DNA of 64,000 nucleotides, taken from IMG/VR virus record IMGVR_UViG_3300035703_000038, positions 1 to 64,000 of that record; one strand, given 5' to 3'. The translations under genes and the position numbers were made by a program. How positions within the stretch are numbered: the first letter of the stretch is position 1; each line of letters begins with the position of its first letter. The stretch comes from a virus. Below the pieces are notes generated by a model. The model was not told where the DNA came from. It did no database searches and worked only from the letters and a program-made list of their open reading frames with translations. This document shows positions 1 to 64,000 of this stretch, one piece after another.

Positions 1-1
1 A

Positions 2-97
2 TCAATTATCAAAGAGTGTGCCGACATTGCCTCAATAAACCAACATCAATATGAAAGTGTTGGCAAGTATGTACTAGAACATTTTGGAATCAAGTGA
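2..97 (+). CDS. C-terminal end of a small phage protein (5' truncated by window)
   Basis: An open frame enters from the left edge and stops at TGA 95-97, encoding about 31 residues that end in EHFGIK. The tail resembles the C-terminus of the gene at 285-509 (IIKE...HFGVE) and a small protein family widespread in aquatic T4-like phages whose members start MNERIREL and end in HFG. The two are therefore probably paralogues flanking the 97-288 gene. Function is unknown. The stop overlaps the next ATG by one base. Confidence 0.6.
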   Translation, partial: SIIKECADIASINQHQYESVGKYVLEHFGIK

Positions 98-288
98 TGA
101 ACGAACGAATCAAACAATGGATTGATGCTGCCACTTATCAAGACCTGTTGCGTAAGTGGCGGTTTGCTTCTGTAGGCGATCCTATGTTCCAAGGGGAAAT
201 CGGTGAATATTACAGCAAGGTAATGGCAGAAAAAAGAAAAACTGCCGATCACATTCAAGCAAGCAAAAATGTAGGATGGGACAAATGA
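97..288 (+). CDS. Small hypothetical phage protein (63 aa)
   Basis: The protein is soluble and charged, with no recognisable domain. ATG at 97 is preferred over the in-frame GTG at 94 because the first 15 bases (ATGAACGAACGAATC) are identical to the start of the next gene at 285. The stop TGA 286-288 overlaps the next ATG (ATGA), so the two are probably translationally coupled. It shares the N-terminal MNERI with its neighbour but then diverges. No function is recognised. Confidence 0.7.
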   Translation: MNERIKQWIDAATYQDLLRKWRFASVGDPMFQGEIGEYYSKVMAEKRKTADHIQASKNVGWDK

Positions 289-509
289 ACGAACGAATCC
301 GAGAACTTGCTGAAGAGGCTACTAAACACTATCCAGCAACAGAATCATCAGGCGAGTTTTGGACTTTTGACAAAGAAAAATTCGCCGAGTTGATTATCAA
401 AGAAGCGATTGATGTAGTCAATAAACGATACATGGGCGATAACAATCGTGAGGACTTTGAAGTCCGTCGTTGTGTGGAAGATTTGAAAAAGCATTTTGGA
501 GTTGAATAA
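285..509 (+). CDS. Small conserved phage protein, MNERIREL family (74 aa)
   Basis: The protein begins MNERIRELAEEAT and ends KKHFGVE, with a central FDKEKFAELIIKEA segment. This layout is typical of a small family seen repeatedly, often in tandem copies, in marine T4-like phages. The role is unknown. ATG at 285 is chosen over the upstream ATG at 276 because of the family start and the 4-base ATGA overlap with the preceding gene. Its last base is shared with the next ATG (TAATG). Confidence 0.8.
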   Translation: MNERIRELAEEATKHYPATESSGEFWTFDKEKFAELIIKEAIDVVNKRYMGDNNREDFEVRRCVEDLKKHFGVE

Positions 510-883
510 TGGGCACTAATTATTATGTTGTTGAGAATGTTTGCGAATGCTGTAAGCGATATGATGAAAAATATCACATCGGCAAGAGTTCGTATGGTTG
601 GGCATTCTCTTTCCAAGGTTACAAGCACGATGGTCTGACCACTTGGCAAAAGTGGAAAGAGTATCTTGCTGACAAAATCATCTATAATGAGTGTGGTGAC
701 AAAATAGATTATACAGAATTTGTCAACTTGATTGAAACTTACAAAGGACCAAATCATATTCGTGCAGATGGTAAGAAAAATCTTGTCCACAATGTAGAAG
801 GTCGTAAGGAAGGCTGGTTCAATCCAGAGTATGATTGGGATGACCCAGAAGGGTTTTCTTTCTGTTCAAGAGAGTTTAGTTAG
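509..883 (+). CDS. Conserved phage protein with N-terminal Cys cluster (124 aa)
   Basis: The protein starts MGTNYYVVENVCECC, and CxCC plus nearby charged residues suggest a small metal site. The rest is rich in Trp, Tyr and Gly (for example SYGWAFSFQGY and a C-terminal WFNPEYDWDDPEGFSF). Proteins beginning MGTNYY are common in phages of many types but have no assigned function that I know. It overlaps the preceding stop by one base and is followed by a promoter, so it probably ends an early transcript block. Confidence 0.8.
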   Translation: MGTNYYVVENVCECCKRYDEKYHIGKSSYGWAFSFQGYKHDGLTTWQKWKEYLADKIIYNECGDKIDYTEFVNLIETYKGPNHIRADGKKNLVHNVEGRKEGWFNPEYDWDDPEGFSFCSREFS

Positions 884-893
884 CAAGAATTGC

Positions 894-922
894 TTTACTT
901 TTTATTCTTGTTAGTATATAAT
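894..922 (+). promoter_or_regulatory. Sigma70-like early promoter, start-codon positioned
   Basis: The -35 TTTACT lies at 894-899, followed by a 17-base spacer and -10 TATAAT at 917-922. The ATG of the next gene is at 929, which is where +1 would fall, so the transcript would have essentially no leader. The same arrangement recurs at 3251 and 11275. Confidence 0.75.
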
Positions 923-928
923 GGATGT

Positions 929-1387
929 ATGAATACAATGTTTATCAAAACACCTGAAGATGGTTGCCATTTCATCGATGAAGAAATTGCTGTCATCGCC
1001 AAGCACTATGGTGCCAAGTATATGGGTCCATGGTCAATCCTACGACAGTCTGGTTGGTCTATCGATCCTGTTGATGTTTTCTATCAACCGAATCCTGATG
1101 TGAGCAAAGGGCATTCGCAATACTTTGGAATGTTTCGAACTTTCGAAGGTCAATCGATGATCACTGATGCTGCAAGTGCATTCAGCGAACCGATCACTGG
1201 CTTACTAACTGATGATGGTGAGGTTCTTGTAAGTCGCTATCGGCATGATTATGTCGAGAAAGGACCATACATGATTGATGGCGGTCGCGACTATTTGCGC
1301 ACAAGCGGCAGCAACGCTGATGGTAAGTTGGTCAAGGTGACTGTTGTCGATGGTGAGTTTCAGTTTGAGGTCTATGGTGAAGTTTGA
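929..1387 (+). CDS. Hypothetical phage protein (152 aa)
   Basis: No domain is recognised. The sequence is soluble and mixed alpha/beta in look, with aromatic clusters (MGPWSILRQSGWSIDP, YFGMFRTFEG). The frame stays open upstream to 890, but that stretch is the promoter, so ATG at 929 is chosen; an alternative ATG lies at 938. No Shine-Dalgarno sequence precedes 929, consistent with leaderless translation. Its 3' end overlaps the small ORF at 1374. Confidence 0.75.
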   Translation: MNTMFIKTPEDGCHFIDEEIAVIAKHYGAKYMGPWSILRQSGWSIDPVDVFYQPNPDVSKGHSQYFGMFRTFEGQSMITDAASAFSEPITGLLTDDGEVLVSRYRHDYVEKGPYMIDGGRDYLRTSGSNADGKLVKVTVVDGEFQFEVYGEV

Positions 1388-1505
1388 TATGCATTGGGTC
1401 AAGCAATGGTCATTCGGATCAACAACGCGATTCAATAATGGAAATCCTTATCGTGACTTTCGCATTGGACCAATTATGATTCGATGTTTTTGGAGAAAGC
1501 AATGA
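1374..1505 (+). CDS. Small hypothetical protein (43 aa), overlapping both neighbours
   Basis: This short basic, aromatic-rich ORF (two Trp near KQWSFG and one near the end in CFWRKQ) starts inside the preceding gene at ATG 1374 (GTG 1377 is also possible). It ends at TGA 1503-1505. The stop overlaps the next gene's ATG at 1502 as ATGA, the coupling used throughout this region. Without it there would be an unusual gap of about 115 bases. Function is unknown, and coding status rests on context only. Confidence 0.5.
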   Translation: MVKFDMHWVKQWSFGSTTRFNNGNPYRDFRIGPIMIRCFWRKQ

Positions 1506-1810
1506 ATCGTGTTTGCTATTCGACAAACTTGATGGGACCAATTAACCTTGAGTGGATAAAGCAACACGGTGAAGGTTGGTGCGCTGGTCGCATTGACATT
1601 TACGGTGAGGGATTGTATCCTGATGAAATAGGATTGCCACCCATGAAGTCAGAGGACTGGGGTCGTTTTAGTAATTGGTTGGATACTTTTGAAACTGATT
1701 ATATGTGGACTCTTAGAATGTTGGTTTCTGAATACGAGAAAACAAATCCTAAGATTCAATGGCACCATACACCAGAATGGGAGATGTATAATGATAAAGA
1801 ATCTGAGTAA
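1502..1810 (+). CDS. Conserved phage hypothetical protein (102 aa)
   Basis: The protein starts MNRVCYSTNLMGPINLEW, followed by a GEGWCAGRIDIYG segment. This N-terminus resembles a small conserved family in phages that has no assigned function. The upstream in-frame start at 1484 is rejected in favour of ATG 1502, which gives an ATGA overlap with the 43-aa ORF. Its 3' end overlaps the membrane protein at 1791 in another frame by 20 bases. Confidence 0.75.
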   Translation: MNRVCYSTNLMGPINLEWIKQHGEGWCAGRIDIYGEGLYPDEIGLPPMKSEDWGRFSNWLDTFETDYMWTLRMLVSEYEKTNPKIQWHHTPEWEMYNDKESE

Positions 1811-1946
1811 CACACAGAAGAAAATTTTTGCTGGGATTATTACAATCACATTCCCTATTTGGATGCTTGCCCTTCCATTTGTTATGTTAGTTGCAATGAT
1901 AGCAATTTTGTATGCGGAAATTACTTATGCGCTTGGAGTAAAGTGA
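1791..1946 (+). CDS. Small predicted membrane protein (51 aa)
   Basis: After a short basic N-terminus (MIKNLSNTQKK) the product is almost entirely hydrophobic (about residues 12-46), enough for one long or two short membrane spans. ATG at 1791 is chosen because upstream sequence in this frame lies within the preceding gene. It sits directly before another single-span protein, so the two may act together at the host membrane. The role is unknown and lysis or superinfection functions are only guesses. Confidence 0.6.
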   Translation: MIKNLSNTQKKIFAGIITITFPIWMLALPFVMLVAMIAILYAEITYALGVK

Positions 1947-1947
1947 T

Positions 1948-2130
1948 ATGTATGATGATAAACACTATTATGTAGTTCCAATTATTGTGCTTGCTGTATT
2001 TCTGTTTGTTTTGGGATATCTGCTTGGATTCACTCTTACTGAGAAAAGAATCTATAACAATTGTCTCGAAACCAATGCAACGATGATTCATCAAGATGCA
2101 GTTGCAAAGTGTAGAGAGTTAATAAAATGA
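1948..2130 (+). CDS. Small single-span membrane protein (60 aa)
   Basis: A short polar N-terminus (MYDDKHYY) precedes one strong hydrophobic span (about residues 9-30, VVPIIVLAVFLFVLGYLLGF). A polar C-terminal tail with two Cys follows, so it is probably inner-membrane anchored. It follows the preceding membrane gene with a one-base gap and overlaps the next gene by four bases (ATGA). No family is recognised. Confidence 0.7.
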   Translation: MYDDKHYYVVPIIVLAVFLFVLGYLLGFTLTEKRIYNNCLETNATMIHQDAVAKCRELIK

Positions 2131-2591
2131 GTAGATATAAAGAACATGCTTTAGAAGAATTTCGTGCCGCTGGTTGGACTGACGAAAACGGAAAGTTCCG
2201 CGATGAGTGGCAAGAAGAAATTTGCAATCACATTTTGGATTTGCTTGCTGCGTTTGCCAAAGGAGATCACTCTGGCACAACTGCACCATACACTGTCCGT
2301 TTGTTTGAGAAACTGGCACTGTTTCAACCCATCGCACCGTTGACTGGTGAGGATTGGGAATGGATCGATGTTGCCGAACGTGATGGTGGGCGTGTCTATC
2401 AGAACAAACGCGCAAGCCATGTGTTCAAAGATGATAATGGTGCATATGACATTAACGGAATCATTTTTTACGAATGGCTTACTCGTGAAGATGGTACGCA
2501 ATTCAAGAGTTACTTCACGAGTGAAGGAAGTCGCGTTCCTGTGACTTTCCCATACACTCCGACTTCTGTTTATAGAGAAATGAAATTATGA
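2127..2591 (+). CDS. Hypothetical phage protein (154 aa)
   Basis: The protein is soluble and acidic. It starts MSRYKEHALEEFRAAGW and has a WEWIDVAERDGGRVYQNKR stretch in the middle and a beta-rich C-terminal half. It resembles uncharacterised proteins of T4-like phages, but I cannot name a function. It is coupled to both neighbours by ATGA overlaps (2127-2130 and 2588-2591), so it belongs to the operon read from the promoter at 894. Confidence 0.75.
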   Translation: MSRYKEHALEEFRAAGWTDENGKFRDEWQEEICNHILDLLAAFAKGDHSGTTAPYTVRLFEKLALFQPIAPLTGEDWEWIDVAERDGGRVYQNKRASHVFKDDNGAYDINGIIFYEWLTREDGTQFKSYFTSEGSRVPVTFPYTPTSVYREMKL

Positions 2592-2875
2592 ACAGAGAAA
2601 AGATCTTTCGTAAACTCTATCAAAATCAAGTTGACAGAGAAAAGTGGCTGAACAGTGTTCCATCAGAAATTCAGATGGTTTTCTGGAACACACCGTATAT
2701 TGACTCATGCATTCGTGATCGTAATATGATGGTGGAATATGTTTTCGGAGAGCATCTCGACGCAATCGATTGGTTTCTGTATGACTGGCAACCTGGATAT
2801 GAAGTCGATGGAACACCAATTCGAGACATCGATCATTACATTGAGTTCCTAAAACAGACACAGGGGTTTGAATGA
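2588..2875 (+). CDS. Hypothetical phage protein (95 aa)
   Basis: The protein is soluble and acidic with a basic start (MNREKIFRKLYQNQ) and a Trp/Tyr/Asp-rich second half (DAIDWFLYDWQPGYEVDG). No domain is recognised. It overlaps the preceding gene by four bases and is followed three bases later by the next ATG. Confidence 0.7.
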   Translation: MNREKIFRKLYQNQVDREKWLNSVPSEIQMVFWNTPYIDSCIRDRNMMVEYVFGEHLDAIDWFLYDWQPGYEVDGTPIRDIDHYIEFLKQTQGFE

Positions 2876-2878
2876 AAT

Positions 2879-3247
2879 ATGAAAAGTGAAGAACAAGTGA
2901 GAGAACATATGCAAGCAAAGCGCGAACTGGAATGGTGGGAACATTATCCGCTACACAAGTGGTGGTGTAATGATCTCTGTCCTATCGTTCCTCGATTTCA
3001 TTATCGAAAGGGTGACAAATATAGTTCTAATGCTTACAGTTTGCAATGGCTGCTCCTTCATGTTTGGTCGATGGATCATGTGAGTTTCGGTGTAGATGCT
3101 GAAGTGGGGTTTTCAACTATAAGAGTCGGAATAAGTCTCCCATACTTACGAATCAATATCGGATTCTTGCATGTGTATAGTGGATGGAATTGGAAACTTG
3201 ACCGATTTTTCTCTCGCCGACCTAAAATAGAAATGGAACAAGAATAA
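2879..3247 (+). CDS. Hypothetical phage protein (122 aa), last gene before an early promoter
   Basis: This is a His/Trp-rich protein (WWEHYPLHKWWCNDLCP, LQWLLLHVWSMDHVSFG) with a beta-rich C-terminal part. Phages carry many small proteins of this look with no known role. ATG 2879 follows the previous TGA by three bases. The gene closes the first operon, and the promoter at 3251 starts four bases after its stop. Confidence 0.7.
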   Translation: MKSEEQVREHMQAKRELEWWEHYPLHKWWCNDLCPIVPRFHYRKGDKYSSNAYSLQWLLLHVWSMDHVSFGVDAEVGFSTIRVGISLPYLRINIGFLHVYSGWNWKLDRFFSRRPKIEMEQE

Positions 3248-3250
3248 CCC

Positions 3251-3279
3251 TTTACTTGTAACTCTTGCTAGAGTATAAT
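3251..3279 (+). promoter_or_regulatory. Sigma70-like early promoter, start-codon positioned
   Basis: TTTACT at 3251-3256, a 17-base spacer, and TATAAT at 3274-3279. The element shares the -35, the -10 and the internal CTTG-TAG words with the promoter at 894. The ATG at 3286 falls exactly at the expected +1 and no ribosome-binding site is present. Confidence 0.75.
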
Positions 3280-3285
3280 AAAAGT

Positions 3286-3525
3286 ATGAAAAACGAACAT
3301 GGTCATTGCCCAAATTGCAATGCGAATCTTGATGGTGGTTCTATTTGGGAACACTTCTTCAAGGAAACTGGAGACGAGCGAGAAGCAACAAGAGTTGCCG
3401 ATATGTATGGTGCCACTCGCGAAAAAGGTCAGTGGGGTCGTGCGATTGCATTATATGATCGTGATGAAGACCGAACTGTGGCTTGGAAGTGTCCCGATTG
3501 TGGACACGTATGGGAGAGAACATGA
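3286..3525 (+). CDS. Zinc-ribbon-like protein (79 aa)
   Basis: Two Cys pairs, CPNC near the N-terminus (about residues 8-11) and CPDC near the C-terminus (about residues 71-74), frame a charged middle with a DEREATRVADMYG helix. This is the layout of a small zinc ribbon that could bind nucleic acid or a protein partner. ATG 3286 is chosen over the upstream start at 3265, which would read through the -10 box. The product could be a host RNA polymerase or transcription modulator, but that is inference only. Confidence 0.75.
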   Translation: MKNEHGHCPNCNANLDGGSIWEHFFKETGDEREATRVADMYGATREKGQWGRAIALYDRDEDRTVAWKCPDCGHVWERT

Positions 3526-3752
3526 ATAGGAAAGTGTCTGTTGAACTTGAATGGGACGCTGTAGATAGTATCGCTGTCTTTTCAATGAAGAGTACTCTAG
3601 AGAATCTTGAGATCCGTCTTCAAGAACGAAATGATGATTCTGGTATGGCAGTCTTCGTTGCAGAGAAAGAGTTCGATGTGCTGCTTCTAGAAAAGCACAT
3701 AGAAGCCTTAAATTTACTTTTGAAGTATTATGGGGAGAATGTAAGTGAGTAA
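3522..3752 (+). CDS. Hypothetical phage protein (76 aa)
   Basis: A small acidic protein with an N-terminal beta-strand-like segment (KVSVELEWDAVDSIAVFSM) followed by helices. No family is recognised. ATG 3522 overlaps the stop of the zinc-ribbon gene by four bases, which selects it over the longer frame beginning at 3483. The 3' end overlaps the next gene by eight bases. Confidence 0.7.
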   Translation: MNRKVSVELEWDAVDSIAVFSMKSTLENLEIRLQERNDDSGMAVFVAEKEFDVLLLEKHIEALNLLLKYYGENVSE

Positions 3753-4032
3753 AGCATTTGTGGATAAGGATGGAAAGATCTTTGCAGCTTTCGACAGGTT
3801 TGAGTTTGAAACTCAGATTATGTCTTGCTGGGGTGTAACAACAGACATCAAGGATCTTTCTGAAGAGGTCTTAGAGGGTGACCTAACAAAAGATCAAATC
3901 ACCAATGTTCTTATTGGTATTGAACAGCTATATAATATTCGGTTCGAGAAGTTGTTCCGTCAGTTTGAGCAATTGCTCCGTGAGCATGCCCGAACCCTTG
4001 ATAAGTTACCAGAGGTCGATAAGGTTGATTGA
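3745..4032 (+). CDS. Hypothetical phage protein, GTG start (95 aa)
   Basis: A charged, mostly helical protein (EQLYNIRFEKLFRQFEQLLREHARTLDKL) that may form a coiled coil. It starts with GTG at 3745, eight bases inside the preceding gene; no ATG is better placed. Its own 3' end is overlapped by eight bases by the next gene. No function is recognised. Confidence 0.65.
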   Translation: MSKAFVDKDGKIFAAFDRFEFETQIMSCWGVTTDIKDLSEEVLEGDLTKDQITNVLIGIEQLYNIRFEKLFRQFEQLLREHARTLDKLPEVDKVD

Positions 4033-4654
4033 TATAGATTCAATTGTTTACAATAATACAATGTGTAGCAAGAAGCGAGTAGAAGCGCTTGCTAGAGCTA
4101 TTCATTATGTTGTGGATAACAATATACCTGGTGACTTTGTGGAATGTGGCACATGGAGAGGTGGCCTAGCGGCTTTGATGCTACACAATATTACCATGCA
4201 TTGTTTAGACAAGAAGATCTACATTTATGATACATTCGAAGGAATGCCAGAACCAGGTGAAAATGATTGTGGCACTTCTAAGAGAATGTATGAAGAGAAT
4301 AAAGGCGATTGGTGTAAAGCTGGACTAGATGTTGTACAATCAGTATTAGAAGAGATTGCTCTTACATATAATCACTACTGTAGATTTGTTGTTGGTAAGG
4401 TTGAAGATACTTTAGACACAACACATCCAGGTACAATTGCTCTAGCTAGATTAGACACCGATTGGTATTCTTCTACTAAGAAGGAATTAGAGGTTCTATA
4501 TCCACTGGTGGTCAGTAATGGATTTGTTCTTATTGATGACTATTCAGATTGGAATGGATGTAAGCAGGCTGTGGATGAATACTTCTCTACTATTCACCAA
4601 GCTACATATACTAAGTCAATCGTAGATGGATCACTGGTGATACAAAAGAAATGA
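4025..4654 (+). CDS. TylF/macrocin-O-methyltransferase-like SAM methyltransferase (209 aa)
   Basis: The sequence has the recognisable TylF-family order. An N-terminal helix KRVEALARAIHYVVDNNIPGDFVECGTWRGG is the SAM-binding start, then DTFEGMPEP, then LARLDTDWYSSTKKELEVLYPLV, then VLIDDYSDWNGCKQAVDEYF with the metal/SAM-site acidic residues. The family methylates sugar or small-molecule hydroxyls. The upstream IVYNNTMCSK belongs to the family fold, so TTG at 4025 is preferred over ATG 4061; no ATG exists between. A second methyltransferase follows with an ATGA overlap. Likely targets are phage or host glycans or a nucleotide, which is inference. Confidence 0.8.
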   Translation: MIDIDSIVYNNTMCSKKRVEALARAIHYVVDNNIPGDFVECGTWRGGLAALMLHNITMHCLDKKIYIYDTFEGMPEPGENDCGTSKRMYEENKGDWCKAGLDVVQSVLEEIALTYNHYCRFVVGKVEDTLDTTHPGTIALARLDTDWYSSTKKELEVLYPLVVSNGFVLIDDYSDWNGCKQAVDEYFSTIHQATYTKSIVDGSLVIQKK

Positions 4655-5235
4655 AAACATATTCCATAAAAGAAGGCTACAAGGTTCGTTTGAACAACAT
4701 GTTCTATAACGACACTGGAATGAAAGACGAGTGGCAGAAAGAAGTGTATGTGTATGCTCGCCAGCAGTTTGATATTCACAAGCTAACAAGTGTATGGGAT
4801 ATTGGTACTGGGTCTGGTTTCAAACTACTTAAGTACTTTGATGATGTTAAGACACTTGGCACTGATCTTACACCAACTGTTGATTGGTTGAAGAAGACAT
4901 ACCCAGATAAAGAATGGTCTGACAGCTTTGATGTCTTCCATGGATATGATATGATCATCTGTTCCGATGTCATCGAACACATTCTAGATCCAGATCCTCT
5001 TTTAGATACAATCGAAGCTGCTAACCCTAAATTGATCGTATTCTCTACTCCTGACCGTATGCTCTTTCCAAAAGGCCATGATGGTCCTCCAGATAACATT
5101 TGCCATGTAAGAGAGTGGACGACGTTTGAATTTGGAGATTACATTAGTTCTAGGTTCCAGGTCCTGGACCACTTCATATCTAATGAAAAGCAGGCTACCC
5201 AATGCCTTTTGGCCTGCCTAAAACCGCAATCCTAA
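4651..5235 (+). CDS. Class I SAM-dependent methyltransferase (194 aa)
   Basis: The Rossmann-fold methyltransferase motifs are clear: motif I VWDIGTGSGFKLLKYF (about residues 48-63), an acidic end of strand 2 (LGTDLT), and motif IV-like YDMIICSDVIEHILDPDPLL. The last resembles the UbiE/Coq5-like methyltransferase core. The substrate is unknown. It is coupled by ATGA to the TylF-like gene, suggesting a two-enzyme modification cassette. It is the last gene before the structured intergenic region at 5236-5353. Confidence 0.8.
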   Translation: MKTYSIKEGYKVRLNNMFYNDTGMKDEWQKEVYVYARQQFDIHKLTSVWDIGTGSGFKLLKYFDDVKTLGTDLTPTVDWLKKTYPDKEWSDSFDVFHGYDMIICSDVIEHILDPDPLLDTIEAANPKLIVFSTPDRMLFPKGHDGPPDNICHVREWTTFEFGDYISSRFQVLDHFISNEKQATQCLLACLKPQS

Positions 5236-5243
5236 AAAGTCCT

Positions 5244-5314
5244 GTAGAATCAACAAGTTACGAATCCTTAAAAATCAAGGAGTTACGTGAAATACTGTAA
5301 CCCCTTGATTCTAC
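5244..5314 (+). repeat. Three-copy inverted repeat able to form two exclusive hairpins
   Basis: Element A (5244-5261), element B (5273-5286) and inverted element C (5297-5314) share the GAATCAA...GTTAC word. A can pair with C (GTAGAATCAA and GTTAC arms both complementary), or B can pair with C (13 of 14 bases, loop of 10). Both cannot form at once. No T-run follows, so it is not an ordinary intrinsic terminator. It lies between the methyltransferase genes and the promoter at 5318. Confidence 0.7.
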
Positions 5315-5317
5315 GTG

Positions 5318-5345
5318 TTGCCTTTGCTAACCATTCGCGTATAGT
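5318..5345 (+). promoter_or_regulatory. Probable sigma70-like promoter
   Basis: TTGCCT at 5318-5323, a 16-base spacer, and TATAGT at 5340-5345. ATG 5354 starts nine bases past the -10, so the leader would be absent or only a couple of bases. It is weaker than the 894 and 3251 promoters but follows a hairpin region and precedes a new gene block. Confidence 0.55.
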
Positions 5346-5353
5346 GGACGCAT

Positions 5354-5518
5354 ATGGAAACAACTGCAATTGAACAAGAGGTCTGGAACGAGTACGAACT
5401 CGTCCAGGGTGTTATGGACGCCGAGCAAGAGGAGCAAGAGCTGCTTGCTTGGATCGAGAGCCGCCTTGGTGGCTACGATGATGCCTGTGATGGTATCGAT
5501 CCTAGGGAGTGGAAGTAA
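5354..5518 (+). CDS. Small acidic hypothetical protein (54 aa)
   Basis: The ORF runs ATG 5354 to TAA 5516-5518 and encodes a strongly acidic, helical protein (METTAIEQEVWNEYEL at the start, then DAEQEEQELLAWIESRL). It is the first gene after the promoter, and its stop overlaps the next ATG as TAATG, supporting coding status. Highly acidic early phage peptides sometimes act as DNA mimics or protein inhibitors. That is a general idea and nothing here proves it. Confidence 0.65.
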   Translation: METTAIEQEVWNEYELVQGVMDAEQEEQELLAWIESRLGGYDDACDGIDPREWK

Positions 5519-5742
5519 TGAACATCGATGATCGTCATGGTAGTCCCTATGATCGTGGTCGCGCTGATAGTTACTATCGTCGTGGTCGTAGACCCCATTA
5601 CATGGAAGCTGACATAAACGGCTACGTTACTTTCAACAGTAAGGAGATTACTCAAGAGCATATGACATCTCAACAGATTGCTGAGTATCATTTTGGCTTT
5701 GATGAGAATGAAGCTGACCAGAACTTTAAGGAGTGGGAATGA
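5518..5742 (+). CDS. Conserved small phage protein, DRGxADSYY family (74 aa)
   Basis: The N-terminal motif SPYDRGRADSYYRRGRRPHY is characteristic of a small protein family found in many phages. The C-terminal part (QIAEYHFGFDENEADQNFKEW) matches the family's usual ending of a Y-G-F-x-E-N-E helix. The biochemical role is not known. ATG 5518 is chosen over the in-frame start at 5509 because it forms a TAATG overlap with the preceding gene. Confidence 0.8.
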   Translation: MNIDDRHGSPYDRGRADSYYRRGRRPHYMEADINGYVTFNSKEITQEHMTSQQIAEYHFGFDENEADQNFKEWE

Positions 5743-5743
5743 G

Positions 5744-5980
5744 ATGAAAAACATTAGTTCAGAACTCAATGAGGCTTCTCTTCAACAACTGTTCGATGCT
5801 CTCGAAGCTCGAGGTGGCAAAGACTACACTCTTGGCTACGTCTTTAGCATGATGCATCGTTTCATGAACGACAATCCGAAGCTTCGGAAAGACATCGAAC
5901 ATAGTATCAACAACATTCATAAACTTAACAAGACGAGCCCTTGGCTTGCAAAGGAGATTAAAAATGGGTTTCTTCAGTGA
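5744..5980 (+). CDS. Hypothetical phage protein (78 aa)
   Basis: An all-helical charged protein (NEASLQQLFDALEARGGKDYTLGYVFSMMHRFM). ATG 5744 lies two bases after the preceding stop; the longer upstream frame starting at 5678 overlaps the conserved neighbour and is rejected. Its 3' end overlaps the next gene by 17 bases. No family is recognised. Confidence 0.7.
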   Translation: MKNISSELNEASLQQLFDALEARGGKDYTLGYVFSMMHRFMNDNPKLRKDIEHSINNIHKLNKTSPWLAKEIKNGFLQ

Positions 5981-6182
5981 AATTGATATTGAAATCAACG
6001 ACATGATCGCCGAAGGCGCAACTCGTAGTGAAGTACTCGCAAAGTACTCGTTCCTAACCGAACGTGAACTTGAGGCCTACTTCAACCGAGACTTCGACTA
6101 TAGCCATCAAGATGGTGATGTTGTAAGTTATGATGATCTAGTCAGCGAACCAGAAGACACTTGGATTGAAGAGCATTATTAA
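5964..6182 (+). CDS. Small conserved phage protein (72 aa)
   Basis: The protein starts MGFFSEIDIEINDMIAEGATRSEVLAKY, an amphipathic helix pair seen in small uncharacterised phage proteins. The C-terminus is acidic. A good ribosome-binding site (AAGGAG, about 5951-5956) precedes ATG 5964, which selects it over the start at 5946. No function is known. Confidence 0.7.
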   Translation: MGFFSEIDIEINDMIAEGATRSEVLAKYSFLTERELEAYFNRDFDYSHQDGDVVSYDDLVSEPEDTWIEEHY

Positions 6183-6183
6183 T

Positions 6184-6426
6184 ATGTTAACTCATAGAGA
6201 AGTAAGAGAGATTGTCCGTACAATTTCTGGTACTAAGGATTATGGTTATATGGATAAGAGTAAGACTGATCCAAGTTTGTACAATCTTGCATTCTGTAAA
6301 ACTGGTACGTGGGAACCTGATCTGGTTGATGCTATCAAAGAGGCGTTGACTGCAGCTGGTCATACTGACCAAGTTAAGGTAACTGGTAATGGTCATTACT
6401 TAAGAATACACCGTACTGGAGTTTGA
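6184..6426 (+). CDS. Hypothetical phage protein (80 aa)
   Basis: A small basic protein (MLTHREVREIVRTISGTKDYGY at the start and VKVTGNGHYLRIHRTGV at the end). The alpha/beta layout with a basic C-terminal strand could suit nucleic-acid binding, but no family is recognised. ATG 6184 is used because the upstream frame from 6166 overlaps the preceding gene. The next gene starts one base after the stop. Confidence 0.65.
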   Translation: MLTHREVREIVRTISGTKDYGYMDKSKTDPSLYNLAFCKTGTWEPDLVDAIKEALTAAGHTDQVKVTGNGHYLRIHRTGV

Positions 6427-6427
6427 T

Positions 6428-6844
6428 ATGATCTTTAGAGAAGACATTAACACTCGTAAGATCTATAAGTTTGAACGAGAGTACTTCTGGGGCGAGCCTT
6501 CACTTCCGATGAAGATGCTCCAGGATCTTGCAAACAAGATCTGGGAGTCAGAAGGTAAGGAAGATCCATTGCCTCGTGTTGTCTCTGGCAAAGGAACCAA
6601 GTATAATGGACGGTACTTCTCTTACTTCGATGGCGAGAAGGTTGAGCTTGCTCGGTCTGAGCGTAAGAGAACTGTCTTAATACATGAGATGGTTCATGCG
6701 CTTGGATATGATGAGCATGATGATGGGTTTGCCTGTAAGTACTTCGAACTGCTAGAGCAGTTTGCTGGTTACAGTTACAGAGATCTTCTGTACATTGGAA
6801 TTGAATACAAGTTGGTTGAGGAACCGGAAGCAGATATATGGTAG
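6428..6844 (+). CDS. Putative zinc metallopeptidase, WLM/SprT-like (138 aa)
   Basis: The motif HEMVHALGYDEHDDGF (H86, E87, H90, H97) fits the HExxHxxxxxxH-x3-F pattern of WLM/SprT-type minigluzincins, where the three His bind zinc and Glu is the catalytic base. A FACKYFELLEQF helix follows. Cellular relatives (Wss1, SPRTN) act on DNA-protein crosslinks, and the position directly before DNA ligase makes a DNA-transaction role attractive. That function is inference. Its stop overlaps the ligase ATG by seven bases. Confidence 0.75.
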   Translation: MIFREDINTRKIYKFEREYFWGEPSLPMKMLQDLANKIWESEGKEDPLPRVVSGKGTKYNGRYFSYFDGEKVELARSERKRTVLIHEMVHALGYDEHDDGFACKYFELLEQFAGYSYRDLLYIGIEYKLVEEPEADIW

Positions 6845-8157
6845 ATTCGATTTTCAATCAGTTGGCAGCAACATCTTCTCGTTTGGAGAAGGAGGCTATC
6901 TTGACTGCCAATAAGGATAACGAAGTTCTAAAGCGTACATGCTTCTTGGCTCTTGATCCTTTCATTAACTTCTACATCCGGAAGATTCCAAAGTATAAGA
7001 CCGATGTTGGCCCATATGTGTCACTAGCACAAGCACTTGAAGACCTCTTGCCTCTTTCAACAAGAGCTGTAACAGGCAATGCTGCCATTGATTATCTAAC
7101 CAATGTTCTCAAGAACCTTGAGCCAGAAGATGCTAAGGTTGTTGAGCGAGTGATTGAAAAGGATCTACGCTGTGGTGTATCAGAGGCCACAGTCAATAAG
7201 ATTTGGCCTGGTCTGATTGCTACGTATCCTTGTATGCTTGCATCTGGATATGAGGACAGGCTCGTAAGTAAGATTACATGGCCTGCCAATGTCCAATTGA
7301 AGTTGGATGGTATGAGATTCAATGCTATTGTAAAGAATGGCTCTGTAGAGTTTCGTTCTCGTAATGGTAAGTTGTTGAATCTTCTTGGTCAGCTTGAGCC
7401 AGAGTTCTTGGCCATTGCTGGTAGCGACAATGTCGTGTTTGATGGCGAACTTAATGTCATGGATAATGACACAATGCAGTTCATGCCTCGTCAGATTGGC
7501 AATGGTATTCTCTCCAAGGCTCAGAAAGGAACTTTGACTCTTGGTGATGCTGCTCTCATCCATGCAACAGTTTGGGATTGGATTCCGTATGAGGACTTCC
7601 TAAAAAGCGAATGCTCGATGCCCTATCGTATGCGACTGAATTCACTATTCTCTTCAATGGACAATGCTGCCTACGAGAAGAACGAATTCCGAGTTGGCAA
7701 GGTTCATAAGGTTTGGAACAAGGATGTTAACAACATCGAAGAGGCGCAGGCTATGTTTGAAGAGTTGTTGGGCGAGGGCCAGGAAGGCATCATCCTAAAA
7801 GATTTGATTTCCAAATGGGAAGATAAGAGAGCGAAACACCAGATCAAATTCAAGGGAGAACTGGAATGCGATCTAATGTGCGTCGATTGGGTCGAGGGTA
7901 CTGGTAAGAATGCCGGTCGCTTAGGTGCCCTGGTTCTTGAGTCAGCTTGCGGCAAGATTAAGGTGAACGTAGGCACTGGGTTTACGGACTATGATCGTAA
8001 TAAGATCACTAAGGACGTTGTTGGTAAAGTAATCTCCATTAAGTATAATGGTAGGATTGTTGACCAACGAACTGGTGTTTCGAGTCTCTTTCTTCCTGTG
8101 TTCATTGAGGTTAGGGAAGATAAAGATACAGCGGATGACTCCAAAAACATTAAATAA
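6838..8157 (+). CDS. 30: ATP-dependent DNA ligase, T4 gp30-like (439 aa)
   Basis: The nucleotidyltransferase motif KLDGMR has its lysine at residue 155, close to Lys159 of T4 ligase, and this lysine becomes adenylated. Later motifs follow in order: GELNVMD, EGQEGIILKD (motif IV) and HQIKFK (motif V). An N-terminal helical domain and a C-terminal OB-like domain (GTGKNAGRLGALVLE) complete a size near the 487 residues of T4 ligase. It seals nicks in replication and recombination. ATG 6838 overlaps the metallopeptidase gene. A promoter directly follows. Confidence 0.95.
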   Translation: MVDSIFNQLAATSSRLEKEAILTANKDNEVLKRTCFLALDPFINFYIRKIPKYKTDVGPYVSLAQALEDLLPLSTRAVTGNAAIDYLTNVLKNLEPEDAKVVERVIEKDLRCGVSEATVNKIWPGLIATYPCMLASGYEDRLVSKITWPANVQLKLDGMRFNAIVKNGSVEFRSRNGKLLNLLGQLEPEFLAIAGSDNVVFDGELNVMDNDTMQFMPRQIGNGILSKAQKGTLTLGDAALIHATVWDWIPYEDFLKSECSMPYRMRLNSLFSSMDNAAYEKNEFRVGKVHKVWNKDVNNIEEAQAMFEELLGEGQEGIILKDLISKWEDKRAKHQIKFKGELECDLMCVDWVEGTGKNAGRLGALVLESACGKIKVNVGTGFTDYDRNKITKDVVGKVISIKYNGRIVDQRTGVSSLFLPVFIEVREDKDTADDSKNIK

Positions 8158-8160
8158 CTG

Positions 8161-8189
8161 TTGATGTTTGGATGTGATTCAGCTATAGT
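8161..8189 (+). promoter_or_regulatory. Sigma70-like promoter downstream of ligase
   Basis: TTGATG at 8161-8166, a 17-base spacer, and TATAGT at 8184-8189. Unlike the start-codon-positioned promoters, this one leaves a leader of about 30 bases with a clear TAAGGAG ribosome-binding site at 8211-8217 before ATG 8226. Confidence 0.6.
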
Positions 8190-8225
8190 GATGGCTAAAT
8201 ATTTTATATCTAAGGAGTGATATTA

Positions 8226-8444
8226 ATGGCTGACCAAAAATTAACGCTAGTGTTAAGTGTAGAGGATGTTAACCTCGTACTTAATGCTCTTGCAGAACTA
8301 CCTGCTAAGGTTTCTATGAATTTGATTAACAATGTTTCGGTACAGGCACAGAAGCAGCTCCAGGCTACCCAACAGGCACCTAGTATGGCCGAAGCTTCTA
8401 GAGCTGTAACGAATGATATTCGTGATATTGAGGTTAATAACTAA
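8226..8444 (+). CDS. Hypothetical phage protein (72 aa)
   Basis: A small helical protein (VEDVNLVLNALAELPAKVSMNLINNVSVQAQKQLQ) with a Gln/Ala-rich tail. Short proteins of similar shape are common in T4-like phages and are not characterised. ATG 8226 is chosen over GTG 8217 because the ribosome-binding site at 8211-8217 is correctly spaced for it. It is the first gene after the promoter at 8161. Confidence 0.7.
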   Translation: MADQKLTLVLSVEDVNLVLNALAELPAKVSMNLINNVSVQAQKQLQATQQAPSMAEASRAVTNDIRDIEVNN

Positions 8445-8445
8445 T

Positions 8446-8655
8446 ATGGCTAACAGAAGTGACTTTCAATCCGACTTCCCTCGTTCGTTGAAGCGTATGC
8501 TTGCAATGGAGTCAGCTTATGGTTGGATTGAAAACAACCAACAGCGTGGTGAGCTGAAACGTATCTGGAGAACTGCTCATAAGCACCATCGCGATTACAT
8601 TAATAAGCGTGGGACGATGGCTGTTGGCCAGAATGTAGACGAGACTAGTGAATGA
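8446..8655 (+). CDS. Small basic hypothetical protein (69 aa)
   Basis: A basic, helical protein (SDFQSDFPRSLKRMLAMESAYGWI, then RIWRTAHKHHRDYINKR). The basic face could bind nucleic acid. No family is recognised. ATG 8446 follows the preceding stop by one base, and the frame from 8413 is rejected because it overlaps the preceding gene. It overlaps the next gene by four bases (ATGA). Confidence 0.65.
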   Translation: MANRSDFQSDFPRSLKRMLAMESAYGWIENNQQRGELKRIWRTAHKHHRDYINKRGTMAVGQNVDETSE

Positions 8656-8993
8656 ACACCATCGACTACTTCGGTAAAGAGTTAGTACTCAAACCTATCA
8701 ATAAGGTTCGCGTCCGTGTGATTGACGGAAAGTGGAATGTTGAGTATCGCTCTAAGAAGTGGTTGTTTAACTTTTGGAATGTTGAAGGTCAATACCGTGA
8801 CTTCGTTGATGCCAAAGCTAAGGCAGAGACATTGAAGGCACAAGGTGGATTCTTCACTCTAAAAGATATGGTCATTGAGATGGATGTCAATACTGATGTC
8901 GTGGAAGAACCACAGGCAGAAGACTTTGACACTGGTGTGCAAGCAGAGCCTCCTAAGAGAAGTTGGTTTGCACGAATATTCAAAAGGTCCTAA
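8652..8993 (+). CDS. Hypothetical phage protein (113 aa)
   Basis: The N-terminal half is beta-rich and basic (VRVRVIDGKWNVEYRSKKWLFNFWNVEGQY), followed by a linker of acidic residues and a basic C-terminus (PKRSWFARIFKRS). It could be a small nucleic-acid- or membrane-associated protein, but no family is recognised. The stop lies six bases before the tRNA gene. Confidence 0.7.
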   Translation: MNTIDYFGKELVLKPINKVRVRVIDGKWNVEYRSKKWLFNFWNVEGQYRDFVDAKAKAETLKAQGGFFTLKDMVIEMDVNTDVVEEPQAEDFDTGVQAEPPKRSWFARIFKRS

Positions 8994-8999
8994 CACAAA

Positions 9000-9075
9000 G
9001 GGCCTATAGCATAACGGTTAATGCAGAGGACTCATAATCCTTTGACTGTAGGTTCAAATCCTACTGGGCCCACCA
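9000..9075 (+). tRNA. tRNA with CAU anticodon, probably tRNA-Ile2 (AUA-decoding)
   Basis: A complete 76-base cloverleaf with an encoded CCA end. It has a 7-bp acceptor (GGGCCTA with TGGGCCC, one G-U), a 4-bp D stem (GCAT/ATGC), a 5-bp anticodon stem (GAGGA/TCCTT) with loop CTCATAA, and a T arm GTAGG-TTCAAAT-CCTAC. Anticodon CAU could be Met or lysidine-modified Ile2. The C4-G69 and C5-G68 pairs are the acceptor-stem features known to favour the lysidine synthetase TilS in E. coli, so Ile2 is preferred. AUA codons are common in the late genes here. Confidence 0.9.
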
Positions 9076-9085
9076 ATTTAATATT

Positions 9086-9322
9086 ATGGATTCACGACAA
9101 CAAACAATTCAATACTTAATGCTCGAGGCTAGCGAACTTTCTAAAGTTTGCGCTGAAGCTTTGATGGCTGTCAATAGAAATAAGGCAGACATTAAGGTTG
9201 AACAACAAGTTGGTGTTATCCTTAACGCAATCAAAGAAGCAACTACCCAACTTAACTTTTCAGAAGATAGGTTAATGGTTGCTGTTGAGAAAGAACAAGT
9301 AAGACGGGAGAAGGAATTATGA
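9086..9322 (+). CDS. Hypothetical phage protein (78 aa)
   Basis: A helical, amphipathic protein (QTIQYLMLEASELSKVCAEALMAVNRNKADIKVEQQVGVILNAIKEATTQL) that may be a helical bundle or coiled coil. It starts ten bases after the tRNA. No function is recognised. It overlaps the next gene by four bases (ATGA). Confidence 0.65.
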   Translation: MDSRQQTIQYLMLEASELSKVCAEALMAVNRNKADIKVEQQVGVILNAIKEATTQLNFSEDRLMVAVEKEQVRREKEL

Positions 9323-9630
9323 TCGATGATATTGATCCAAAGACATACTTCAGTTTGTCTATGCGTAGAGATGGTAAGGATGTTAACGTCAACTTCGACG
9401 GTGTCGATGTTAGAGTACCCCAGGTGCTTGAAGAAGTTCTTCATTTTATGAAGGCCTGTGGTTATTGCTTCGATATTGATGATCGTATTGAAGTTGTAAA
9501 TGATTTCAGGTTTGAGGATAGTACACAGAAGCCAGAGCTCGATCTGTCGTGGTTGGATAACTACCCTGATCCTGAAATGACTAACTTTGATCACAATAAT
9601 CCAAACCACATTATTAAGCCAGAGGGTTAA
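9319..9630 (+). CDS. Hypothetical phage protein (103 aa)
   Basis: An acidic alpha/beta protein with a beta segment (DVNVNFDGVDVRV), a helix (LEEVLHFMKACGYCF) and an acidic Pro-rich tail (DNYPDPEMTNFDHNNPNH). No domain is recognised. It is translationally coupled to the preceding gene, and the 29-aa basic peptide follows after four bases. Confidence 0.65.
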   Translation: MIDDIDPKTYFSLSMRRDGKDVNVNFDGVDVRVPQVLEEVLHFMKACGYCFDIDDRIEVVNDFRFEDSTQKPELDLSWLDNYPDPEMTNFDHNNPNHIIKPEG

Positions 9631-9634
9631 TACA

Positions 9635-9724
9635 ATGCCAGCTAAAACAGGTACTAAAGGATTTGGCAAGGGCCGGGCTAAGTTAGGTTCTAAGAAGCGA
9701 AAGGCACGTCGTAAGAAAAGCTAA
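9635..9724 (+). CDS. Tiny, highly basic peptide (29 aa)
   Basis: ATG 9635 to TAA 9722-9724 encodes a 29-residue peptide in which nearly half the residues are Lys or Arg (MPAKTGTKGFGKGRAKLGSK at the start, then another basic run). The stop overlaps the next ATG as TAATG, exactly like verified neighbours, and no other frame fills this gap. Similar basic tails occur in nucleic-acid-binding proteins, so RNA or DNA binding is a reasonable guess. Confidence 0.6.
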   Translation: MPAKTGTKGFGKGRAKLGSKKRKARRKKS

Positions 9725-10488
9725 TGAAAGTTTATATTGGTCCATACACTAATTGGTTCGGCCCATATCAGTTGGCCGAGAAGATCCTTTTTTGGAAGGA
9801 AAGAGGTGACGATAGCGTTCACCAATTGGGTGAATGGTTAGCCTATGGTACAAATAAACCTAAGGATGATCTGAAGCCCAGCACAACTGTGGCTAGCCTT
9901 ATGTCTTCTGTTGAAGAAAGAGAGCAACATGGAACCTGGCTGTATAAGTTGTTATTATGGATTGAATCTAAGAAGAAGCGTGCTGTTAAGGTTAAGATTG
10001 ATAAGTACGATACTTGGTCAATGGACCATACACTATCGTATATCATTCTTCCAATGCTTAAGCAGCTGAAAGAAACAAAGCATGGTGCTCCTAATGTTGA
10101 TGATTGTGATGTACCTGAAAACATTCGCTCCACATCTGCTCCTCCTAAAGAAAATGATTACGACGTGGATGCATTCCATTTTGATCGTTGGGACTATGTT
10201 CTTGATGAAATGATTTGGGCATTTGGTCAAAAGCTCACGGATTGGGAAAGACAATACTATAGTGGCGAGGCTGACTACTACCATCAAGCCTATGATGAGA
10301 ATGACCAGAAAGTTGGTGACCCATACAAGTGGCCTCAGAAGGGCCCTAAGGGTTTCAAGTATAGTCAGCTCATTCCTGGTCCAAACCATACATTCAAAAT
10401 GGATATGGAAGGCTTGAAGGCTCATGATGAGCGTATAAAGAATGGCTTCAAGTTATTTGGTAAGTACTATAACGGTCTTTGGAATTAG
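9724..10488 (+). CDS. Conserved phage protein, MKVYIGPY family (254 aa)
   Basis: The N-terminus MKVYIGPYTNWFGPYQLAEKI marks a family that recurs in marine T4-like phages. The middle region includes KVKIDKYDTWSMDHTLSYIILPMLKQLKETKHGAP, and the C-terminal part holds DRWDYVLDEMIWAFGQ. The protein is Trp/Tyr-rich and soluble. No biochemical function has been established that I know. It follows the basic peptide with a one-base overlap and the next gene starts one base after its stop. Confidence 0.8.
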   Translation: MKVYIGPYTNWFGPYQLAEKILFWKERGDDSVHQLGEWLAYGTNKPKDDLKPSTTVASLMSSVEEREQHGTWLYKLLLWIESKKKRAVKVKIDKYDTWSMDHTLSYIILPMLKQLKETKHGAPNVDDCDVPENIRSTSAPPKENDYDVDAFHFDRWDYVLDEMIWAFGQKLTDWERQYYSGEADYYHQAYDENDQKVGDPYKWPQKGPKGFKYSQLIPGPNHTFKMDMEGLKAHDERIKNGFKLFGKYYNGLWN

Positions 10489-10489
10489 T

Positions 10490-10768
10490 ATGAAGCGTCA
10501 ATGGCGATGTGCGGATAAGAACAATCACTACTATTTCCAAGTTCATGATGGAAAGGTAGTTGGTCAGGTGTACAATCTTGCCCATACTATCATCTGGGGT
10601 GCTAAGATTCCTGTTAGTGCTACAGAAGATAAGATTCTTGGTCAGTATGTTGAGATGGAATTTGCTAAGAGAGCAGTAGAAGACAATTGGGATGAGATAG
10701 ATAGAACAATAGATGCTATCTTCCCTGATCACCAAAAGCAGTTAACCAAGCATACAGATGGAATTTAA
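10490..10768 (+). CDS. Hypothetical phage protein (92 aa)
   Basis: The beta-rich N-terminal half (RWRC-type start MKRQWRCADKNNHYYFQVHDGKVVGQVY) is followed by an acidic helical second half (YVEMEFAKRAVEDNWDEIDRTIDAIF). No family is recognised. ATG 10490 is chosen because the upstream frame from 10442 overlaps the conserved neighbour. It overlaps the oxygenase gene by 11 bases. Confidence 0.7.
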   Translation: MKRQWRCADKNNHYYFQVHDGKVVGQVYNLAHTIIWGAKIPVSATEDKILGQYVEMEFAKRAVEDNWDEIDRTIDAIFPDHQKQLTKHTDGI

Positions 10769-11297
10769 GATCCATAGAAACTTTATTACTGAAGAAGAAA
10801 GGCTGCATCTTAAACATTATGCAGATACCCACTTTCAAGGTGGACGCTTCTGGCCAAACCATGTTTACTCAAAGAGATGGATTCTCGTTCTTAAAAGATC
10901 GCCTCAGACAGACCACAATGGCGCATACTATACAAATGAAATTCACAATTTGTATATGCGGATTCTCTCCACTCTAGATATACCTGATGGCAACATTGAC
11001 CCTCGGCTTGGAATTCTAATTTCCTATATTGAGCCAGGTGGTTTTATTCACAAACATAGAGATATCTACTCAAGTCCTGATTGGAAAGATAAGTTCAACT
11101 ACAGATTCAATATTGTTGTTGACAGAGGATCAGATCCATCGTATAATCCAGTTATTGAGGATATATCATACGACATTGGTAAAGGTGACGCTTGGTCGTT
11201 CAATGCAACTACCGATCTTCACTACACGCTACCGATAGCTGGACCAGAGAACAGAATTGTCTATCAATTTGGATTTGCCATTTCCAAAGAGATGTAG
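10758..11297 (+). CDS. Putative 2OG-Fe(II) oxygenase (179 aa)
   Basis: The double-stranded beta-helix signature is present: an HxD pair in GGFIHKHRD (H100, D102), a distal His in TTDLHYTL (H155), and Arg166 in NRIVYQFGF, which would bind 2-oxoglutarate. The size and the GDAWSFNATTDLH segment fit the aspartyl/prolyl-hydroxylase-like oxygenases common in marine T4-like phages. Substrates of the phage enzymes are mostly unknown, with protein, nucleic acid or small molecules all possible. ATG 10758 lies 11 bases inside the preceding gene. A promoter overlaps its 3' end. Confidence 0.8.
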   Translation: MEFKIHRNFITEEERLHLKHYADTHFQGGRFWPNHVYSKRWILVLKRSPQTDHNGAYYTNEIHNLYMRILSTLDIPDGNIDPRLGILISYIEPGGFIHKHRDIYSSPDWKDKFNYRFNIVVDRGSDPSYNPVIEDISYDIGKGDAWSFNATTDLHYTLPIAGPENRIVYQFGFAISKEM

Positions 11298-11303
11298 TAT
11301 AAT
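11275..11303 (+). promoter_or_regulatory. Sigma70-like promoter, start-codon positioned, inside the oxygenase 3' end
   Basis: TTGCCA at 11275-11280, a 17-base spacer, and TATAAT at 11298-11303. The next ATG at 11310 coincides with the predicted +1. No Shine-Dalgarno sequence is present. This is the third instance of the same geometry in the window. Confidence 0.7.
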
Positions 11304-11309
11304 ACACTC

Positions 11310-11924
11310 ATGAACATTTTTATAGTTGACCGTAACCCTGTTGTAGCAGCTCAGATGCTATGTGACCAGCATGTTGTTAAGATGGTTACAGAGAGTGTTC
11401 AAATGCTATCAACGTGTCATAGGGTGTTAGATGGTAAGATGGAAATTGCGCCGTCCGTATCCGGTAAGAGAAATGTTCCTCGATATCGTTTGGATGATGG
11501 TCGTAATGGTGTCCTCTATCATGCTGTCCATTTCAACCATCCTTGTAACATTTGGATTCGCGATGACATTGTAAACTACGATTGGTTAGTTGCCCACACC
11601 TATGCTCTATGTGAAGAGTATACATTGCGGTACAATAAGAAGCATGCTTGCGAGAGCATACTCGAGTACATGATTGGTGTTGGCGCGCCGAAGAATATTC
11701 CTAACTACAATCCACGTAGAACACAGCAGTTTGTTCAGGCAATGCCAGACGAGTATAAGGATGCTGACCCCGTTAAGGCATATAGAAATTTTTACGTTGG
11801 TAGCAAGTCTAAATTTGCTCGCTGGCGATTTGTAAATCCTCCTAAGTGGTATATCGATGCAACTACAAAGTCCATACGAAGCGTATCAACTTTACGTAGC
11901 AATCAAGAATCACTTTCATACTAG
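11310..11924 (+). CDS. Conserved phage protein, MNIFIVDRNP family (204 aa)
   Basis: The protein has the features of a conserved phage family of unknown function: MNIFIVDRNPVVAAQMLCDQHVVKM at the start, NHPCNIWIRDDIVNYDWL with an ALCEEYTLRYNKKHA helix in the middle, and QAMPDEYKDADPVKAYRNFY then KFARW near the end. Invariant-looking Cys, His, Asp and Trp residues suggest an enzyme. Family members usually end soon after the ARW motif; here the frame runs about 20 residues further, overlapping gene 59 by 68 bases. It is the first gene read from the promoter at 11275. Confidence 0.8.
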   Translation: MNIFIVDRNPVVAAQMLCDQHVVKMVTESVQMLSTCHRVLDGKMEIAPSVSGKRNVPRYRLDDGRNGVLYHAVHFNHPCNIWIRDDIVNYDWLVAHTYALCEEYTLRYNKKHACESILEYMIGVGAPKNIPNYNPRRTQQFVQAMPDEYKDADPVKAYRNFYVGSKSKFARWRFVNPPKWYIDATTKSIRSVSTLRSNQESLSY

Positions 11925-12441
11925 TTACGACTTCTTCAAATATAATGGCAAAGTCAAGGTTCAGTTCACTTCTTTTGAGGTTCGCAAGGACAAGTATTTC
12001 TTTTCGAAGCTTCAGAAACATTCTGATCCTCTTGGGTTGCTTGTATCTAATTTTGTTGATGATCCAAATATTTGGATTGGAGATATTGTTTCCTTCGATA
12101 CTAGCCAAGAAGTCTATCTAAAGTGGAAGAAGAGACAAGATGCAATCTCTTACACTTATCAAGAAGACATAAAGAAGTTAGCCCACGATCCAGATGAATC
12201 GCTAAGAGTGGCTAATGGTCAACATCCTAAACTATTAAAGATGCTGATCGGGACTACTATTTATCCAGAAACGGTGATCTTGCTAAATTCCCAATTGAAC
12301 TTCTTCCCTTATTGGGAAAGTGAGATTATGGATCCGGCAATATGGCCAGTTCAATACAATAAACTACAAAAGTACAAACCATTCATCAAGTACGATAAAG
12401 TAAAAATTAAGAAGTTAACTGTTGACTATTTCGATCTTTAA
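11857..12441 (+). CDS. 59: Helicase loader, T4 gp59-like (194 aa)
   Basis: The N-terminus SPYEAYQLYVAIKNHFHTSYD, then RKDKYFFSKLQKHSDPLGLLVSNFVDDPNIWIGDI, matches T4 gp59 (217 aa) in order and spacing. gp59 binds branched DNA and loads the gp41 helicase onto gp32-coated ssDNA in recombination-dependent replication. Gene 32 follows directly, as in T4. ATG 11857 lies 68 bases inside the preceding ORF; homology begins within the first few residues, so a later start is not acceptable. Confidence 0.9.
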   Translation: MQLQSPYEAYQLYVAIKNHFHTSYDFFKYNGKVKVQFTSFEVRKDKYFFSKLQKHSDPLGLLVSNFVDDPNIWIGDIVSFDTSQEVYLKWKKRQDAISYTYQEDIKKLAHDPDESLRVANGQHPKLLKMLIGTTIYPETVILLNSQLNFFPYWESEIMDPAIWPVQYNKLQKYKPFIKYDKVKIKKLTVDYFDL

Positions 12442-12447
12442 TGGTAT

Positions 12448-12455
12448 TATAAATA
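12448..12455 (+). promoter_or_regulatory. T4-type late promoter upstream of gene 32
   Basis: An exact TATAAATA box, recognised in T4 by the late sigma gp55. The box is 65 bases before the gp32 start, giving a leader of about 55-60 bases. Confidence 0.8.
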
Positions 12456-12519
12456 GTGTATATTATGTTTAATTGTGAACAAACTAATACACTATACATC
12501 TATACGGAGATACAATTAT

Positions 12520-13443
12520 ATGGCAAATGCATTCGATCAACTAAAGCGCAATCGTAAGACCGACTTTGATAAGTTGGCAGATACAGTAAAGAAGATCAAC
12601 GATAAGCAAGGCGGTGGTAACGAGGATAATCGTTTCTGGCAGCCTGGCGTTGACCAAGCAGGGAATGGCTTTGCAGTCATTCGATTCCTTCCTGCTCCTG
12701 CTGGTGAAGACAATCCTTTCGTTCGCGTATTCTCTCACGGCTTCCAAGGTCCTGGTGGTTGGTTCATTGAGAACTGCCCAACGACTCTTGGTGATAAGTG
12801 CCCAGCATGTGAAGAGAACACTGTTCTTTGGAATAGTGGTGTTGATGCAAACAAGAAGATTGTTTCAGCTCGCAAGCGTAAGCTCAACTTCATCTCGAAC
12901 ATCTATGTTGTTCGTGATCCTAATAATCCTTCTAACGAAGGTAAGGTATTCCTCTTCAAGTATGGTAAGAAGATCTATGATAAGATCAACAATGCCATGT
13001 ACCCAGAGTTTGAAGATGAGAAGTCTGTCAACCCATTTGATATGTGGGAAGGTGCTGACTTCAAGTTGAAGATTCGTAAGGTTGAAGGCTACCGCAACTA
13101 CGATAAGTCTGAGTTCGATGCACCAGCTGCATTGCTCGATGATGATGGTAAGTTGGAGAAGGTATGGCAGTCGGAACATTCTCTTGCTCAATTTGTTGAC
13201 AAGAAGGAGTTCAAGAGCTACGATGACTTGAAGGTTCGCTTGGCTAAGTCACTTGGCCAGAGTGCTCCAATGACTCGTGCTACTGAGGAAGAAGAGGATG
13301 AGGTGGCAGCTCCTGCCTATCGTCCTAAGGCTGCAGCACCTAAGGCACAAAAGGAGAGCTGGAACGAGAGTGATGATGTATTCACGCCTTCGGATTCAGA
13401 AGATAACCTTCCAGACTTCTTTAAAAAGTTAGCTGAAGAATAA
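12520..13443 (+). CDS. 32: ssDNA-binding protein, T4 gp32-like (307 aa)
   Basis: The core matches T4 gp32 (301 aa): GNGFAVIRFLPAP, the zinc ligands H73, C86, C94 and C97 (T4 H64, C77, C87, C90, with the same H-C spacing of 13), KVFLFKYGKKIYDKIN, and WEGADFKLKIRKVEGYRNYDKSEFD. The basic N-terminus (KRNRK) would be the cooperativity motif and the C-terminal 60 residues form the usual acidic tail. It coats ssDNA and organises replication proteins. ATG 12520 is chosen over the longer frame from 12475 by homology. An intrinsic terminator follows. Confidence 0.96.
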   Translation: MANAFDQLKRNRKTDFDKLADTVKKINDKQGGGNEDNRFWQPGVDQAGNGFAVIRFLPAPAGEDNPFVRVFSHGFQGPGGWFIENCPTTLGDKCPACEENTVLWNSGVDANKKIVSARKRKLNFISNIYVVRDPNNPSNEGKVFLFKYGKKIYDKINNAMYPEFEDEKSVNPFDMWEGADFKLKIRKVEGYRNYDKSEFDAPAALLDDDGKLEKVWQSEHSLAQFVDKKEFKSYDDLKVRLAKSLGQSAPMTRATEEEEDEVAAPAYRPKAAAPKAQKESWNESDDVFTPSDSEDNLPDFFKKLAEE

Positions 13444-13485
13444 TATCATTGGTGAGCGTGTAGACGCATCGATTAGTGATATGGA

Positions 13486-13516
13486 GGGGCCAGGAAACTG
13501 GCCCCTTTCTTTTTTA
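13486..13516 (+). terminator. Rho-independent terminator after gene 32
   Basis: A perfect 8-bp stem GGGGCCAG/CTGGCCCC closed by a GAAA tetraloop is followed by TTTCTTTTTT. It separates gp32 from the convergent minus-strand tail cluster, whose last stop codon overlaps the T-tract. No A-run lies on the far side, so it should act in the plus direction only. Confidence 0.9.
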
Positions 13517-15298
13517 GAATCCAAACATTGGTTGGCCGCCACCAAAGAAGCTTGCCTGCATACCAAATACTGGTGTGGCTGAAGTAGGCATGCTAATGTT
13601 CTGACTACTACTTTGGTTGACGTTTGTTGTTGTTACTGGAGCGACAACACTTTGTGAACTTGATCCACCTGCTGCACCACCGGCGCCAGCAACTCTCTGT
13701 GACTCGTTGGCTAAAGCCTGTCCTGCTGCTGGTTGCTGAGCAACTGGTGTAATTGTACCTGGCTTAACTTGACCTGGTGCAGCTTGTTGGGCAGGTGGCT
13801 GCATTGCTGCTGGCTTAGCCTGACCAGGTGTAGCAGGTGTAACAGCTTTAGCTTGTTCTGGTTTTGATTGCTGTTGCTTAGCTTTCTCTTTCTCTGCCTT
13901 TTGCATTGCCATGTCTGCATCCGACTTGGCAACTTCCTTTTGCATTTGACCAGTACCAACCAACTTACCTAGCAACGTGTCAGGTGGTGCAAGGGCGATC
14001 AGAAGTTTCTTTGCCAAAGCAGCAAGGTCAAAGTTGAATATCTCTTTGATAGCATCACCAAGTGCCTTGAATGGAGCTATAATCATATCTGTCAAGCCAC
14101 CAAGGATGTCGCCTGACATGATCTTAGTAAATGCATCACCTATACTTCCAACAAATGCCTTTAGTGTATCAAATATTGTTTGGATTGCGTTGTTTAAGAA
14201 CTCAGTGAAGTTGAATTCGCCAATCTTAGCAGCTAGTTCTTCAAATCCTAGCATACCAAGTAGTTTACTTAGTAGCCATGAGCCTAGATCACCAATCCAA
14301 CCAACCAAGCCAGAAATTATACCAGATGTGAATCCCTTGATGGCACCAAACACACCCTCTTCATCAAAGCCCTTAAATGCTTGAGAGATACCTTTGAATA
14401 GAGCCATGATAGTTGATATGACAACACCAATAGGACCTAGGAATCTACCAACAGCCCCTAGCATCTTACCAACTACACCAGCTGCCTTAGCACCAGCAGC
14501 AAAAAACTTTGACAATCCTTCGATGGCTTTGGTTACAATAGAACCGCCCTTGCCAGCCATACCAGCAATCTTGCCAATCATACTAAAGAATTTACCAACC
14601 TGTCTGAATGCATCTAGTACGCCATCAACAATCTTGGCGAACTTACCACCTGAAAATACTTTTGTTATTCTTTCAATCTGAGAGGAGTATGCAACAAGCA
14701 CGCCCCTGAATTCGTTGATTAGTCTGCCAGCTAGCTGGGCAACTTTACCACTTATTGATGGAAACTTGGCTGCAAGGCCTTTGAATGCTTTAGTTAGAGA
14801 GTTGATAGCATTACCAATTGCTGTCTTTAGGAAGCCAGCCATGAATGCTATAATCTTCGGCAGCTCCTTGAGAACTGACATAATTTGCTTTCTGAAAACA
14901 AGAACGAGAGCAGCAATTAAACCAAGCTCTTTCTTCAATCCTATGAAGAAGCCAACAATGAATGGAATAAGAATATTGATTAGCCCTTCAAAGAAGTCAA
15001 TCAACTTTTGGAATGGATTTTTCTTATCCTTCATCTCGCCAGGCTTCTTATCTTTTTCTCTAGATGCTTCTAATTGCTTAGCCTCATCTGGAGCCATCGC
15101 CTTCAGCGCTTCTTCAGTCTCTCTGAGAGAAGTTAACTGGGCACCCATAAACCCAGTCATGTTGTATAAGTTATCTGAGATGTTAGTTGCCAATACAACC
15201 AATCTCTCAATAGCCTTAAATTGAGGTTGCTCTAATTTAACAAGTACAGCTGATCTTGCAGCTGCATCATTGACTATTGGTAGTGGTTTATCTGCCAT
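13514..15298 (-). CDS. 29: Tail tape measure protein, gp29-like (594 aa)
   Basis: The length is nearly identical to T4 gp29 (590 aa), the tail length ruler packed inside the tube. An N-terminal charged helical region (to about residue 95) is followed by a long series of hydrophobic, Gly-rich segments with phage-tape-measure character (LINILIPFIVGFFIGL, LGPIGVVISTIMALF). A Pro/Gln/Ala/Lys low-complexity region (about residues 455-535) and a Gly/Ser-rich C-terminus end the protein. It sits directly after gp26/gp51, the classic position after the tail assembly chaperones. It is the last gene of the minus-strand cluster. Confidence 0.88.
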   Translation of the reverse strand: MADKPLPIVNDAAARSAVLVKLEQPQFKAIERLVVLATNISDNLYNMTGFMGAQLTSLRETEEALKAMAPDEAKQLEASREKDKKPGEMKDKKNPFQKLIDFFEGLINILIPFIVGFFIGLKKELGLIAALVLVFRKQIMSVLKELPKIIAFMAGFLKTAIGNAINSLTKAFKGLAAKFPSISGKVAQLAGRLINEFRGVLVAYSSQIERITKVFSGGKFAKIVDGVLDAFRQVGKFFSMIGKIAGMAGKGGSIVTKAIEGLSKFFAAGAKAAGVVGKMLGAVGRFLGPIGVVISTIMALFKGISQAFKGFDEEGVFGAIKGFTSGIISGLVGWIGDLGSWLLSKLLGMLGFEELAAKIGEFNFTEFLNNAIQTIFDTLKAFVGSIGDAFTKIMSGDILGGLTDMIIAPFKALGDAIKEIFNFDLAALAKKLLIALAPPDTLLGKLVGTGQMQKEVAKSDADMAMQKAEKEKAKQQQSKPEQAKAVTPATPGQAKPAAMQPPAQQAAPGQVKPGTITPVAQQPAAGQALANESQRVAGAGGAAGGSSSQSVVAPVTTTNVNQSSSQNISMPTSATPVFGMQASFFGGGQPMFGF

Positions 15299-15302
15299 TA
15301 AC

Positions 15303-15491
15303 TTATACGTCCGTAATACCTTGTTGCCTTAATCGTTCTTTCTCTTTCTCGATATAATCAATCAATAGTGTAATATAGATATCACGTTCATATGGTATTA
15401 GATCTTCAACATCACTAATTGAATATTTATGATGTTGGCAAAGTGCAAATACCGTCTGATAATAATTGGCCAGGTTGTTATACCCAGCCAA
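15303..15491 (-). CDS. 51: gp51-like tail assembly protein, possibly made by -1 frameshift from gp26 (62 aa)
   Basis: A small helical protein (YNNLANYYQTVFALCQHHKYSI then DLIPYERDIYITLLIDYIEKEKERLR) of the kind found next to gp26 in T4-like phages. It is much shorter than T4 gp51 (249 aa). No ATG is available: the best independent start is TTG at 15491 with no ribosome-binding site. The frame is open upstream across the end of gp26 in the -1 frame, and a slippery heptamer plus hairpin lies there. A gp26-gp51 fusion of about 293 residues is therefore likely. A fused G/GT-like pair before the tape measure would act as tail assembly chaperones. Confidence 0.7.
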   Translation of the reverse strand: MAGYNNLANYYQTVFALCQHHKYSISDVEDLIPYERDIYITLLIDYIEKEKERLRQQGITDV

Positions 15492-15503
15492 TATTAGAAA
15501 AAA
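15465..15503 (-). promoter_or_regulatory. Predicted -1 programmed frameshift signal at the gp26/gp51 junction
   Basis: Reading the minus strand, the gp26 codons AAT TTT TTC TAA contain the in-frame slippery heptamer T TTT TTC (15503-15497). After a 4-base spacer, a 10-bp stem (15492-15483 with 15474-15465, including two adjacent G-U pairs) closes an 8-base loop. Slipping by -1 avoids the adjacent TAA and enters the gp51 frame. Confidence 0.7.
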
Positions 15504-16183
15504 TTGTCGATGCCCTCTATAACAACGTCCTTGATAGTACCATCCTTCATCATATACTTGCTCTTGGCAACAATCTTTGGCATAGATTCAAAGAATACCT
15601 GAATCTGTTCCATCTGCTGCTTATTCAATGAAAGGATAAACTCATCAAGCTCTTTAGCTGTATAGTTGGCTACATCAAACACCTCATCACCTTCATAGAT
15701 CTGGGTGATGCAGCCTCTTAAAATACTTAGGATGTCAACCTTGTCACTATTGTTATTAACTAATGTTTCAAATGTTGGATACTTTAGTACAACACCAATT
15801 GTATCCGTTAACTTGATATTATTTGTCACACCTTCTTTCTTCACAACCTCAATCTTATCAAGGTTGAATTCAACTTCATACTGCTGCCCATCATCCTCAT
15901 TGTTGATTAGTACTTTGGCAATGTTAGATACTGACTTAGCTCTTAGGTTGATAAAGAAATATTCAATATCAAATGATGCCAAACCATCTACATCTACTGG
16001 ATCGATGCAGCAGTTGTTAATTAGTTGTTTGTATGTGTTAATGATATCTTTACGTTCACCAGACTCTTGAGCAATCATCAAAAGCTTTTCTTCTCTGACA
16101 GTGAATGGTCTGAACCTAATAGTCTTACCAGTTGATGGTAATGTTAAAGAGAAGATTGGTTGACTAATTTTTGGTAGTGGCAT
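15494..16183 (-). CDS. 26: Baseplate hub assembly / tail assembly chaperone, gp26-like (229 aa)
   Basis: The N-terminus (MPLPKISQPIFSLTLPSTGKTIRFRPFTVREEKLLM) and the following helical, acidic body match the gp26 family of T4-like phages (T4 gp26, 208 aa; same Pfam family as gp51, T4_baseplate). It is needed for hub assembly and is absent or scarce in virions of T4. A good ribosome-binding site (GAGGTG on the minus strand) precedes ATG 16183. The last codons carry the frameshift signal described separately. Confidence 0.82.
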   Translation of the reverse strand: MPLPKISQPIFSLTLPSTGKTIRFRPFTVREEKLLMIAQESGERKDIINTYKQLINNCCIDPVDVDGLASFDIEYFFINLRAKSVSNIAKVLINNEDDGQQYEVEFNLDKIEVVKKEGVTNNIKLTDTIGVVLKYPTFETLVNNNSDKVDILSILRGCITQIYEGDEVFDVANYTAKELDEFILSLNKQQMEQIQVFFESMPKIVAKSKYMMKDGTIKDVVIEGIDNFF

Positions 16184-16203
16184 GATTCACCTCAATTGTT
16201 AAT

Positions 16204-17193
16204 TTAGAAAATATTCTTTAAGCTCTTGCCGCCAGTGACAGATCTCAGTTGATTCTTCAAGTCATTCTTGAATGTATTGTTTAAGTTTCTTAGAATGCCA
16301 AGAGTTTTCTTAACATCACTAACAGCACCAACAACATTCTGGGCAGTCTTAATGTATTCATTATTATAGATTGTACTTTCAACATCCTTCAATGTTGATA
16401 CTGATTGTGTTCTAATTCTCTGAGAGTTTTCTCTCATGTTTGTAGCAAAACTATTCAGCCTACTTAGGCCACTTTCAACGCCACCCTTAGGATCAAATTG
16501 TGGTGGCTTATATGTGAGATCAATTGGACCGGCATTGATCAATTGAGGAGCATTAACGCCCTTCAGTGCTGTGGAGTCTGCTGCAGATCCTAGGATCTTA
16601 TATTCAAAACTCCTATATGTAAATGTGACATTGAATGCCATTACTTCGTTACCTGCCTGCCAGTCTAGGGCTGTCTCAGACATTGTAACTGGGAATGCAT
16701 CATATAGAGTGAAGATCATTAGAGAACCATCTTGCGGATCAGATCCCTTTGATCTTAGCTTATCTTGATATAACATAATATCAATTCTAGTTGCATAATC
16801 CTGTCTATAAGATATCTGGTTACTGAACGCACCAGATCTAACCTGGCCTTGATCATGGCTCAGGTTAACAATATTTCTTAGCCAATCATAGAAATAGGCC
16901 ATTGATTGGCCAGTTGCATCAGCATAGAACTTTAGATTGATATCTGTCACGCCAATGTCATATGGCATCTTAACCATTGGACCTTGGCCATAGATCTTGT
17001 TTTCTGTTGTGAGAATCTGGACTCCTGGTAGTGATGTTGCAGCAGCCAGGTACGCTAGGTCTGGTCCCCCTGAGCCTTGCATGCCATTTTCTCTCATGGC
17101 CCAGGCTGGTGGATATACGTAAACCAAGAAGTTTGATGGTCTTAGAAAACCAACTTCTGTTGAAGATTTCCAATCTTGTATGCTAAATGCCAT
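16204..17193 (-). CDS. 54: Baseplate tail-tube initiator, gp54-like (329 aa)
   Basis: The size is near T4 gp54 (320 aa), with the family features: an N-terminal region with PSNFLVYVYPP, a central MPYDIGVTDINLKFYADATGQSMAYFYDWLRNIVNL, and MSETALDWQAGNEVMAFNVTFTYRSFEY before a charged helical C-terminus. gp54 caps the hub and nucleates the tail tube. It starts at the base where the next upstream gene ends, and is separated from gp26 by 20 bases. Confidence 0.85.
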   Translation of the reverse strand: MAFSIQDWKSSTEVGFLRPSNFLVYVYPPAWAMRENGMQGSGGPDLAYLAAATSLPGVQILTTENKIYGQGPMVKMPYDIGVTDINLKFYADATGQSMAYFYDWLRNIVNLSHDQGQVRSGAFSNQISYRQDYATRIDIMLYQDKLRSKGSDPQDGSLMIFTLYDAFPVTMSETALDWQAGNEVMAFNVTFTYRSFEYKILGSAADSTALKGVNAPQLINAGPIDLTYKPPQFDPKGGVESGLSRLNSFATNMRENSQRIRTQSVSTLKDVESTIYNNEYIKTAQNVVGAVSDVKKTLGILRNLNNTFKNDLKNQLRSVTGGKSLKNIF

Positions 17194-17801
17194 TAGATTA
17201 TAGACCTATATGAATCTTGCCAGACGTTTCTCTTATTCTCTTTTCTAAACTGCTCAGAAGGAACAAATAAAGCTAGGTTCCATTCTGTAGGTTCAATATA
17301 AACTAATGTTGATTGCATACGCTCGTTGAGATAATGCTTTACGCAAGGCTTGAACCATCTATATTTAGTTGAATTATTTAACAGGTCATAAGTGAATCGT
17401 AGACGAGTTGTTTCGTCAAACTTAGTGTTATTCAATAGATTATACAGCTGGTCCATTAGAATAGCTCTATACTTTGGAGCCAGGTAGTGAAGGTTAATGC
17501 CATAGAATCCACCAGTTACTCTTCTAAATGGAAAGACAAGAGGAAACCTATCATAGTATGGTAGTTCCTCTTTGTACTTTGGATTGTATAGAAACATATA
17601 CATTCTACCAAGTAGAGGTACCTTACGACGGCGTTCTGTTTCAGTCAAAAACTTCCTCTCCATAACATCTACAGGTCTGATTGTACCGTATTTGTTTCTT
17701 AGCCATTCCAATGATTCTCTAGAATTATCAAGTATAATACCATCAGCTTCTGCCTGCTGCAGCAACTTAACAAAACCAGGTATATTAGTATTTGTAACCA
17801 T
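17193..17801 (-). CDS. Conserved T4-like morphogenesis protein next to gp4 (202 aa)
   Basis: A basic, aromatic-rich protein with YMFLYNPKYKEELPYYDRFPLVFP, GGFYGINLHYLAPKYRAILM and a C-terminal PTEWNLALFVPSEQF, a set that recurs in marine T4-like phages. It overlaps gp4 by 17 bases. In T4, gene 2 (DNA end protector) neighbours gene 4, so a packaging or head-completion role is possible, but I cannot confirm homology to gp2. It is not gp53, which is found at 19,209. The coding call is firm and the function is open. Confidence 0.75.
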   Translation of the reverse strand: MVTNTNIPGFVKLLQQAEADGIILDNSRESLEWLRNKYGTIRPVDVMERKFLTETERRRKVPLLGRMYMFLYNPKYKEELPYYDRFPLVFPFRRVTGGFYGINLHYLAPKYRAILMDQLYNLLNNTKFDETTRLRFTYDLLNNSTKYRWFKPCVKHYLNERMQSTLVYIEPTEWNLALFVPSEQFRKENKRNVWQDSYRSII

Positions 17802-18228
17802 TGATTTCTCGTTCTGTTAGGATCTGGAACTTCCACTTTCTCTCATCGCAGAACTCTTGACAGGCTTTCCACTTAGCGTTATTGATACCCCAGTTCTTAA
17901 CATCGTGAATGTATCTTGGCGTCATTCTGCTTTTCTTTTCTGGTGGCTTAGTTTGTGATGATGGTTTAATCTCGATCACAATCTTATCAATATTGCCATT
18001 CTTGTCACGTCTTTTGATACTGAAGTCAGGGAAGTATCTATGGTATCTACCATCAATTGGCGAGATGTAAGGCACAAAGAACTCTTCACTAGACCACTCT
18101 AATACATCTGGATGCATATCCAAATAGTTCATCAATTTAAGCTCTAAAGATGAACGATAAATAACATTGGTGGGGTCACCTCTGTATTTTTGTGGATTTT
18201 TGACTTTATAACGCCCCTTATAACTCAT
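17785..18228 (-). CDS. 4: Head completion protein, gp4-like (147 aa)
   Basis: The alignment with T4 gp4 (150 aa) is clear from the first residue: MSYKGRYKVKNPQKYRG, then NVIYRSSLELKLMNYLDMHPDVLEWSSEE, YFPDFSIK, IVIEIKPSSQTKPP, and a C-terminal WKACQEFCDERKWKFQILTE. The acidic/Lys residues of the PDF...EIKP motif are the nuclease-like core. The protein acts in head completion after packaging. Start 18228 is chosen by homology over the longer frame from 18267. A late promoter lies five bases upstream. Confidence 0.9.
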   Translation of the reverse strand: MSYKGRYKVKNPQKYRGDPTNVIYRSSLELKLMNYLDMHPDVLEWSSEEFFVPYISPIDGRYHRYFPDFSIKRRDKNGNIDKIVIEIKPSSQTKPPEKKSRMTPRYIHDVKNWGINNAKWKACQEFCDERKWKFQILTEREINGYKY

Positions 18229-18233
18229 ATAGG

Positions 18234-18241
18234 TATTTATA
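18234..18241 (-). promoter_or_regulatory. Minus-strand T4-type late promoter for the gp4-gp29 cluster
   Basis: The plus strand reads TATTTATA, giving TATAAATA on the minus strand. The gp4 ATG begins six bases past the box, so the transcript would start on or next to the start codon. The box overlaps the first base of the gp48 ATG on the plus strand. Confidence 0.8.
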
Positions 18242-19206
18242 TGGCCGGACCAACAAGTAGAAACCATCCAGCTCTTGCGCTTTCACAGAAGAAAGGTGAT
18301 GGTACGAGATTAGCTGACCTTGTGTTTCCTACAGGGGATGGTAAGCTTGGAATGGGTATGTTGTTTAAGTTTGTTGAGTTTGAGCAGTCATTCAGTAGAG
18401 CTTCAAGTGGCTCTGTATCATCAAAAAACATTACGCAAGCTCACGTTGCTTTACCACTACCAGAGAACCTACAAGAGACATTGAATCTACAATATGATAC
18501 AGTAGACCTTGGTGCTGTTATGGCCGGCATCAAAAGTGGTGAAGCAGTTAGTGATGCTTTGTCAAAAGGTGGCCCTGGTAGTGCTCTAAGCACATTTGCT
18601 GGACGCTTACCCGGTGATGCTGAATTCCTAGCCAGAACATTGGCCCAAATTTCAGGTGGTGTAGGTGGTGCATTAAACATTGCTGCTGGTAATGTTCCAA
18701 ACCCATTTACAACAACAGTATTTAAAAACGTTGAGTTAAGAAGACACAATTTCAACTTTAGACTCGTACCTGAGACACCAGAAGACTCACAGGTAATTCA
18801 GAACATTATTAACACATTTAAAAAACAATCACTACCTACAAAGCAAGGTAATTTTTTAAAAATGCCTAAGGAAGTTGAGATTGAATTCTTTGGTACAAAC
18901 GCATTGTTTGGTTTTGGTAGATGTGTTCTTCAAGGTGTCACTGTCAACTATGCTCCTTCAAACCAGCCTGCATTCTTTAAGAACACTGGGGCTGGACTAA
19001 TTGGTGCTCCGCAAGCTGTTGAACTGCAACTACAACTAAGTGAAATTGAACAGCTGCTTGGCGATAGCTTCGATGCATATGGTGGTAATAGTGACCTTGG
19101 CGGCCGCACTTCACCAATTGGTGCTGAGTCCCAAGCTCGTGGTGAGAGACAAGGTAACCAGCTAAGAGACAATATCACCAATCCTGTTAACAAGTACGGA
19201 AGATAA
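18241..19206 (+). CDS. 48: Baseplate tail-tube cap, gp48-like (321 aa)
   Basis: The central FKNVELRRHNFNFRLVPETPEDSQVIQNIINTFK, the later FGRCVLQGVTVNYAPSNQPAFFKNTG, and the following AVELQLQLSEIEQL are the family pattern of T4 gp48 (364 aa). In T4, gp48 caps the hub and supports the tube with gp54. Starting at MAGPTSRN (18241), the ATG touches the divergent late promoter and has only a weak AGG at 18231-18233 as ribosome-binding site. No clear plus-strand late promoter is visible directly upstream. Confidence 0.88.
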   Translation: MAGPTSRNHPALALSQKKGDGTRLADLVFPTGDGKLGMGMLFKFVEFEQSFSRASSGSVSSKNITQAHVALPLPENLQETLNLQYDTVDLGAVMAGIKSGEAVSDALSKGGPGSALSTFAGRLPGDAEFLARTLAQISGGVGGALNIAAGNVPNPFTTTVFKNVELRRHNFNFRLVPETPEDSQVIQNIINTFKKQSLPTKQGNFLKMPKEVEIEFFGTNALFGFGRCVLQGVTVNYAPSNQPAFFKNTGAGLIGAPQAVELQLQLSEIEQLLGDSFDAYGGNSDLGGRTSPIGAESQARGERQGNQLRDNITNPVNKYGR

Positions 19207-19208
19207 CA

Positions 19209-19745
19209 ATGGCTGACAAATATTTTAAAAACTTTCCTCTTGTTCAATATGGTGAGCATAGTGTCAGAAACATTATTCTCAAGGCTAAGCTTGCCAAGGA
19301 TGTTCTCGATAGATTTGACAACTTCTACCCATATACTGTAAAGGAAGGTGAGAGAATAACTGAAGTGTCATATGATTATTATGGCTCGATTGATTATGTC
19401 TGGTTAATCATGGCTTCTAATAGTTTAGTTGATCCATATTATGATTGGCCTCTCACCCAATCAGAATTTGATGGATATATTGTCAAAAAGTACGGTACAA
19501 TGGAAGCAGCTATGAATATCAACAATGCTAGCTACTACCGTAATCCAAATTACTCTTATTGGATGACAAAGACAACATACGACAATTCCAATGCAACTCA
19601 AAGATCAGGCTGGCAGGCAGTTGATAATTACACGTACGAGATTATTAAGAACGAAGAAAAAAGAAAGATACGTCTATTAGATAGAACATTTGCCCTAGAT
19701 GTATCTATTGAGCTTGAGAAATTATTCAAGAAGGTCAACTTTTGA
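19209..19745 (+). CDS. 53: Baseplate wedge, gp53-like (178 aa)
   Basis: It matches T4 gp53 (196 aa) in size and in the central YDYYGSIDYVWLIMASNSLVDPYYDWPLTQSEFDGYIVKKYG. This is the LysM-like signature region of gp53 (T4 YWVLLMCNDNYDPYYGW). gp53 joins the wedges to the hub in the last step of baseplate assembly. It follows gp48 by two bases and overlaps the next ATG by one. Confidence 0.9.
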   Translation: MADKYFKNFPLVQYGEHSVRNIILKAKLAKDVLDRFDNFYPYTVKEGERITEVSYDYYGSIDYVWLIMASNSLVDPYYDWPLTQSEFDGYIVKKYGTMEAAMNINNASYYRNPNYSYWMTKTTYDNSNATQRSGWQAVDNYTYEIIKNEEKRKIRLLDRTFALDVSIELEKLFKKVNF

Positions 19746-21106
19746 TGAGTAGCCAACAGAACCTAGCTACATCATTCTTTTCCAATAAAGGTCAGGTAGA
19801 CCAGTTTGGTTATAAGATAATTCTAAGAAAGAGAACAAATAAGTCAGCCACAGAGACTGGCTTTGCAACCTACGTCAGACACTTTAGATTGTATGAGTCA
19901 TTGTTCTCAAAGTTCATGTATGTAGAGGGGCTAATTGTTGATGGTGGTGGCATGGTCCAACGTCTTGGTATCCAGCCAGGCGACATTATGGAGATTGACA
20001 TCTATAAAGATCCAAGTGATGAGAAAGAGATTAAGATCTCAAAAGAGTTTATTATCGAGCAGCTTGGTGGCCAGGATAGATCTGATGGACAAAAGAGCAC
20101 ACGCTATACATTCAGAGCAGTGTCTAATATTGGTTACCAGGGTCTAAAAAATAAAGTTAAGAAGGTGTTCAATAATAGAGGTAGCGAGATTGTAAAGGAA
20201 ATTGCCTCAACATATCTTCAAGTTGAACCAGGTACATTACAGGCAAACAATATTACAGACACATTTGGTGAGATTAATTATATTGCATCATCCGTAACAC
20301 CATTTGAGGCAATAGAGCATATTGCAGTTCAATCTATTGCAAAAGACAATCCAAATGACACCAACTTCTTCTTCTATGAAACTAGAGATGGTGTATACTT
20401 TAGGTCATTAGAAAAGATTGTGCAATCAGCAAACGCCTTCCCATACATCTTTGCTGTGCTAAAGAATAGAGATGATCAAACAGCATCTAAGGATTATTTT
20501 AGAATTAAAGAGTTTACCCATCATAATTCTATAGATCAAAGAAAGAATGTTGCTAATGGTTTACTAAAAAACAAGACAGTTGTATTCAATCCAATATCAA
20601 GAACAGTTGATGAAACAATCTTCAATCTAAAGGAAGAATACAAAGATATTATCCAGCTAGGTCCCCATTTGCTAATGGATAATGAAGAGATAGATAATTA
20701 TGTGGATGAAGACAATAGATTTACTGACGAAGAGCAGTCATTGTTTGTCAGATGTTCTGATGAAAGTTATGATAAGCCACAGGACTATATTTCATCTGCA
20801 AGACCAGTTCGCCAGGCTCAAAAGCTTCTAATGAACCAAACCGTAATGACTGTTACATTGTACGGTAACCCAAGAATCAAGCCAGGTGATATTATTGAAT
20901 TGGATGTTAACCAAGCAGCTGGCGACTCATCCCAGGAAAAAGACTTTGTGTTGAGTGGTAAGTTTATTGTTGGTAGCTGTGTCCATTCAATCACTGATTT
21001 GAATTCTTATGTAACAATTTGTGACATATTCAAGGATGGTTACGAAAGAAGTATTACAGATTATAGACGTGATATTAATTCACACTTTGTAAAGCCAAGA
21101 GCATAA
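19745..21106 (+). CDS. 27: Baseplate central hub, gp27-like (453 aa)
   Basis: The protein has the gp27 hub layout: tube-like beta domains at the N-terminus (DQFGYKIILRKRT, LIVDGGGMVQRLGIQPGDIMEIDIYK) and a C-terminal repetition of the same fold (VMTVTLYGNPRIKPGDIIELDV, then FIVGSCVHSIT). T4 gp27 is 391 residues and forms a trimer bridging tube and spike. The position before gp5 supports the call. ATG 19745 is used rather than TTG 19742. A two-base gap separates it from gp5. Confidence 0.85.
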   Translation: MSSQQNLATSFFSNKGQVDQFGYKIILRKRTNKSATETGFATYVRHFRLYESLFSKFMYVEGLIVDGGGMVQRLGIQPGDIMEIDIYKDPSDEKEIKISKEFIIEQLGGQDRSDGQKSTRYTFRAVSNIGYQGLKNKVKKVFNNRGSEIVKEIASTYLQVEPGTLQANNITDTFGEINYIASSVTPFEAIEHIAVQSIAKDNPNDTNFFFYETRDGVYFRSLEKIVQSANAFPYIFAVLKNRDDQTASKDYFRIKEFTHHNSIDQRKNVANGLLKNKTVVFNPISRTVDETIFNLKEEYKDIIQLGPHLLMDNEEIDNYVDEDNRFTDEEQSLFVRCSDESYDKPQDYISSARPVRQAQKLLMNQTVMTVTLYGNPRIKPGDIIELDVNQAAGDSSQEKDFVLSGKFIVGSCVHSITDLNSYVTICDIFKDGYERSITDYRRDINSHFVKPRA

Positions 21107-21107
21107 T

Positions 21108-22763
21108 ATGTCTAAGATTACTGATGGTAGATCACAATTTAGTTCAATGACATGGTTCATTGGTGTTGTCGAAGATGTTAATGATCCTCTACTGATCAAT
21201 AGAGTCAGAGTTCGTTGCATTGGCTATCATCCTAAGGATAAAGCCCTACTCCCTACTGACAAATTGCCATGGGCTCCATTCATCTCATCTACAGCTATAA
21301 TGTCAGCTCCAATGGTCAACCAGGGCGATTGGGTTGTTGGCTTCTTTATTGATGGAGTCTTGGCTCAGCAGCCTGTTGTCATTGGATCATATATTAGTAT
21401 TCCAGAAACGCAAGCAAATGTTAATGATGGGTTTAATGATCCATCTGGCATCCATCCAAGACTGATTGGCGAAGGGACAAACTCTAGACATGCAAGAGGT
21501 GAAGAAGGCACGCCAGATAGAAATGCTGTAGCCTATACTAAGTCTTCTGCAACTGCAGCTGTACCAGTTGCAGATGGTACAAAGTTTACTGAACCACTCT
21601 CGCAGTTTGATGCAAGGTATCCGTATAACCATGTTCTGGAAACAGACCGTGGCCATGTGTTTGAGTTAGATGATACACCTGATGCAGAAAGAATCCAAGT
21701 GTTCCATAGGAAGGGATCATTTGTTGAATTCCATCCAGATGGCACTGTGGTTCATAGAGCAGTCAATAACAAATATCAGATTACATTAGAAGCAGATAAC
21801 ACATATGTTGGTAGCAACATGAATATGTCTGTTGTTGGCTCTGTTAATATTATTGCTGGTGCAAACACTAACATCTCAACAGTAGGAGATGCCAACTGGA
21901 GAGTTGGCGGTAATATGAACATTGATGTTGGTGGTAACTTCAATGTGGCAGTTGCTGGTGACACTAACATCGATACAGGTGGCACGACGATTGTATACTC
22001 TGAGAATAATGTCGAACTACAAGGCAACCAGGTCCACTTCAATAAGCCAACACCTAAACCACTTGGTGCTGTAAAGGAACCAGAGCTAATTGCTAAATCA
22101 TCTGGTGGTCCAACTGTATTTGAGATTCTGGCTACAGAGGATGATGTTGAGAAGTCTCTGGATGATCTCAATAAGATCAGAACTGATGCTGGCTTACCAC
22201 CAGCAAACAATGCTGTCAAGGAAGGCCAATCATCTACACCAGATGCAGGTGGTACAAATAAAGACATTAAGTGTGGCTCCGTCCAACTAAAAGATGATTA
22301 TAAGCAAGTTAAGATTTCAAAGAACTTCACATTAGCTGATATGACCCAGGGTGGTTCAAGAAAGCTCAAAGCTGCTGGTGGAGTCAAGGAAGAGGACATT
22401 CTATGTAACCTAGTTAAGTTAGCAGAAAATATTCTTGAGCCACTTAAAGCAGCCGGTTTCAAATTTACTATTACATCAGCCTATAGACAGGGTTCTGGCA
22501 AATCAGATCACGATGTTGGTAGAGCTGTAGATATTAAGGTCCATGGTTTAACCAACTTCCAGGCAGCTGAAAAGGTATATGCTGTCGTTGGTGCAATATC
22601 AAAGCAATTTCTTTTAGAGTATACAACAAATGGTGGTTCTGGTTGGATTCACATTGCCTATAATGGTGGCTCTAAGAGCGCTCTACCAATGGCTACATTC
22701 AACAACCATAGCACCTACGCAAGAAACAAGTTTGTAGACCTCAAGCCATCGGCGGTAGCATAA
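21108..22763 (+). CDS. 5: Baseplate hub spike, gp5-like, with C-terminal M15-like peptidase (551 aa)
   Basis: The N-terminal OB-fold domain (MTWFIGVVEDVNDPLLINRVRVRCIGYHP) and a beta-helix with NMNMSV-type strand repeats (about residues 225-290) form the spike. The domain order differs from T4 gp5: no lysozyme is seen between them. Instead, the C-terminus has SDHDVGRAVDIKV (H468, D475) and WIH (H515), the zinc-ligand pattern of M15 D-Ala-D-Ala carboxypeptidase/endopeptidases. It probably cuts peptidoglycan peptides rather than glycan strands during entry. The gene overlaps the PAAR gene by one base. Confidence 0.88.
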   Translation: MSKITDGRSQFSSMTWFIGVVEDVNDPLLINRVRVRCIGYHPKDKALLPTDKLPWAPFISSTAIMSAPMVNQGDWVVGFFIDGVLAQQPVVIGSYISIPETQANVNDGFNDPSGIHPRLIGEGTNSRHARGEEGTPDRNAVAYTKSSATAAVPVADGTKFTEPLSQFDARYPYNHVLETDRGHVFELDDTPDAERIQVFHRKGSFVEFHPDGTVVHRAVNNKYQITLEADNTYVGSNMNMSVVGSVNIIAGANTNISTVGDANWRVGGNMNIDVGGNFNVAVAGDTNIDTGGTTIVYSENNVELQGNQVHFNKPTPKPLGAVKEPELIAKSSGGPTVFEILATEDDVEKSLDDLNKIRTDAGLPPANNAVKEGQSSTPDAGGTNKDIKCGSVQLKDDYKQVKISKNFTLADMTQGGSRKLKAAGGVKEEDILCNLVKLAENILEPLKAAGFKFTITSAYRQGSGKSDHDVGRAVDIKVHGLTNFQAAEKVYAVVGAISKQFLLEYTTNGGSGWIHIAYNGGSKSALPMATFNNHSTYARNKFVDLKPSAVA

Positions 22764-23089
22764 TGCCAGCTATTGCCAGAAAAGATGACTTAGTTAAATC
22801 GCCAACTGGTGTCGGTAGTCAATGCGCTAGCCCCGTTGATACAGCTGTTGGTGAGGTGAATTCAAACTCAGTATTTGCCAACAATAAACTGATACCAGTT
22901 AAGGGTAACAAGGTTGCACCACACAACTTGAAAGGGTGCAAGCCAGATGAATCTACTCTCGACAAATACTCACCAAATGTGTTTATTGGCAATAAAGAGC
23001 TTGGTAGAATTGGCGATGAATATGCTACTGGTACTACAGAAGCCAATGTGATCACAAAAGGCTCACCAAATGTATTTGCAAATGGGTAA
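22763..23089 (+). CDS. 5.4: PAAR-repeat spike tip protein, gp5.4-like (108 aa)
   Basis: The protein begins MPAIARKDDLVKSPTGVGS and contains PNVFIGNKELGRIGDEY followed by ITKGSPNVFANG, which are PAAR-like strands that form a sharp cone. PAAR proteins (T4 gp5.4) bind the end of the gp5 spike. Position directly after gp5 supports the call. A late promoter begins one base after its stop. Confidence 0.88.
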   Translation: MPAIARKDDLVKSPTGVGSQCASPVDTAVGEVNSNSVFANNKLIPVKGNKVAPHNLKGCKPDESTLDKYSPNVFIGNKELGRIGDEYATGTTEANVITKGSPNVFANG

Positions 23090-23097
23090 TATAAATA
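23090..23097 (+). promoter_or_regulatory. T4-type late promoter upstream of gene 25
   Basis: An exact TATAAATA, followed by a GAGAGGGGA ribosome-binding site at about 23104-23112 and ATG 23117. It would start a transcript for gp25, gp6, gp7 and the long downstream gene. Confidence 0.82.
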
Positions 23098-23116
23098 ACT
23101 GGTAGAGAGGGGATCC

Positions 23117-23539
23117 ATGTCAAGTTATATCAAGAATACATCAACATTTGCAAAGAAGAATGCGAGATATTCTGATATCAGTATTGGCTTTGGCTTGAAT
23201 CCTTTCAATGAAGATGTAACAAGAATAACTGATGTAGATGCTGTTAAGAGATCTGTTAAGTCATTAGTAATGACAAACAAGTATGAGCGTCTGCTAGATC
23301 CAGTGATTGGTGGTAATATTAGAGCTCTATTATTCGAGCCAATGTCGCCATTAACTGAAAGTATTCTTGAAGATTACATCACCGAAACTATCAAAAACTA
23401 TGAGCCAAGATGCATTCTAGAGAGTGTGATAATCCAGGCAAACTATGACAATAATGCCTATAATGTCACAATTACATTCAGAGTTGATACTTCTGAAAAC
23501 CTTCAAACACTAGATTTTCTATTAGAAAGAGTAAGATAA
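23117..23539 (+). CDS. 25: Baseplate wedge, gp25-like (140 aa)
   Basis: It matches T4 gp25 (132 aa) with the gp25/lysozyme-like family features: DISIGFGLNPFNEDVTRITDVDAVKRSVKSLVMTNKYERL and the conserved EPR motif in NYEPRCILESV. gp25 is a key wedge component that links to the sheath. It follows the late promoter and is one base upstream of gp6. Confidence 0.93.
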   Translation: MSSYIKNTSTFAKKNARYSDISIGFGLNPFNEDVTRITDVDAVKRSVKSLVMTNKYERLLDPVIGGNIRALLFEPMSPLTESILEDYITETIKNYEPRCILESVIIQANYDNNAYNVTITFRVDTSENLQTLDFLLERVR

Positions 23540-23540
23540 C

Positions 23541-25340
23541 ATGGCTAATGGATTCCTTACAACATCGGAACTAGATTTCCAAAACTACAAATCAAGCCTA
23601 AAAACATTCCTATCTCAGCAGGATGTGTTTAAGGATTACGATTTTGAAGGATCTAACATGGCTGTGTTGCTGGATCTGCTAGCATATAACACCTACATGA
23701 ATGGTGTCTACCTAAACATGGTAGGCAGTGAAATGTTCTTAGACACTTCTCAACTACGCGAATCAATCGTTTCTCATGCTAAAGAGTTAAACTATACACC
23801 ACGTTCTAGAACAGCTGCTACTGCATTTGTTGATATTACAATTACACCATCTGATGCACCTGATTCAATTACAATTCCAAAGTACTACGAGTTGAATGGT
23901 AGAACAGAAGATAACACAACCTACTACTTTACAACTGACGAAGCTGTAGTTATTAGAGCAAACAATGGTGTGTATAAGGCTGCCAATGTTGCTGTATACG
24001 AAGGTAACATTGTAAGAGAAGTATTTGTTGCCAATGCATCAACTCGCTATCTATTACAATCAGCCAATGTTGATATTCAATCAGTAGATGTCACTGTTAA
24101 GGATTCAGCTGCTGCTACAGAAGAAGTCAAGTGGAATAGAGAGACATTCTTGTTTGGATTAGATAACACAGATAATGTGTACTTCATCCAAGGTGCAGAA
24201 GACCACTTGTTTGAGCTTGTATTTGGTAACGGTGATATTGGTAAGTCGTTGGTGGATGGCAATGTTGTTACTGTCAACTATAGAGAAACAAATGGTTTAG
24301 ATGCCAATGGTGTTGAGACATTTACAGCACCTAATGCAATTCAAGGCTATACAAATATTTCTATTGCTACAGTTGTAGCAGCTGCATCAGGCTCCGAACA
24401 TGAGACGGATGAAGAAATCAAATTTAATGCTCCTAGATACTTCCCAACACAAAATAGAGCTGTAACAGTTGAGGATTATATTGCGTTAACAAAGCAAGCA
24501 TTCCCATCTCTAGAAGTTGTTACAGCATATGGTGGTGATGAGGTAGAGCCAAAGCAGTACGGTAAAGTTATCGTTGCTGCTAAGCCAGTTGGTGGCACGA
24601 AGCTCTCTACACCTCTAAAGACTCAGATGTACAACTATCTGAAAGAGAGATCATCTATCTCTATTGACCCAGTTATTGTGGATCCAGAGTACTTCTTTGC
24701 AGAAGTTGTTACTGAAGTTCTATACAATATTAACCTAACAGCGAGATCAGCAAGAGATATCCAGGCTCTTGTGGAAGAAACTATTGCCACATGGGGTAAT
24801 GATAATCTTGAGAAGTTTGGTTCCGATCTAAGATACTCAAAGCTAGTTAGAGCAATCGATGATTGCGAAGATGCTATCATTAGTAATAACACTGAATTGA
24901 GATTGTTCAAACTAATTGAAGTCGATACAGGCATCCCATTCAGAATTTCTCTATCATTTGAAAATGAGCTGAAGCAAGAAATATCCTCGACAAGAAAGAT
25001 TTACGAAGATACAACATCAACAATTGAAACATCACTGTTTACATACAACTTAAACAATGTAGATTATCTTGCCAAGATTAAGGATGACACACAGGGTAAC
25101 CTTGTCCTCGTATCAACTGTTAATGGCCAGGTTCAATTGTTGAAGGATAAGATTGGTACTATTAATTATTTGACTGGTGAACTATCAATTGGTGAGCTAG
25201 TATATGAGGATGTTGGTACCAATGGCGAGCTTGAAATCTACGCAAGAACAAAAAAGCTTGACCTAGAAACAAAAGCCAATAAGATTCTACAAATTGATTC
25301 TGCTCGTCTTGTTGTTACTGTAAATGGTATTAGAGAGTAA
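23541..25340 (+). CDS. 6: Baseplate wedge, gp6-like (599 aa)
   Basis: The N-terminus FLSQQDVFKDYDFEGSNMAVLLDLLAYNTYMNGVYLNMVGSEMFLDTSQ and VSHAKELNYTPRSRTAA are hallmarks of the gp6/gpJ-like wedge family. T4 gp6 is 660 residues and forms the inner baseplate ring as a dimer with gp7. RAVTVEDYIALTKQAFPSLEVVTAYGGDEV in the middle is also typical. The stop overlaps the gp7 ATG as TAATG. Confidence 0.92.
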   Translation: MANGFLTTSELDFQNYKSSLKTFLSQQDVFKDYDFEGSNMAVLLDLLAYNTYMNGVYLNMVGSEMFLDTSQLRESIVSHAKELNYTPRSRTAATAFVDITITPSDAPDSITIPKYYELNGRTEDNTTYYFTTDEAVVIRANNGVYKAANVAVYEGNIVREVFVANASTRYLLQSANVDIQSVDVTVKDSAAATEEVKWNRETFLFGLDNTDNVYFIQGAEDHLFELVFGNGDIGKSLVDGNVVTVNYRETNGLDANGVETFTAPNAIQGYTNISIATVVAAASGSEHETDEEIKFNAPRYFPTQNRAVTVEDYIALTKQAFPSLEVVTAYGGDEVEPKQYGKVIVAAKPVGGTKLSTPLKTQMYNYLKERSSISIDPVIVDPEYFFAEVVTEVLYNINLTARSARDIQALVEETIATWGNDNLEKFGSDLRYSKLVRAIDDCEDAIISNNTELRLFKLIEVDTGIPFRISLSFENELKQEISSTRKIYEDTTSTIETSLFTYNLNNVDYLAKIKDDTQGNLVLVSTVNGQVQLLKDKIGTINYLTGELSIGELVYEDVGTNGELEIYARTKKLDLETKANKILQIDSARLVVTVNGIRE

Positions 25341-27334
25341 TGAGACAACTAGAAAGTTACATTTCACCATTTATTGCTGATCAGTTTCCTTCAATCTATA
25401 AGGAAGAAGGTCCTCTATTCATTGCTTTCGTCAAGGCATACTTTGAGTGGCTAGAATCAAATGGTCAAGTTGTAAATGATTCAAGACGCTTGCTCGAATA
25501 TAGAGATATTGATAAGACAGTAGATGAATTTGTCAACCAATTTAAAAAGAAGTATATGTTCCCTATCCCAGAAGATATTGCTGGTGATAAGAGACTACTA
25601 CAGAAGCACATCAAAGAAGTATACGGATCAAAGGGTACAGAACGTGGCTTGAAGCTTCTGTTCCAGCTACTGTTTGGTGATTCAATCAGTGTCTATAGAC
25701 CTGGCGATGATGTTTTCAGATTATCAGATGGTGATTGGAGTAGAGACATCTACCTCGAGGTTGCCTATAAGCCATTCAATTCACTATTTGTTGGTGAGTT
25801 TATCAGAGGACGTATCTCTGGTGCCCGTGCCTATGTTGCAAGCTTCCAGACAAAATATGTTAATAATAAAAACATTAACATCTTCTATTTAACTGATGTT
25901 CAAGGCAACTTCCTATACGATGAAGTAGTTCTTATTGATGAAAATAGATTGGCACCAGGCGTTGCCCCAGCTGTATCTGCTGTCAACTCACCAAAAATTA
26001 TTGGCTCACTAACAGAAGTAGATGTAACAAATAGATCATCTCCATTTGGATACACAGTTGGTGAACAACTTGAAGTCCAAGGCTCAGGCAAAGGTGGTAA
26101 GGTTGTTGTTACGAGTTTGCAAGAGCTAGATGGTACTGTATCATTTTTCCTAAAGGATGGTGGTTCAGGTTATACAGTCAACACAACAGTATTCACAATA
26201 TTTGGTCCAGTCACAGGTGTTGTGGTAGAGGCTGGTGGCTCAGGATACGCAAATTCTGACTACCTAATATTTTCTAATGGCACATCACTTGGATATGCCA
26301 ATCTTGTAACGAATAGCTCTGGTGGTATTCTCAATAATACTGCAACTGGCCAGACATACTTCTCAGTCACCAATGGTGGTAACGGATTCCAAACAGCACA
26401 GACATCCGTTGTAGTTACCATTGCCAACTCAACTGGTGGTGTATCAGGTGGTGTTGGTGCCAATCTAGTACCTACAATTGCTGGTGGTGGCGATGGCGCT
26501 GCTCTGAGAATTGGTGGGCTATCAGATCTTAAAAGTATATTTGGTTCCATTGTAAAAATTAATGCTATTGGTCAAACTACAACATATCTTCCTACAGCAA
26601 ACAGTTATGATGATATGGTTATTGGTACACCATCCTACCCAACAGGCACAGGCTATGGTTTGTCATCCAACGTTGCTGCTGGCTTTGATACAATCTTGGC
26701 CGATGCATTGGATTACAAAATCTACGAAGTTGGCACAATATCTAAAATCTTTACTGTCAATCCAGGTTCTGATTATACAACAAACTTGACTGTTACTGCT
26801 GTGGATACATTAATTAGTCAGTTTAAATTTTCCGACCAAGAACATCCTGCCGGTAGAGGACCAACTGGTAGTGGTAGACTTGGTAATAATGCCATCGTTA
26901 CGGCTGTTACAGGATTTGGTTCAGATGCACTTGGTTCTGTTAAAGTAATTGACTCAGGCTTAGGTTATGAGCAAAATGAAGAAGTAACTCTTGTATCTCT
27001 TTCAAATACAAACCTTGTTACCTCTGGTACAGCTCTACTTTCAAAGCAGGGTCAAGGTCAAGGTGAGTTCAAATCAACAAGAGGGTTTTTGAGCTCAGAT
27101 AAGTACATACATGACAGTTTTTATTATCAAGACTATTCGTACGAAGTTAGATCGTCAATTGTGTTTAATAAGTACAGTGATCTGTTAAGAAAATTATGGC
27201 ATCCAGCAGGTGTAGAGAAATTTGGTCGCGTGTTGGTAAGTAGTGAAGTAACAGTTGCCACTCCAGATATCAATACACAAGGATATGTTGGTGATGGTAG
27301 CACAACAACGTTTGGCATTCCTGGTGGGGCATGA
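25340..27334 (+). CDS. 7: Baseplate wedge, gp7-like C-terminal-type protein (664 aa)
   Basis: The N-terminal helical region (FIAFVKAYFEWLESNGQVV, then EVYGSKGTERGLKLLFQLLFGDSISVYRPGDD) corresponds to the C-terminal wedge-binding part of T4 gp7 (1,032 aa). The long N-terminal propeller of T4 gp7 is absent. Beta-rich modules follow, and the protein ends VGDGSTTTFGIPGGA. That end is the first strand of a small beta domain whose remainder begins the next gene. The overlap with the next ATG is four bases (ATGA). One extra G in the GGGG at 27,326-27,329 would fuse the two genes. Confidence 0.8.
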   Translation: MRQLESYISPFIADQFPSIYKEEGPLFIAFVKAYFEWLESNGQVVNDSRRLLEYRDIDKTVDEFVNQFKKKYMFPIPEDIAGDKRLLQKHIKEVYGSKGTERGLKLLFQLLFGDSISVYRPGDDVFRLSDGDWSRDIYLEVAYKPFNSLFVGEFIRGRISGARAYVASFQTKYVNNKNINIFYLTDVQGNFLYDEVVLIDENRLAPGVAPAVSAVNSPKIIGSLTEVDVTNRSSPFGYTVGEQLEVQGSGKGGKVVVTSLQELDGTVSFFLKDGGSGYTVNTTVFTIFGPVTGVVVEAGGSGYANSDYLIFSNGTSLGYANLVTNSSGGILNNTATGQTYFSVTNGGNGFQTAQTSVVVTIANSTGGVSGGVGANLVPTIAGGGDGAALRIGGLSDLKSIFGSIVKINAIGQTTTYLPTANSYDDMVIGTPSYPTGTGYGLSSNVAAGFDTILADALDYKIYEVGTISKIFTVNPGSDYTTNLTVTAVDTLISQFKFSDQEHPAGRGPTGSGRLGNNAIVTAVTGFGSDALGSVKVIDSGLGYEQNEEVTLVSLSNTNLVTSGTALLSKQGQGQGEFKSTRGFLSSDKYIHDSFYYQDYSYEVRSSIVFNKYSDLLRKLWHPAGVEKFGRVLVSSEVTVATPDINTQGYVGDGSTTTFGIPGGA

Positions 27335-30300
27335 GCAATATAACGGTTAAAGTAAATGGAGTACTTCAGGTGCTTGGCACCGATTACACCATTTCTGGTA
27401 ACAATGTTGTATTTACGACAGCACCCGCTGCCAATAGTAAAATTGAAATTCGTAAAGAAGCAGAAAGAACTGCAATTGAAACAAGCTTCAAGATCCAGCA
27501 GGTATTCTTAACTCAGCTTGTAACTTCCTATGCAACAGAAACAACTGTTACAACTACATTTGCTACAGCAACTGGCCAGGTCACACTCACAGCTTATGTT
27601 ACTGATGTAGATACATCTAGAACAACCAACTCAGTATTTGGCACTAGCAAATCAACATCAACTAGCTACCCAACAGTATTTAATACTGCATATGGAACAA
27701 CAAAGAACACAGCTTCTCAGTATGTAACGGCTTACGAATCTGGATTCCAAACAGTGACTGTATTTGATACAGATATCAATACGGCTGTTGACACAACAAG
27801 AACAACCAATACAACATTCCCAACCTCTTTGGCTACTGCCACATCACAATCAACAGTTACGGTTGTTAACTTTAACACAACATACAGTACAGACCAGACA
27901 ACAACCACTGCATTTGAGACAGCTTATAGCACGGTATTTAATACAACAACTGCATACGAAACAAATAGAACAACTGTCTTTGATACAAACCTATTAACAG
28001 CAACATCTAGACAGACAGATACATCTAAGCAAACATCTAGCGTATATGACACTACATATTCGTCTTTCTATGCTACAAGTACTACATTTGACACAGTTAT
28101 CAATACAGCTGTCAACACATCCAAGTCAACAGATACAAGCCAGGCTACAAGTAAGTCAACAAATACGACTACAACATTTGTAACTATTTTTGAAACAGCT
28201 GGCTCAACATCAAGAAACACAGCCACTGTATATGACACAGTGTTTGATACAAACAGGTTGACTGGTACAACAATCAATACAACATTTGATACTATTATTG
28301 GCACAAGTAAGGCCACAAGCACATCTAAATCAACAACATCTGTATTCAACACATCAACAACATTTGATACAGTGTTTGATACTGGCTATGATACATCCAA
28401 GTCAACTACATCAGTATTCAATACAACAACGTCATTCAATACTGTATTTGAAACAAACTTTGGCACTACGACTGCTTTTGATACAAACAGAGCTACAGAC
28501 ACATCAAAAAATACTGCTACTAGTAAAAGTACAACAACAGCCTTCAATACAATTACATCTTATGATGTAACTACAACATTTGTTACTGCCTATAATGCTG
28601 CAACTGTTTATATTACGACACAGGGTGCTGACACTGCTAGATCAACAAGCAGAATAACAGATACAAATAGATCCACAACAACTGCTTTTGATACTACAAC
28701 AACTTATGGTACAACATTCTATTTTATTACCAGCAAGCAGACAGATACTAGCAGGCAAACAGATACAAGCAAGAGCACATCAACTGTATTCAATACTATA
28801 ACAGCATACGATACGTTAGTTGCAACTGCTGTTACTAAGAGTACTACAACATCTTTCAATACAATAACAACGTTCAATACAACGTATGATTCCACATACA
28901 ACACAACTTATTCAACAGACTCAGGAACTACACAGCAGACAGACACATACAATAGTGGATCTGGTAACGTAACTGCTCCAGCTGGTGCCACATCCGTAAC
29001 TATCAAGGTTTGGGGTGGCGGTGGTGGCGGTGGCTGTGGTGAAACGCGTAGTGCCGGCGATCTTGGCGGCGGTGGTGGTGGCTCAGGTGCCTATGTTGAG
29101 AAGACAGTTTCTGTAACTGGTGGCTCAACATCATTTTCATATTCTGTTGGTTTAGGTGGTGGTGGATTTGGTAACCCTCCAGGTGCCAATGATGACGATT
29201 CGTTTGCAACAGGTGATGCTGGTGGACAGTCAACTGTAACTGGTACTGGCGTCAACATGGTTGCTCCAGCAGGTAATGGTGGCCAGTGTGCTTATTATGA
29301 TTCATTTGGTGATATTGTAACTGGCGGTGTAGGTGGATTTGGTGGCTTTGGCGCTAGTGGCGGTGATACAAACACGGATGGTAATGCAGGTAACCAGGGT
29401 GGTATAAACTTTGGTGGCCAAGGTGGTAGTGCTCCAAGTGGTGGCACTGGTGGTGCTGGTGGTACAGGTACTGGTGATGGTTCAACTGGTGGCGCTCCAG
29501 GTGCCGGTGGTGGCGGTGGCGGTGAGAATGATGGTAGTGGTGGTAATGGTGCTGATGGTCGCGTTGAGTTTGTTTGGACTATCTCCACAACAACAATCAC
29601 AACAAGATCAACAAGTGTATCGACATCAAAGTCTACAACACTATCAACTGGCACATCTGCATCTACAACAACTGCTTATAGTGTTGACACAGCCTACCCA
29701 ACAAGTAGAACAACATCCACATCTAAGTCAACAACTACTGTATTCCAGACCGCAACTACATTCCAGACAATAACATCATTCAATACTGGTCTTGGTGGTA
29801 CAACAAGCAGGGCTACTGGCACAAGCAGATCAACAGTATCTGTATTCCAGACAACATCGACATATGATACCTCATATGGTACTACATTCTACTTCAACAC
29901 GAGTAAGGGCACCACATTCTACTTTAATACAAGTAGAGCAACTACTGTAGCCCAAGCAACAGGTACAAGTAGAGGCACAACAACTGTATATGATACAAGC
30001 ACAATATTCCAAACATCCACTATATTTGGTACAAGTGCTGCAACCACAACAGTGTTTAATACAGCTAGAGGCACAAGTGCTGTAACAGCAACATCAAAAT
30101 TAACAACAACAGCCTATAATACTGTTGTTGCCACATCTCTTGCAACCAGCAGAACAACAGCAACATCTAAATCAACTACAACTGTATTTGATACTACAAC
30201 TGCATTTGACACAGCTTATGCTACAAGTAGATCAACTGTTAAGAATACAACAACTACATTTGAAACAAACATCAGCACAAATAAGCAGACAGCTACAACA

Positions 30301-33300
30301 TTTACTACAACATTTAATACTGCAGCTGCCACAGGTTTAGCAACATCAACAACTACAACCTATTCAACTGTTTATTCTACAACAACAACTTATAACACAG
30401 GTTACGATACTGCATTTGCAACAAATCGTAATACCGACACATCTGTAATTACAGTTAAATCGACAAGTAAACAAACAGCCTCTGTATTTCAGACTGCTAC
30501 CACATTTGATACAAGCACTGCATTTGAGACTTCTAGATCAACAGTATTTGACACTCTAATTGCTACTAGCACGTCGCGCGATACAGTTATTGGTACTGCT
30601 AGAAGCACACTATCAGCATTTGAAACAACTATTGGTACATCTTCAAATAAGTCAACAACAACTGTCTATAATACAACAACAATCTTTGACACATCAAGAC
30701 AGACAACATCTATATTTGTAACTGGCTATAACACTGCATACGCCACAAACAAGCTAACCAACACGAGTGTGTTCACTACAGGCGTAACAACAATAATTAC
30801 ATCTACGGCATTTGATACTGTGTATGAAACTAACAGAAACACAGCAAGAAACACCACAACTGCCTATGATACAAATTTTGACACAACAACTGCATTTGAA
30901 ACAGTTGTTGATGAATCTAGAAACACAGCCACTGTATTCAATACAAATACATCCTCATCTCTACAAAGAAATACAGATACAGCAATTCTGACTGAATATA
31001 GAATTCTTGCTACACAAACCGTGTATAGCTCAACATACCAGACATTCTATGAAACTATTGCTGGTGTGCTAACATCTGTTGATACAAATGTTACGACAAG
31101 TAAGGTAACAGATACTGCTTATGTTGCTCAGAATAGAAACACGTTACGTGACACAGCATATCAAACAACAAACCCTACTGTAGTTCAGACAAGCACTCTA
31201 GGTAACACAAGTGCCACTGTCATTTTTAACACGACATTTGTAACATATGACACAGCCTTTGCAACTAGCAAGTCAACTACGTCTGTATTCAGCACATCAT
31301 ATGAAACTGTAGCTGGTACATCCAAGTCAACATCGACTGTTTACGATAGTGTATTTGATACAACAAAACAAACAACAATTACGACAGATACAGCTTCACC
31401 AACATCTAGATTGACAGCTTATGGTACAGGCACAAGCAGAACAACAACATCCGCTTTCTCTACAGTCATAACAACGACATATGGAACAGGTTATAATACA
31501 TCTAAGACAACCGATTCTGTCTATGTGACAGCATTCTTAACTGTATCAACATTTCAAACATCACCTCTTACTTCAGTATCTACATTACTGTCTAAGACAA
31601 CAGAGACATCAACGTTCTTTGCTACATCACAAGCAACAGATAAGAATACACTAACAAGCAGATCAACAGTTTATGTAAGTGGTGTATCGACAACTTCTCG
31701 TACAACAGAGTTTGCTACAGCAACATCAATCAATACAAGCTATGATACAAGAAGAGGTACTGATACTACAACTCAATATGAAGGTACGACTGTATTTGCT
31801 ACTGTATATGATACAAATCTAAATGTTGGCACAACAAGAATAACAGATGTTGCTACCTCAACAGCATACAACACTGTTATTAATACAGCAAGAGATACAG
31901 AAGTTGCTACAAGTAAGAATACAACAACAGCATTTGATACTGATACAGCAATACAAACATCATTTGATACAACAATTGCTACACAGTCAAGTTCTAGCAC
32001 TGCCTATGCCACAAACATTAGTACAAGTAAGTCAACAAGCTCAGTATTTGATACAACTTATGAAGTCAATACATCAACTAGCAAGTCAACGACTACTGCT
32101 TATCAAACAATATTCCAAACATCTAGAAATACAAGCACTGCTTATCAAACACTATTCAATACAGTGTATAGGGATACTGCTCTAGATACTGATGTAACCA
32201 CAACTACCGCTAAGGCAACAACTGGTGTAACAGGCACATCCACTATATCTGCAACATCAAGGACAACGACATATATTACAGAAGCACTGACAGATACGAC
32301 GTATCTAATGTCGAGCTCATATGCCACATCTACTGTATTTGAAACAGTTGTAGGATCTTATTACTTGACAGTGTTTGATGGTACGACAACATACGACACC
32401 AACTCTGGTGCTGGTACAATGAAGTCTACTTCTAAAACAACCAGCCTATCAAGAGCTACATCAACATACTTTGAATCAGCTTATGTAACATTGTTCCAAT
32501 CAACAACAGTGTTTGCAACTGATATCACAACAACAGGTATTAAGTCAACAGCAAGCAGATACCAAACAGACCTAGGCCTAGGTACTCTAAGAGACACAAT
32601 TGTCTTTACAAATGTCTACACCTCAACAAGTAAGACAACTGCAACAGGTACTGGCTTCAATACAACAACGACATATGATACTGGTATCCAAGCTGTTACA
32701 GATGTGCTGACTGCCGAAACAAAGAATACATCATATGATACTCTAACAAGATATGATACAGTTATCAACACAACAACATCATATCTATCATCATACTCAA
32801 CAATTGTTGATACGTCAAGAACTACATTAACTTCGACTGCCTTTGATACTTCTAGGGCAACTGCAACCATCTTCCAGACTGACTCTGGTGCTGGTACATT
32901 GCGTAACACATCTTTAAGTACAACAACAGCATTTGAAACTGTGTTTGTAATTACTCAATCATCTAAGTCAACTACAACAACATTCAATACAATTTCAAGA
33001 TATGACACAGCTCTTGATACAGATGTTTCTACAGCTACAAGCAAATCGACAGTTAGTGCTTATACAAGATTTGAAGGTGGTAGAACAACATCAACCGTAT
33101 TCAATACAGGGTATGAAACATTACCATTAGCCATCACAGTTGTTGGTACAACAAGATCAACAGCAACAGTTATTGTTACTGCATACCAAACATCATCTGC
33201 TACAGCTTATGATACAACTAGAGCAACAAACAAAACAACAACTACTGCATTTGAAACAACATACGGTACCGGTATCTTAACGGCAAGAGACACTTATACG

Positions 33301-34158
33301 TCTACAACAACTTCAACTGCATTCTTAACAGAATCAGCAAGATTGACCAATACTGTTTATAAGAACACTGCATTTGATACAGATGTGACAACTGCCACAA
33401 TTACTCAATTTGCTACAGAAACATCAAGAAACACAGCTACTGTTATCTCAACTGATACAACAATATCTACAACAACGGCTGGTGGTGCTACAACATCAAC
33501 TTCGTTCCAAACTGCAACACTAACATCCACATCATTCTATACAACTACTATAACGATTTCTGACTTGTTAACATCTAAGACAACAACAACAGGCTATGAG
33601 ACATCTTCATATATTGATACAACAATAGCAACTGTTTACCAAACATTAACACAAGTAGCCACATTAATTAATACAGTTGGCGTAACTCAGTTTGACACAT
33701 CTAGAACGACAGATGTTGAAATTGACTTCTCTGTTAGAGCAACAAGCTTCCAAACATTGACAGTTGTAGATACGTCAACAGCCTATGTCACCGGTAGCAG
33801 AATCACTCAGCGTTCTACAACAACATTGAGAAATACTGATACAGTTGAATATGTTAGAGATACAACAAGAACATCTGATCCAAATACAGTATACCAGACT
33901 AGCACAGTGTTCCTAACAACTACAGGCTCTGGTCTAGATACAGATAAGGTAACATCAAGACAGACTGACACAGAAAGATCAACATCATTTGTAACGGCCT
34001 TTGATACAACTACAACTTACCAGACAGATTCTGGTGCTGGTACAATGAAGTCAACATCCAAGGCTACAGCAACATCCAGAGCAACTGACCAGCAAGTTCA
34101 GACAAGCTATGATACTGCTATTCAGACAACATATGAAACTGTTTATATAAATAATTAA
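27331..34158 (+). CDS. Giant Thr-rich repetitive structural protein (2,275 aa)
   Basis: Residues 1-45 complete a small beta domain (TVKVNGVLQVLGTDY, SGNNVVF, IEIR). From about residue 50 to the end the protein is a Thr/Ser-dominated repeat in which an aromatic residue, Asp or Asn, then Thr (FDT, FNT, YDT, YET) recurs every 4-12 residues, separated by TSKSTTT-type linkers. A Gly-rich island (about 28,950-29,575) containing the only Cys and Trp I noticed interrupts it. There is almost no Pro. No enzyme motif is visible. Its place between gp7 and gp8 points to a virion fiber, perhaps a beta-solenoid or coiled fibre. I do not recognise the family and no specific function is assigned. Confidence 0.85.
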   Translation: MSNITVKVNGVLQVLGTDYTISGNNVVFTTAPAANSKIEIRKEAERTAIETSFKIQQVFLTQLVTSYATETTVTTTFATATGQVTLTAYVTDVDTSRTTNSVFGTSKSTSTSYPTVFNTAYGTTKNTASQYVTAYESGFQTVTVFDTDINTAVDTTRTTNTTFPTSLATATSQSTVTVVNFNTTYSTDQTTTTAFETAYSTVFNTTTAYETNRTTVFDTNLLTATSRQTDTSKQTSSVYDTTYSSFYATSTTFDTVINTAVNTSKSTDTSQATSKSTNTTTTFVTIFETAGSTSRNTATVYDTVFDTNRLTGTTINTTFDTIIGTSKATSTSKSTTSVFNTSTTFDTVFDTGYDTSKSTTSVFNTTTSFNTVFETNFGTTTAFDTNRATDTSKNTATSKSTTTAFNTITSYDVTTTFVTAYNAATVYITTQGADTARSTSRITDTNRSTTTAFDTTTTYGTTFYFITSKQTDTSRQTDTSKSTSTVFNTITAYDTLVATAVTKSTTTSFNTITTFNTTYDSTYNTTYSTDSGTTQQTDTYNSGSGNVTAPAGATSVTIKVWGGGGGGGCGETRSAGDLGGGGGGSGAYVEKTVSVTGGSTSFSYSVGLGGGGFGNPPGANDDDSFATGDAGGQSTVTGTGVNMVAPAGNGGQCAYYDSFGDIVTGGVGGFGGFGASGGDTNTDGNAGNQGGINFGGQGGSAPSGGTGGAGGTGTGDGSTGGAPGAGGGGGGENDGSGGNGADGRVEFVWTISTTTITTRSTSVSTSKSTTLSTGTSASTTTAYSVDTAYPTSRTTSTSKSTTTVFQTATTFQTITSFNTGLGGTTSRATGTSRSTVSVFQTTSTYDTSYGTTFYFNTSKGTTFYFNTSRATTVAQATGTSRGTTTVYDTSTIFQTSTIFGTSAATTTVFNTARGTSAVTATSKLTTTAYNTVVATSLATSRTTATSKSTTTVFDTTTAFDTAYATSRSTVKNTTTTFETNISTNKQTATTFTTTFNTAAATGLATSTTTTYSTVYSTTTTYNTGYDTAFATNRNTDTSVITVKSTSKQTASVFQTATTFDTSTAFETSRSTVFDTLIATSTSRDTVIGTARSTLSAFETTIGTSSNKSTTTVYNTTTIFDTSRQTTSIFVTGYNTAYATNKLTNTSVFTTGVTTIITSTAFDTVYETNRNTARNTTTAYDTNFDTTTAFETVVDESRNTATVFNTNTSSSLQRNTDTAILTEYRILATQTVYSSTYQTFYETIAGVLTSVDTNVTTSKVTDTAYVAQNRNTLRDTAYQTTNPTVVQTSTLGNTSATVIFNTTFVTYDTAFATSKSTTSVFSTSYETVAGTSKSTSTVYDSVFDTTKQTTITTDTASPTSRLTAYGTGTSRTTTSAFSTVITTTYGTGYNTSKTTDSVYVTAFLTVSTFQTSPLTSVSTLLSKTTETSTFFATSQATDKNTLTSRSTVYVSGVSTTSRTTEFATATSINTSYDTRRGTDTTTQYEGTTVFATVYDTNLNVGTTRITDVATSTAYNTVINTARDTEVATSKNTTTAFDTDTAIQTSFDTTIATQSSSSTAYATNISTSKSTSSVFDTTYEVNTSTSKSTTTAYQTIFQTSRNTSTAYQTLFNTVYRDTALDTDVTTTTAKATTGVTGTSTISATSRTTTYITEALTDTTYLMSSSYATSTVFETVVGSYYLTVFDGTTTYDTNSGAGTMKSTSKTTSLSRATSTYFESAYVTLFQSTTVFATDITTTGIKSTASRYQTDLGLGTLRDTIVFTNVYTSTSKTTATGTGFNTTTTYDTGIQAVTDVLTAETKNTSYDTLTRYDTVINTTTSYLSSYSTIVDTSRTTLTSTAFDTSRATATIFQTDSGAGTLRNTSLSTTTAFETVFVITQSSKSTTTTFNTISRYDTALDTDVSTATSKSTVSAYTRFEGGRTTSTVFNTGYETLPLAITVVGTTRSTATVIVTAYQTSSATAYDTTRATNKTTTTAFETTYGTGILTARDTYTSTTTSTAFLTESARLTNTVYKNTAFDTDVTTATITQFATETSRNTATVISTDTTISTTTAGGATTSTSFQTATLTSTSFYTTTITISDLLTSKTTTTGYETSSYIDTTIATVYQTLTQVATLINTVGVTQFDTSRTTDVEIDFSVRATSFQTLTVVDTSTAYVTGSRITQRSTTTLRNTDTVEYVRDTTRTSDPNTVYQTSTVFLTTTGSGLDTDKVTSRQTDTERSTSFVTAFDTTTTYQTDSGAGTMKSTSKATATSRATDQQVQTSYDTAIQTTYETVYINN
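27540..34140 (+). repeat. Degenerate Thr-codon-rich tandem repeat region
   Basis: The DNA is dominated by ACA/ACT triplets with recurring words such as ACAACAACA, TTTGATACA and ATCTAAGTCAACA. The units are degenerate in length and sequence, so it is not a strict satellite. The Gly island at 28,950-29,575 interrupts it. Plus-strand purine/pyrimidine content differs sharply from neighbouring genes. Confidence 0.8.
34146..34153 (+). promoter_or_regulatory. T4-type late promoter upstream of gene 8, inside the Thr-rich gene's last codons
   Basis: An exact TATAAATA overlapping codons for the final Tyr-Ile-Asn of the Thr-rich protein. The gp8 ATG is at 34181, giving a leader of about 21 bases. Confidence 0.78.
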
Positions 34159-34180
34159 ACTATAGGATCCAGGACCTCAA

Positions 34181-36229
34181 ATGTTAACAAGATTCAAGCG
34201 CAATATTGTTGATTGTTTTATAGGCTCAGTGAGTAATACGCTGAGCGTTGAGCTGTCTGGTACTGTAACTGTCAATAGCTCTTGCACAACTGTAACAGGC
34301 ACAGGAACCAATTTCACATCTGATTTTGGTCTAGAAGATAGAATCTATATTGGTTCGCAATCTAGACAAGTAGTTTCAATTGCCAACGATACATTAATGA
34401 CAGTTGGCACACCATTTAGTACAAATGCAGCAGCCAACGTTTACCAAAAGGGTAAATTAGATAATAATGGTTATTATGTTTTTGCAGCCAGACAATCACC
34501 ATATCTAAATGACGATGTTGCCGCAAATACAATTGATAATGATTATGAAGGACAAACATTCCTACATGATGAATTGATGTTTGGTAGGAAGATTACTGAT
34601 ACTGATGTTGTACCAGTAGTTTCAAAAAAGAGCTGGCAGTCAAATACAATCTATAGCATTTACGATGATAAAGATACATCATTAATAGAAAAGAATTTCT
34701 ATGTTATTACATTTGAAAATAAAGTATACAAATGTATCTACAATAACAATGGCTCATCTTCTATAATTGAGCCAAGCCACACGCAGACAGGATTCCCTCC
34801 AGCTGAATCGGATGGATATAGATGGTTATATCTTTACCAGATAACAAATGATCAGCTATTAACATTTGGCACGGATAATTACATTCCTGTATTTGAAAAT
34901 ACAGATGTTAAGAAAGCTGCCATTGATGGTTCTATTTTTAATATCGCTGTAGAAGCTAATGGTTCTGGTTATCCAGCACATAGTGGTGTTATTGGTACGA
35001 CAAGCAATACGCAAATTGTAAAAATTAGCGATAATGCATCAACAGCTAATGATTTCTTTAGCAACTGTGCTATTACAATTACTAACGATTCAACAAACTA
35101 TACGTATGTAAAGGAAATCAGAGATTATGTTTCCAATAATAGTGGTAAGTTTGTTGTTGTAAAAATTCCATTTGCTAATGGACAGATTGCTAACAATAAT
35201 CCATATTCGATTGCACCATATATTAAGATTGAATCAAAGACTGGTTCAAACTGCGTAGCATATGCTGTCATGCAGAATGTTTCAAATACAACATTTGTTG
35301 GTAGCATAGAGTCAGTTGAGATTCTAAGTCCAGGCAGAAATTATAGACAAGCCAATGTAACAGTACAGACATCTGTTGGCTTTGGTTCTGGCGGTGAGGT
35401 TAGAGCAATCATATCACCACCTGGTGGCCATGGGCATGATGTTAAGAATGAGCTATACTGCCAAGCCGTTGGTATTGGTGTTGAGTTCTCAAACTCAGCA
35501 TTGCTAAATTTCTCATCTGATGTAGAATTTAGAACAGTTGGTTTGATCAAGAACCCATTATCAGCTAACACATTAATAACACCAGATGGTGTGGTTAATC
35601 TTGTTGCTAACAGTTTAAATGTTACTGGTTCCCAAACTAAGTTCACCCAGCAAGTAAACATTGGCGATTATTTAATCTATGCAGATGAGGAGAAAGAAGT
35701 TGCTGACATTACTAGCGACACTGCTCTCACATTAAAATCACCATTCTCGTATACAGTAGTTGCTGAATCATACGACGTTAGAAAGAGATATTCAAACTCA
35801 TATTTCAATCAAACTGTGTATGTTACAGCATCCAACACTACACCAACTCTACTCCAGGTTGGAGAGTTTGTGGTTGGTTCAGATGGCGCTGGTGGCGGCT
35901 CTCAGTCGAGGGGTAAGGTTGCATTTGCCAACACTTCTAAGATAGTTCTAACAGGACTAAATAAGAGTGAGACTCGTGGCTCAGCCAATGCAAAGATATT
36001 TGTAAATGACACACTAGTTGAGGGTGTTGGGTATGATGTTACATCAACTGCAACACCATTCATCGCTGCGTCAGGAGCTAAATACTCTAAGGTAGCAGGA
36101 AATAACTACATCACAAGAATACCTGATGTCAAATTATATTCTGGTGAGATTCTATATGTTCAGAATCTACTACCAGTACAAAGATCAAATACAACTAATG
36201 AACAAATTAGATTGATTATTAAGTTCTAG
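34181..36229 (+). CDS. 8: Baseplate wedge, gp8-like, enlarged (682 aa)
   Basis: gp8 features are visible: MFGRKITDTDVVPVVSKKSWQSNTIYSIYDDKD, then FPPAESDGYRWLYLYQIT, and a C-terminus SGEILYVQNLLPVQRSNTTNEQIRLIIKF, close to the T4 gp8 end (SGEMIYMENRPPI...). T4 gp8 is 334 residues, so this is about twice as long. The extra sequence includes two copies of a ~65-residue beta module (34,255-34,452 and 35,580-35,790). A late promoter precedes it. Confidence 0.82.
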   Translation: MLTRFKRNIVDCFIGSVSNTLSVELSGTVTVNSSCTTVTGTGTNFTSDFGLEDRIYIGSQSRQVVSIANDTLMTVGTPFSTNAAANVYQKGKLDNNGYYVFAARQSPYLNDDVAANTIDNDYEGQTFLHDELMFGRKITDTDVVPVVSKKSWQSNTIYSIYDDKDTSLIEKNFYVITFENKVYKCIYNNNGSSSIIEPSHTQTGFPPAESDGYRWLYLYQITNDQLLTFGTDNYIPVFENTDVKKAAIDGSIFNIAVEANGSGYPAHSGVIGTTSNTQIVKISDNASTANDFFSNCAITITNDSTNYTYVKEIRDYVSNNSGKFVVVKIPFANGQIANNNPYSIAPYIKIESKTGSNCVAYAVMQNVSNTTFVGSIESVEILSPGRNYRQANVTVQTSVGFGSGGEVRAIISPPGGHGHDVKNELYCQAVGIGVEFSNSALLNFSSDVEFRTVGLIKNPLSANTLITPDGVVNLVANSLNVTGSQTKFTQQVNIGDYLIYADEEKEVADITSDTALTLKSPFSYTVVAESYDVRKRYSNSYFNQTVYVTASNTTPTLLQVGEFVVGSDGAGGGSQSRGKVAFANTSKIVLTGLNKSETRGSANAKIFVNDTLVEGVGYDVTSTATPFIAASGAKYSKVAGNNYITRIPDVKLYSGEILYVQNLLPVQRSNTTNEQIRLIIKF

Positions 36230-36240
36230 AGGTTCAAAGA

Positions 36241-36774
36241 ATGTCGCTTGATATCGCAAATACAGTTCTAAATGCTTCTCCATACTTCGATGATTTCAAC
36301 GAGGATAAGAAGTTTCATAGAATTTTGTTCAGACCTTCTGTTGCCGTTCAAGCTCGTGAACTAAATCAACTTCAGTCTATTCTTCAGAACCAAATTGAGA
36401 GATTTGGTAACCACATCTTCAAAGATGGTTCAATTATTAAGGGTTGTGGTCTATCATTCCTTGCTCCAAATACAGCTCAAGCAATCGAGTTTGTTTCGAT
36501 TAATGACCAGTTCAACACAAACACATCGCTATCATCAACCAACACACAGTTTGCCAATGCAATTGTTGTTGGTAATACATCAGGCGTTGTTGCTCAGATT
36601 ATTTCAGCAAGAGAAGGCTTCAAAGCATCTTCTACACCAGCTAGATTCTTTATTAAGTATACCCAGCCAGCTGCAAATGGCCAAAGAACATTCTCAGAAG
36701 GTGAAGTTCTAAACATCTACCAGCCTGGTAGTCATTCATTGATAAAGTTATTCTTACAGTTAATACAGCTGTAA
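36241..36774 (+). CDS. DUF4815-like structural protein, N-terminal fragment of a disrupted gene (177 aa)
   Basis: The start SPYFDDFNEDKKFHRILFRPSVAVQARELNQLQSILQNQIERFGNHIFKDGSII is a strongly conserved N-terminus of a large structural protein found after gp8 in marine T4-like phages. After residue ~163 the sequence becomes unrelated (LIKLFLQLIQL) and stops at 36,774. The true continuation reads in the -1 frame from about 36,732. Translation therefore needs a frameshift, or the sequence lacks one base here. Confidence 0.8.
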   Translation: MSLDIANTVLNASPYFDDFNEDKKFHRILFRPSVAVQARELNQLQSILQNQIERFGNHIFKDGSIIKGCGLSFLAPNTAQAIEFVSINDQFNTNTSLSSTNTQFANAIVVGNTSGVVAQIISAREGFKASSTPARFFIKYTQPAANGQRTFSEGEVLNIYQPGSHSLIKLFLQLIQL

Positions 36775-39700
36775 CAGTAAACACAACAAACTTTCCAAAT
36801 GGCTCTAAGATTATTAACGACGTATCCCAAGCTCGTGGTTTTGTTGTCAATGCATATTCAAATACACTTGGTGACTTTGTTGAACTAAGAAATGTCAGAA
36901 AGACATTTGTTGCTGGTGACACAGTTACACTATCAACAGATGCAGGTATAACAGCAAGCATTCTAGATGTTGATTATATCAGCTTTGCCAACTCATTTAT
37001 TGACTCCGTAAATGTATTACCATCCAATGGCGTCCTTTATGGTAACTCATTGGGCTTTGCCTACGGTGTCACAGTATCACCTGGTGTAGTATTCCATAAG
37101 GGCCACTTCATTAAGGTTAGCGAACATACAACAATTGTTAATGAAAATAATGGTGATCCAGCTGGTAAGGTTTTATACTTCAACACCGACGAAGTTGTAG
37201 TTAAGGAAACTGACGATGCATCATTGTTTGATAATGCTTCTGGCACAACAAACATCAACGCACCTGGCGCTCATAGATTAAAACTTGTATCAACACTTAT
37301 TGCAAGAGATAAGGTTGGTGCCAACGCTATTTCAAATACCGATATTGCATTCCCAATTGTTGAGTTTGGAAACAATGGTCCAATCTTCCAAAGAACAAAC
37401 ACAGAGTATAACCTACTAGGTGAAGAGCTAGCTAAGAGAACATTTGAAGAGTCCGGCCACTATATTGTCAAACCATTCAACCTAACAACCAAGCCTCATG
37501 AAAATGATACAACAAGATTGTTCTATGATGTAAGCCAAGGTTTAGCTTATGTCAAGGGTCAAAGAAGAGAATTCATCAATAGACAAAATGTTCCAGGCAG
37601 AAGAGGTGTTGATACAATCAGCCGTGACCAGGCTATCACATCAATGTCATTTGGCAACTACACCCTTATAAATGATTTGAAGGGTTATTTCCCTGTAGAT
37701 CAGTCAAGCGAAGTTGTATTCTATAATGCTGAGCAAAATGCTGTATCTGGTACTGCATACAGAGAACCAGGTTCAACAGCAAACGGCACAATCGTTGGCT
37801 ATGCTAATATTAGAGCAATTAAGTACGTTGACTCAACAACAGCATTGAAGGGTGACCCTTCTGCAGTCTATAGATTATACATTTTTAACTACAGACCAGT
37901 TGGTACCTATACATTCCAAGATGCAAGATCAGTTGTTTACCACTCAGGTGTTGCAAACTCTACAAATGCAGAAGCATTTGCCGATCTAATTCTAAACACA
38001 AATAATGTCCCTACAATCTTTGAACAATCATTAACGCCACTACTATTCAGTTTGAATACGACAGCTGTTAAGGATCTGAGAAATGCTAATGGTGTCTACG
38101 ATACAAACTATTTCTATACAGCTGCTAATACTGCTGCAACTCTCTCAGAAGCAGGTGTAATTACATTTGGTATTGGCGCCCAGCAAGGTATTCTAGGATT
38201 TAGTAACGGCTCCTCAATTGAGGAAGCCTTGGTGGATGTGGTAGTTGAAGCAAACTGTACTACAAATAACTTAGTAGGTACAATCAGTTGTAACAGCACT
38301 AGTACGACTGTAACAGGATCATCTACAACATTCACGCAAGACTTTGTTGTTGGTGAACATATTACTCTACCTTTCCATAGCCAGACTAGAAGAATCACAG
38401 CAATTGCTAGTGACACTTCGTTGACAGTCAATTCAGTATTCTCTACTAGTGTCGCCAACAACTACCAAAGAACACACGTTAAGGGTTCAATTATTGCACT
38501 AAACCCAACAAGTGGTACAAAGAGAGTACTTGATCCATCTGAAGATCAAGAGTCAGCAACAATTAACTTATCATCAGTATATAATGGTCAGACAGCAGTT
38601 ACAGTTAGATTCTACGCATACAATAATGATGGTGCTACTCTAAAGAAAGAAATCACAAGAAATTCTCTTGTAATTATCAACACTGCCAACAACATTGCTA
38701 ATAGCGCTACTGGCCCATGGAATTTGGGTGTACCAGATGTATTGAAGATTACAGGCGTATATGTTGGTACAAACTCATCAAACTTTATTCTAGATGTCAA
38801 CAAGGCATCAGAGTTTGTTCTTGATAATGGTCAGCGCGACACACATTACGACCATGCTAAGATTTCATTATCACCTGAATCTTCAATGAACCTTGCTAAC
38901 AACTGGCTACTAGTTCAGTTTGATTGCTTTACAGTAAACTCATCTGTTGGCCAAGGGTTCTTCTCTGTAGAATCATATCCAGTAAATGATCAGTTGAATG
39001 CAAACGTACAGACATATATCAAGACATACGAGATTCCAAGCTACACTGTAACAGTTGGCAATACCCCAGTCAAGTATGATCTAAGAGATGTTGTTGACTT
39101 TAGACCATATAAGTCTAACACAGCTGCAGTCACTACTTCATTCACTGCTGCAACTATTAACCCTTCAGCAACAAATACATTCCAGACCAAGACTACAGAA
39201 TATAATCCATGGCCTGGCTCTACAATGCAAACAAACTTCACCTACTACCTAGGTAGAAAGGATAAGTTGGTATTGACAGCCGAAGGACAGTTTAAGGTAG
39301 AAGAAGGTATTCCAGATATTCTACCAAGAGCACTTCCAAATAGTCCTGAAGTGTTAACAATTGCTGATATTACAGTCCCTCCATATCCTTCATTGACAGA
39401 TACTGAGAAGTTGTTCCTACAAAGAACTGACTATAACATCAAGTATGATATTCTATCTCATAAGCGCTTCACAATGAAGGACATTTCGGTTCTTGAGAAG
39501 AGAATTGAGAGACTGGAATATTATACAACACTGAATATGCTAGAGAATCTAGCACTACAAACAACGATTGCTGATAGTAATGGCGACCAAAGATTCCAGA
39601 ATGGCTTCTTTGTTGATCCATTCAACAATCACGTGTTTGGTAGAACAGATGATGCTGAGTATAAGATTGCTATCGATGAAAAGAATGGCCTACTAAGACC

Positions 39701-42062
39701 AGCATTTGACCCAGAAGTTATTGAGATGGAGTTTGATACAGACACATCATCATACGCTAATGTTCAGATCACAGGCTCAATGGTTACACTTCCATATACA
39801 GAAGAAGTATTCATCGACCAACCATACGCTTCCGATGTTGTAAACATTTCAGGTTCACCTATCAAGTGGGTTGGTACAATTGATGTAAGACCTAAGGTTG
39901 CCAACGATATTGAATACTTGGCAAGAGCAGTTGCAGTTGGTAGTACATCATCTGTAGCTCAGGCTTATGAAAACATGAAGTCTGTAACACCAGGTACAGC
40001 TCAGTATGGCTGGTGGAGAGATAATGTTCAGACATCTGCCGACTTCAATCCAGGTGCCGCAGCCAATGATGCAAGAGACAGAACAACAATCTCTGCTCAA
40101 TCTGGCACATCTGTAACAACAGAAACAGGTGAGAAGGTTACAGCTGGTATTATCTACTACTCGAAGGAAAGAGTATATGGATTCAAGGCAGTTGGCCTAA
40201 AGCCAAATACTATCCACTACTTGTTTGTCAATGATAATGAAAACTCACAGCTAGCAGCATTGGGTGAGCTAAGCGCAAATCCAAATGCTTCTGATGAAGG
40301 CTTTGTTACAAGAACGACAACATGGGGTACACCACTCGAGTCTGACTCACGCGGTGAAATTATTGGTAAGTTTATTGCACCAGCATTCTCATTGAAGTCT
40401 GGTACACATAGACTATCACTAAGAGATAGAAGAACAAGAGCAACTGGCTTAGATACATCATATGCTGATGCATACTTTGTGTTGGATGTTACAACACAAG
40501 ATCCACCAGACATCGTCGAGCCACCTCCTCCTCCTCCTCCACCACCACCTCCTCCTCCGCCACCAGGCAACACAACTCCACGTCCAAACTTGGATGCAAG
40601 ATTTGTTGTAACTGGCAACACTACGATTTATGCTGAGGCAAATTCAACCGGTGGAATCCCAAGTGGTACATTTACGCTAACATTCACAAATGATAGCACC
40701 ATCTCAAATGGTACCATCACAGGATATAATTGGAACTTTGGTGCAATACCAGGATCTGTAACGTGTTCATTGAATACAGCTGCAAATGCTGGTCCACATA
40801 CAGTTAACATTACGCCAATTAATTCTGTTCAAGATATTAATGTATCGTTGATTGTAACAGACAACACATCTCAGACGAAGGAACAAGTACAAACAATTAG
40901 ACTAACTAAGCTACCTAAGGCTTCTCCACCATCCGCAAATGTTGTTCCAGGTAACACAAGCCCAGAAGGTATGAAGTTAACATTGTTTGCTTCAGTACTA
41001 AACCAGTTGTCAGACTCACTCGTATATAACGATCCAGCTCTAAGACCTGACTTCTACACAAACTGGAACCCAGGTATTTCTGGATTTACTGATGCACAAT
41101 TGTTGTCGCTAACATATGATACTGCAGCATCTCTTGGTACTAACACAGCACTAAGAATTATTGCTAAGCCAGAATATGATTATGAGGGTAATGTTGTTTG
41201 GACAATCACAAGTTCATCTGGTCCAGCTCTAACAAACTACTCATACGCTAACGTAACACAAATGTATGTTACAACTAGCGGTTCTGGTTATTCAAACAAT
41301 GATACAATCAAGCTATCAAATGGCCAGGTAGATGCTACTGCAACATTGTTTACTGATTCATCTGGTGGTATCATCTATGTCAACTTGACATCAAGAGGTA
41401 ACTTCTCTAATGGTGCAGTTGCCAATACTGAATCATTTACAGCAAATAGCACTGTAAACAATAACTTCACAATGAATAGAAGTGTTTCAAGCAACACAGA
41501 TATTCAGGTTGCAGTTAATGGTCTACTACAAACACCAACAACTGATTATGGTGTAAGTGGCTCAACATTGACATTCCCAACTAACCTAACAGTATCACCA
41601 AGTCCAGACATTGTACAGGTGACACACCTTGCATCGTTGACACCTGGTACTGGTTTGTTGGATGCAAGTCAAATTAGAGTCCAGGTTGCCAACTCAACTG
41701 CTCCTGCCAATAGCACAAACGGTAATACATCAGGTGGTAGTGGAGCTCAGTTTGCGATCATCCTTGGTGGAACAGCAAACTCCATTTCATCATCACCTAA
41801 GGTAACAAACGACACATTCACGTTGTACTCAAGCAGTACATCGAATGCTGAGTCTACTGTTACAGTCCGCGCCCAGTTCTACCTAGCTAATGGCTACGCA
41901 AATGTTGTTGGTACAGCAGAGCAGTCATTCACACTAAGAAACACTGCTGCAGTAACGCCAACTGCTCCAAACCCAGGTGGTGGTTCAACAGGTGTTGGAT
42001 CTGGTAGCAATGGTGGTGGAGCTGGTAAGCGTGACGAAAGAGTTAATGTGAAGAGAAATTAA
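36732..42062 (+). CDS. DUF4815-like structural protein, C-terminal portion of the disrupted gene
   Basis: The frame is open from 36,732, just after TAG 36,729-36,731. It reads SFIDKVILTVNTAVTV and on through FAYGVTVSPGVVFHKGHFIKVSE, as expected for the same protein; the first ATG, 37,050, is far inside the conserved region. Further on are GHYIVKPFNL, the KDISVLEKRIERLEYYTTL helix (about 39,478), a 15-proline run (40,521-40,565), Ig-like domains, a FTANSTVNNNFTM-type beta module, and a Gly-rich basic end. With the N-terminal part, the whole gene would be 36,241-42,062, about 1,940 residues. It is probably a baseplate or fiber-base protein. Confidence 0.8.
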   Translation, partial: SFIDKVILTVNTAVTVNTTNFPNGSKIINDVSQARGFVVNAYSNTLGDFVELRNVRKTFVAGDTVTLSTDAGITASILDVDYISFANSFIDSVNVLPSNGVLYGNSLGFAYGVTVSPGVVFHKGHFIKVSEHTTIVNENNGDPAGKVLYFNTDEVVVKETDDASLFDNASGTTNINAPGAHRLKLVSTLIARDKVGANAISNTDIAFPIVEFGNNGPIFQRTNTEYNLLGEELAKRTFEESGHYIVKPFNLTTKPHENDTTRLFYDVSQGLAYVKGQRREFINRQNVPGRRGVDTISRDQAITSMSFGNYTLINDLKGYFPVDQSSEVVFYNAEQNAVSGTAYREPGSTANGTIVGYANIRAIKYVDSTTALKGDPSAVYRLYIFNYRPVGTYTFQDARSVVYHSGVANSTNAEAFADLILNTNNVPTIFEQSLTPLLFSLNTTAVKDLRNANGVYDTNYFYTAANTAATLSEAGVITFGIGAQQGILGFSNGSSIEEALVDVVVEANCTTNNLVGTISCNSTSTTVTGSSTTFTQDFVVGEHITLPFHSQTRRITAIASDTSLTVNSVFSTSVANNYQRTHVKGSIIALNPTSGTKRVLDPSEDQESATINLSSVYNGQTAVTVRFYAYNNDGATLKKEITRNSLVIINTANNIANSATGPWNLGVPDVLKITGVYVGTNSSNFILDVNKASEFVLDNGQRDTHYDHAKISLSPESSMNLANNWLLVQFDCFTVNSSVGQGFFSVESYPVNDQLNANVQTYIKTYEIPSYTVTVGNTPVKYDLRDVVDFRPYKSNTAAVTTSFTAATINPSATNTFQTKTTEYNPWPGSTMQTNFTYYLGRKDKLVLTAEGQFKVEEGIPDILPRALPNSPEVLTIADITVPPYPSLTDTEKLFLQRTDYNIKYDILSHKRFTMKDISVLEKRIERLEYYTTLNMLENLALQTTIADSNGDQRFQNGFFVDPFNNHVFGRTDDAEYKIAIDEKNGLLRPAFDPEVIEMEFDTDTSSYANVQITGSMVTLPYTEEVFIDQPYASDVVNISGSPIKWVGTIDVRPKVANDIEYLARAVAVGSTSSVAQAYENMKSVTPGTAQYGWWRDNVQTSADFNPGAAANDARDRTTISAQSGTSVTTETGEKVTAGIIYYSKERVYGFKAVGLKPNTIHYLFVNDNENSQLAALGELSANPNASDEGFVTRTTTWGTPLESDSRGEIIGKFIAPAFSLKSGTHRLSLRDRRTRATGLDTSYADAYFVLDVTTQDPPDIVEPPPPPPPPPPPPPPPGNTTPRPNLDARFVVTGNTTIYAEANSTGGIPSGTFTLTFTNDSTISNGTITGYNWNFGAIPGSVTCSLNTAANAGPHTVNITPINSVQDINVSLIVTDNTSQTKEQVQTIRLTKLPKASPPSANVVPGNTSPEGMKLTLFASVLNQLSDSLVYNDPALRPDFYTNWNPGISGFTDAQLLSLTYDTAASLGTNTALRIIAKPEYDYEGNVVWTITSSSGPALTNYSYANVTQMYVTTSGSGYSNNDTIKLSNGQVDATATLFTDSSGGIIYVNLTSRGNFSNGAVANTESFTANSTVNNNFTMNRSVSSNTDIQVAVNGLLQTPTTDYGVSGSTLTFPTNLTVSPSPDIVQVTHLASLTPGTGLLDASQIRVQVANSTAPANSTNGNTSGGSGAQFAIILGGTANSISSSPKVTNDTFTLYSSSTSNAESTVTVRAQFYLANGYANVVGTAEQSFTLRNTAAVTPTAPNPGGGSTGVGSGSNGGGAGKRDERVNVKRN

Positions 42063-42075
42063 TTGAGGAACGATA

Positions 42076-43797
42076 ATGTCTGATCCAACATCTACAAAGT
42101 ATACAAGTTTAACACAGGTCTTTAGAGTAGCAGCACCAACTGGTATTCCAGGTGTGTTTGTCTCAAAGATTGGCTTGTATTTCAAAGCGAAATCAGATTC
42201 GCTTGGTGCTCAGGTGTTTCTTGTTAGACTAACAAATGGTTTACCAGATCAGGATAAGATTCTTCCAAACTCACTTGTTACAGTTAACCCAGAAGATGTT
42301 AATGTTTCAGCAGATGGTACTGCTGAGACAGTATTTACATTCCCACAACTACAATATCTCGAGTCAGCACAAAGCTATGGCTTCTGTGTAAGACCAATTG
42401 GTAACTCACCAGATTATCTACTATGGGTGGGTGAGCTTGGTGGTCGTGATATTGGTGACGATAAGCCAATTGGCTCTAATCCATTAGTCGAGCAAGCTTA
42501 TTATGCTGGTAACCAGCAAAGATATGCCGACATGATTAACCAGGATATTAAGTTCAAGTTATATAGAGCTAAGTTCTCATCAACCTATGGCACAGCAGCA
42601 ATTAGAAATAAGAATACAGACGTATTCTCAATTTCATCACTATCAACATTGACAGGTGTTGTTGGTATTAGGGCTGGTGATCAATTGTTTGGTTGGTCAA
42701 ATGGGTTTGTCAATACTGCAATCAGTGGTACTGTAAGCAAACTAGACTTGACAAACAGCCTAGTCTACATTAAGAACTCAACTGGCAACTTTACTGCAAA
42801 TAGTGATGTTGCATTTGTGAGAACTGGTAATGAGGAAGATACAGCGCTTTCAAATACAGCCGGTATTCTAGGCTTAGCTAAATTAGCTGCTGCTTCAAGC
42901 AATGGTCTTTACAAATTTAATTATCATGCAATTGTTCCAAAGTTAGGTATTGTCAAGACTCCTCTAACAGATATCACCTTGACGTATAAAGGTGCAATCT
43001 ATAATGGTGCTGCCTACACTCAAGATACAAAAACATTCCGTGTTGATAATGATATTGAATACGAATTCCAAGATGCCACAAGAGTATGGCTTGGTGAGTC
43101 GGAAGAAGTCAATGCTGTAAACCAATTTAGAACTGGTGTTACACCATCTGGCCTACAGTGTACAAATTCATCAATCATAATCGAAGCAACACTTTCATCA
43201 AACAATAACTTCATCTCACCTGTTATTGATCTAAGAAAGAATAATGTTGTGTTGCTACGCAATCTAATCAATGCAAATACAACAAATGAACATACTAGAA
43301 CTGGTGCGGCTGCATCCAAGTATGTTTCAAAGATTGTTACACTTGAAGATCAGATGGAAGCTGAAGATCTAAAGATCTACATTACAGCCAACAAGCCAGC
43401 TAACACAGACATTAAAGTTTACACTAAGGTGTGGAATGCTGCTGACCCAGAATCGTTTGATTCAAAGGTCTGGTCACTAATGGCTCTAGAGAATATTGAA
43501 GGTTCTAGAAATACCAACTCACCAGACGAATATATTGAATATGTTTACTCGTTTGCTAATTCAGCAAGTGCTGCTGGTAATGCATTAGCTGCCTACCAGG
43601 CTAACAATTCAGTTCCTGTTGTTTATTATGCTGCCAACTCAACTGGTGGCGTAACAGGTGGTCCATTCTACGGTGGCGATGGATACGATAGAGTAATTAA
43701 GAAGTTTGCTGTCAAGTTAGTACTAACAGCAGATAGTGGTAAGGAATATGTTTATCCTAAGGTTAATGATCTAAGAGTAATTGCATTGCAGATATAA
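42076..43797 (+). CDS. Baseplate/fiber-associated structural protein, DUF4815-partner type (573 aa)
   Basis: The N-terminal half resembles the structural module common after DUF4815 proteins: FVSKIGLYFKAKSDSLGAQVFLVRLTNGLPDQDKILPNS, then TVFTFPQLQYLESAQSYGFCV. The C-terminal half contains SPVIDLRKNNVVLLRNLINANT and DLKIYITANKPANTDIKVYTKVWNA. In related phages this module is often fused to the preceding protein, which fits their tandem order. It follows after 13 bases with GAGG as ribosome-binding site. Its precise place in the virion is inferred. Confidence 0.75.
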   Translation: MSDPTSTKYTSLTQVFRVAAPTGIPGVFVSKIGLYFKAKSDSLGAQVFLVRLTNGLPDQDKILPNSLVTVNPEDVNVSADGTAETVFTFPQLQYLESAQSYGFCVRPIGNSPDYLLWVGELGGRDIGDDKPIGSNPLVEQAYYAGNQQRYADMINQDIKFKLYRAKFSSTYGTAAIRNKNTDVFSISSLSTLTGVVGIRAGDQLFGWSNGFVNTAISGTVSKLDLTNSLVYIKNSTGNFTANSDVAFVRTGNEEDTALSNTAGILGLAKLAAASSNGLYKFNYHAIVPKLGIVKTPLTDITLTYKGAIYNGAAYTQDTKTFRVDNDIEYEFQDATRVWLGESEEVNAVNQFRTGVTPSGLQCTNSSIIIEATLSSNNNFISPVIDLRKNNVVLLRNLINANTTNEHTRTGAAASKYVSKIVTLEDQMEAEDLKIYITANKPANTDIKVYTKVWNAADPESFDSKVWSLMALENIEGSRNTNSPDEYIEYVYSFANSASAAGNALAAYQANNSVPVVYYAANSTGGVTGGPFYGGDGYDRVIKKFAVKLVLTADSGKEYVYPKVNDLRVIALQI

Positions 43798-43798
43798 T

Positions 43799-44014
43799 AT
43801 GGAAAAAGAAATAGTTTATAGAGTGCAGGAAAATCCTGACTACATAAAGGATCAAACAACTGGTGCTATATTAAATACTAATGTAGCTAAGCTGAGAGAT
43901 TACAAGTTGAGAAAGAAACAAGGTCAAAAGATAGAAGACCTTCGAGAGGAAGTAGAGGAGCTAAAGAACCTGCTTAGACAGGTACTTGAGGAAAGAAAAT
44001 GGCAAAATCAATAA
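43799..44014 (+). CDS. Small coiled-coil structural protein (71 aa)
   Basis: The N-terminus MEKEIVYRVQENPDYIKDQTTGAILNTNVAKLRDYKLRKK is typical of a small protein found between tail structural genes in T4-like phages. The C-terminal 35 residues form a heptad coiled coil (IEDLREEVEELKNLLRQVLEE). It may trimerise with a fiber. ATG 43799 overlaps the preceding stop, and the last 16 bases are overlapped by the S74 fiber gene. Confidence 0.75.
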   Translation: MEKEIVYRVQENPDYIKDQTTGAILNTNVAKLRDYKLRKKQGQKIEDLREEVEELKNLLRQVLEERKWQNQ

Positions 44015-45129
44015 ATTCAGTTGATGCAAATGCAGACTCGTTTGCTACGTGGGTAAACATTACCAACGAATTGGCAAATGCAGTTAGCACTGTGGTCTTG
44101 ACAGCCGGCAACTCTAGCGTCGAAGGTGTCACTGGATCCTCATCAAATAATCTTAACTCTAAGTTGTGGGGCCAGTTTGCGGCCAACACAATTCTAGTTG
44201 GCAACACAATTACATCAAATGTGACAGGTGCCAATGTTGCAATTGAAGCTAACCTAGAACTCAAGACAGCATATAAACTATACACAGTTGGTGATGTTAA
44301 TATTAAAGGCAACTTTGTTGTCGACACAGTAACAAAGATTAAGATTTCCGATAGAACATCACTACCAGGTAGTGGTACAACTGGTTGGTTAAAAGCAAAC
44401 ACAACAGGCTTTTTACAATTTGCCAACTTGGCAATCAAGGGCTCTGACTTTGATTCATCAGAGTTTATATGGACTGGTGCTATTGGTTATGCTAACTCAA
44501 CAAATTCACAATATGATGTTCTAGTATATGACACAGCATCTAGCGCCTGGTTAAGAACAAGATTGACACATTTAGTGACCCAAGAAATTGATACGCTGAC
44601 TCTTGGAACAGTAGTAGCTAATTCTTCTGGTGTTGTAACCCACAATGCTAATACAAGATTTGGTAATCCATCATCTCCATCTTTATTTGTATCTAACACA
44701 ACACAAAGAGTTGGTGTAGGTGGCATTACAGCACCAGCTGCAGCGCTACATGTAAATGGTGCCATCTACTCAACAGGTGATGTCACAACATTCTATACAT
44801 CAGATAAGAATTTGAAGAAGAATGTTGAAAGAATTCCAGATGCTCTAGAAAAGGTTCGCTGGCTAAATGGCGTCTCTTTTGAATGGGATCAGGAAAAGAT
44901 TGGTAATCTATCATTTGTTGGCCCAAAGCCTGACAAGGATATTGGTTTGATTGCCCAGGATGTCGAAAAGGTATTCCCTGAAGCTGTTATGTTAAGAGTT
45001 GATGGGTATAAGGCAGTTGATTATAGCAGGCTAGTACCTGTATTAATTGAGGCTATTAAGGAGCTCAGCTACAGATTAAATATCGTAGAAGCTGAGTTGG
45101 AAGACAAGTACCGCAGCAGTAGTAGGTAA
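43999..45129 (+). CDS. Tail fiber with S74 intramolecular chaperone (376 aa)
   Basis: The N-terminal and middle beta-rich regions lead to a C-terminal peptidase_S74 chaperone domain beginning SDKNLKKNVERIPDAL (Ser268, Lys270). It continues through LIAQDVEKVFPEAV, GYKAVDYSRLVPVLIEAIKEL and a final helix. This domain drives trimerisation and then cleaves itself off just before Ser268. About 109 residues would be released, leaving a fiber of about 267. ATG 43999 lies 16 bases inside the coiled-coil gene. Confidence 0.88.
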   Translation: MAKSINSVDANADSFATWVNITNELANAVSTVVLTAGNSSVEGVTGSSSNNLNSKLWGQFAANTILVGNTITSNVTGANVAIEANLELKTAYKLYTVGDVNIKGNFVVDTVTKIKISDRTSLPGSGTTGWLKANTTGFLQFANLAIKGSDFDSSEFIWTGAIGYANSTNSQYDVLVYDTASSAWLRTRLTHLVTQEIDTLTLGTVVANSSGVVTHNANTRFGNPSSPSLFVSNTTQRVGVGGITAPAAALHVNGAIYSTGDVTTFYTSDKNLKKNVERIPDALEKVRWLNGVSFEWDQEKIGNLSFVGPKPDKDIGLIAQDVEKVFPEAVMLRVDGYKAVDYSRLVPVLIEAIKELSYRLNIVEAELEDKYRSSSR

Positions 45130-45130
45130 A

Positions 45131-45457
45131 ATGGCGACTAAAGTTAATCTGGTTGTAGACCAAGGCACAACATTTACTACATCTATTACCTTCAATGATG
45201 AGAATGGTAATACGATTAACTTTTCTACTTATTCTGGTGCTGCTCAAATGAGAAAGCACTTCACATCATCCAACTCAGTTACTTTTACTGTAGGATTAAC
45301 ATCTAATGGTGTTGTTACATTAGGCTTGACTGCAAACCAAACAGCAAACTTAGTAGCTGGTAGATATGTTTATGATTTGGAGGTAACTGATTCCTCTAAT
45401 CAAATTTCAAGATTAATTGAGGGTATCGTTACTGTTACTCCAAACGTAACTCGTTAA
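45131..45457 (+). CDS. Virion structural protein, Ig-like small beta protein (108 aa)
   Basis: A single beta domain (KVNLVVDQGTTFTTSITFNDENGNTINFSTYSGAAQMRKH, then TANLVAGRYVYDLEVTD) of a type common among small tail-associated proteins of T4-like phages. Its exact location in the virion is unknown. It starts one base after the S74 fiber stop and is followed by a late promoter, so it ends this transcript block. Confidence 0.75.
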   Translation: MATKVNLVVDQGTTFTTSITFNDENGNTINFSTYSGAAQMRKHFTSSNSVTFTVGLTSNGVVTLGLTANQTANLVAGRYVYDLEVTDSSNQISRLIEGIVTVTPNVTR

Positions 45458-45460
45458 AAA

Positions 45461-45468
45461 TATAAATA
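45461..45468 (+). promoter_or_regulatory. T4-type late promoter for the fiber block
   Basis: An exact TATAAATA between the stop at 45,457 and ATG 45,484, giving a leader of about 10 bases. Confidence 0.82.
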
Positions 45469-45483
45469 GAATAGTAGACAAAA

Positions 45484-45765
45484 ATGGCTATTATCACAAA
45501 AGTAACAGTTGCCAATCAAAGATTGAATGGTGCTGTTACAGTCAAAAATGTAAACGGCGGTCTACAACAAACTAATAAGGTCAATCCTATTAGTGTTGTA
45601 ACTGGTGCTGCCGGTACAAGTGGTAATAGGTTTGATGAGCTACTCGACGTGACTGAAGGTACACCCGCCAATGGCGATGTTGTCGTATATAATGCTTCAA
45701 ATGATAAGTACGAAGTAAAAAGTTTAAGCAATACGTCAATAACGCTTGACGGAGGCACGTTCTAA
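45484..45765 (+). CDS. Short fiber-type protein ending DGGTF (93 aa)
   Basis: The middle carries FDELLDVTEGTPANGDVVVYNASNDKYEVKSL, a small beta module common in tail fibers, and the protein ends SITLDGGTF. The next gene also ends in DGGTF. Such short fibers may be hinge or base subunits. It is separated from the next ATG by one base. Confidence 0.75.
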   Translation: MAIITKVTVANQRLNGAVTVKNVNGGLQQTNKVNPISVVTGAAGTSGNRFDELLDVTEGTPANGDVVVYNASNDKYEVKSLSNTSITLDGGTF

Positions 45766-45766
45766 A

Positions 45767-48187
45767 ATGGCAAATATAATCAAGATCAAAAGAAGTGCGG
45801 CAACGGATGCACCAACAAGTCTGAATGAAGGCGAGTTAGCATTTTCGTACTTATCAGGCAAGCTGTTTATTGGTAATAGCTCAGCTGTAATCCCAATTGG
45901 TGGTACACACAGCCCTGGTATCTTGACAGCTAACCAAGCGTTGGTAGCAAATGCCACAAGCGGCATTGATAAAGTAATTGTCGCTAACCTAGTACCGACA
46001 TACTTATTTGCCAATGGTGCATCTGGTCAGGCTGGCCAGGTTCTTCTATCAAATTCAACTGGTGGTGTGTATTGGGGTGCCGCTGCTAGCGCACTCGATG
46101 ACCTAACAGATGTCACGCTTTCTTCTGTCGCTAATAACGACTTACTAATTTACGATGCTACTGCTGGCCAGTGGGAAAACCATACTGTCAGCGGTAACGG
46201 TGGCCAGGTTAATGTTGCATTTGCCAGCCAAGACATCACAGTATCGTTGGCACCAGACGTAATTATTGATACAACTCTAACAGTTGGCAACTCTACCGTC
46301 AACTCCGTAGTTAACTCAACAGCTGTATCTACAAACACATTCAATATTACTGGCGGTATTACAGTTGGCCAAAACGTGTCGATCAATACATCGACAATCT
46401 TTATTGGCAACTCAACTGTTAACACAACGATTCAAGCTGGCAATATTGCCCTACGTGGTACACAGATTTCGATTGGTCCAGATCTAGTTATTGATGGCAA
46501 TACAATTATCGTTGGTAACTCAACTGTTAATACAGTTATCAATTCATCATCGATTAGTGTTGATGGTGAAGTAACATCCGGCAATACCAATATTACGGGC
46601 TTCATCAATGTTACATCAACAGCAAACATTGGTGGCGTAATTACTGCAAGAGCTAATGTAACAGTTAATGGTGCATTGCTTGTTGCTAATACAGCTGATC
46701 TTGGTAACACGACTATTACCGGGTTTGCCAATGTTCATGGCAGCTTAAATGTCAATGGTAGTGTTGTAATTGGTGATGATGCATTGGTTGATCTTGTAGC
46801 ATTCAATGCAACCGTAAACACAGACTTCGTATCAGCTGCAAACAACCAGCACAAATTAGGTCTGGCTGATAAGAGATGGGGTGAAGTTAATACTGATAAG
46901 TTGCTAGCAACTAATGGTGCATTTGATACTACAGTAACAGTTGGTTCAAATGTTGTACTAACAACATCAACATTAACTGTTGGCAACTCAACTGTTAACT
47001 CAGTAGTCAACTCAACAGCAATTGATGTAATTACTGTCAATGCTGACACTGCAAGCCTTGGCAACACCACAATTACTGGCTTTGCTAATATTGTCGGCAA
47101 TGCAATTATACATGGCAATGCTGAGCTAGGCAACAGCTTTGGCGTAGATGTTGTATCATTCAAGTCTACAGTTAATACAGAAATCTCTCCATCGGCTAAT
47201 AACCAATATCAATTGGGTCGTGCAGATCTAAGATGGGGTGAAGTAAACGCTAACAATATCCTAGCAACAAATGTTGTATCAGATGGTACAATATCTGTTG
47301 GCTCAAATGTTGTATTGTCTACAGCAACATTGTCAATTGGTAACTCCACTGTCAATACTGTTGTTAACTCAACAAGTGTTACAACTGGTTCCCTAGGCGT
47401 TGCCAACCTAACAGTAAGTGGCGATCTAACAGTACAAGGTAACACTGCTCTAGGCAATGCTGTCACTGATGTTATTTCAATCAATGGTGTTGTCAACACT
47501 AACATCATTCCATCAGCTAACCTAACATATAGCTTAGGTAATAACACTCTATATTGGGCTGAAGTTCACACTGGCAATGTCCATGCTGATTATGGCTACT
47601 TCCAGCATGATGTTGCAATCTACGGCGATTTGACAGTAACAGGCAATCTTGTTACAACAAACGTCCAATCGGTTGTTATTTCTGACCCATTAATCCAGCT
47701 AGCTGCCAATAACGATACATCAGATCTAGTTGACATTGGTTTTGTTGGTCACTATCACACCGGTGGTGCCAATCTCCATACAGGTTTGTTTAGAGATGCA
47801 TCGGTTGATGAGTACTACCTATTTAAGGGGTTAACGCAAGATCTGTTTGGTGTATTGACAGTAAATGTTGCAGATCCAACATTTGCTCTAGCTGACTTAA
47901 ATGCATGGTTGCTATCAGGTGCATTAGTATCCAATAGCACCACTGTAACAATCACAGCTAACTCAACTGTTAATGTCAACATCACTGCAAACAGCTTGTC
48001 ACTATCAACAGCCCTAGATGTTCCATCTGGTGGTACTGGTGTTGGAACATTTACAACTCATGGCATCTTGTTTGGTAACACAACAGGTCCACTAGGCGTA
48101 ACTGCAGCTGGTACAAATGGTCAAGTTCTTCAAGCAAACTCAACTGGTGGTCCAGTATTTGCTGATCTTGATGGAGGCACTTTCTAA
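45767..48187 (+). CDS. Large tail fiber with GNSTVN repeats (806 aa)
   Basis: The N-terminus MANIIKIKRSAATDAPTSLNEGELAFSYLSGKLFIGN is the standard attachment module of marine phage fibers. The shaft is built of repeated short beta segments, especially VGNSTVNTVVNST and ANITGFANV-like units, ending in a globular part with LIQLAANNDTSDLVDIGFVGHYHTGGANLHTGLFRDASVDEYYLFKG and a final DGGTF. The HYHTGG...LFRD segment resembles the fiber C-terminal part shared with the last gene in the window. ATG 45767 is chosen over the frame from 45,746. Confidence 0.85.
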   Translation: MANIIKIKRSAATDAPTSLNEGELAFSYLSGKLFIGNSSAVIPIGGTHSPGILTANQALVANATSGIDKVIVANLVPTYLFANGASGQAGQVLLSNSTGGVYWGAAASALDDLTDVTLSSVANNDLLIYDATAGQWENHTVSGNGGQVNVAFASQDITVSLAPDVIIDTTLTVGNSTVNSVVNSTAVSTNTFNITGGITVGQNVSINTSTIFIGNSTVNTTIQAGNIALRGTQISIGPDLVIDGNTIIVGNSTVNTVINSSSISVDGEVTSGNTNITGFINVTSTANIGGVITARANVTVNGALLVANTADLGNTTITGFANVHGSLNVNGSVVIGDDALVDLVAFNATVNTDFVSAANNQHKLGLADKRWGEVNTDKLLATNGAFDTTVTVGSNVVLTTSTLTVGNSTVNSVVNSTAIDVITVNADTASLGNTTITGFANIVGNAIIHGNAELGNSFGVDVVSFKSTVNTEISPSANNQYQLGRADLRWGEVNANNILATNVVSDGTISVGSNVVLSTATLSIGNSTVNTVVNSTSVTTGSLGVANLTVSGDLTVQGNTALGNAVTDVISINGVVNTNIIPSANLTYSLGNNTLYWAEVHTGNVHADYGYFQHDVAIYGDLTVTGNLVTTNVQSVVISDPLIQLAANNDTSDLVDIGFVGHYHTGGANLHTGLFRDASVDEYYLFKGLTQDLFGVLTVNVADPTFALADLNAWLLSGALVSNSTTVTITANSTVNVNITANSLSLSTALDVPSGGTGVGTFTTHGILFGNTTGPLGVTAAGTNGQVLQANSTGGPVFADLDGGTF

Positions 48188-48197
48188 GGAGTAGATA

Positions 48198-48416
48198 ATG
48201 GAAAATAATGAATTTAGTGAGAAATTGATTGCTGCTTATAGAGCTAACTGGCTGGAAACAATGGCCCAGCTAGTTGTTCTAAAGACACAACTAGATATAG
48301 TAACAGATAAACTAACTGCTAGTAGTAAGCTGGTAGAAGAATATCAAAAGCAGATACAGATTGAAGCAGCAAAAGCTAGACCTGCTCAGCAGGCACCAAA
48401 ACAAGAACAGAAATAA
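48198..48416 (+). CDS. Small coiled-coil protein (72 aa)
   Basis: An N-terminal amphipathic coiled coil (KLIAAYRANWLETMAQLVVLKTQLDIVTDKL) is followed by a Gln/Ala/Lys-rich tail. It probably binds a fiber or the baseplate. It is the last gene before the terminator at 48,435. TAAGGAG at 48,185-48,191 is its ribosome-binding site. Confidence 0.7.
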   Translation: MENNEFSEKLIAAYRANWLETMAQLVVLKTQLDIVTDKLTASSKLVEEYQKQIQIEAAKARPAQQAPKQEQK

Positions 48417-48434
48417 GCTTCAAATCTCAACTAG

Positions 48435-48467
48435 GGCTACGTATAAATAGATACGTAGCCTTTTTTT
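48435..48467 (+). terminator. Intrinsic terminator with embedded late promoter
   Basis: A perfect 10-bp stem GGCTACGTAT/ATACGTAGCC with loop AAATAG is followed by TTTTTTT. It ends transcripts coming from the fiber block starting at 45,461. Confidence 0.88.
48442..48449 (+). promoter_or_regulatory. T4-type late promoter inside the terminator hairpin
   Basis: TATAAATA spans the end of the 5' stem arm and the loop. Transcription from it would start inside the 3' arm and yield a leader of about 25 bases before ATG 48480, without the 5' arm, so the new transcript cannot form the terminator. Confidence 0.75.
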
Positions 48468-48479
48468 ATAGGGTTTGAA

Positions 48480-51400
48480 ATGACCACCCCACAAGTACCT
48501 GGCAATCAGCTAAGCGCATCAGATATTTCAGATGAAATTAACCCTTCTGGTTATGTGCAGGGTGAACAGAGTATTGGGTCAAATGTAGTCATTAGAAAGC
48601 TTTCTGGTGACTTTGAAAAGTTTAGATCCAATACAGTTGAATTATCATTTGGCGATCTATCCAACAAGACAGCATTCTCAGAAATTATCGCTACATCAAC
48701 ATCTAACACTCAGAGTGGTGTTAGTACCGTTGCTAATCCAGTTGCAGCAACTCTCACATTAACTGCTAACAGTGATATGGTTGAACCAGTTATTAACTGG
48801 TCATATGAGTTTTTACCTGGATCAACAGCTACTGCTGATGACATCACAATTACAAGAAACATTGTATTTGCTCCTAATGGTAGACCATCTAGCAAGAGTG
48901 CTAATGTAAAGCTAACATCGCTGAGTGGAGATAAACACGCCAATGTTAGAATCACAGCACAAATGGTTGTTCCAAACTATGATGCCCAAGGATTATTTGA
49001 AACTGGTAACCATATTGTCAATACATGCACCAAGGACGTTAAGTTAACTGTTGCTGCTGTCAATACAGCATTCCAAGTTACAGCAACGCCAAGCTTCACA
49101 GTTAACGCATCAGGTGTATCTGCACAGACAGCAACAATTACTGTTAAGGCGTCTGCAAATAGTTCTCTCAATCAATCGTTTGTATTCACTCCAACATTTG
49201 TTTCTGGTACAGGTGCATTGACACCTGTTATTGGACCTGACTCAATTATATTCACAGCAACTGCACCTAGACCATTAACTAATTCAGCCATCTATAGTCT
49301 ACTAACAGAATTTTATTCAGATGGTAAACTAGTTGCATCAAACACATCAACAGTTGACTTGAGAGCACAGTTTATTGATAGACAGATCACCAGCTTCACC
49401 GCAGCTGCTACAACAAACAACCAATTCACAAATGCAGCTAGCCAGTATGCTACAATTGATGTCACAGCAGTACACAATGCTGTCGCACCTGGCTTCCCAC
49501 AAGGTACAGTAACAGTCACAGTGGAGACTGTTGGTGATGCAGTTACAACTCAAACAATTAGTTCAAACACATCTGCTAAGGTAGAGAGAATTTCTCTATT
49601 CCACGACTTTGCTACAGATGGCTTTGGATTTAAGAAAGCAGTTGTAAATGTTGTAGCCACTTTAAGATCACCAGACAACACAATTATGGACCAGAAGAGA
49701 ATTACTGGTCTAGTACTAAGAGCTGGTGCATATGGCTTAGATGTCAAAGCACCAGCATCAAATACACAAAGTGGCTATGCAGCTCAGACTGCTGTCACAT
49801 CTGGCTCAGCTACATGGAGAGCTACAGCAGCATCATTCAGATGGACATCAAGACAGTTCAACGGTTCAGGTCCTATAACAGTAATTGATAATGCTCCTAC
49901 ATCAGCAACTATTAACATTACTGCTACAACGCCAACTGGTAAAAATAGATCTCAGAGTATTTCAAATACATCCAACTATGATCTAACTGGTACATTAACA
50001 TTTGATGGTGTGACAATAACAACAATTACACTAAGTGATATTCTTGTTAAGGCTGAATCCCTACCATACACATTCTCTGTTACACCAGCTGCTACTTCCA
50101 ATGTACAAGTTGATGCAACAAATGCAACTACAGCATCACTACTAGTAACAGGCGCTGCTTCTATTGGTACTATTGCCTGGACAAAAAATAATGGCGATGT
50201 TGGTATTACAACAACATCTACCACAGCCAATGTGTTTGTTGTATCATCAGCATCTGGTGGATCTAATAATCAAAATGTTATTGTGACAGGCACATTGTCT
50301 GATCCAGGTGCAAGAGTAGTTGAAGCTATTCCAACTGATGTTTTAAATATTGACGCAACAACAGCTGAATTGCAAATACTTGGTGCCAATGTTTCTATTA
50401 GTACAGATCAAAAGACAGCAACAGCCACTGGTATCTTTGAATCAACAGCTGTTGTAGGAACACATTCATTAATATTTCCACCTACGAAACAATCTGGCGA
50501 TGACTTAACATTATTAAAAGATACTGATCAAAAGATTACTATCCAAGCAACAGCAACACAGTCATCTAAGTCTGGTGTGTATAGAATTACAGGCCAGGTT
50601 ATATATAGAGGGATTACAAGAACAACAACAAAGGATGTCAGCGTTGCAGTCAGTGCTCTTGCTCCATCACTAACTGCAACTAAGACGCAGTACAGTTATC
50701 TACAATACTCATCTATTTCCGGTGTCGACTTTACTGGCTTTGGAGGCCAGGTTATTGGTATTGGTGGCGAGACAGTACCTATTCAGATAACAGGAGAAGA
50801 TGTTGTTGTTCAATCAGATTATCCTGGTACTATTAATGTTGATTATGAGATTAGAAGAACAAACACAATAGTTGGTAAATTTGGTGAGGCTGAAACAACA
50901 ACAGTCACTGGCCCATTCTATAATCAGGCTGCAAACACAAACCCTGCTCCAGCTGGATTTCCTGCATCTATTAACAAAAGAAGAGATAGATTTGAAATTG
51001 TACCATTTATTGGTTTATTGTTAGATTATGATGCTACGTACGAATTATATGCACCAGCTGGTCCAAATGGTATATTCTTAAAAGATTTAAATGTAACAAG
51101 TAGGATTGGAGTACCAGCATCTGGTGCTGATGTAACATTGAAGTTTGATAATGTTACTGGTAAGACATTCACAGTTACAGATAAACCTCTTAATAATAAT
51201 GGCTATAATGAACCTTATCCATTATCAGTAGAATATACTCAAAGAGCAGATTATACAGCAACATTTATAACGCAGCTAGCTCTAGATACACCAAGGTTTG
51301 TCTTTAGTACAGTTGCCACAGGTGGTATTAATGCACCTGTTGCAGCAGCTGGTGATATTACCGTTACATCTAATCCTGTTAATGGCCAGGCTAATGTTCT

Positions 51401-52286
51401 TGTAAAATCTATTTACTACGATCCAGGATCTAATTTTAACAATCCTCTTCCAACTATTACGGATTCAAGTGGTGGTGTTGGTTTACAAGCCCAGTTAACT
51501 GCATTAGATAATGGTACACTTAGATTTGTAAGTAAACCAGTAACGCAGTCACGCAATTTTGAGCTTCCAATGCCACGTGGCCGATGCTATAGATTGGCAA
51601 CATTCTCAGCTGGTGTTAGACAGTTTGATACTAGAGATGTATTTGGTAATGATAATGAAGTAATTGATTATGGACGTATACCTTCAAGTGGTTCACTAGA
51701 TGGTCCTGAGACAAAGTGGATTGGTTTCCATGATGGTTCAAGAATTTACGAACAGTCAAACAGACCACTATATGCAAATGATGCACAGAGAACAAGATAC
51801 TATAGTAGTGCTGGCCATAGATCTGCTCACCATGCTCAGTTTCCAAAGGAAGCCAATTTTCCAAATCAGGTAATCCCAGCAAATTATTTCATGATCCTGT
51901 CATTCTCTGAAACTGGTACTCCATCAATTGGACAAATAACATTGCTTGGTTCAGATAATAACACATATGTGCTACCATCGCAGCCATGGGCATTTGGCAA
52001 TCAAGATGATACAAGCAGAAGCAACTCTCAAAAGTTCCATTGGATAATATATGCATGGTCGCCTCCTGCTGGCGTAACATTTAGCTATGCATTTGTTTCA
52101 AATATTGGTGGTTCTGAGCCACCTCCACCACCTCCAGTACTACCACTAACATTTATTAAGGGTAACCCTGGATCTGCTTTATTAGCTGAAGATGTTAACG
52201 TGGACATTGGTACAGTATCTGGTGGATTTATTATTGAAGGTGATTCGCAAGATGATCCAGATAGACTACGCGATTTGGTTTCGTAA
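48480..52286 (+). CDS. Large modular virion protein with Ig-like domains (1,268 aa)
   Basis: The N-terminus QLSASDISDEINPSGYVQGEQSIGS resembles attachment modules of phage fibers and adhesins. The body consists of repeated beta-sandwich, Ig-like segments rich in Thr, Ser and Val. Around residues 1,020-1,200 is a globular domain (MPRGRCYRLATFSAGVRQF, then WAFGNQDDTSRSNSQKFHWI). A six-proline linker then leads to LTFIKGNPGSALLAEDVNVDIG at the end. It could be a decorative fiber binding cell-surface glycans. The name and receptor are unknown. Confidence 0.78.
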   Translation: MTTPQVPGNQLSASDISDEINPSGYVQGEQSIGSNVVIRKLSGDFEKFRSNTVELSFGDLSNKTAFSEIIATSTSNTQSGVSTVANPVAATLTLTANSDMVEPVINWSYEFLPGSTATADDITITRNIVFAPNGRPSSKSANVKLTSLSGDKHANVRITAQMVVPNYDAQGLFETGNHIVNTCTKDVKLTVAAVNTAFQVTATPSFTVNASGVSAQTATITVKASANSSLNQSFVFTPTFVSGTGALTPVIGPDSIIFTATAPRPLTNSAIYSLLTEFYSDGKLVASNTSTVDLRAQFIDRQITSFTAAATTNNQFTNAASQYATIDVTAVHNAVAPGFPQGTVTVTVETVGDAVTTQTISSNTSAKVERISLFHDFATDGFGFKKAVVNVVATLRSPDNTIMDQKRITGLVLRAGAYGLDVKAPASNTQSGYAAQTAVTSGSATWRATAASFRWTSRQFNGSGPITVIDNAPTSATINITATTPTGKNRSQSISNTSNYDLTGTLTFDGVTITTITLSDILVKAESLPYTFSVTPAATSNVQVDATNATTASLLVTGAASIGTIAWTKNNGDVGITTTSTTANVFVVSSASGGSNNQNVIVTGTLSDPGARVVEAIPTDVLNIDATTAELQILGANVSISTDQKTATATGIFESTAVVGTHSLIFPPTKQSGDDLTLLKDTDQKITIQATATQSSKSGVYRITGQVIYRGITRTTTKDVSVAVSALAPSLTATKTQYSYLQYSSISGVDFTGFGGQVIGIGGETVPIQITGEDVVVQSDYPGTINVDYEIRRTNTIVGKFGEAETTTVTGPFYNQAANTNPAPAGFPASINKRRDRFEIVPFIGLLLDYDATYELYAPAGPNGIFLKDLNVTSRIGVPASGADVTLKFDNVTGKTFTVTDKPLNNNGYNEPYPLSVEYTQRADYTATFITQLALDTPRFVFSTVATGGINAPVAAAGDITVTSNPVNGQANVLVKSIYYDPGSNFNNPLPTITDSSGGVGLQAQLTALDNGTLRFVSKPVTQSRNFELPMPRGRCYRLATFSAGVRQFDTRDVFGNDNEVIDYGRIPSSGSLDGPETKWIGFHDGSRIYEQSNRPLYANDAQRTRYYSSAGHRSAHHAQFPKEANFPNQVIPANYFMILSFSETGTPSIGQITLLGSDNNTYVLPSQPWAFGNQDDTSRSNSQKFHWIIYAWSPPAGVTFSYAFVSNIGGSEPPPPPPVLPLTFIKGNPGSALLAEDVNVDIGTVSGGFIIEGDSQDDPDRLRDLVS

Positions 52287-52297
52287 GGAGTAGGGTA

Positions 52298-54787
52298 ATG
52301 GGATATCAATGGAACGTAACAGGTAATCTACCAGATGGCTTAAAGCTGGTAACCGTCAATGGCGGTAGAAAAGGTTACCTTCAAGGTAAACCAACAAAGG
52401 TTGGTACGTTCAATTGGTCTATAACTGTTAGCGACGACTCTTCACCAGATCCTCAGACAGCCACACAAAACTATTCAATGAGTATTTCATCTGCTTTGTA
52501 CCTTGTTGGCTTTTTGGTTGATAGCTTTGGTCAGCTACCAAATGCAGTTAAGGGCGTAGCACTAAACACTGCATTCAATAGTAATAGATTGTCAGTACAA
52601 GAACTTGGCACTCACAATAGTGCATTTAGCGTGTCAGTTGTTAGAGGTACTGCACCTGCATGGATGACAATTACAGCTGGTGCCACAACTAACTATCAAG
52701 GTGATGGCGTTGGCCCAGCATTTAAATACTGTGCAGCTCCAATCACGTTTAATGGAACACCAACTACTGTAGGATTGTTTTCATTCACTATTAGAGTTTC
52801 ATCATCAACAACAGCGTTCCAGGATTTAGATGTCACGCTTGCTGTAGAGGAGCCAGGTACACAAGTAGAAAAGCTTGGCAATCTCTATATTCTCTCTGCT
52901 GAAAAGTCAGGCGTAAGTGAAGGTGAAACAATTAGAGTATATTTAAGAACAACCAACTTGACTGATGGTGCTACTGTTCCTTATAGAATACGTGGCATCA
53001 ATGGTTTCACAGCACAAGACATTAATGTTGCTCTTGATGGAAACTTCACAGTAACATCCACTGTATATAGAGAGCCAATATTTGTTACAATTGGTGGTAT
53101 CCTGTCAGAACAAATTGTGGGATATAAAGAAACGGTATACTACGATGGTTATATTGATATAACTGCTTCTGCTGATCTAACAACAGAAGGTGTTGAAACA
53201 TTTAATATTGATTTACCTACAATCACTACACCTGAAATAGGTTGGGTAACAGTACTACCAATTCAGATTTATGATACATCATTATCACCTGTTGTTAAAA
53301 CTTTAGTACCATCTGTAACAACTGTCCAGGAAGGTGGTTCATTTAATATTACACTAACCCACACTGGTGCATCACAAGGTACACAATTCTTCTATACAAT
53401 TGAAGGCGTATCATCTACTGATCTATTTGGTGAACCTCTTGGTGGAGAGTTTGTAATTGGTTATGATAATGGCCAGTTAATTATTCCAACAGGCAGCCAG
53501 ACAGCTGTAAAGACATTTAGAATCAAGCCAAATGGTATTGTTGATAACAATAGACAATTCAGAATTAGAATACCAGGCCTTGGTTTAAGTACAGTTGTTA
53601 GCATTACTGATGCCAACCCAACATATAGTCTATCATCAACATCGGATGAGATTAAGGAAGGCCAAACGGTAACATTCACTCTATACACATCTACTGTGGC
53701 TGATGGTACAACAATTCCTTATTCTATAACAGGCGTATCATCAACTGATGTTGGTGATTCTCTTGGCAACCCAATATCACTAAATGGATCGCTAACAATT
53801 AATAACAACTTAGCTGCCATAACAGTTAAGGCATTAGAGGATCTAACAACTGAAGCTGGCACTGAGACATTAACATTTAGCATCCCATCACTTGGCCTCA
53901 TTAAGCAAGTTAATATTATTGATACATCAACAACACCTGATCCTATTAATTATACAATGACGTTGTTGAAATCAAATGGCACTCCACTTGATGCATCTGA
54001 CACATTAACAGAAGGTGACACATTCTTTGTACAGATTGACTCTTCTGTCAATGCTATTGGTTCTGGTGTAAGATATGCAATCACTGGTCTAACAGACGCA
54101 GTTCTTGATACAGCTAACCCAACACCTGGACAGGTCACAAGCCTGACAGGCACATGGCTAATGTATGAAAGAGAGTTCTTAGGGTTTGCATCATCTTGGT
54201 ATATTGCTGTAGTTAAGACTAAGTCGGATGGTGGTGTTAATAATCTAAGAACGGTTACTGTATCGCTACCAGATATTGGTAAGCAAGCATCATTTAAGTT
54301 GAAGAGTGTTGCTGCCCCTATACCTCCAGCACCTCCTCCTCCGCCTCCTCCTCCACCGCCACCTCCTCCTCCACCATCTGTGGATCCAGTTGAGTTGGTG
54401 ATTGCGGCAACGCCAAAAGGATATGTTGGTGTCAACTATGGTATTGCAGGTCAGCCAATCTACGTATCGTATACTGGTGGTACTGGTCCATTAACATGGT
54501 CCGTATCATCTGGTTCATTGCCAACAGGTATGACTGCCGCCACAGAAAATAATAACAATATTGGACACATTTATTATCTAAGTGGTGCTCCAACAACTGT
54601 AGGCACATACTCATTCCAGATTACTGGCACTGATACACTAAGCGTATCAGATACATTATCACTATCCATTGTTGTAGAAAATCCACCAGCAGATGGTGGT
54701 GGAGACAATCCTGGTGGCGGTGGTACAATTCCTGGTGGTGGCGAAAATACACTGGACCAGAATATTGATGACCTGTTTGATAGGTAG
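52298..54787 (+). CDS. Modular adhesin with putative-Ig and Calx-beta-like repeats (829 aa)
   Basis: The first domain (NLPDGLKL...GYLQGKPTKVGTFNWSITVSDD) is a putative-Ig (He_PIG) module. At least three Calx-beta-like modules follow (VSEGETIRVYLRTTN, VQEGGSFNITLTHTG, IKEGQTVTFTLYTST, each ending in FNIDLP, FRIRIPGLG or LTFSIPSLG). A 15-proline linker (54,331-54,375) leads to a second He_PIG domain and a Gly-rich tail. These modules mediate adhesion in bacterial surface proteins, so binding to host surface polymers is likely. The protein is 11 bases downstream of the previous stop with a GGAG site. Confidence 0.8.
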   Translation: MGYQWNVTGNLPDGLKLVTVNGGRKGYLQGKPTKVGTFNWSITVSDDSSPDPQTATQNYSMSISSALYLVGFLVDSFGQLPNAVKGVALNTAFNSNRLSVQELGTHNSAFSVSVVRGTAPAWMTITAGATTNYQGDGVGPAFKYCAAPITFNGTPTTVGLFSFTIRVSSSTTAFQDLDVTLAVEEPGTQVEKLGNLYILSAEKSGVSEGETIRVYLRTTNLTDGATVPYRIRGINGFTAQDINVALDGNFTVTSTVYREPIFVTIGGILSEQIVGYKETVYYDGYIDITASADLTTEGVETFNIDLPTITTPEIGWVTVLPIQIYDTSLSPVVKTLVPSVTTVQEGGSFNITLTHTGASQGTQFFYTIEGVSSTDLFGEPLGGEFVIGYDNGQLIIPTGSQTAVKTFRIKPNGIVDNNRQFRIRIPGLGLSTVVSITDANPTYSLSSTSDEIKEGQTVTFTLYTSTVADGTTIPYSITGVSSTDVGDSLGNPISLNGSLTINNNLAAITVKALEDLTTEAGTETLTFSIPSLGLIKQVNIIDTSTTPDPINYTMTLLKSNGTPLDASDTLTEGDTFFVQIDSSVNAIGSGVRYAITGLTDAVLDTANPTPGQVTSLTGTWLMYEREFLGFASSWYIAVVKTKSDGGVNNLRTVTVSLPDIGKQASFKLKSVAAPIPPAPPPPPPPPPPPPPPPSVDPVELVIAATPKGYVGVNYGIAGQPIYVSYTGGTGPLTWSVSSGSLPTGMTAATENNNNIGHIYYLSGAPTTVGTYSFQITGTDTLSVSDTLSLSIVVENPPADGGGDNPGGGGTIPGGGENTLDQNIDDLFDR

Positions 54788-54789
54788 AT

Positions 54790-54797
54790 TATAAATA
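54790..54797 (+). promoter_or_regulatory. T4-type late promoter for the adhesin gene at 54,863
   Basis: An exact TATAAATA starting two bases after the previous stop codon. The leader to ATG 54863 is about 60 bases and structured. Confidence 0.82.
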
Positions 54798-54804
54798 ACT
54801 GAAA

Positions 54805-54844
54805 GGGGTCTATATAGACTCCATTATATCCCAGTACATACTGG
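54805..54844 (+). repeat. Two hairpins in the leader of the 54,863 gene
   Basis: The first (54,805-54,822) is centred on the palindrome GTCTATATAGAC with flanking G/C pairs. The second (54,831-54,844) is a perfect CCAGT-ACAT-ACTGG hairpin. No T-run follows, so they are more likely leader-RNA structures than terminators. A GAGG ribosome-binding site at about 54,854 follows them. Confidence 0.6.
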
Positions 54845-54862
54845 TTACAATTTGAGGGCCAC

Positions 54863-57800
54863 ATGGCAACAAAGTTTCAGATTAAAAGAACGTCTGTATC
54901 TGGACGTACGCCTAACACAACAAATTCTGCAAACTCATCTTATATTGCAGCAGGCGAGCTTGCCTTAAATTTAACTGATAAGAAGATGTATTCTTCTAAT
55001 GGTACCAATTATTTTGAGATTGGTGCTTTCAAAGTTGAACTAATTAATTCTACTTCAAATGTCTCCACATTCACTGAGATTTCAACACTCCAGTTTGATG
55101 AGGATAGTGGCTTTGATGTAACAAGCCCATCAGCTGGCGTCGCCAAAGTTGCGATGAATAGCACATTCAAGTACTGGCAGGTTGATGGCACAACAGAGCT
55201 TACAGCAACTGGATTAGATACTGTAAACTTCATTAGTGGTGATAATATTACTATCACTGCAAATGGTGCCAACACTCCTCAGTCAATTGCATTCTCGACA
55301 TCACTTACACCAACATTTACATCACTAACTGTCGGCAATAGTACTGTTAACACTGTCGTCAACTCTACGGCGATTGCTGTATCTAAGATCTTTGCCAATG
55401 GTGGTGTTGGTTCAAGTGGCCAGGTTCTAACATCCAATGGTACTGGTATCTATTGGGAAGATAGTACTGGTGCTGCATTTTCCGTATCAAGTGAAACATT
55501 TAATGCTAATGGCTCAAACACCCAGTTTACATTAGCACAGACAACAACATCACTTGAAACATTTGTGTTCTTAAATGGTGTTGCCCAAATACCAACAACA
55601 GATTATTCCATATCTGGTACAACTCTAACATTTGTAGTAGCACCATCAAATGGTGATGTTATTGAAGTTAGAACAATTAACATTCCTACTGTATCAGGTA
55701 TTACATTTACATTAGATAGTTTTACAGGTAATGGTAGCAATACAAACTACACATTATCTACAGCATTATCGTCTAACACAACTACGTTTGTTTATTTGAA
55801 TGGTGTCGCTCAAGTACCAACTACAGATTATGGTGTAAGTGGTTCAACGTTAACCTTTTTATCGGCACCGCCAAACTTGGAGCAGATTCGCGCATTAACT
55901 ATTAATCCAACTGGCGATTATGCATCTGATTCATTTACTGCAAATAGTACAGTTAATAATAATTTTACATTATCTATTCCAACAACAACATTTAGAACCT
56001 TAGTATTCATTAATGGTGTTGCCCAAGCTCCATCTATAGATTATATTGTAAGTGGATTGACATTATCATTAACAAATAATGCCGCCGCCAATGATGTTGT
56101 TCAGGTAAGATCATTTTATGAAGAACCAAGTGCTAGTGGTGCCAATACAACAATCCAATATAATGCATCAAGCAGACTAAAAGGTTCACTTGGATTTACA
56201 TTTAACGAAACAACAAATAATGTAACAATTGGTAACACACTAACTGTTCCAAACCTAAGAATTAATGCATCAAACCCTCCAGCAAATTCAACTTCAACCG
56301 GCTCTACTGGTACAGTTGCATGGGATAGTGATTATCTATATGTTGCAGTAGGAACAAATACTTGGAAGAAAACACCAATTACAACTGATGGTGCCGGTGG
56401 TGGTGGAGGCAGTGCCAACACAGCTGGTGCCAACACAGAAATCCAATTTAACGATAGTGGAGTACTTGGCGCTAATAATAAATTTACATTCAATAAAGAT
56501 ACATCAACACTAGCTGTTGGTTCAAATGTAACTGTTAACACAAGCACCATCTTTATTGGTAACAGCTCTGTTAATACTACAATCACTGCTGGTAATGTTC
56601 ATCTACAGGGCACCCAGCTAACAGTTGGTAATGTTGTATTAACTGGCGAACAAATTACTATTGGTAATAGTACAGTGAATACTGTATTTACAGCCAACTC
56701 ATTTGGCCTTGGTATGGCAAGACAGTCATTTGCTGGCAATGGTTCAAACACGCAGTTCACCCTGTCGGCAGAACCAACAAATGAAAGTCATACTCTTGTG
56801 TTTGTTGATAGAGTAATTCAAAGAGATTCTGATTATAACATTGCAGGTGCAGTACTAACATTTACATCAGCACCAGATAATGGATCTGATATTGACGTTT
56901 ATGTGGCACGTGCTGGTGTATCAGCAGGTCCAAGTGTTGGATATAGTGTAACAAGAAATGAATTCACTGGTAATGGTTCTAATACAAACTTCTCATTATC
57001 GGCAGCTCCGCAGTCTGAGTCCCATGTATTGGTATTTGTTGATGGTATGATTCAAAGGGATTCAGATTTTACTATATCTGGATCAACACTAATATTTGTG
57101 GCAGCACCAGATAATGGATCTGAGATTCAAACATTTGTATATCAGAGTGCAGTTGCTCTTGCTGGTGGCTCAAATACAAATATTGTATTTAACGACTCAA
57201 CAGCAGCTAATGGTTCAGCTGGCTTTACATTCAACAAAACAACAAATAATGTTACAATTAGCAACACATTAAGTGTTGGTAATAGTACCGTCAACACAAC
57301 CATACGTCCTAATGGTGCAACATTCAGTGGTGATCTAATGCCATCTGCTAATGTTACCTATGATATTGGTAACTCATCAATGAGATGGAAAGATTTGTGG
57401 TTATCTGGTTCAACAATCAATCTTGGTGGTGCTTCCATTAAGACTGACACTGATACTGGTGCCATTGCTCTCATCCCAAAGCCAACTGTTGCTAATCCAG
57501 ATCCAGTTGCTATGGTCGTATCACCAACCGGTGGTATTACATCTGTACCAACAACAGGGGGTGTTCCGGCAGCAAATGCTGTTGCTGAGGCTGCAGAGTC
57601 TAATACAGCATCTCCTGTTCCAATTGATATCACGTCCACAGCACCAGCAAATGGTCAGGCTCTAATTTGGAGTTCGTCTGCTAATACATTTGTTCCTGGT
57701 AATGTTGCAGCAGGCGGTGCTTCATCCGATATTCCAAAGATTACTGGTCTTGTATATCCTAGTGATGATACTGCTGCCAACACATCTGGCGGTCAGACAG

Positions 57801-60184
57801 TGTATATTAGCGGATCTAACTTTGCTGCAAACTGTGTTGTGTATATTAATGGATCAGCTGCACCATCAATTTCTTTCATTAGTTCGAGCAATGTTGGCTT
57901 TACTACTCCGGCACTATCAGCTAACATATATCCAGTATATGTAATTAATCCAGGCGATGGTGCAACTGCAATCCACATTCCTGGGTTGAATGTATCTGGT
58001 GTACCTAACTGGTCAACTGCAGCTGGCAGCCTTGGAGACGTGGATGCAGCCAGCTCCTGGAGCTTCAGCGTATCTGCTACAAGTGACTCAAATGTTACAT
58101 ATACATTAGCTGGTGGCAGTTCGTTGCCAACTGGTATTACTCTAGCATCTAATGGTCTAATTAGTGGTACAATGTCATCGCCACCTGGATCTGAAACAAC
58201 GTACAATTTCAGTGTTGTTGCTACGGACGGTGAAAACCAGGATGCTTCAAGATCATTTAGTGTGACTGTATCATTATTAGATCCATATTTTTACTTAACC
58301 ACTTTGCTTGTCCACGCAGATGGTACCAATAATCAAAACAACCATGCCTTTGTAGAGTCCACAGCTAATAATTTAACCATTACACGAACAGGCACTCCAA
58401 CACAGGGAAGCTTTAGTCCATTTAGTCAGACTGGATGGGGTGCATATTTTGATGGAACTGGTGACTATATTAGAAAATCAGGTAGTGGTGTTTTGACAGA
58501 TTCTGGTAATGTTACAATTGAATGCTGGGCCTGGCCATTAACTTCGTCTGTTATAGGATTGTTTGATGGTGGACCTGGTCAAGCAACCATCTTAAGAAAT
58601 TATCCTGCAAACAATATTGGAAAGCAGGGTGGCAATACCATCAGTTTTACAATGACGCAAAACGCTTGGAATCATTTAGCTTTGACTGTTACTAGTGGTG
58701 GCACTGCAACACTGTATATTAATGGAGCAAGCGTAGGGACATCATCGTTTGGGTCTTATAGTGGTGGTAGTAATTTTGATATAGGAACTATTAATGGTGG
58801 TGGCGATGGCGCCTTCAATGGGTTTATTTCAAACTTTAGAGTAACTAAATCCATCGTTTACAGTGGAAACTTCACACCCTCGACCACTCCTCTAACTGCA
58901 ATCTCTAACACATCACTATTAACCTGCCAGTCTAATAGAGTTATCGATAACTCTACAAACACATACGCGTTAGCTCGTAATGGTGATACTAAGATAATTC
59001 CATTCTCACCATTTGCTCCATCGGCTGCATACACTGGAGCAGGTATTGGTGGCTCCGTCTATATTCCTGCAGGTACAAATGGATTAACTGTAGCAAGCGT
59101 TCCAACAATTGGATCAGGAAACTTTACTGTTGAGGGTTGGTTCTGGCCAACTAATGATACTGTTCGTTCAGAATTTGACTCTGCATGGTGTACAAATGCT
59201 GGCAACTTCAATGGTACAGACTCAATGCAAGGAGCTGTGAGAAGTAACCATGTAATTTTCAGATCCAATGGCACATCCGATATAACAGCTTCTGTGTCAA
59301 TAGCAAATCAATGGAGTCACATTGCATGGGTCAGAAATGGCACAACAGTAACCATATATGTAAATGGTACATCAGTGGTATCTGGAACATACAGCAATTC
59401 GTTGGCTGGAGGAAATCTTTTCATTAGCCGTCCTGACTCAAATCAATTCAGGTTTAATGGTTGGATTTCCGGATTCAGAATTTTAGCTGGAACTGCACTA
59501 TATACTGGAAACTTCACGCCACCAACTTCTCCACCAACAACAATTGCTAATACTATTGCATTACTCAACTTCACCAACGCAGGCATCTTTGATCAAACAG
59601 CGAAGAACGTTCTTGAAACAGTTGGCGATGCAAAAGTCAGTACAGCACAGTACAAGTATGGTACTGCATCGATGTATTTTGATGGGACTGGTGATTATTT
59701 AAAAATTCCAAATACACCAGCATTTAACCTTTCTGCTGGAGATTGGACAATTGAGTGCTGGATAAATTTATCTGCCCTCACCGCAGAAGCGCGTATATGG
59801 TCACTTGGAACATATGGATCAAATCCTGAAGTTGCTTTGCTTATCGGTGGTGGTGGTGCTGGTGGAAGTTCGAACGATCTTCAATTTAATTACCTTGGAA
59901 ACTCAACCTTAATAACTGCATCTAGTGTTAATTCTACAGGCGTATGGATGCACGTTGCTGTTGTCAGATATTCAGGAACTACAACACTGTATGTAAACGG
60001 AGTTTCTAAAGGAACAACTGCAACAAACCCCTGGACTTCTTCATCGACGAGTTTTTGGATTGGCGGTTGGTCACAAAACAATAACCAAATGACTGGATAC
60101 ATTGACGATCTTCGCATCACCAAAGGTTATGCTCGCTATACATCTAACTTTACACCACCAACATCAGCATTCAAGAATAGGTAA
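54863..60184 (+). CDS. Giant tail fiber/adhesin with IPT and LamG-like modules (1,773 aa)
   Basis: The N-terminus MATKFQIKRTSVSGRTPNTT is a fiber attachment module. Next are five copies of a ~65-residue beta domain (start FxGNGSNTQFTL, core VFVNGVAQ...DYxxSG), GNSTVN-type shaft repeats, an IPT/TIG domain (PKITGLVYPSDDTAANTSGGQTVYISGSNF), and a He_PIG domain. Three LamG/concanavalin-like domains end it (FDGTGDYI...VTIECWAW; VEGWFWP; FDGTGDYL...WTIECWIN), a fold that binds glycans. It is likely the main host-recognition protein. The next gene begins seven bases later. Confidence 0.86.
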   Translation: MATKFQIKRTSVSGRTPNTTNSANSSYIAAGELALNLTDKKMYSSNGTNYFEIGAFKVELINSTSNVSTFTEISTLQFDEDSGFDVTSPSAGVAKVAMNSTFKYWQVDGTTELTATGLDTVNFISGDNITITANGANTPQSIAFSTSLTPTFTSLTVGNSTVNTVVNSTAIAVSKIFANGGVGSSGQVLTSNGTGIYWEDSTGAAFSVSSETFNANGSNTQFTLAQTTTSLETFVFLNGVAQIPTTDYSISGTTLTFVVAPSNGDVIEVRTINIPTVSGITFTLDSFTGNGSNTNYTLSTALSSNTTTFVYLNGVAQVPTTDYGVSGSTLTFLSAPPNLEQIRALTINPTGDYASDSFTANSTVNNNFTLSIPTTTFRTLVFINGVAQAPSIDYIVSGLTLSLTNNAAANDVVQVRSFYEEPSASGANTTIQYNASSRLKGSLGFTFNETTNNVTIGNTLTVPNLRINASNPPANSTSTGSTGTVAWDSDYLYVAVGTNTWKKTPITTDGAGGGGGSANTAGANTEIQFNDSGVLGANNKFTFNKDTSTLAVGSNVTVNTSTIFIGNSSVNTTITAGNVHLQGTQLTVGNVVLTGEQITIGNSTVNTVFTANSFGLGMARQSFAGNGSNTQFTLSAEPTNESHTLVFVDRVIQRDSDYNIAGAVLTFTSAPDNGSDIDVYVARAGVSAGPSVGYSVTRNEFTGNGSNTNFSLSAAPQSESHVLVFVDGMIQRDSDFTISGSTLIFVAAPDNGSEIQTFVYQSAVALAGGSNTNIVFNDSTAANGSAGFTFNKTTNNVTISNTLSVGNSTVNTTIRPNGATFSGDLMPSANVTYDIGNSSMRWKDLWLSGSTINLGGASIKTDTDTGAIALIPKPTVANPDPVAMVVSPTGGITSVPTTGGVPAANAVAEAAESNTASPVPIDITSTAPANGQALIWSSSANTFVPGNVAAGGASSDIPKITGLVYPSDDTAANTSGGQTVYISGSNFAANCVVYINGSAAPSISFISSSNVGFTTPALSANIYPVYVINPGDGATAIHIPGLNVSGVPNWSTAAGSLGDVDAASSWSFSVSATSDSNVTYTLAGGSSLPTGITLASNGLISGTMSSPPGSETTYNFSVVATDGENQDASRSFSVTVSLLDPYFYLTTLLVHADGTNNQNNHAFVESTANNLTITRTGTPTQGSFSPFSQTGWGAYFDGTGDYIRKSGSGVLTDSGNVTIECWAWPLTSSVIGLFDGGPGQATILRNYPANNIGKQGGNTISFTMTQNAWNHLALTVTSGGTATLYINGASVGTSSFGSYSGGSNFDIGTINGGGDGAFNGFISNFRVTKSIVYSGNFTPSTTPLTAISNTSLLTCQSNRVIDNSTNTYALARNGDTKIIPFSPFAPSAAYTGAGIGGSVYIPAGTNGLTVASVPTIGSGNFTVEGWFWPTNDTVRSEFDSAWCTNAGNFNGTDSMQGAVRSNHVIFRSNGTSDITASVSIANQWSHIAWVRNGTTVTIYVNGTSVVSGTYSNSLAGGNLFISRPDSNQFRFNGWISGFRILAGTALYTGNFTPPTSPPTTIANTIALLNFTNAGIFDQTAKNVLETVGDAKVSTAQYKYGTASMYFDGTGDYLKIPNTPAFNLSAGDWTIECWINLSALTAEARIWSLGTYGSNPEVALLIGGGGAGGSSNDLQFNYLGNSTLITASSVNSTGVWMHVAVVRYSGTTTLYVNGVSKGTTATNPWTSSSTSFWIGGWSQNNNQMTGYIDDLRITKGYARYTSNFTPPTSAFKNR
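57424..58287 (+). repeat. Duplicated fiber module, copy 1
   Basis: This segment encodes GGASIKTDTDTGAIALIPKP through the IPT/TIG and He_PIG domains (SFSVTVSLLDPYF). It is clearly homologous to 60,262-61,107 over about 285 residues, with long identical stretches such as SDIPKITGLVYP and SSNVGFTTPALS. Confidence 0.85.
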
Positions 60185-60191
60185 CTGAAAT

Positions 60192-61949
60192 ATGGCTCGT
60201 AAGTTTCCAGGTAGAGCATTTGATCCTAACTCATCAATAACAGTCACATCGATTGTAGTTGGTGGCGCTTCGATCCAAACAGATAGTAACACTGGTGCTA
60301 TTGCTCTAATACCTAAGCCAACAGATTCCAACCCCAATCCAGTTGCAGCAGTCGTCGCTCCAACCGGTGGTATCACTACCGTTAACACAACAGCAGGTGT
60401 TGCTGCCACAAATGCTATTGGTGCTGCGGCAGCTGCCAATACAGCATCTCCAGTTGCTATTGATATAGCAACATCTGCTCCTGCAAATGGTCAAGCTTTA
60501 GTCTGGAATGCATCTGCTAGTAAGTTTGTTCCCGGCAACGTTGCAAGTGGTGGATCTGATATACCAAAGATTACTGGTCTTGTATATCCAGACGATGATA
60601 CTGCAGCTAACACCTCAGGTGGCCAAACAATTTACATAACGGGCAATAACTTTGTAAGTAATTGCAAAGTTTACATTAATAATACACTAGCACCATCCAT
60701 AACATTTGTCGGCTCTAGCAATGTTGGATTTACAACACCTGCCTTATCTGTTAACACATATCCATTGTATCTTGTAAATCCAGATGGTGGTACTGCAGTG
60801 TTTATTCCAGGCTTGGATGTGTCGTCTTTACCTACATGGGTAACAAGCTCAGAACTTACTAGTTTTGGTGCCTCTGCTACAATTACCCGTACACTTGAGG
60901 CAACTAGTGATTCAACGGTTACATATTCACTAGCTGGTGGCAGCAGCTTACCGTCTGGTTTAACATTAGCATCTAATGGTGTATTGAGTGGAACATTAAC
61001 ATCCCCGCCGGCGTCTGCGACAACATATAATTTTAGTGTTGTGGCAACAGATGAAGAGATGCAAACAGCTACAAGAGCATTTAGTATTACAGCAACAGTT
61101 TATGACTTTGCAATTAGTCCTTCCGTTGGAGGTGTCTCTAACTGGACATTCGCAACAGACGGAAATCTAATATTGACTGACCCAGGTGAGTACACATTAA
61201 CATTTGCAGCAAGTGTCACAAAAAATGTTAAGATGTGGGGTGCCGGTGGTAAGGCAGGTAGTGGTGGTGTTGATGGTTGGGGTAACGGTGGTGCTGGTGG
61301 TGCCGCAACTGGTAACGTAAGTTTTGCTTCTGGTAGCAGCTATAAAATTAGAGTTCCTGCTGCTGGTGCAACAGGAAATGCTCCAGCATTAGCATATGGG
61401 GCTGGTAATGGTGGTGGTGGTAGTTATGGTTGTGGATCTGCTGGCTCGGGTGGTGGTTATGCAGGTATATTCCTATCAAGCGTCACACAGGGCAATGCAA
61501 TATTGATGGCTGGCGGTGGCGGTGGTGGCGCAAGTAGTAGAGGCGACTGTCGAGGCGGCCGTAGTGGTATGGCGGGTGGTGGTACTGCAGGACAGACAAA
61601 TCCCGATGGATACCATGGTACACCAGGAACTCAGTCAGCAGGTGGTTCGGCCGGTGGCGGTGGCACAGCCGGCTCAGCGCTACAAGGTGGCAATGGTGGC
61701 ACCGGTGGTGGCGGTGCTGGTGGTGGTTATTATGGTGGTGGCACAGGAACAAACGCCAGCAGCGATGGTGGCGGTGGTGGAGGCGGTGGATCCGGTTATT
61801 TCAACCCAAGCCTCGTCTCAAGTGCTACCCTATATACAGGGTCTGGCACTACTCCAGGAAACAATAGTGATGGTAATAGGGGTACTGCAGGTGCTTCTGG
61901 AGTAGGCGGTTCAACACCAACAAACGGTAAAGTGGTTATTACCGCGTAA
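60192..61949 (+). CDS. Tail fiber with IPT/He_PIG modules and Gly-rich C-terminal receptor domain (585 aa)
   Basis: The first ~305 residues duplicate the IPT/TIG plus He_PIG block of the preceding gene. After FAISPSVGGVSNWTFATDG comes a Gly-rich domain of ~210 residues (KMWGAGGKAGSGG, then several GGGGG runs) of the poly-Gly-II type seen in receptor-binding adhesins such as T-even gp38 and other fibers. Variable loops between Gly runs usually set specificity. It is likely an alternative or accessory receptor-binding protein. Confidence 0.83.
   Translation: MARKFPGRAFDPNSSITVTSIVVGGASIQTDSNTGAIALIPKPTDSNPNPVAAVVAPTGGITTVNTTAGVAATNAIGAAAAANTASPVAIDIATSAPANGQALVWNASASKFVPGNVASGGSDIPKITGLVYPDDDTAANTSGGQTIYITGNNFVSNCKVYINNTLAPSITFVGSSNVGFTTPALSVNTYPLYLVNPDGGTAVFIPGLDVSSLPTWVTSSELTSFGASATITRTLEATSDSTVTYSLAGGSSLPSGLTLASNGVLSGTLTSPPASATTYNFSVVATDEEMQTATRAFSITATVYDFAISPSVGGVSNWTFATDGNLILTDPGEYTLTFAASVTKNVKMWGAGGKAGSGGVDGWGNGGAGGAATGNVSFASGSSYKIRVPAAGATGNAPALAYGAGNGGGGSYGCGSAGSGGGYAGIFLSSVTQGNAILMAGGGGGGASSRGDCRGGRSGMAGGGTAGQTNPDGYHGTPGTQSAGGSAGGGGTAGSALQGGNGGTGGGGAGGGYYGGGTGTNASSDGGGGGGGGSGYFNPSLVSSATLYTGSGTTPGNNSDGNRGTAGASGVGGSTPTNGKVVITA
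60262..61107 (+). repeat. Duplicated fiber module, copy 2
   Basis: Encodes the same IPT/TIG plus He_PIG block as 57,424-58,287 but then joins a Gly-rich domain instead of LamG domains. This is domain shuffling by tandem duplication of a fiber core. Confidence 0.85.
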
Positions 61950-61966
61950 TTTAAAAGGATTATCAA

Positions 61967-64000
61967 ATGGCAGGCAAATTACCAGGTAGAGCGTTAGATC
62001 CAACAACAACAATAACGATTAATAATATATCGTTTGGGGATAATGTTGCTGTTAATTCATCTGTCGTTGTCTTAGGCAACTCTACAGTTAATACTGTAGT
62101 TAACTCTACAGCAGTTGTCACACCATCAGTCAATGTTGGTTCTAATGTTTTTGTCAACACAAGTACTATACATCTTGGCAACTCTACAGTCAACACTGTC
62201 ATTCATACAACAGGCTTTACTGGTAATGGTGCTGGCTTACATAGTGTCAATGCTGCAGCACTAGAAGGGAACACCGTTGCCAATATTTTAACATCTGCCA
62301 ACACTGCTGCTAATACTTTGGCATCTGCTGCGTTCACTAATGCAGCCTCTAGAGCCGACTCAGCATATTCCAATGCAGCATCATATGCTGACACAAAGGC
62401 TGGTCAAGCATTTACTAATGCTGTATCCTATGCTGCATCCAACACATATGTCAATAATACATTCCTACCTCTTGCTGGTGGCACATTAACTGGCAATCTA
62501 ACTGTCAATGCAACGGCTAATATTGTTTCTAACTTATCAGCTAATAATGTTACATTTAGAGGTGATGTTCAGATTGATGGTAACTTAGTTGTATCTGGTA
62601 CAAGTGTTACATTGAATGCTGCTAGCTTAGCTATTGAAGATAATATGATCTATTTAAATAATGGATCTCAAGTTACCCACCCCGATCTTGGCTTCGCTGG
62701 TAACTATAATGACGGCAGCTACAAGCACGCTGGCTTCTTTAGAGATGCCACAGATGGCGTTTGGAAAGTATATGATGGATACACTCCAGAGCCAGATGCT
62801 TCTGCATATATTGATACAAGTAATGCCTCATTTAGAATTGCTGATTTTACTGCCAACGTTGTAACAGCGGCAAGTATTAATGTTGTAAGTGGAGCATTAA
62901 CAACTATTGCGGCAGGTAATACTACCATTACTGGTTTTGCTAATGTAATAGGCGTAAGTAACACAGATGGTTTGAGAGTAGTAAGAAATGCTGGCGTTAC
63001 GTCGCAGTATATAGAATTGAATACAAATGCTAGTGCAGCTTATGTTACCTTTAATTCTAGTGCTAGTAACCCTAAAGATGTTTATTATGATATACCACCA
63101 GCTAATAACACATCTGATATATTCCACATGTTTAGAGTTAGCGCTCTAGATAAACTTAAAGTCAATACTTCTGTTGTAACTGTAAATGCACAATTATCTG
63201 CTGGTAATACTACTATTACTGGTTTGGCTAATGTATCAGGCAATGTAACAGTATCAGGTTCATACCTGTTTGTAGGTCAAGATGTAAGATCTAATGGTCA
63301 AATTAGAGCTACTGGTTGGTATAACACACCATCATCCTCCAGAGATGGACCAGCCATCGAGATAGGTATATCAACCCACGGGTACATTCTATCATATGAT
63401 AGAGACACATCAGCGTATGGTAGAATGTATTTCAACGCCAACAGCTTTTATATACAAACCCAAGGTACACAAGATGGTACCTATATTGGCAATAGTGGTT
63501 CAACCCATGCCTACTTTGCATCCAACGGTAATGTGGGTATTGGTAATACAAGTCCAATTGATAGATTAGTAATTAGTGATACTAATACAATTATAGTTAG
63601 ACCTAATTTTGCTGGCACGACTGGAATTCCAGCTGGTGTACTGTTTGCTAGCAGAAATACCGCTAACTTAACATTTGCTGCTGACAGTTCCTCAGGGGCA
63701 GCTGGCCAAGGTATAAACATTTCTGCTTATGGTGGCAGCCAATGGTATCGTGGTCTAACATATAACAACAAATCTGGAACACCAGATCTCATATTACAAC
63801 AGGATGGTGGTAATGTTGGTATTGGTAACACAGCTCCTGCAGAGAAGTTAGTAGTAAATGGTCTGACCAGGTTAGGAGGTAATGTTGTTATAACATCCGC
63901 TGGCACACAATGTAAAATAGATTTTGGTAGCGCAACCCAAACACAATGGACTGATTTGATTCTTAAAACAGATACTGGAACAGGTGAAATTTTCCGTGGC
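61967..64000 (+). CDS. Tail fiber, 3' truncated by window (678 codons visible)
   Basis: ATG 61967 starts MAGKLPGRALDPTTTITINNISFGD, closely like the preceding gene's MARKFPGRAFDP start. The frame is open to the window end. GNSTVNTVVNSTA repeats give a shaft, then a helical TADTAANTLASAAFTNAASRADSAYSNAA-like stretch, LAGGTLTGNLTVN, and a globular part resembling the 45,767 fiber (IEDNMIYLNNGSQVTHPDLGFAGNYNDGSYKHAGFFRDATDG). VGIGNT repeats follow. Such fibers usually end in an S74 chaperone, which would lie beyond the window. Confidence 0.83.
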   Translation, partial: MAGKLPGRALDPTTTITINNISFGDNVAVNSSVVVLGNSTVNTVVNSTAVVTPSVNVGSNVFVNTSTIHLGNSTVNTVIHTTGFTGNGAGLHSVNAAALEGNTVANILTSANTAANTLASAAFTNAASRADSAYSNAASYADTKAGQAFTNAVSYAASNTYVNNTFLPLAGGTLTGNLTVNATANIVSNLSANNVTFRGDVQIDGNLVVSGTSVTLNAASLAIEDNMIYLNNGSQVTHPDLGFAGNYNDGSYKHAGFFRDATDGVWKVYDGYTPEPDASAYIDTSNASFRIADFTANVVTAASINVVSGALTTIAAGNTTITGFANVIGVSNTDGLRVVRNAGVTSQYIELNTNASAAYVTFNSSASNPKDVYYDIPPANNTSDIFHMFRVSALDKLKVNTSVVTVNAQLSAGNTTITGLANVSGNVTVSGSYLFVGQDVRSNGQIRATGWYNTPSSSRDGPAIEIGISTHGYILSYDRDTSAYGRMYFNANSFYIQTQGTQDGTYIGNSGSTHAYFASNGNVGIGNTSPIDRLVISDTNTIIVRPNFAGTTGIPAGVLFASRNTANLTFAADSSSGAAGQGINISAYGGSQWYRGLTYNNKSGTPDLILQQDGGNVGIGNTAPAEKLVVNGLTRLGGNVVITSAGTQCKIDFGSATQTQWTDLILKTDTGTGEIFRG

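Follow-up and report, generated by a model that had tools for sequence, protein, structure and literature searches.

A conserved promoter-to-ATG spacing predicts leaderless mRNAs for the first genes of early operons in a T4-related phage

How is a gene translated when its promoter ends six bases ahead of its start codon and the gap holds no Shine-Dalgarno sequence? The question is raised by several sites in the first 64 kb (the window, the whole stretch of DNA analysed) of the 101,244-base virus record IMGVR_UViG_3300035703_000038. Judged by its genes, this record derives from a T4-superfamily myovirus, of which it represents a 101 kb fragment: it has homologues of the T4-type baseplate, head closure, gp32 and gp55 proteins, as well as TATAAATA late promoters. 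The window encodes gp4, baseplate proteins, gp32, a helicase loader and a DNA ligase, while the gp55-like late sigma gene lies at 92916-93275 of the record. The nearest match of gp6 is from Stenotrophomonas phage DLP6 (48% identity), followed by T4-like phages of Sinorhizobium, Rhizobium, Pelagibacter and Caulobacter. Gene calls based on codon usage performed poorly for the early genes and were left out of the conclusion.

Four sites on the plus strand carry the arrangement or a close variant. Promoter 1 (894-928) comprises TTTACT (894-899), 17 bp and TATAAT (917-922), with 6 bp separating the latter from the ATG at 929, the predicted leaderless start of the first gene of early block 1 (929-1387; 152 amino acids; PHROG 12504, unknown function). 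Promoter 2 (3251-3285) repeats this layout, with TTTACT at 3251-3256, 17 bp, TATAAT at 3274-3279 and 6 bp before the ATG at 3286. Early block 2 opens here with a gene (3286-3525) encoding a zinc-ribbon-like protein of 79 amino acids with two CxxC pairs and weak, below-cut-off Pfam matches; further along the block (4025-5235) lie adjacent methyltransferase genes, one TylF-like (PF05711) and one matching PF13489. Promoter 3 (5318-5353) is looser, with TTGCCT (5318-5323), 16 bp, TATAGT (5340-5345) and 8 bp before the ATG at 5354, the start of the first gene of early block 3 (5354-5518; 54 amino acids; no family). The equivalent spacing is 7 bp in three relatives (L134, L136, L137), and a leader of 0-2 nt is predicted. 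Promoter 4 (11275-11309) has TTGCCA at 11275-11280 within the 3' end of the upstream gene, 17 bp, TATAAT at 11298-11303, which is touched by that gene's TAG stop (11295-11297), and 6 bp before the ATG at 11310. The first gene of early block 4 (11310-11924; 204 amino acids) belongs to the pyrimidine-dimer DNA glycosylase family (PF03013, PHROG 624). The box-to-ATG gaps of these sites contain no Shine-Dalgarno sequence. We infer the early assignment from the sigma70-type boxes and the gene content. Not every such box adjoins an ATG, as a sigma70-like site at 8161 lies about 36 nt ahead of a gene with a strong Shine-Dalgarno sequence. The gene preceding 11310 also contains, within its coding sequence, a perfect-consensus TTGACA-17-TATAAT promoter (11119-11147, plus strand), and both boxes are conserved in relatives L012 and L014-L017. 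This promoter may transcribe 11310 as well, giving a leader of about 155 nt, or it may simply reflect conservation of the encoded protein.

The coordinates given by the sequence-only reading for TATAAT, six bases and ATG at 894, 3251 and 11275 all proved exact on recheck, and its two looser sites, the 5318 promoter and the late promoter of gp4, are as it described them. So are the overlapping genes behind the first genes: ATGA at 1502-1505 within the block starting at 929, ATGA at 3522-3525 between the 3286 gene and its downstream neighbour, and TAATG at 5516-5520 between the 5354 gene and the next. The start codons themselves have independent support at 929, 11310 and gp4, those of 3286 and 5354 being predicted. 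The 11310 family alignment begins from residue 1, and gp4 likewise aligns from its Met. For 929 the support comes from orthologue comparison, which disfavours the alternative start at 938 that had been considered: orthologues L089 and L091, whose protein N-terminus is one codon shorter, keep TATAAT-N6-ATG to the first ATG and not to the second.

AT-rich upstream DNA will yield TATAAT-like strings by chance, in which case the promoters would not be real or not be used at these places. Counts from a single genome do little against this explanation. The bare 15-mer pattern occurs four times in the window against 1.56 expected, a number reached in 4 of 100 shuffles, and the fourth match (56031, minus strand) is antisense within a large gene. 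A search of the full 101,244-base record for TATAAT-N6-ATG, proposed as a check in the sequence-only reading, did reveal an excess (six matches against one for the reversed pattern). Such bare-pattern counts are nevertheless weak alone, and the window is barely above chance. T4 itself has eight bare hits, and none of the six examined is an annotated gene start. When a -35 box and a gene start are also required, the three sites at spacing 6 form the only cluster in the window, no other distance between 0 and 40 having more than two. A generic scan for promoters across the first 19.5 kb, with 77 sites against 50.6 expected in shuffles, was too permissive and was dropped.

Pooled DNA gives a much sharper signal. 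The pool comprised 1.41 Mb of own and homology-fetched phage DNA, deduplicated. Its loci were collected by similarity to the genes of this study, and a start-like filter served as a proxy for true starts; so defined, 25 ATGs lie six bases and 13 lie seven bases after TATAAT, whereas spacings of 8-40 average 3.2 each (Poisson 2e-17 for the 6-7 peak). The peak persists when the query gene families are taken out (28 against 3.15 per spacing, 2e-10). A -35 match of at least 4/6 accompanies 26 of the 38 sites at spacings 6-7, compared with 35 of 106 comparison sites. A Shine-Dalgarno 4-mer is found at only 2/38 of them, against 46/80 at spacings 15-40 (p=1.6e-8). Pyrimidines at -1, expected ahead of a transcription start, are commoner at spacings 6-7 (29/38 versus 55/106). 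The excess is confined to ATG, the other codons at spacings 6 and 7 respectively being GTG (0 and 1), TTG (1 and 4) and CTG (0 and 2). Searching IMG/VR for TTGACA-N17-TATAAT-N6-ATG pointed the same way: 60 of the 106 matches listed were gene-start-like, 51 of these 60 with a pyrimidine at -1. At the one control spacing used, N11, 16 of the 64 matches listed were gene-start-like, with A at -1 in 10 of the 16. The sharp peak, the -35 enrichment, the Shine-Dalgarno depletion and the restriction to ATG, together with retention of box-N6-ATG despite unrelated flanks (below), make chance a very improbable explanation.

Comparison of orthologues indicates that promoter and spacing travel together. 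The N6 spacing of promoter 1 is retained in six relatives (L089, L090, L091, L095, L098, L100) and that of promoter 2 in four (L108, L112, L114, L116). Eighty relatives of gene 11310 were fetched. Its promoter is retained in five close relatives, and five further orthologues (L018, L019, L020, L040, L055) have unrelated upstream DNA, yet still show a -35 and a TATAAT-type box-N6-ATG, the box of L040 being TAAAAT, six bases from the ATG. Relatives L009-L011 and L013 have no promoter, and their ATG overlaps the upstream stop codon. Relatives of 929, 3286 and 5354 behave similarly. Orthologues of 3286 inside operons have either a Shine-Dalgarno sequence (L105, L117) or, in L110, an upstream stop codon that overlaps, and across orthologues the presence of the promoter and the absence of a Shine-Dalgarno sequence co-occur. 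The same block, ending CTATAGTATAATAGAAGT-ATG or near-identical, stands ahead of an orthologue of 929 (L100) and orthologues of 3286 (L112, L116). Promoter and spacing therefore appear to move to whichever gene leads. By this comparison promoter and ATG together act as a portable cassette, which the first gene in a block receives and operon-internal orthologues do without.

Such behaviour suggests a reason for the design that is compatible with leaderless initiation. A promoter-plus-ATG of about 40 bp could be inserted before any gene with no leader to accommodate, and would then need no regulatory purpose. The occurrence of one cassette ahead of different genes fits this idea, as does the 11275 promoter, for which a 12-bp intergenic gap and the 3' end of the preceding coding sequence provide enough room. 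Promoters 1 and 2, however, sit in gaps of 38-45 bp, where a short leader would cost little, and we consider the odds that compactness and mobility are the reason to be about even. Whatever the reason, this spacing is found again in relatives whose flanking DNA differs and in unrelated phages, so it is probably a real way to start translation without a ribosome-binding site.

The promoters might be real and the first genes nevertheless be translated mainly by read-through or re-initiation from upstream, with the leaderless mRNA minor. The upstream genes lie only 12-45 bp away, all on one strand, and the conserved consensus promoter within the gene upstream of 11310 could supply a longer transcript. 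Read-through mRNAs, however, would lack a Shine-Dalgarno sequence at these ATGs, whereas operon-internal orthologues have one or a stop overlap (L105, L117, L009). We regard read-through or re-initiation as the main route as improbable. Taken as a whole, the observed anatomy, statistics, conservation and swapping are very probably best explained by leaderless mRNAs for the first genes of early operons.

Late genes are organised differently. Wherever a TATAAATA box has an ORF start within 60 nt, the distance to the ATG is 15-46 nt, and most of these leaders contain a recognisable Shine-Dalgarno sequence. The exception is gp4, a head-closure protein of 147 amino acids (17785-18228, minus strand), the sole late promoter adjoining a start codon (18229-18241, minus strand): TATAAATA at 18241-18234 is followed by 5 nt and the ATG at 18228. 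In the longer ORF the first residue covered by the gp4 family match is residue 14, which corresponds to this ATG. About one helical turn separates the T4 late box from the transcription start downstream of it (PMC2988020), and the 5' end of gp4 mRNA is therefore predicted at or beside the ATG. The box-N5-ATG is retained in L010, L017, L019, L020 and L022. The tail-tube-cap gene diverges from gp4 and its start codon shares bases with this box, so the conservation could reflect a constraint of space or coding. The two divergent start codons are 12 bp apart (18226-18243), an arrangement also retained in relatives. The gp4 sequence additionally matches the Tn7 TnsA-like endonuclease N-terminal domain (PF08722, 2e-22). 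The leaderless design is not universal, since ssb (gp32; 12520-13443) is preceded by a conserved leader, about 65 nt long, that includes a Shine-Dalgarno sequence. The upstream region at 12422-12519 comprises overlapping sigma70-like (TTGACT-17-TATTAT) and late (TATAAATA) boxes and this leader, which contains a possible hairpin, an arrangement reminiscent of T4 gp32 autoregulation.

The order of early and late classes bears on a further suggestion of the sequence-only reading, that the leaderless early mRNAs are a dedicated adaptation exploiting ribosomes altered by infection. Leaderless and leadered mRNAs of E. coli do differ in their response to changes in ribosomes or initiation factors (PMC9031893). 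Early genes, however, would meet unmodified host ribosomes. The late genes, made after any ribosome change, keep conventional Shine-Dalgarno leaders, whereas a shift towards leaderless initiation during infection would predict the reverse. The phage encodes a tRNA with a CAT anticodon (9000-9075, plus strand), which is probably not an initiator because position 1-72 is paired. No match to a T4-type RegB was found in this incomplete record, in a search whose control was uninformative. Adaptation to altered ribosomes is thus a very improbable explanation. Leaderless initiation at first genes, the other part of that reading, is well supported by the spacing peak, the -35 boxes, the absence of Shine-Dalgarno sequences, the restriction to ATG, retention in orthologues and swapping.

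We therefore propose the following for the preferred reading, leaderless mRNAs at early operon heads. Host RNA polymerase with the housekeeping sigma factor would bind the -35 and -10 boxes at the head of several early blocks, where the -10 box ends 6 (sometimes 7-8) bases ahead of the ATG. At the usual initiation distance from a -10 box, the A of AUG would be the first base of the mRNA. Ribosomes and initiator tRNA would bind this 5'-terminal AUG directly, with no Shine-Dalgarno sequence, to translate the first gene. For the overlapping genes downstream, translation would draw both on ribosomes that have read the first gene and on the Shine-Dalgarno sequences of those downstream genes. Late genes, transcribed from TATAAATA promoters, would have ordinary Shine-Dalgarno leaders, gp4 excepted.

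Several known systems resemble this proposal in part. The lambda cI gene is a single maintenance gene of a prophage, whereas the present design is found repeatedly in a T4-related phage, where it heads predicted lytic early blocks and is exchanged between genes. The lytic Thermus phages phiYS40 and P23-45 use leaderless transcripts in their middle or late classes, whereas here the early class is predicted to be leaderless and the late class leadered. That translation can begin at a 5'-terminal AUG without a leader is well established (PMC9031893; for Caulobacter, PMC4117421). Known leaderless mRNAs include some from phages. The window sites share with the cI type a predicted 5'-terminal AUG, an adjoining sigma70 promoter, no Shine-Dalgarno sequence and the use of ATG only (PMC9031893). 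In Deinococcus-Thermus, too, leaderless genes are driven by a -10 box that precedes the ORF by a few bases, at a required spacing. That cellular system is genome-wide, involves about a third of genes and often has no -35 (PMC12340547), whereas here a minority of phage genes is involved, at operon heads only, and the -35 is enriched. As in T4, the boxes are sigma70-type for early and TATAAATA for late promoters, with a gp55-like late sigma gene; unlike at T4-type early promoters, there is no Shine-Dalgarno leader of about 20-30 nt at the window sites. Leaderless genes are known from alphaproteobacteria, namely Caulobacter (PMC4117421) and Sinorhizobium (171 genes, cited in PMC4117421). The hosts of the related phages Cr30 and phiM12, which may not be the host of this phage, thus translate leaderless mRNAs well; in the Cr30 and phiM12 genomes themselves the design was not clearly seen. 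We found no paper in the open-access literature on leaderless early genes or cassette behaviour in T4-related phages, and the split between leaderless early and led late genes and the portable cassette look new for these phages.

That a temporal split of initiation, with portable sigma70-promoter-AUG cassettes making early operons leaderless and late genes being Shine-Dalgarno-led, extends across a large and mostly uncultured share of T4-related and other aquatic phages is a tentative and rather doubtful generalisation. If true, host state (initiator tRNA, IF3, S1) could be used to tune early expression independently of late expression. The pattern itself offers a natural test of competition between leaderless and leadered mRNAs during infection, since within a single phage the two temporal classes would use different modes of initiation. 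It further provides a sequence-only route to early promoters and operon heads in uncultured phages.

Among complete genomes, phage C48C1 (GenBank) has two classes of -10-to-ATG distance, 5-7 and 22-37. The gap between them resembles the leader gap of Lactococcus cremoris, in which leaders of 4-14 nt were not seen experimentally (PMC10986495). The short class includes DNA polymerase, a DNA methyltransferase and primase, the annotated starts of DNA polymerase and primase lying exactly 7 and 6 bases after TATAAT, respectively. The same scan of T4, as a negative control, returned the long mode only (mainly about 20-31 nt from -10 to gene start), apart from one site inside gene 59. The annotated methyltransferase start of C48C1 (L473), at 33480, is directly against the -10 box and so probably wrong; the ATG at 33486, two codons on, has leaderless spacing. 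Gene finders that reward Shine-Dalgarno sequences can misplace or miss starts in this manner. In the named phages examined, homologues of 11310 either have a leader or are internal. Pattern hits in Pseudomonas putida phage Illi-2, Cr30 and Melnitz-3 were rejected, as they match no annotated gene starts. Illi-2 (L475, L476; 11065 and 48389) has near-identical TATAATnGCACCATG sites 47 and 61 nt upstream of annotated starts, and these are possibly 5'-terminal AUGs on leadered mRNAs.

Follow-up and report, generated by a model that had tools for sequence, protein, structure and literature searches.

Do the adjacent reading frames homologous to T4 genes 26 and 51 in this uncultured phage encode two separate proteins, or are they one gene translated in two frames? 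The first-pass annotation of the window (the whole stretch of 64,000 nucleotides that was analysed) had proposed that gp26 and gp51 form a -1 frameshift pair like the lambda tail assembly chaperones. We find it highly probable that the two frames are one gene yielding two tail assembly chaperones through a -1 frameshift. The sequence signals, their conservation, the selection acting on them and the homology with the short and long genes of T4 are direct observations; the slippage and its rate are inferred, as is the chaperone role, the latter from gene position and the T4 relatives.

Organization of the gp26-gp51 locus

The features of the locus, all on the minus strand, were as follows.

16204..17193, minus strand: tail tube family gene (gp19/gp54-like)
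15494..16183, minus strand: gp26 homologue, putative short tail assembly chaperone form (TAC-N, lambda gpG-like), 229 aa
15503-15497, minus strand: candidate slippery heptamer T_TTT_TTC in the X_XXY_YYZ register, inside the overlap of both frames
15303..15497, minus strand: gp51, putative -1 frame extension (TAC-C, lambda T-like), 64 aa after the slip, no ATG
13514..15298, minus strand: tape measure protein gene

The gp26 homologue matched PF12322 (E = 5.2e-56), the family of T4 gp26, and PHROG 150 (E = 1.8e-63), and gp51 matched PHROG 634, the tail of T4 gp51 (E = 3.5e-23); NCBIfam gave no meaningful match. The gene directly upstream matched the tail tube families PF23849 (E = 1.8e-6) and PHROG 45 (E = 1.1e-28). 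The tape measure gene, placed just beyond the pair by the first-pass annotation, does start 5 nt past gp51 and was recognized by PHROG tape measure families (E = 7.6e-6 and 3.1e-5). The gp26-gp51 pair is flanked by the tube gene upstream and the tape measure gene downstream.

The 3′ end of the gp26 frame reads GAC AAT TTT TTC TAA, with the stop codon at 15496-15494 (minus strand). The gp26 end, the T_TTT_TTC register, the 4-base spacer and the coordinates of a 10-bp downstream hairpin were all confirmed at the base level. The description of gp51 as open in the -1 frame, devoid of ATG and preceded by no ribosome-binding site also held: the gp51 frame proper (15303-15491, minus strand) has 62 codons for amino acids, its only usable start is the TTG at 15491, and the sequence preceding this TTG, TTTTTTCTAATA, contains no purine-rich ribosome-binding site. 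The predicted fusion is 229 + 64 = 293 aa long, in agreement with the earlier estimate of about 293 residues, and its junction would include ...DNFFLILAGYNN...

The AlphaFold2 model of gp26 had a pLDDT of 86. Its fold matched nothing in the PDB at E ≤ 0.001, and a sequence search of the PDB found nothing related; in a viral structure library, T4-like hub proteins were among the best named matches. A 66-aa tail was modeled with low confidence (pLDDT 67.5) and was mostly helical.

The slippery heptamer and the open -1 frame in related phages

A nucleotide search of the phage collection returned a single short match of 73%, and protein searches were therefore used. With gp26 as the query, 604 phage records were retrieved at E ≤ 1e-3; most were cyanophages, and the rest were phages of Vibrio, Stenotrophomonas, Aeromonas, Sinorhizobium and others. 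For the conservation analysis, 178 loci in which the gp26 end is complete were fetched, and 123 of them were left once near-duplicates had been removed. An in-frame T6 heptamer was present near the gp26 3′ end in 175 of the 178 loci; the three without it were Det7 (Ackermannviridae) and two phages, T4 and RB49, in which the short and long forms are separate genes.

The heptamer in register, the open -1 frame and a homologous gp51 tail occurred together in every one of the 123 non-redundant junction-type loci, supporting the frameshift pair as first proposed. The heptamer was TTTTTTC in 91 of these loci, TTTTTTT in 30, TTTTTTA in 1 and TTTTTTG in 1 (TTTTTTG is the heptamer of phiM9). The codon before the heptamer was TCT, GAT, AGT, AAT, GCT, TTT, ACT or GGT, that is, T-ending in 123/123. 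Where this codon specified Asn, Ser or Asp it ended in T in 115/115 cases, compared with 73% elsewhere in the same genes (p ~2e-16 if the loci are taken as independent, which they are not fully). Just 5 of 120 other Phe-Phe pairs in the same gp26 genes were encoded as T_TTT_TTY. The conservation of the heptamer is far beyond chance.

Named phages sharing the arrangement include DLP6 and phiM12, the nearest named relatives of the window phage, as well as P-SSM2, P-HM1, ACG-2014f, ValKK3, D481, AP1, X1, OLIVR5 and LPCS28. Annotation of the gp51 tail varied among the phage collection records (own catalyst gene, hypothetical, or unannotated).

A sequencing error in the T run, with an extra T turning the locus into a plain fused gene, was also considered. 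Because four independent contigs from other metagenomes (L001-L004, gp26 76-87% identical) carry the same T6C run, such an error was ruled out in practice.

We considered whether gp51 might instead be a separate small gene, starting at TTG 15491 or translated by re-initiation past the gp26 stop. Many phage records give it a CDS of its own, as most database annotations do, and in some loci the -1 frame contains an ATG at codon 2-7. However, 58 of 120 loci offer no ATG, GTG or TTG within the opening 8 codons of the -1 frame, and the window TTG has no ribosome-binding site. A separate gene would also make the heptamer and its register unnecessary, and T4 gp51 is one continuous protein holding both halves. 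We regard a separate gp51 gene as extremely improbable and retain the frameshift.

Downstream structure and upstream Shine-Dalgarno-like element

Two further elements flank the heptamer in the window.

15513..15517, minus strand: Shine-Dalgarno-like GAGGG, 9 nt upstream of the heptamer
15465..15492, minus strand: predicted hairpin, 10 bp, up to 15 bp into the stop codon when free

The stem pairs 15492-15483 with 15474-15465 (10 bp, including two G-U pairs) and is separated from the heptamer by the 4-nt spacer TAAT (15496-15493), which includes the stop codon. Folded alone, the window stem reached 15 bp and -16.2 kcal/mol (z -4.18), and none of 200 shuffled sequences was as good. We also folded about 45 nt after the heptamer against a synonymous null, in which the -1 frame amino acids were fixed and codons were redrawn from the same genes. 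The window fold was at -15.7 kcal/mol versus -6.7 kcal/mol under this null (z -4.06). Across the locus set, the fold after the heptamer was more stable than the synonymous expectation (mean z -1.84, sem 0.17, n = 120), with mean z of -0.18 and -0.13 in control stretches further into the -1 frame; the loci are phylogenetically related, and set-wide z and t figures overstate the number of independent tests. Strong stems often started 4-7 nt past the heptamer and reached 11 bp in several loci; others were more distant. In most loci, the downstream structure is selected beyond the protein code.

In the same test (n = 120), a significant hairpin was absent from about a third of the loci. The comparisons among relatives that the first-pass annotation had suggested all came out in favour of its reading: the heptamer proved conserved, the gp51 start was missing in many loci, and the downstream structure was present in most. 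The hairpin was, however, not universal. Strict homology of the hairpin did not hold, since even the closest neighbours of the window clade differ from it in stem register: the stems of L006, L098 and DLP6 lie in the same place, apparently shifted by one register. Owing to this shift, a column-wise count of compensatory pairs was not feasible, and the synonymous null was used instead. Rfam had no match at the gp26-gp51 junction.

Upstream of the heptamer, GG occupied positions -10/-11 in 105 of the 123 non-redundant loci. Pairing with the anti-Shine-Dalgarno sequence was above the synonymous expectation across the locus set (paired t -7.0, with independence overstated for these related loci). 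The window's own GAGGG was no stronger than its synonymous expectation (p = 0.255). In the literature searched, whose scope did not extend to Vladimirov et al. 2022, no description of the Shine-Dalgarno-like element or of the selected downstream structure was found for the T4-like group.

In the mechanism that we propose, the majority of ribosomes would stay in the 0 frame and end at TAA, giving the 229-aa short form, and a minority would slip by -1 on U_UUU_UUC and so produce the long form of 293 aa, whose C-terminal domain would be helical. Two features would hold the slipping ribosomes: anti-Shine-Dalgarno contact with GAGGG, ~10 nt before the heptamer, and the hairpin that begins 4 nt after it. 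As in lambda gpG/gpGT, many short and few long copies would coat the tape measure protein. By the same analogy, the C-terminal domain of the long form may recruit the tube subunit, and both forms may depart before the virion is completed.

An identical fusion protein could arise if RNA polymerase rather than the ribosome slipped on the T run and added one extra U. A T run is indeed present, and in 2 of the 123 non-redundant loci (L065 and L074) it is T9, long enough for known bacterial polymerase slippage (PMC5009743). However, most runs are short (exactly 6 in 91 of the 123 loci, 7 in 26 and 8-9 in only six), the T_TTT_TTN register is kept even though it is irrelevant to transcription, and the Shine-Dalgarno-like element and downstream structure point to the ribosome. 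Polymerase slippage is therefore very unlikely in our assessment, and ribosomal frameshifting is the reading that we follow. A T9 run was also seen at the L066 junction.

Short and long forms in T4 and RB49, and a possible different slip site in Ackermannviridae

In T4, gene 26 is on one strand and gene 51 on the opposite one, upstream of 27-28-29; RB49 has the same layout of separate short and long genes. T4 gp26 matched PHROG 150 over positions 14-235 of 282, and T4 gp51 matched it over positions 13-280, including the -1 tail, as one continuous protein with both halves. The end of T4 gp26 (..GLKEFFELL) can be set beside the 0-frame products of the frameshift loci, which end in ..GL..FF. A profile of the -1 tails matched gp51 of T4 (6.3e-8) and RB49 (9.6e-12), but not gp26 of either phage. 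In T4, the unshifted product has its counterpart in gp26, and the full fusion has its counterpart in gp51. Because the gp26 match stops at 235 and the gp51 match reaches 280, T4 encodes the short and long forms as paralogous genes.

A T4 review counts both proteins among the hub assembly chaperones and records that the particle lacks gp51 (PMC3004832). Conceivably, both forms are made in the window phage but serve chiefly in the assembly of the baseplate hub and not as chaperones of the tape measure protein; in T4, older genetic work and annotation assign the two proteins to the hub pathway of the baseplate (PMC3004832). However, gp29, the tape measure protein of T4, also forms part of the hub, so the two roles need not conflict, and the gene position and the short/long format fit tape measure chaperones. 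A chiefly hub-related function seems unlikely to us, and we favour the tape measure chaperone role.

The gp26 homologues of four Ackermannviridae (L091, which is Det7, L182, L183 and L184) end in GAR ATT TTC ATT TAA (TTTTTGAA). This ending was kept in 4/4 records checked, from Kuttervirus and Taipeivirus, and no T6 heptamer was present. Their -1 frame at the gp26 3′ end encodes a gp51-like tail (..GYSIFEISESMPW..). The absence of the T6 heptamer, combined with a gp51-like tail in the -1 frame, suggests that Ackermannviridae may use a different slip site.

More tentatively, and at slightly less than even odds in our judgement, a three-part signal (a Shine-Dalgarno-like element ~10 nt upstream, a U6Y heptamer and clade-specific 3′ structure) may set the short:long chaperone ratio in frameshifting T4-like phages; T-even phages would have replaced this signal by gene duplication, and Ackermannviridae would use a different, apparently undescribed slip site.

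Relation to known frameshifted chaperones

In lambda, the -1 frameshift produces gpG and gpGT at a ratio of ~30:1, and both proteins associate with the tape measure protein and bring in tube subunits (PMC5009743). The window pair likewise comprises a short form and a predicted -1 extended long form, encoded between the tube and tape measure genes. The lambda slip sequence is G_GGA_AAG, in contrast to U_UUU_UUC in the window pair, and the predicted fold of the window gp26 had no detected relation to any solved structure. A 2016 review described the G-T frameshift as conserved in long-tailed phages ‘except T4’ (PMC5009743).

The first-pass annotation was unaware of such frameshifting having been established for T4-like phages. 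It has already been reported: passages in later papers credit Vladimirov et al. 2022 with slippery polyT tracts in the TAC-N genes of this phage group (PMC12846349) and with some T4-like phages having one short gene and one long fused gene (PMC10885494). Frameshifted chaperones are thus already on record for this group, its biology is as published, and the window pair is a strongly supported new example. The abstract of Vladimirov, Gautam & Davidson 2022 (Virology 566:9-15, doi 10.1016/j.virol.2021.11.003) reportedly covers both polyT slip sites and the pairing of a short gene with a fused long one, and mentions T4 genes 26 and 51 by name. The T4-like tail assembly chaperones belong to the same families as the window pair (PF12322/PHROG 150 and PHROG 634) and share its short and long forms; the window phage would make both by frameshifting within a single gene pair, and in T4 and RB49 they come from separate genes.

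In the chaperone genes of Vandenendeviridae and Andersonviridae, a polyuridine motif for -1 slippage likewise lies close to the 3′ end of TAC-N, and the short frame that follows was once annotated as a separate gene (PMC12846349). Their motif is GTTTTT, however, and they belong to other phage families. The E. coli dnaX cassette resembles the window locus in its upstream Shine-Dalgarno-like element, heptamer and downstream stem-loop (PMC5009743), and differs in its A_AAA_AAG heptamer, its efficiency of about 50% and its unrelated protein.

These results correct a widespread annotation. In hundreds of T4-like phages, cyanophages included, the ‘gp51 baseplate hub assembly catalyst’ is very probably the tail of a frameshifted chaperone and not a gene of its own. 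The results also make the switch between frameshifting and the duplicated genes of T4 directly testable.

Elsewhere in the window, four very long frames on the plus strand (27331-34158, 37050-42062, 48480-52286 and 54863-60184; 2275, 1670, 1268 and 1773 aa, respectively) surround the baseplate wedge and fibre genes.

Follow-up and report, generated by a model that had tools for sequence, protein, structure and literature searches.

A Thr-lattice protein between gp7 and gp8 of an uncultured T4-like phage and a predicted adaptor domain divided at the gp7 boundary

In an uncultured T4-like phage, a threonine-rich protein (hereafter, T-protein) is encoded between the baseplate wedge genes gp7 and gp8. 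At the sequence level, the tail of gp7 and the first ~45 residues of the T-protein together form one predicted beta domain, of the type found at the N-terminus of T7 gp17 and in XD2 of T4 gp10, that is split between the two genes. With modest confidence, we favor a reading in which the T-protein would be a beta-structured fiber or cable borne by the wedge on the gp7 C-terminus, translationally coupled to gp7 and docked on it via the two halves of this domain. The DNA analyzed (hereafter, the window) was a stretch of 64,000 nucleotides within a virus record of 101,244 bases.

The sequence-only reading had proposed a Thr-rich frame of 2,275 residues at the gp7-gp8 junction, and this was borne out by the open reading frame and by PHROG matches on both sides of it (Table 1). 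The wedge operon had a T4-like order, specifically gp25 (called by similarity to annotated relatives), gp6, gp7, the T-protein, gp8, and then a DUF4815/VrlC-like protein. The concern that the region might be an artefact of collapsed or expanded repeats was dismissed on two grounds. Tandem Repeats Finder exposed just two tandem arrays in the T-protein gene, each <50 bp, such that its DNA is almost without tandem repeats and reads would not collapse. Moreover, the same junction was present in 18 loci (the window and 17 further viral loci), representing 11 clusters at 95% identity, and the order gp6-gp7-T-gp8 was common to six full-length relatives, in which the T-protein comprised 1699-2251 aa.

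Table 1. Features of the gp7-gp8 region and of a related tail gene, in window coordinates.
Feature	Position	Strand	Basis or remarks
T-protein gene (Thr-lattice protein)	27331-34158	+	ATG start, 2275 aa, single terminal stop
gp7, baseplate wedge subunit	25340..27334	+	phrog_17744, E 6e-136; last ~28 residues, ending TPDINTQGYVGDGSTTTFGIPGGA before the stop, are the first part of the PF03906/XD2-type domain
gp8, baseplate wedge subunit, downstream neighbor of the T-protein gene	34181..36229	+	phrog_438, E 3e-79
Start/stop overlap ATGA	27331..27334	+	T-protein start codon overlaps the gp7 stop, -1 frame
T-protein head, aa 1-45, second part of the split PF03906/XD2-type adaptor domain	27331..27465	+	Profile score; AlphaFold2, four beta strands
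Thr-lattice shaft, first part, aa 61-535	27511..28935	+	Register; ortholog alignment
Gly-rich island, aa 541-755	28951..29595	+	PF21722 Gly_rich_2 match; presence/absence in orthologs
Thr-lattice shaft, second part, aa 786-2275	29686..34155	+	Register; conserved C-terminus YDTAIQTTYETVYINN
Tail protein with five uninterrupted copies of the domain split at gp7/T	54863..60184	+	hmmsearch; AlphaFold2 of copy 1, pLDDT 83

When the gp7 tail and the T-protein head were joined, the sequence matched the T7 tail fiber N-terminal domain (PF03906) at 30.3 bits (cutoff 25.2), over residues 13-76 of the joined sequence, with the gp7/T junction at residue 28. The head alone scored 21.7 bits, below the cutoff, and the gp7 tail alone gave no match. 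A solved K1 depolymerase structure likewise aligned across the junction. A profile of the joined sequences recovered uninterrupted copies of the domain elsewhere in the same phage; the tail protein (Table 1) has five, and an ORF at ~67.2-68.3 kb of the record has another three. Using one of the intact copies from the tail protein, rather than the split pair, for fold comparison, we obtained an AlphaFold model with strands at residues 13-20, 27-29, 37-43, 54-57, 60-63, and 72-79. Alignment assigns the first two of these to gp7 and the remaining four to the T-protein, in agreement with the model of the head itself (strands 4-8, 19-22, 25-28, and 38-42, pLDDT ~82). In VIA-align comparisons the intact copy resembled the T7 gp17 N-terminus (7boz; Z 9.0, rmsd 3.3, 71 aligned residues), TSP4 of phage CBA120 (7rfv; Z 9.6, rmsd 2.7, 68 aligned), and T4 baseplate chain 5iv5_AC (Z 7.1, rmsd 2.4, 76 aligned), which was taken to be gp10 based on its length of 602 residues and published XD2 similarity. 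Foldseek E-values for the same copy were 7e-3 or weaker. In TSP4, the first and last strands of XD2 are antiparallel neighbors (PMC8825819), so by analogy the final strand of the T-protein head would have the gp7 strand as its partner.

The division of the domain between two frames was conserved in all 18 loci. Each gp7 ended in GD...PGG[AS]-stop, with a motif like YIGDGSTTTFAIPGGA followed by TGA, and the T-protein start shared bases with this TGA in the -1 frame, as ATGA in 16 loci and GTGA in two, so that the overlapping stop and start expected for termination-reinitiation were retained throughout. The base preceding TGA, a four-fold wobble position in gp7, was A or G in 11/11 clusters, compared to 44% of such gp7 sites, as would keep the start codon; the corresponding chance (0.44^11, ~1e-4) is indicative, because the clusters are related and independence is thereby overstated. 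Codon positions 1 and 2 were conserved across the junction and position 3 was free, and, judged from this pattern, both halves of the domain are under purifying selection there. An upstream GGTG could be the ribosome site.

Among relatives, which apart from cultured Stenotrophomonas phage DLP6 were metagenomic contigs, three arrangements were found at this junction. The most frequent was that of the window and the 17 further loci, with a separate gene and split adaptor. In two contigs (L060, L064) and DLP6 the repeat was fused to the gp7 C-terminus as one polypeptide, while in L029 a separate gene had a different head. In all carriers the gp7 wedge domain had a common ending (HPAG.E.FG or similar), after which the repeat followed. 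The Thr-lattice was absent from Cr30 and phiM12, as well as from the gp7 regions of pf16, SRB7757, BUCT-ZZ01, RHph_I1_18, vB_OspM_OC, and XG4. The suggestion that a long fiber or cable is attached to the wedge is thus well supported, both by the fusions to gp7 in DLP6 and L060/L064 and by the domain that straddles the gp7/T boundary here. Neither this divided domain nor the fusions were visible to the sequence-only reading.

The T-protein was 30.5% Thr, 11.6% Ser (42% together), and 0.66% Pro, and its two Cys and two Trp (aa 561, 569, 653, and 749) all fell within the Gly-rich island (~aa 540-755), in accord with the original impression that Pro is almost missing and that Cys and Trp are confined to the island. 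The repeat had been described as aromatic-[D/N]-Thr units. The motif [FY][DN]T was indeed enriched, with 70 occurrences versus 6.4 in shuffled sequences (shuffle maximum 15). No single repeat length was seen; units of four (xBoT) and six residues (xBoTxT) were mixed, and the true regularity had a period of two. The fraction of Thr at the majority parity was 0.78 in the first part of the shaft and 0.73 in the second, versus 0.57 in shuffled sequences (sd 0.01-0.02), far outside every one of 2000 shuffles. Thr autocorrelation alternated in sign out to 30 residues, with even distances positive from four onward and odd distances negative. One parity held Thr and bulky F/Y/K/R, with some V/I/L, while the other held S, T, A, N, D, V, and G. 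The register shifted at a few places in the second part of the shaft (near aa 1241-1256, 1458-1464, 1623, 2007-2015, and 2151). The simplest reading of this register is long, two-faced beta-strands. In several homologs, bulky positions were preferentially spaced 14 and 18 residues apart, with 16 avoided. As for a fixed coil length, this 14/18 preference was weak, and the order of the four- and six-residue units gave no single period.

Residues 1-535 shared 55-72% identity with orthologs on three viral contigs (L119, L107, and L045), and in the alignment with these the invariant columns past aa 60 were nearly all Thr at odd positions. Repeat dN/dS was ~0.2 in comparison with L119, the nearest relative, and 0.27-0.39 for L107 and L045, and gap lengths in pairwise alignments of aa 61-520 were even, with one exception. 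From these alignments we conclude that the Thr-lattice is a structure under selection.

AlphaFold on aa 1-535, with four sequences, gave a confident model for the first 42 residues and no fold for the shaft (pLDDT ~25). The sequence-only reading had raised a possible beta-solenoid; regular beta structure is in keeping with the two-residue register, but the solenoid itself gained nothing from AlphaFold, which assigned no confident fold, or from the mixed unit lengths. Pfam, PHROGs, and the PDB, the last searched by profile with the shaft, yielded no match to the repeat, and the whole T-protein matched no PHROG family at E 0.001, a search in which bias filters may hide distant matches. A tblastn search of phage records with the whole protein returned nothing and missed even DLP6, likely due to low-complexity masking, and the DLP6 repeat used as a DNA query matched DLP6 alone. 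A whole-protein search for related loci was similarly empty, while a degenerate Thr-rich DNA pattern succeeded and exposed many Thr-lattice ORFs in viral contigs. A gp7 search of bacterial genomes gave no host, and no description of such phage repeats was found in open-licence papers.

The Gly-rich island interrupting the shaft matched PF21722 (Gly_rich_2) over aa 543-749 at 31.7 bits (cutoff 24.3). An insert of this type occurred at the same place in L045, L107/L138, L131, and L146 and was absent from L133, L143, L144, and L149, while DLP6, L029, and L060 had other inserts in the lattice. This distribution fits an exchangeable binding module, for which the inserts are possible candidates. The insert of DLP6 gp7 (~aa 590-740) is non-repeat and, by eye only, has the look of a carbohydrate-binding module.

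In the build that we favor, the ribosome would end gp7 at TGA and, after stepping back one base, restart at ATG or GTG, giving two chains. Strands one and two would come from the gp7 tail and the remaining four from the T-protein head, the two chains docking as they complete one fold between them, with the Thr-lattice as the putative shaft and the Gly-rich insert, where present, as a candidate binding module. The T-protein would then be in the virion at about one copy per wedge, with a presumed role in host contact. T4 gp7 is a monomer, present six times per tail, in baseplate pins with gp8, gp9, and gp10 (PMC3004832). A repeat fused to gp7, as in DLP6, necessarily occurs once per gp7, and completion of a single domain probably preserves this geometry in the split type. 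The shaft would then be a cable formed by one chain of ~1,970 residues. Calculated at 0.33 nm per residue, its length in a fully extended state could reach ~650 nm; a coiled shaft could measure tens of nm. A more specific version, in which the lattice is an undescribed fibrous beta fold forming a single-chain cable, one per wedge, held by a stop/start-coupled XD2-type joint with two strands from gp7, is tentative and rather less likely than not. XD2-type domains are usually trimeric (PMC8825819), such that a one-to-one joint with a monomeric gp7 would be unusual, which counts against the favored reading, as does a shaft for which AlphaFold found no fold; the split halves might also not associate.

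Alternatively, programmed -1 frameshifting close to the end of gp7 could explain the same junction; it would yield a covalent gp7-fiber fusion with an intact adaptor and leave the ATGA start incidental or secondary. A frameshift would suit the relative frames of the two ORFs, joining them gives an uninterrupted domain, and relatives have a true gp7-repeat fusion; however, no slippery heptamer (X XXY YYZ) was conserved before the gp7 stop, where gp7-frame wobble bases varied up to the stop itself, and the consensus RNA fold at the junction was weak, with little covariation, such that we do not claim a conserved structure. Together with the retention of a start codon at the overlap in all loci, these observations favor termination-reinitiation and two chains, and we consider the frameshift unlikely. 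The split domain might instead be the relic of an old fusion, with the T-protein attached at another site, such as alongside other fibers, or not in the virion at all. The T-protein does have its own start, and the phage has other fibers, among them a second Thr-lattice protein, but the purifying selection on both halves at the junction and the conserved gene order make this improbable, the most doubtful of the readings considered.

As for the shaft, the Thr-rich chain might be a flexible, mucin-like brush, heavily O-modified on Thr and Ser and lacking a regular fold, as its Thr and Ser content and the absence of structure in the AlphaFold models would allow. Mucin-like rods are rich in Pro, Thr, and Ser and have no positional register, whereas here Pro is nearly absent and Thr keeps a strict parity across hundreds of residues. 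Invariant Thr columns and gaps of nearly always even length are not needed by a random coil, and a brush is accordingly quite unlikely. The register, invariant lattice, even gaps, and dN/dS fit a beta-structured fiber, rather than a mucin-like coil.

As a rule, phage fibers are trimeric and attach by way of adaptor proteins, and in T4 XD2/XD3-type modules carry gp11 and the short fibers, while gp10 adjoins gp7. The closest known system is DLP6 gp7 (AMQ65900.1, 1288 aa), with 50% identity in the wedge domain followed by a Thr-lattice with a non-repeat insert directly before gp8, but it is one fused chain without a split adaptor, its repeat is shorter, and its insert is not Gly-rich. The T7 gp17 N-terminal domain is matched above the Pfam cutoff by the joined sequence, and in fold by the intact copy, yet in the window the domain is divided between two genes. 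The XD2/XD3 modules of T4 gp10 and CBA120 TSP4 have the same beta-domain fold but belong to separate trimeric proteins, while here half of the module is on gp7 itself. The new point is the gp7/T joint. If true, a fiber sharing domain halves with a monomeric wedge protein would make a different kind of virion joint, and its two halves a natural split-protein pair. The lattice recurs in many viral contigs and poses a testable question, how a chain with Thr at every second residue folds, which is accessible because DLP6 is a cultured phage with the fused form.

Other Thr-lattice proteins share the lattice grammar (30-43% Thr) but have a different, VNDxGTLR-type N-terminal domain and are not located beside gp7. 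One is in the same phage, outside the window, at ~68.5-72.1 kb of the record (G000:C1; L014), with 1172 aa from stop to stop, 35.6% Thr, and a VNDGGTLR-type N-terminal domain. A widespread family in viral contigs (L022, L035, L052, L067, L086, and L106) was 36-43% Thr, most members having N-terminal repeats like VNDSGTLR; among isolates, the only match was a weak one, to the head, in Pectobacterium phage ZF40.

Elsewhere in the window, three large neighboring ORFs (813, 1268, and 829 aa) in the tail region at 45746-54787 had no PHROG match. The DUF4815/VrlC-like gene (36241-37050) contained one frame change near 36755-36774, either a genuine lesion or an indel from sequencing or assembly, and was a single ORF in L129, L131, and DLP6.
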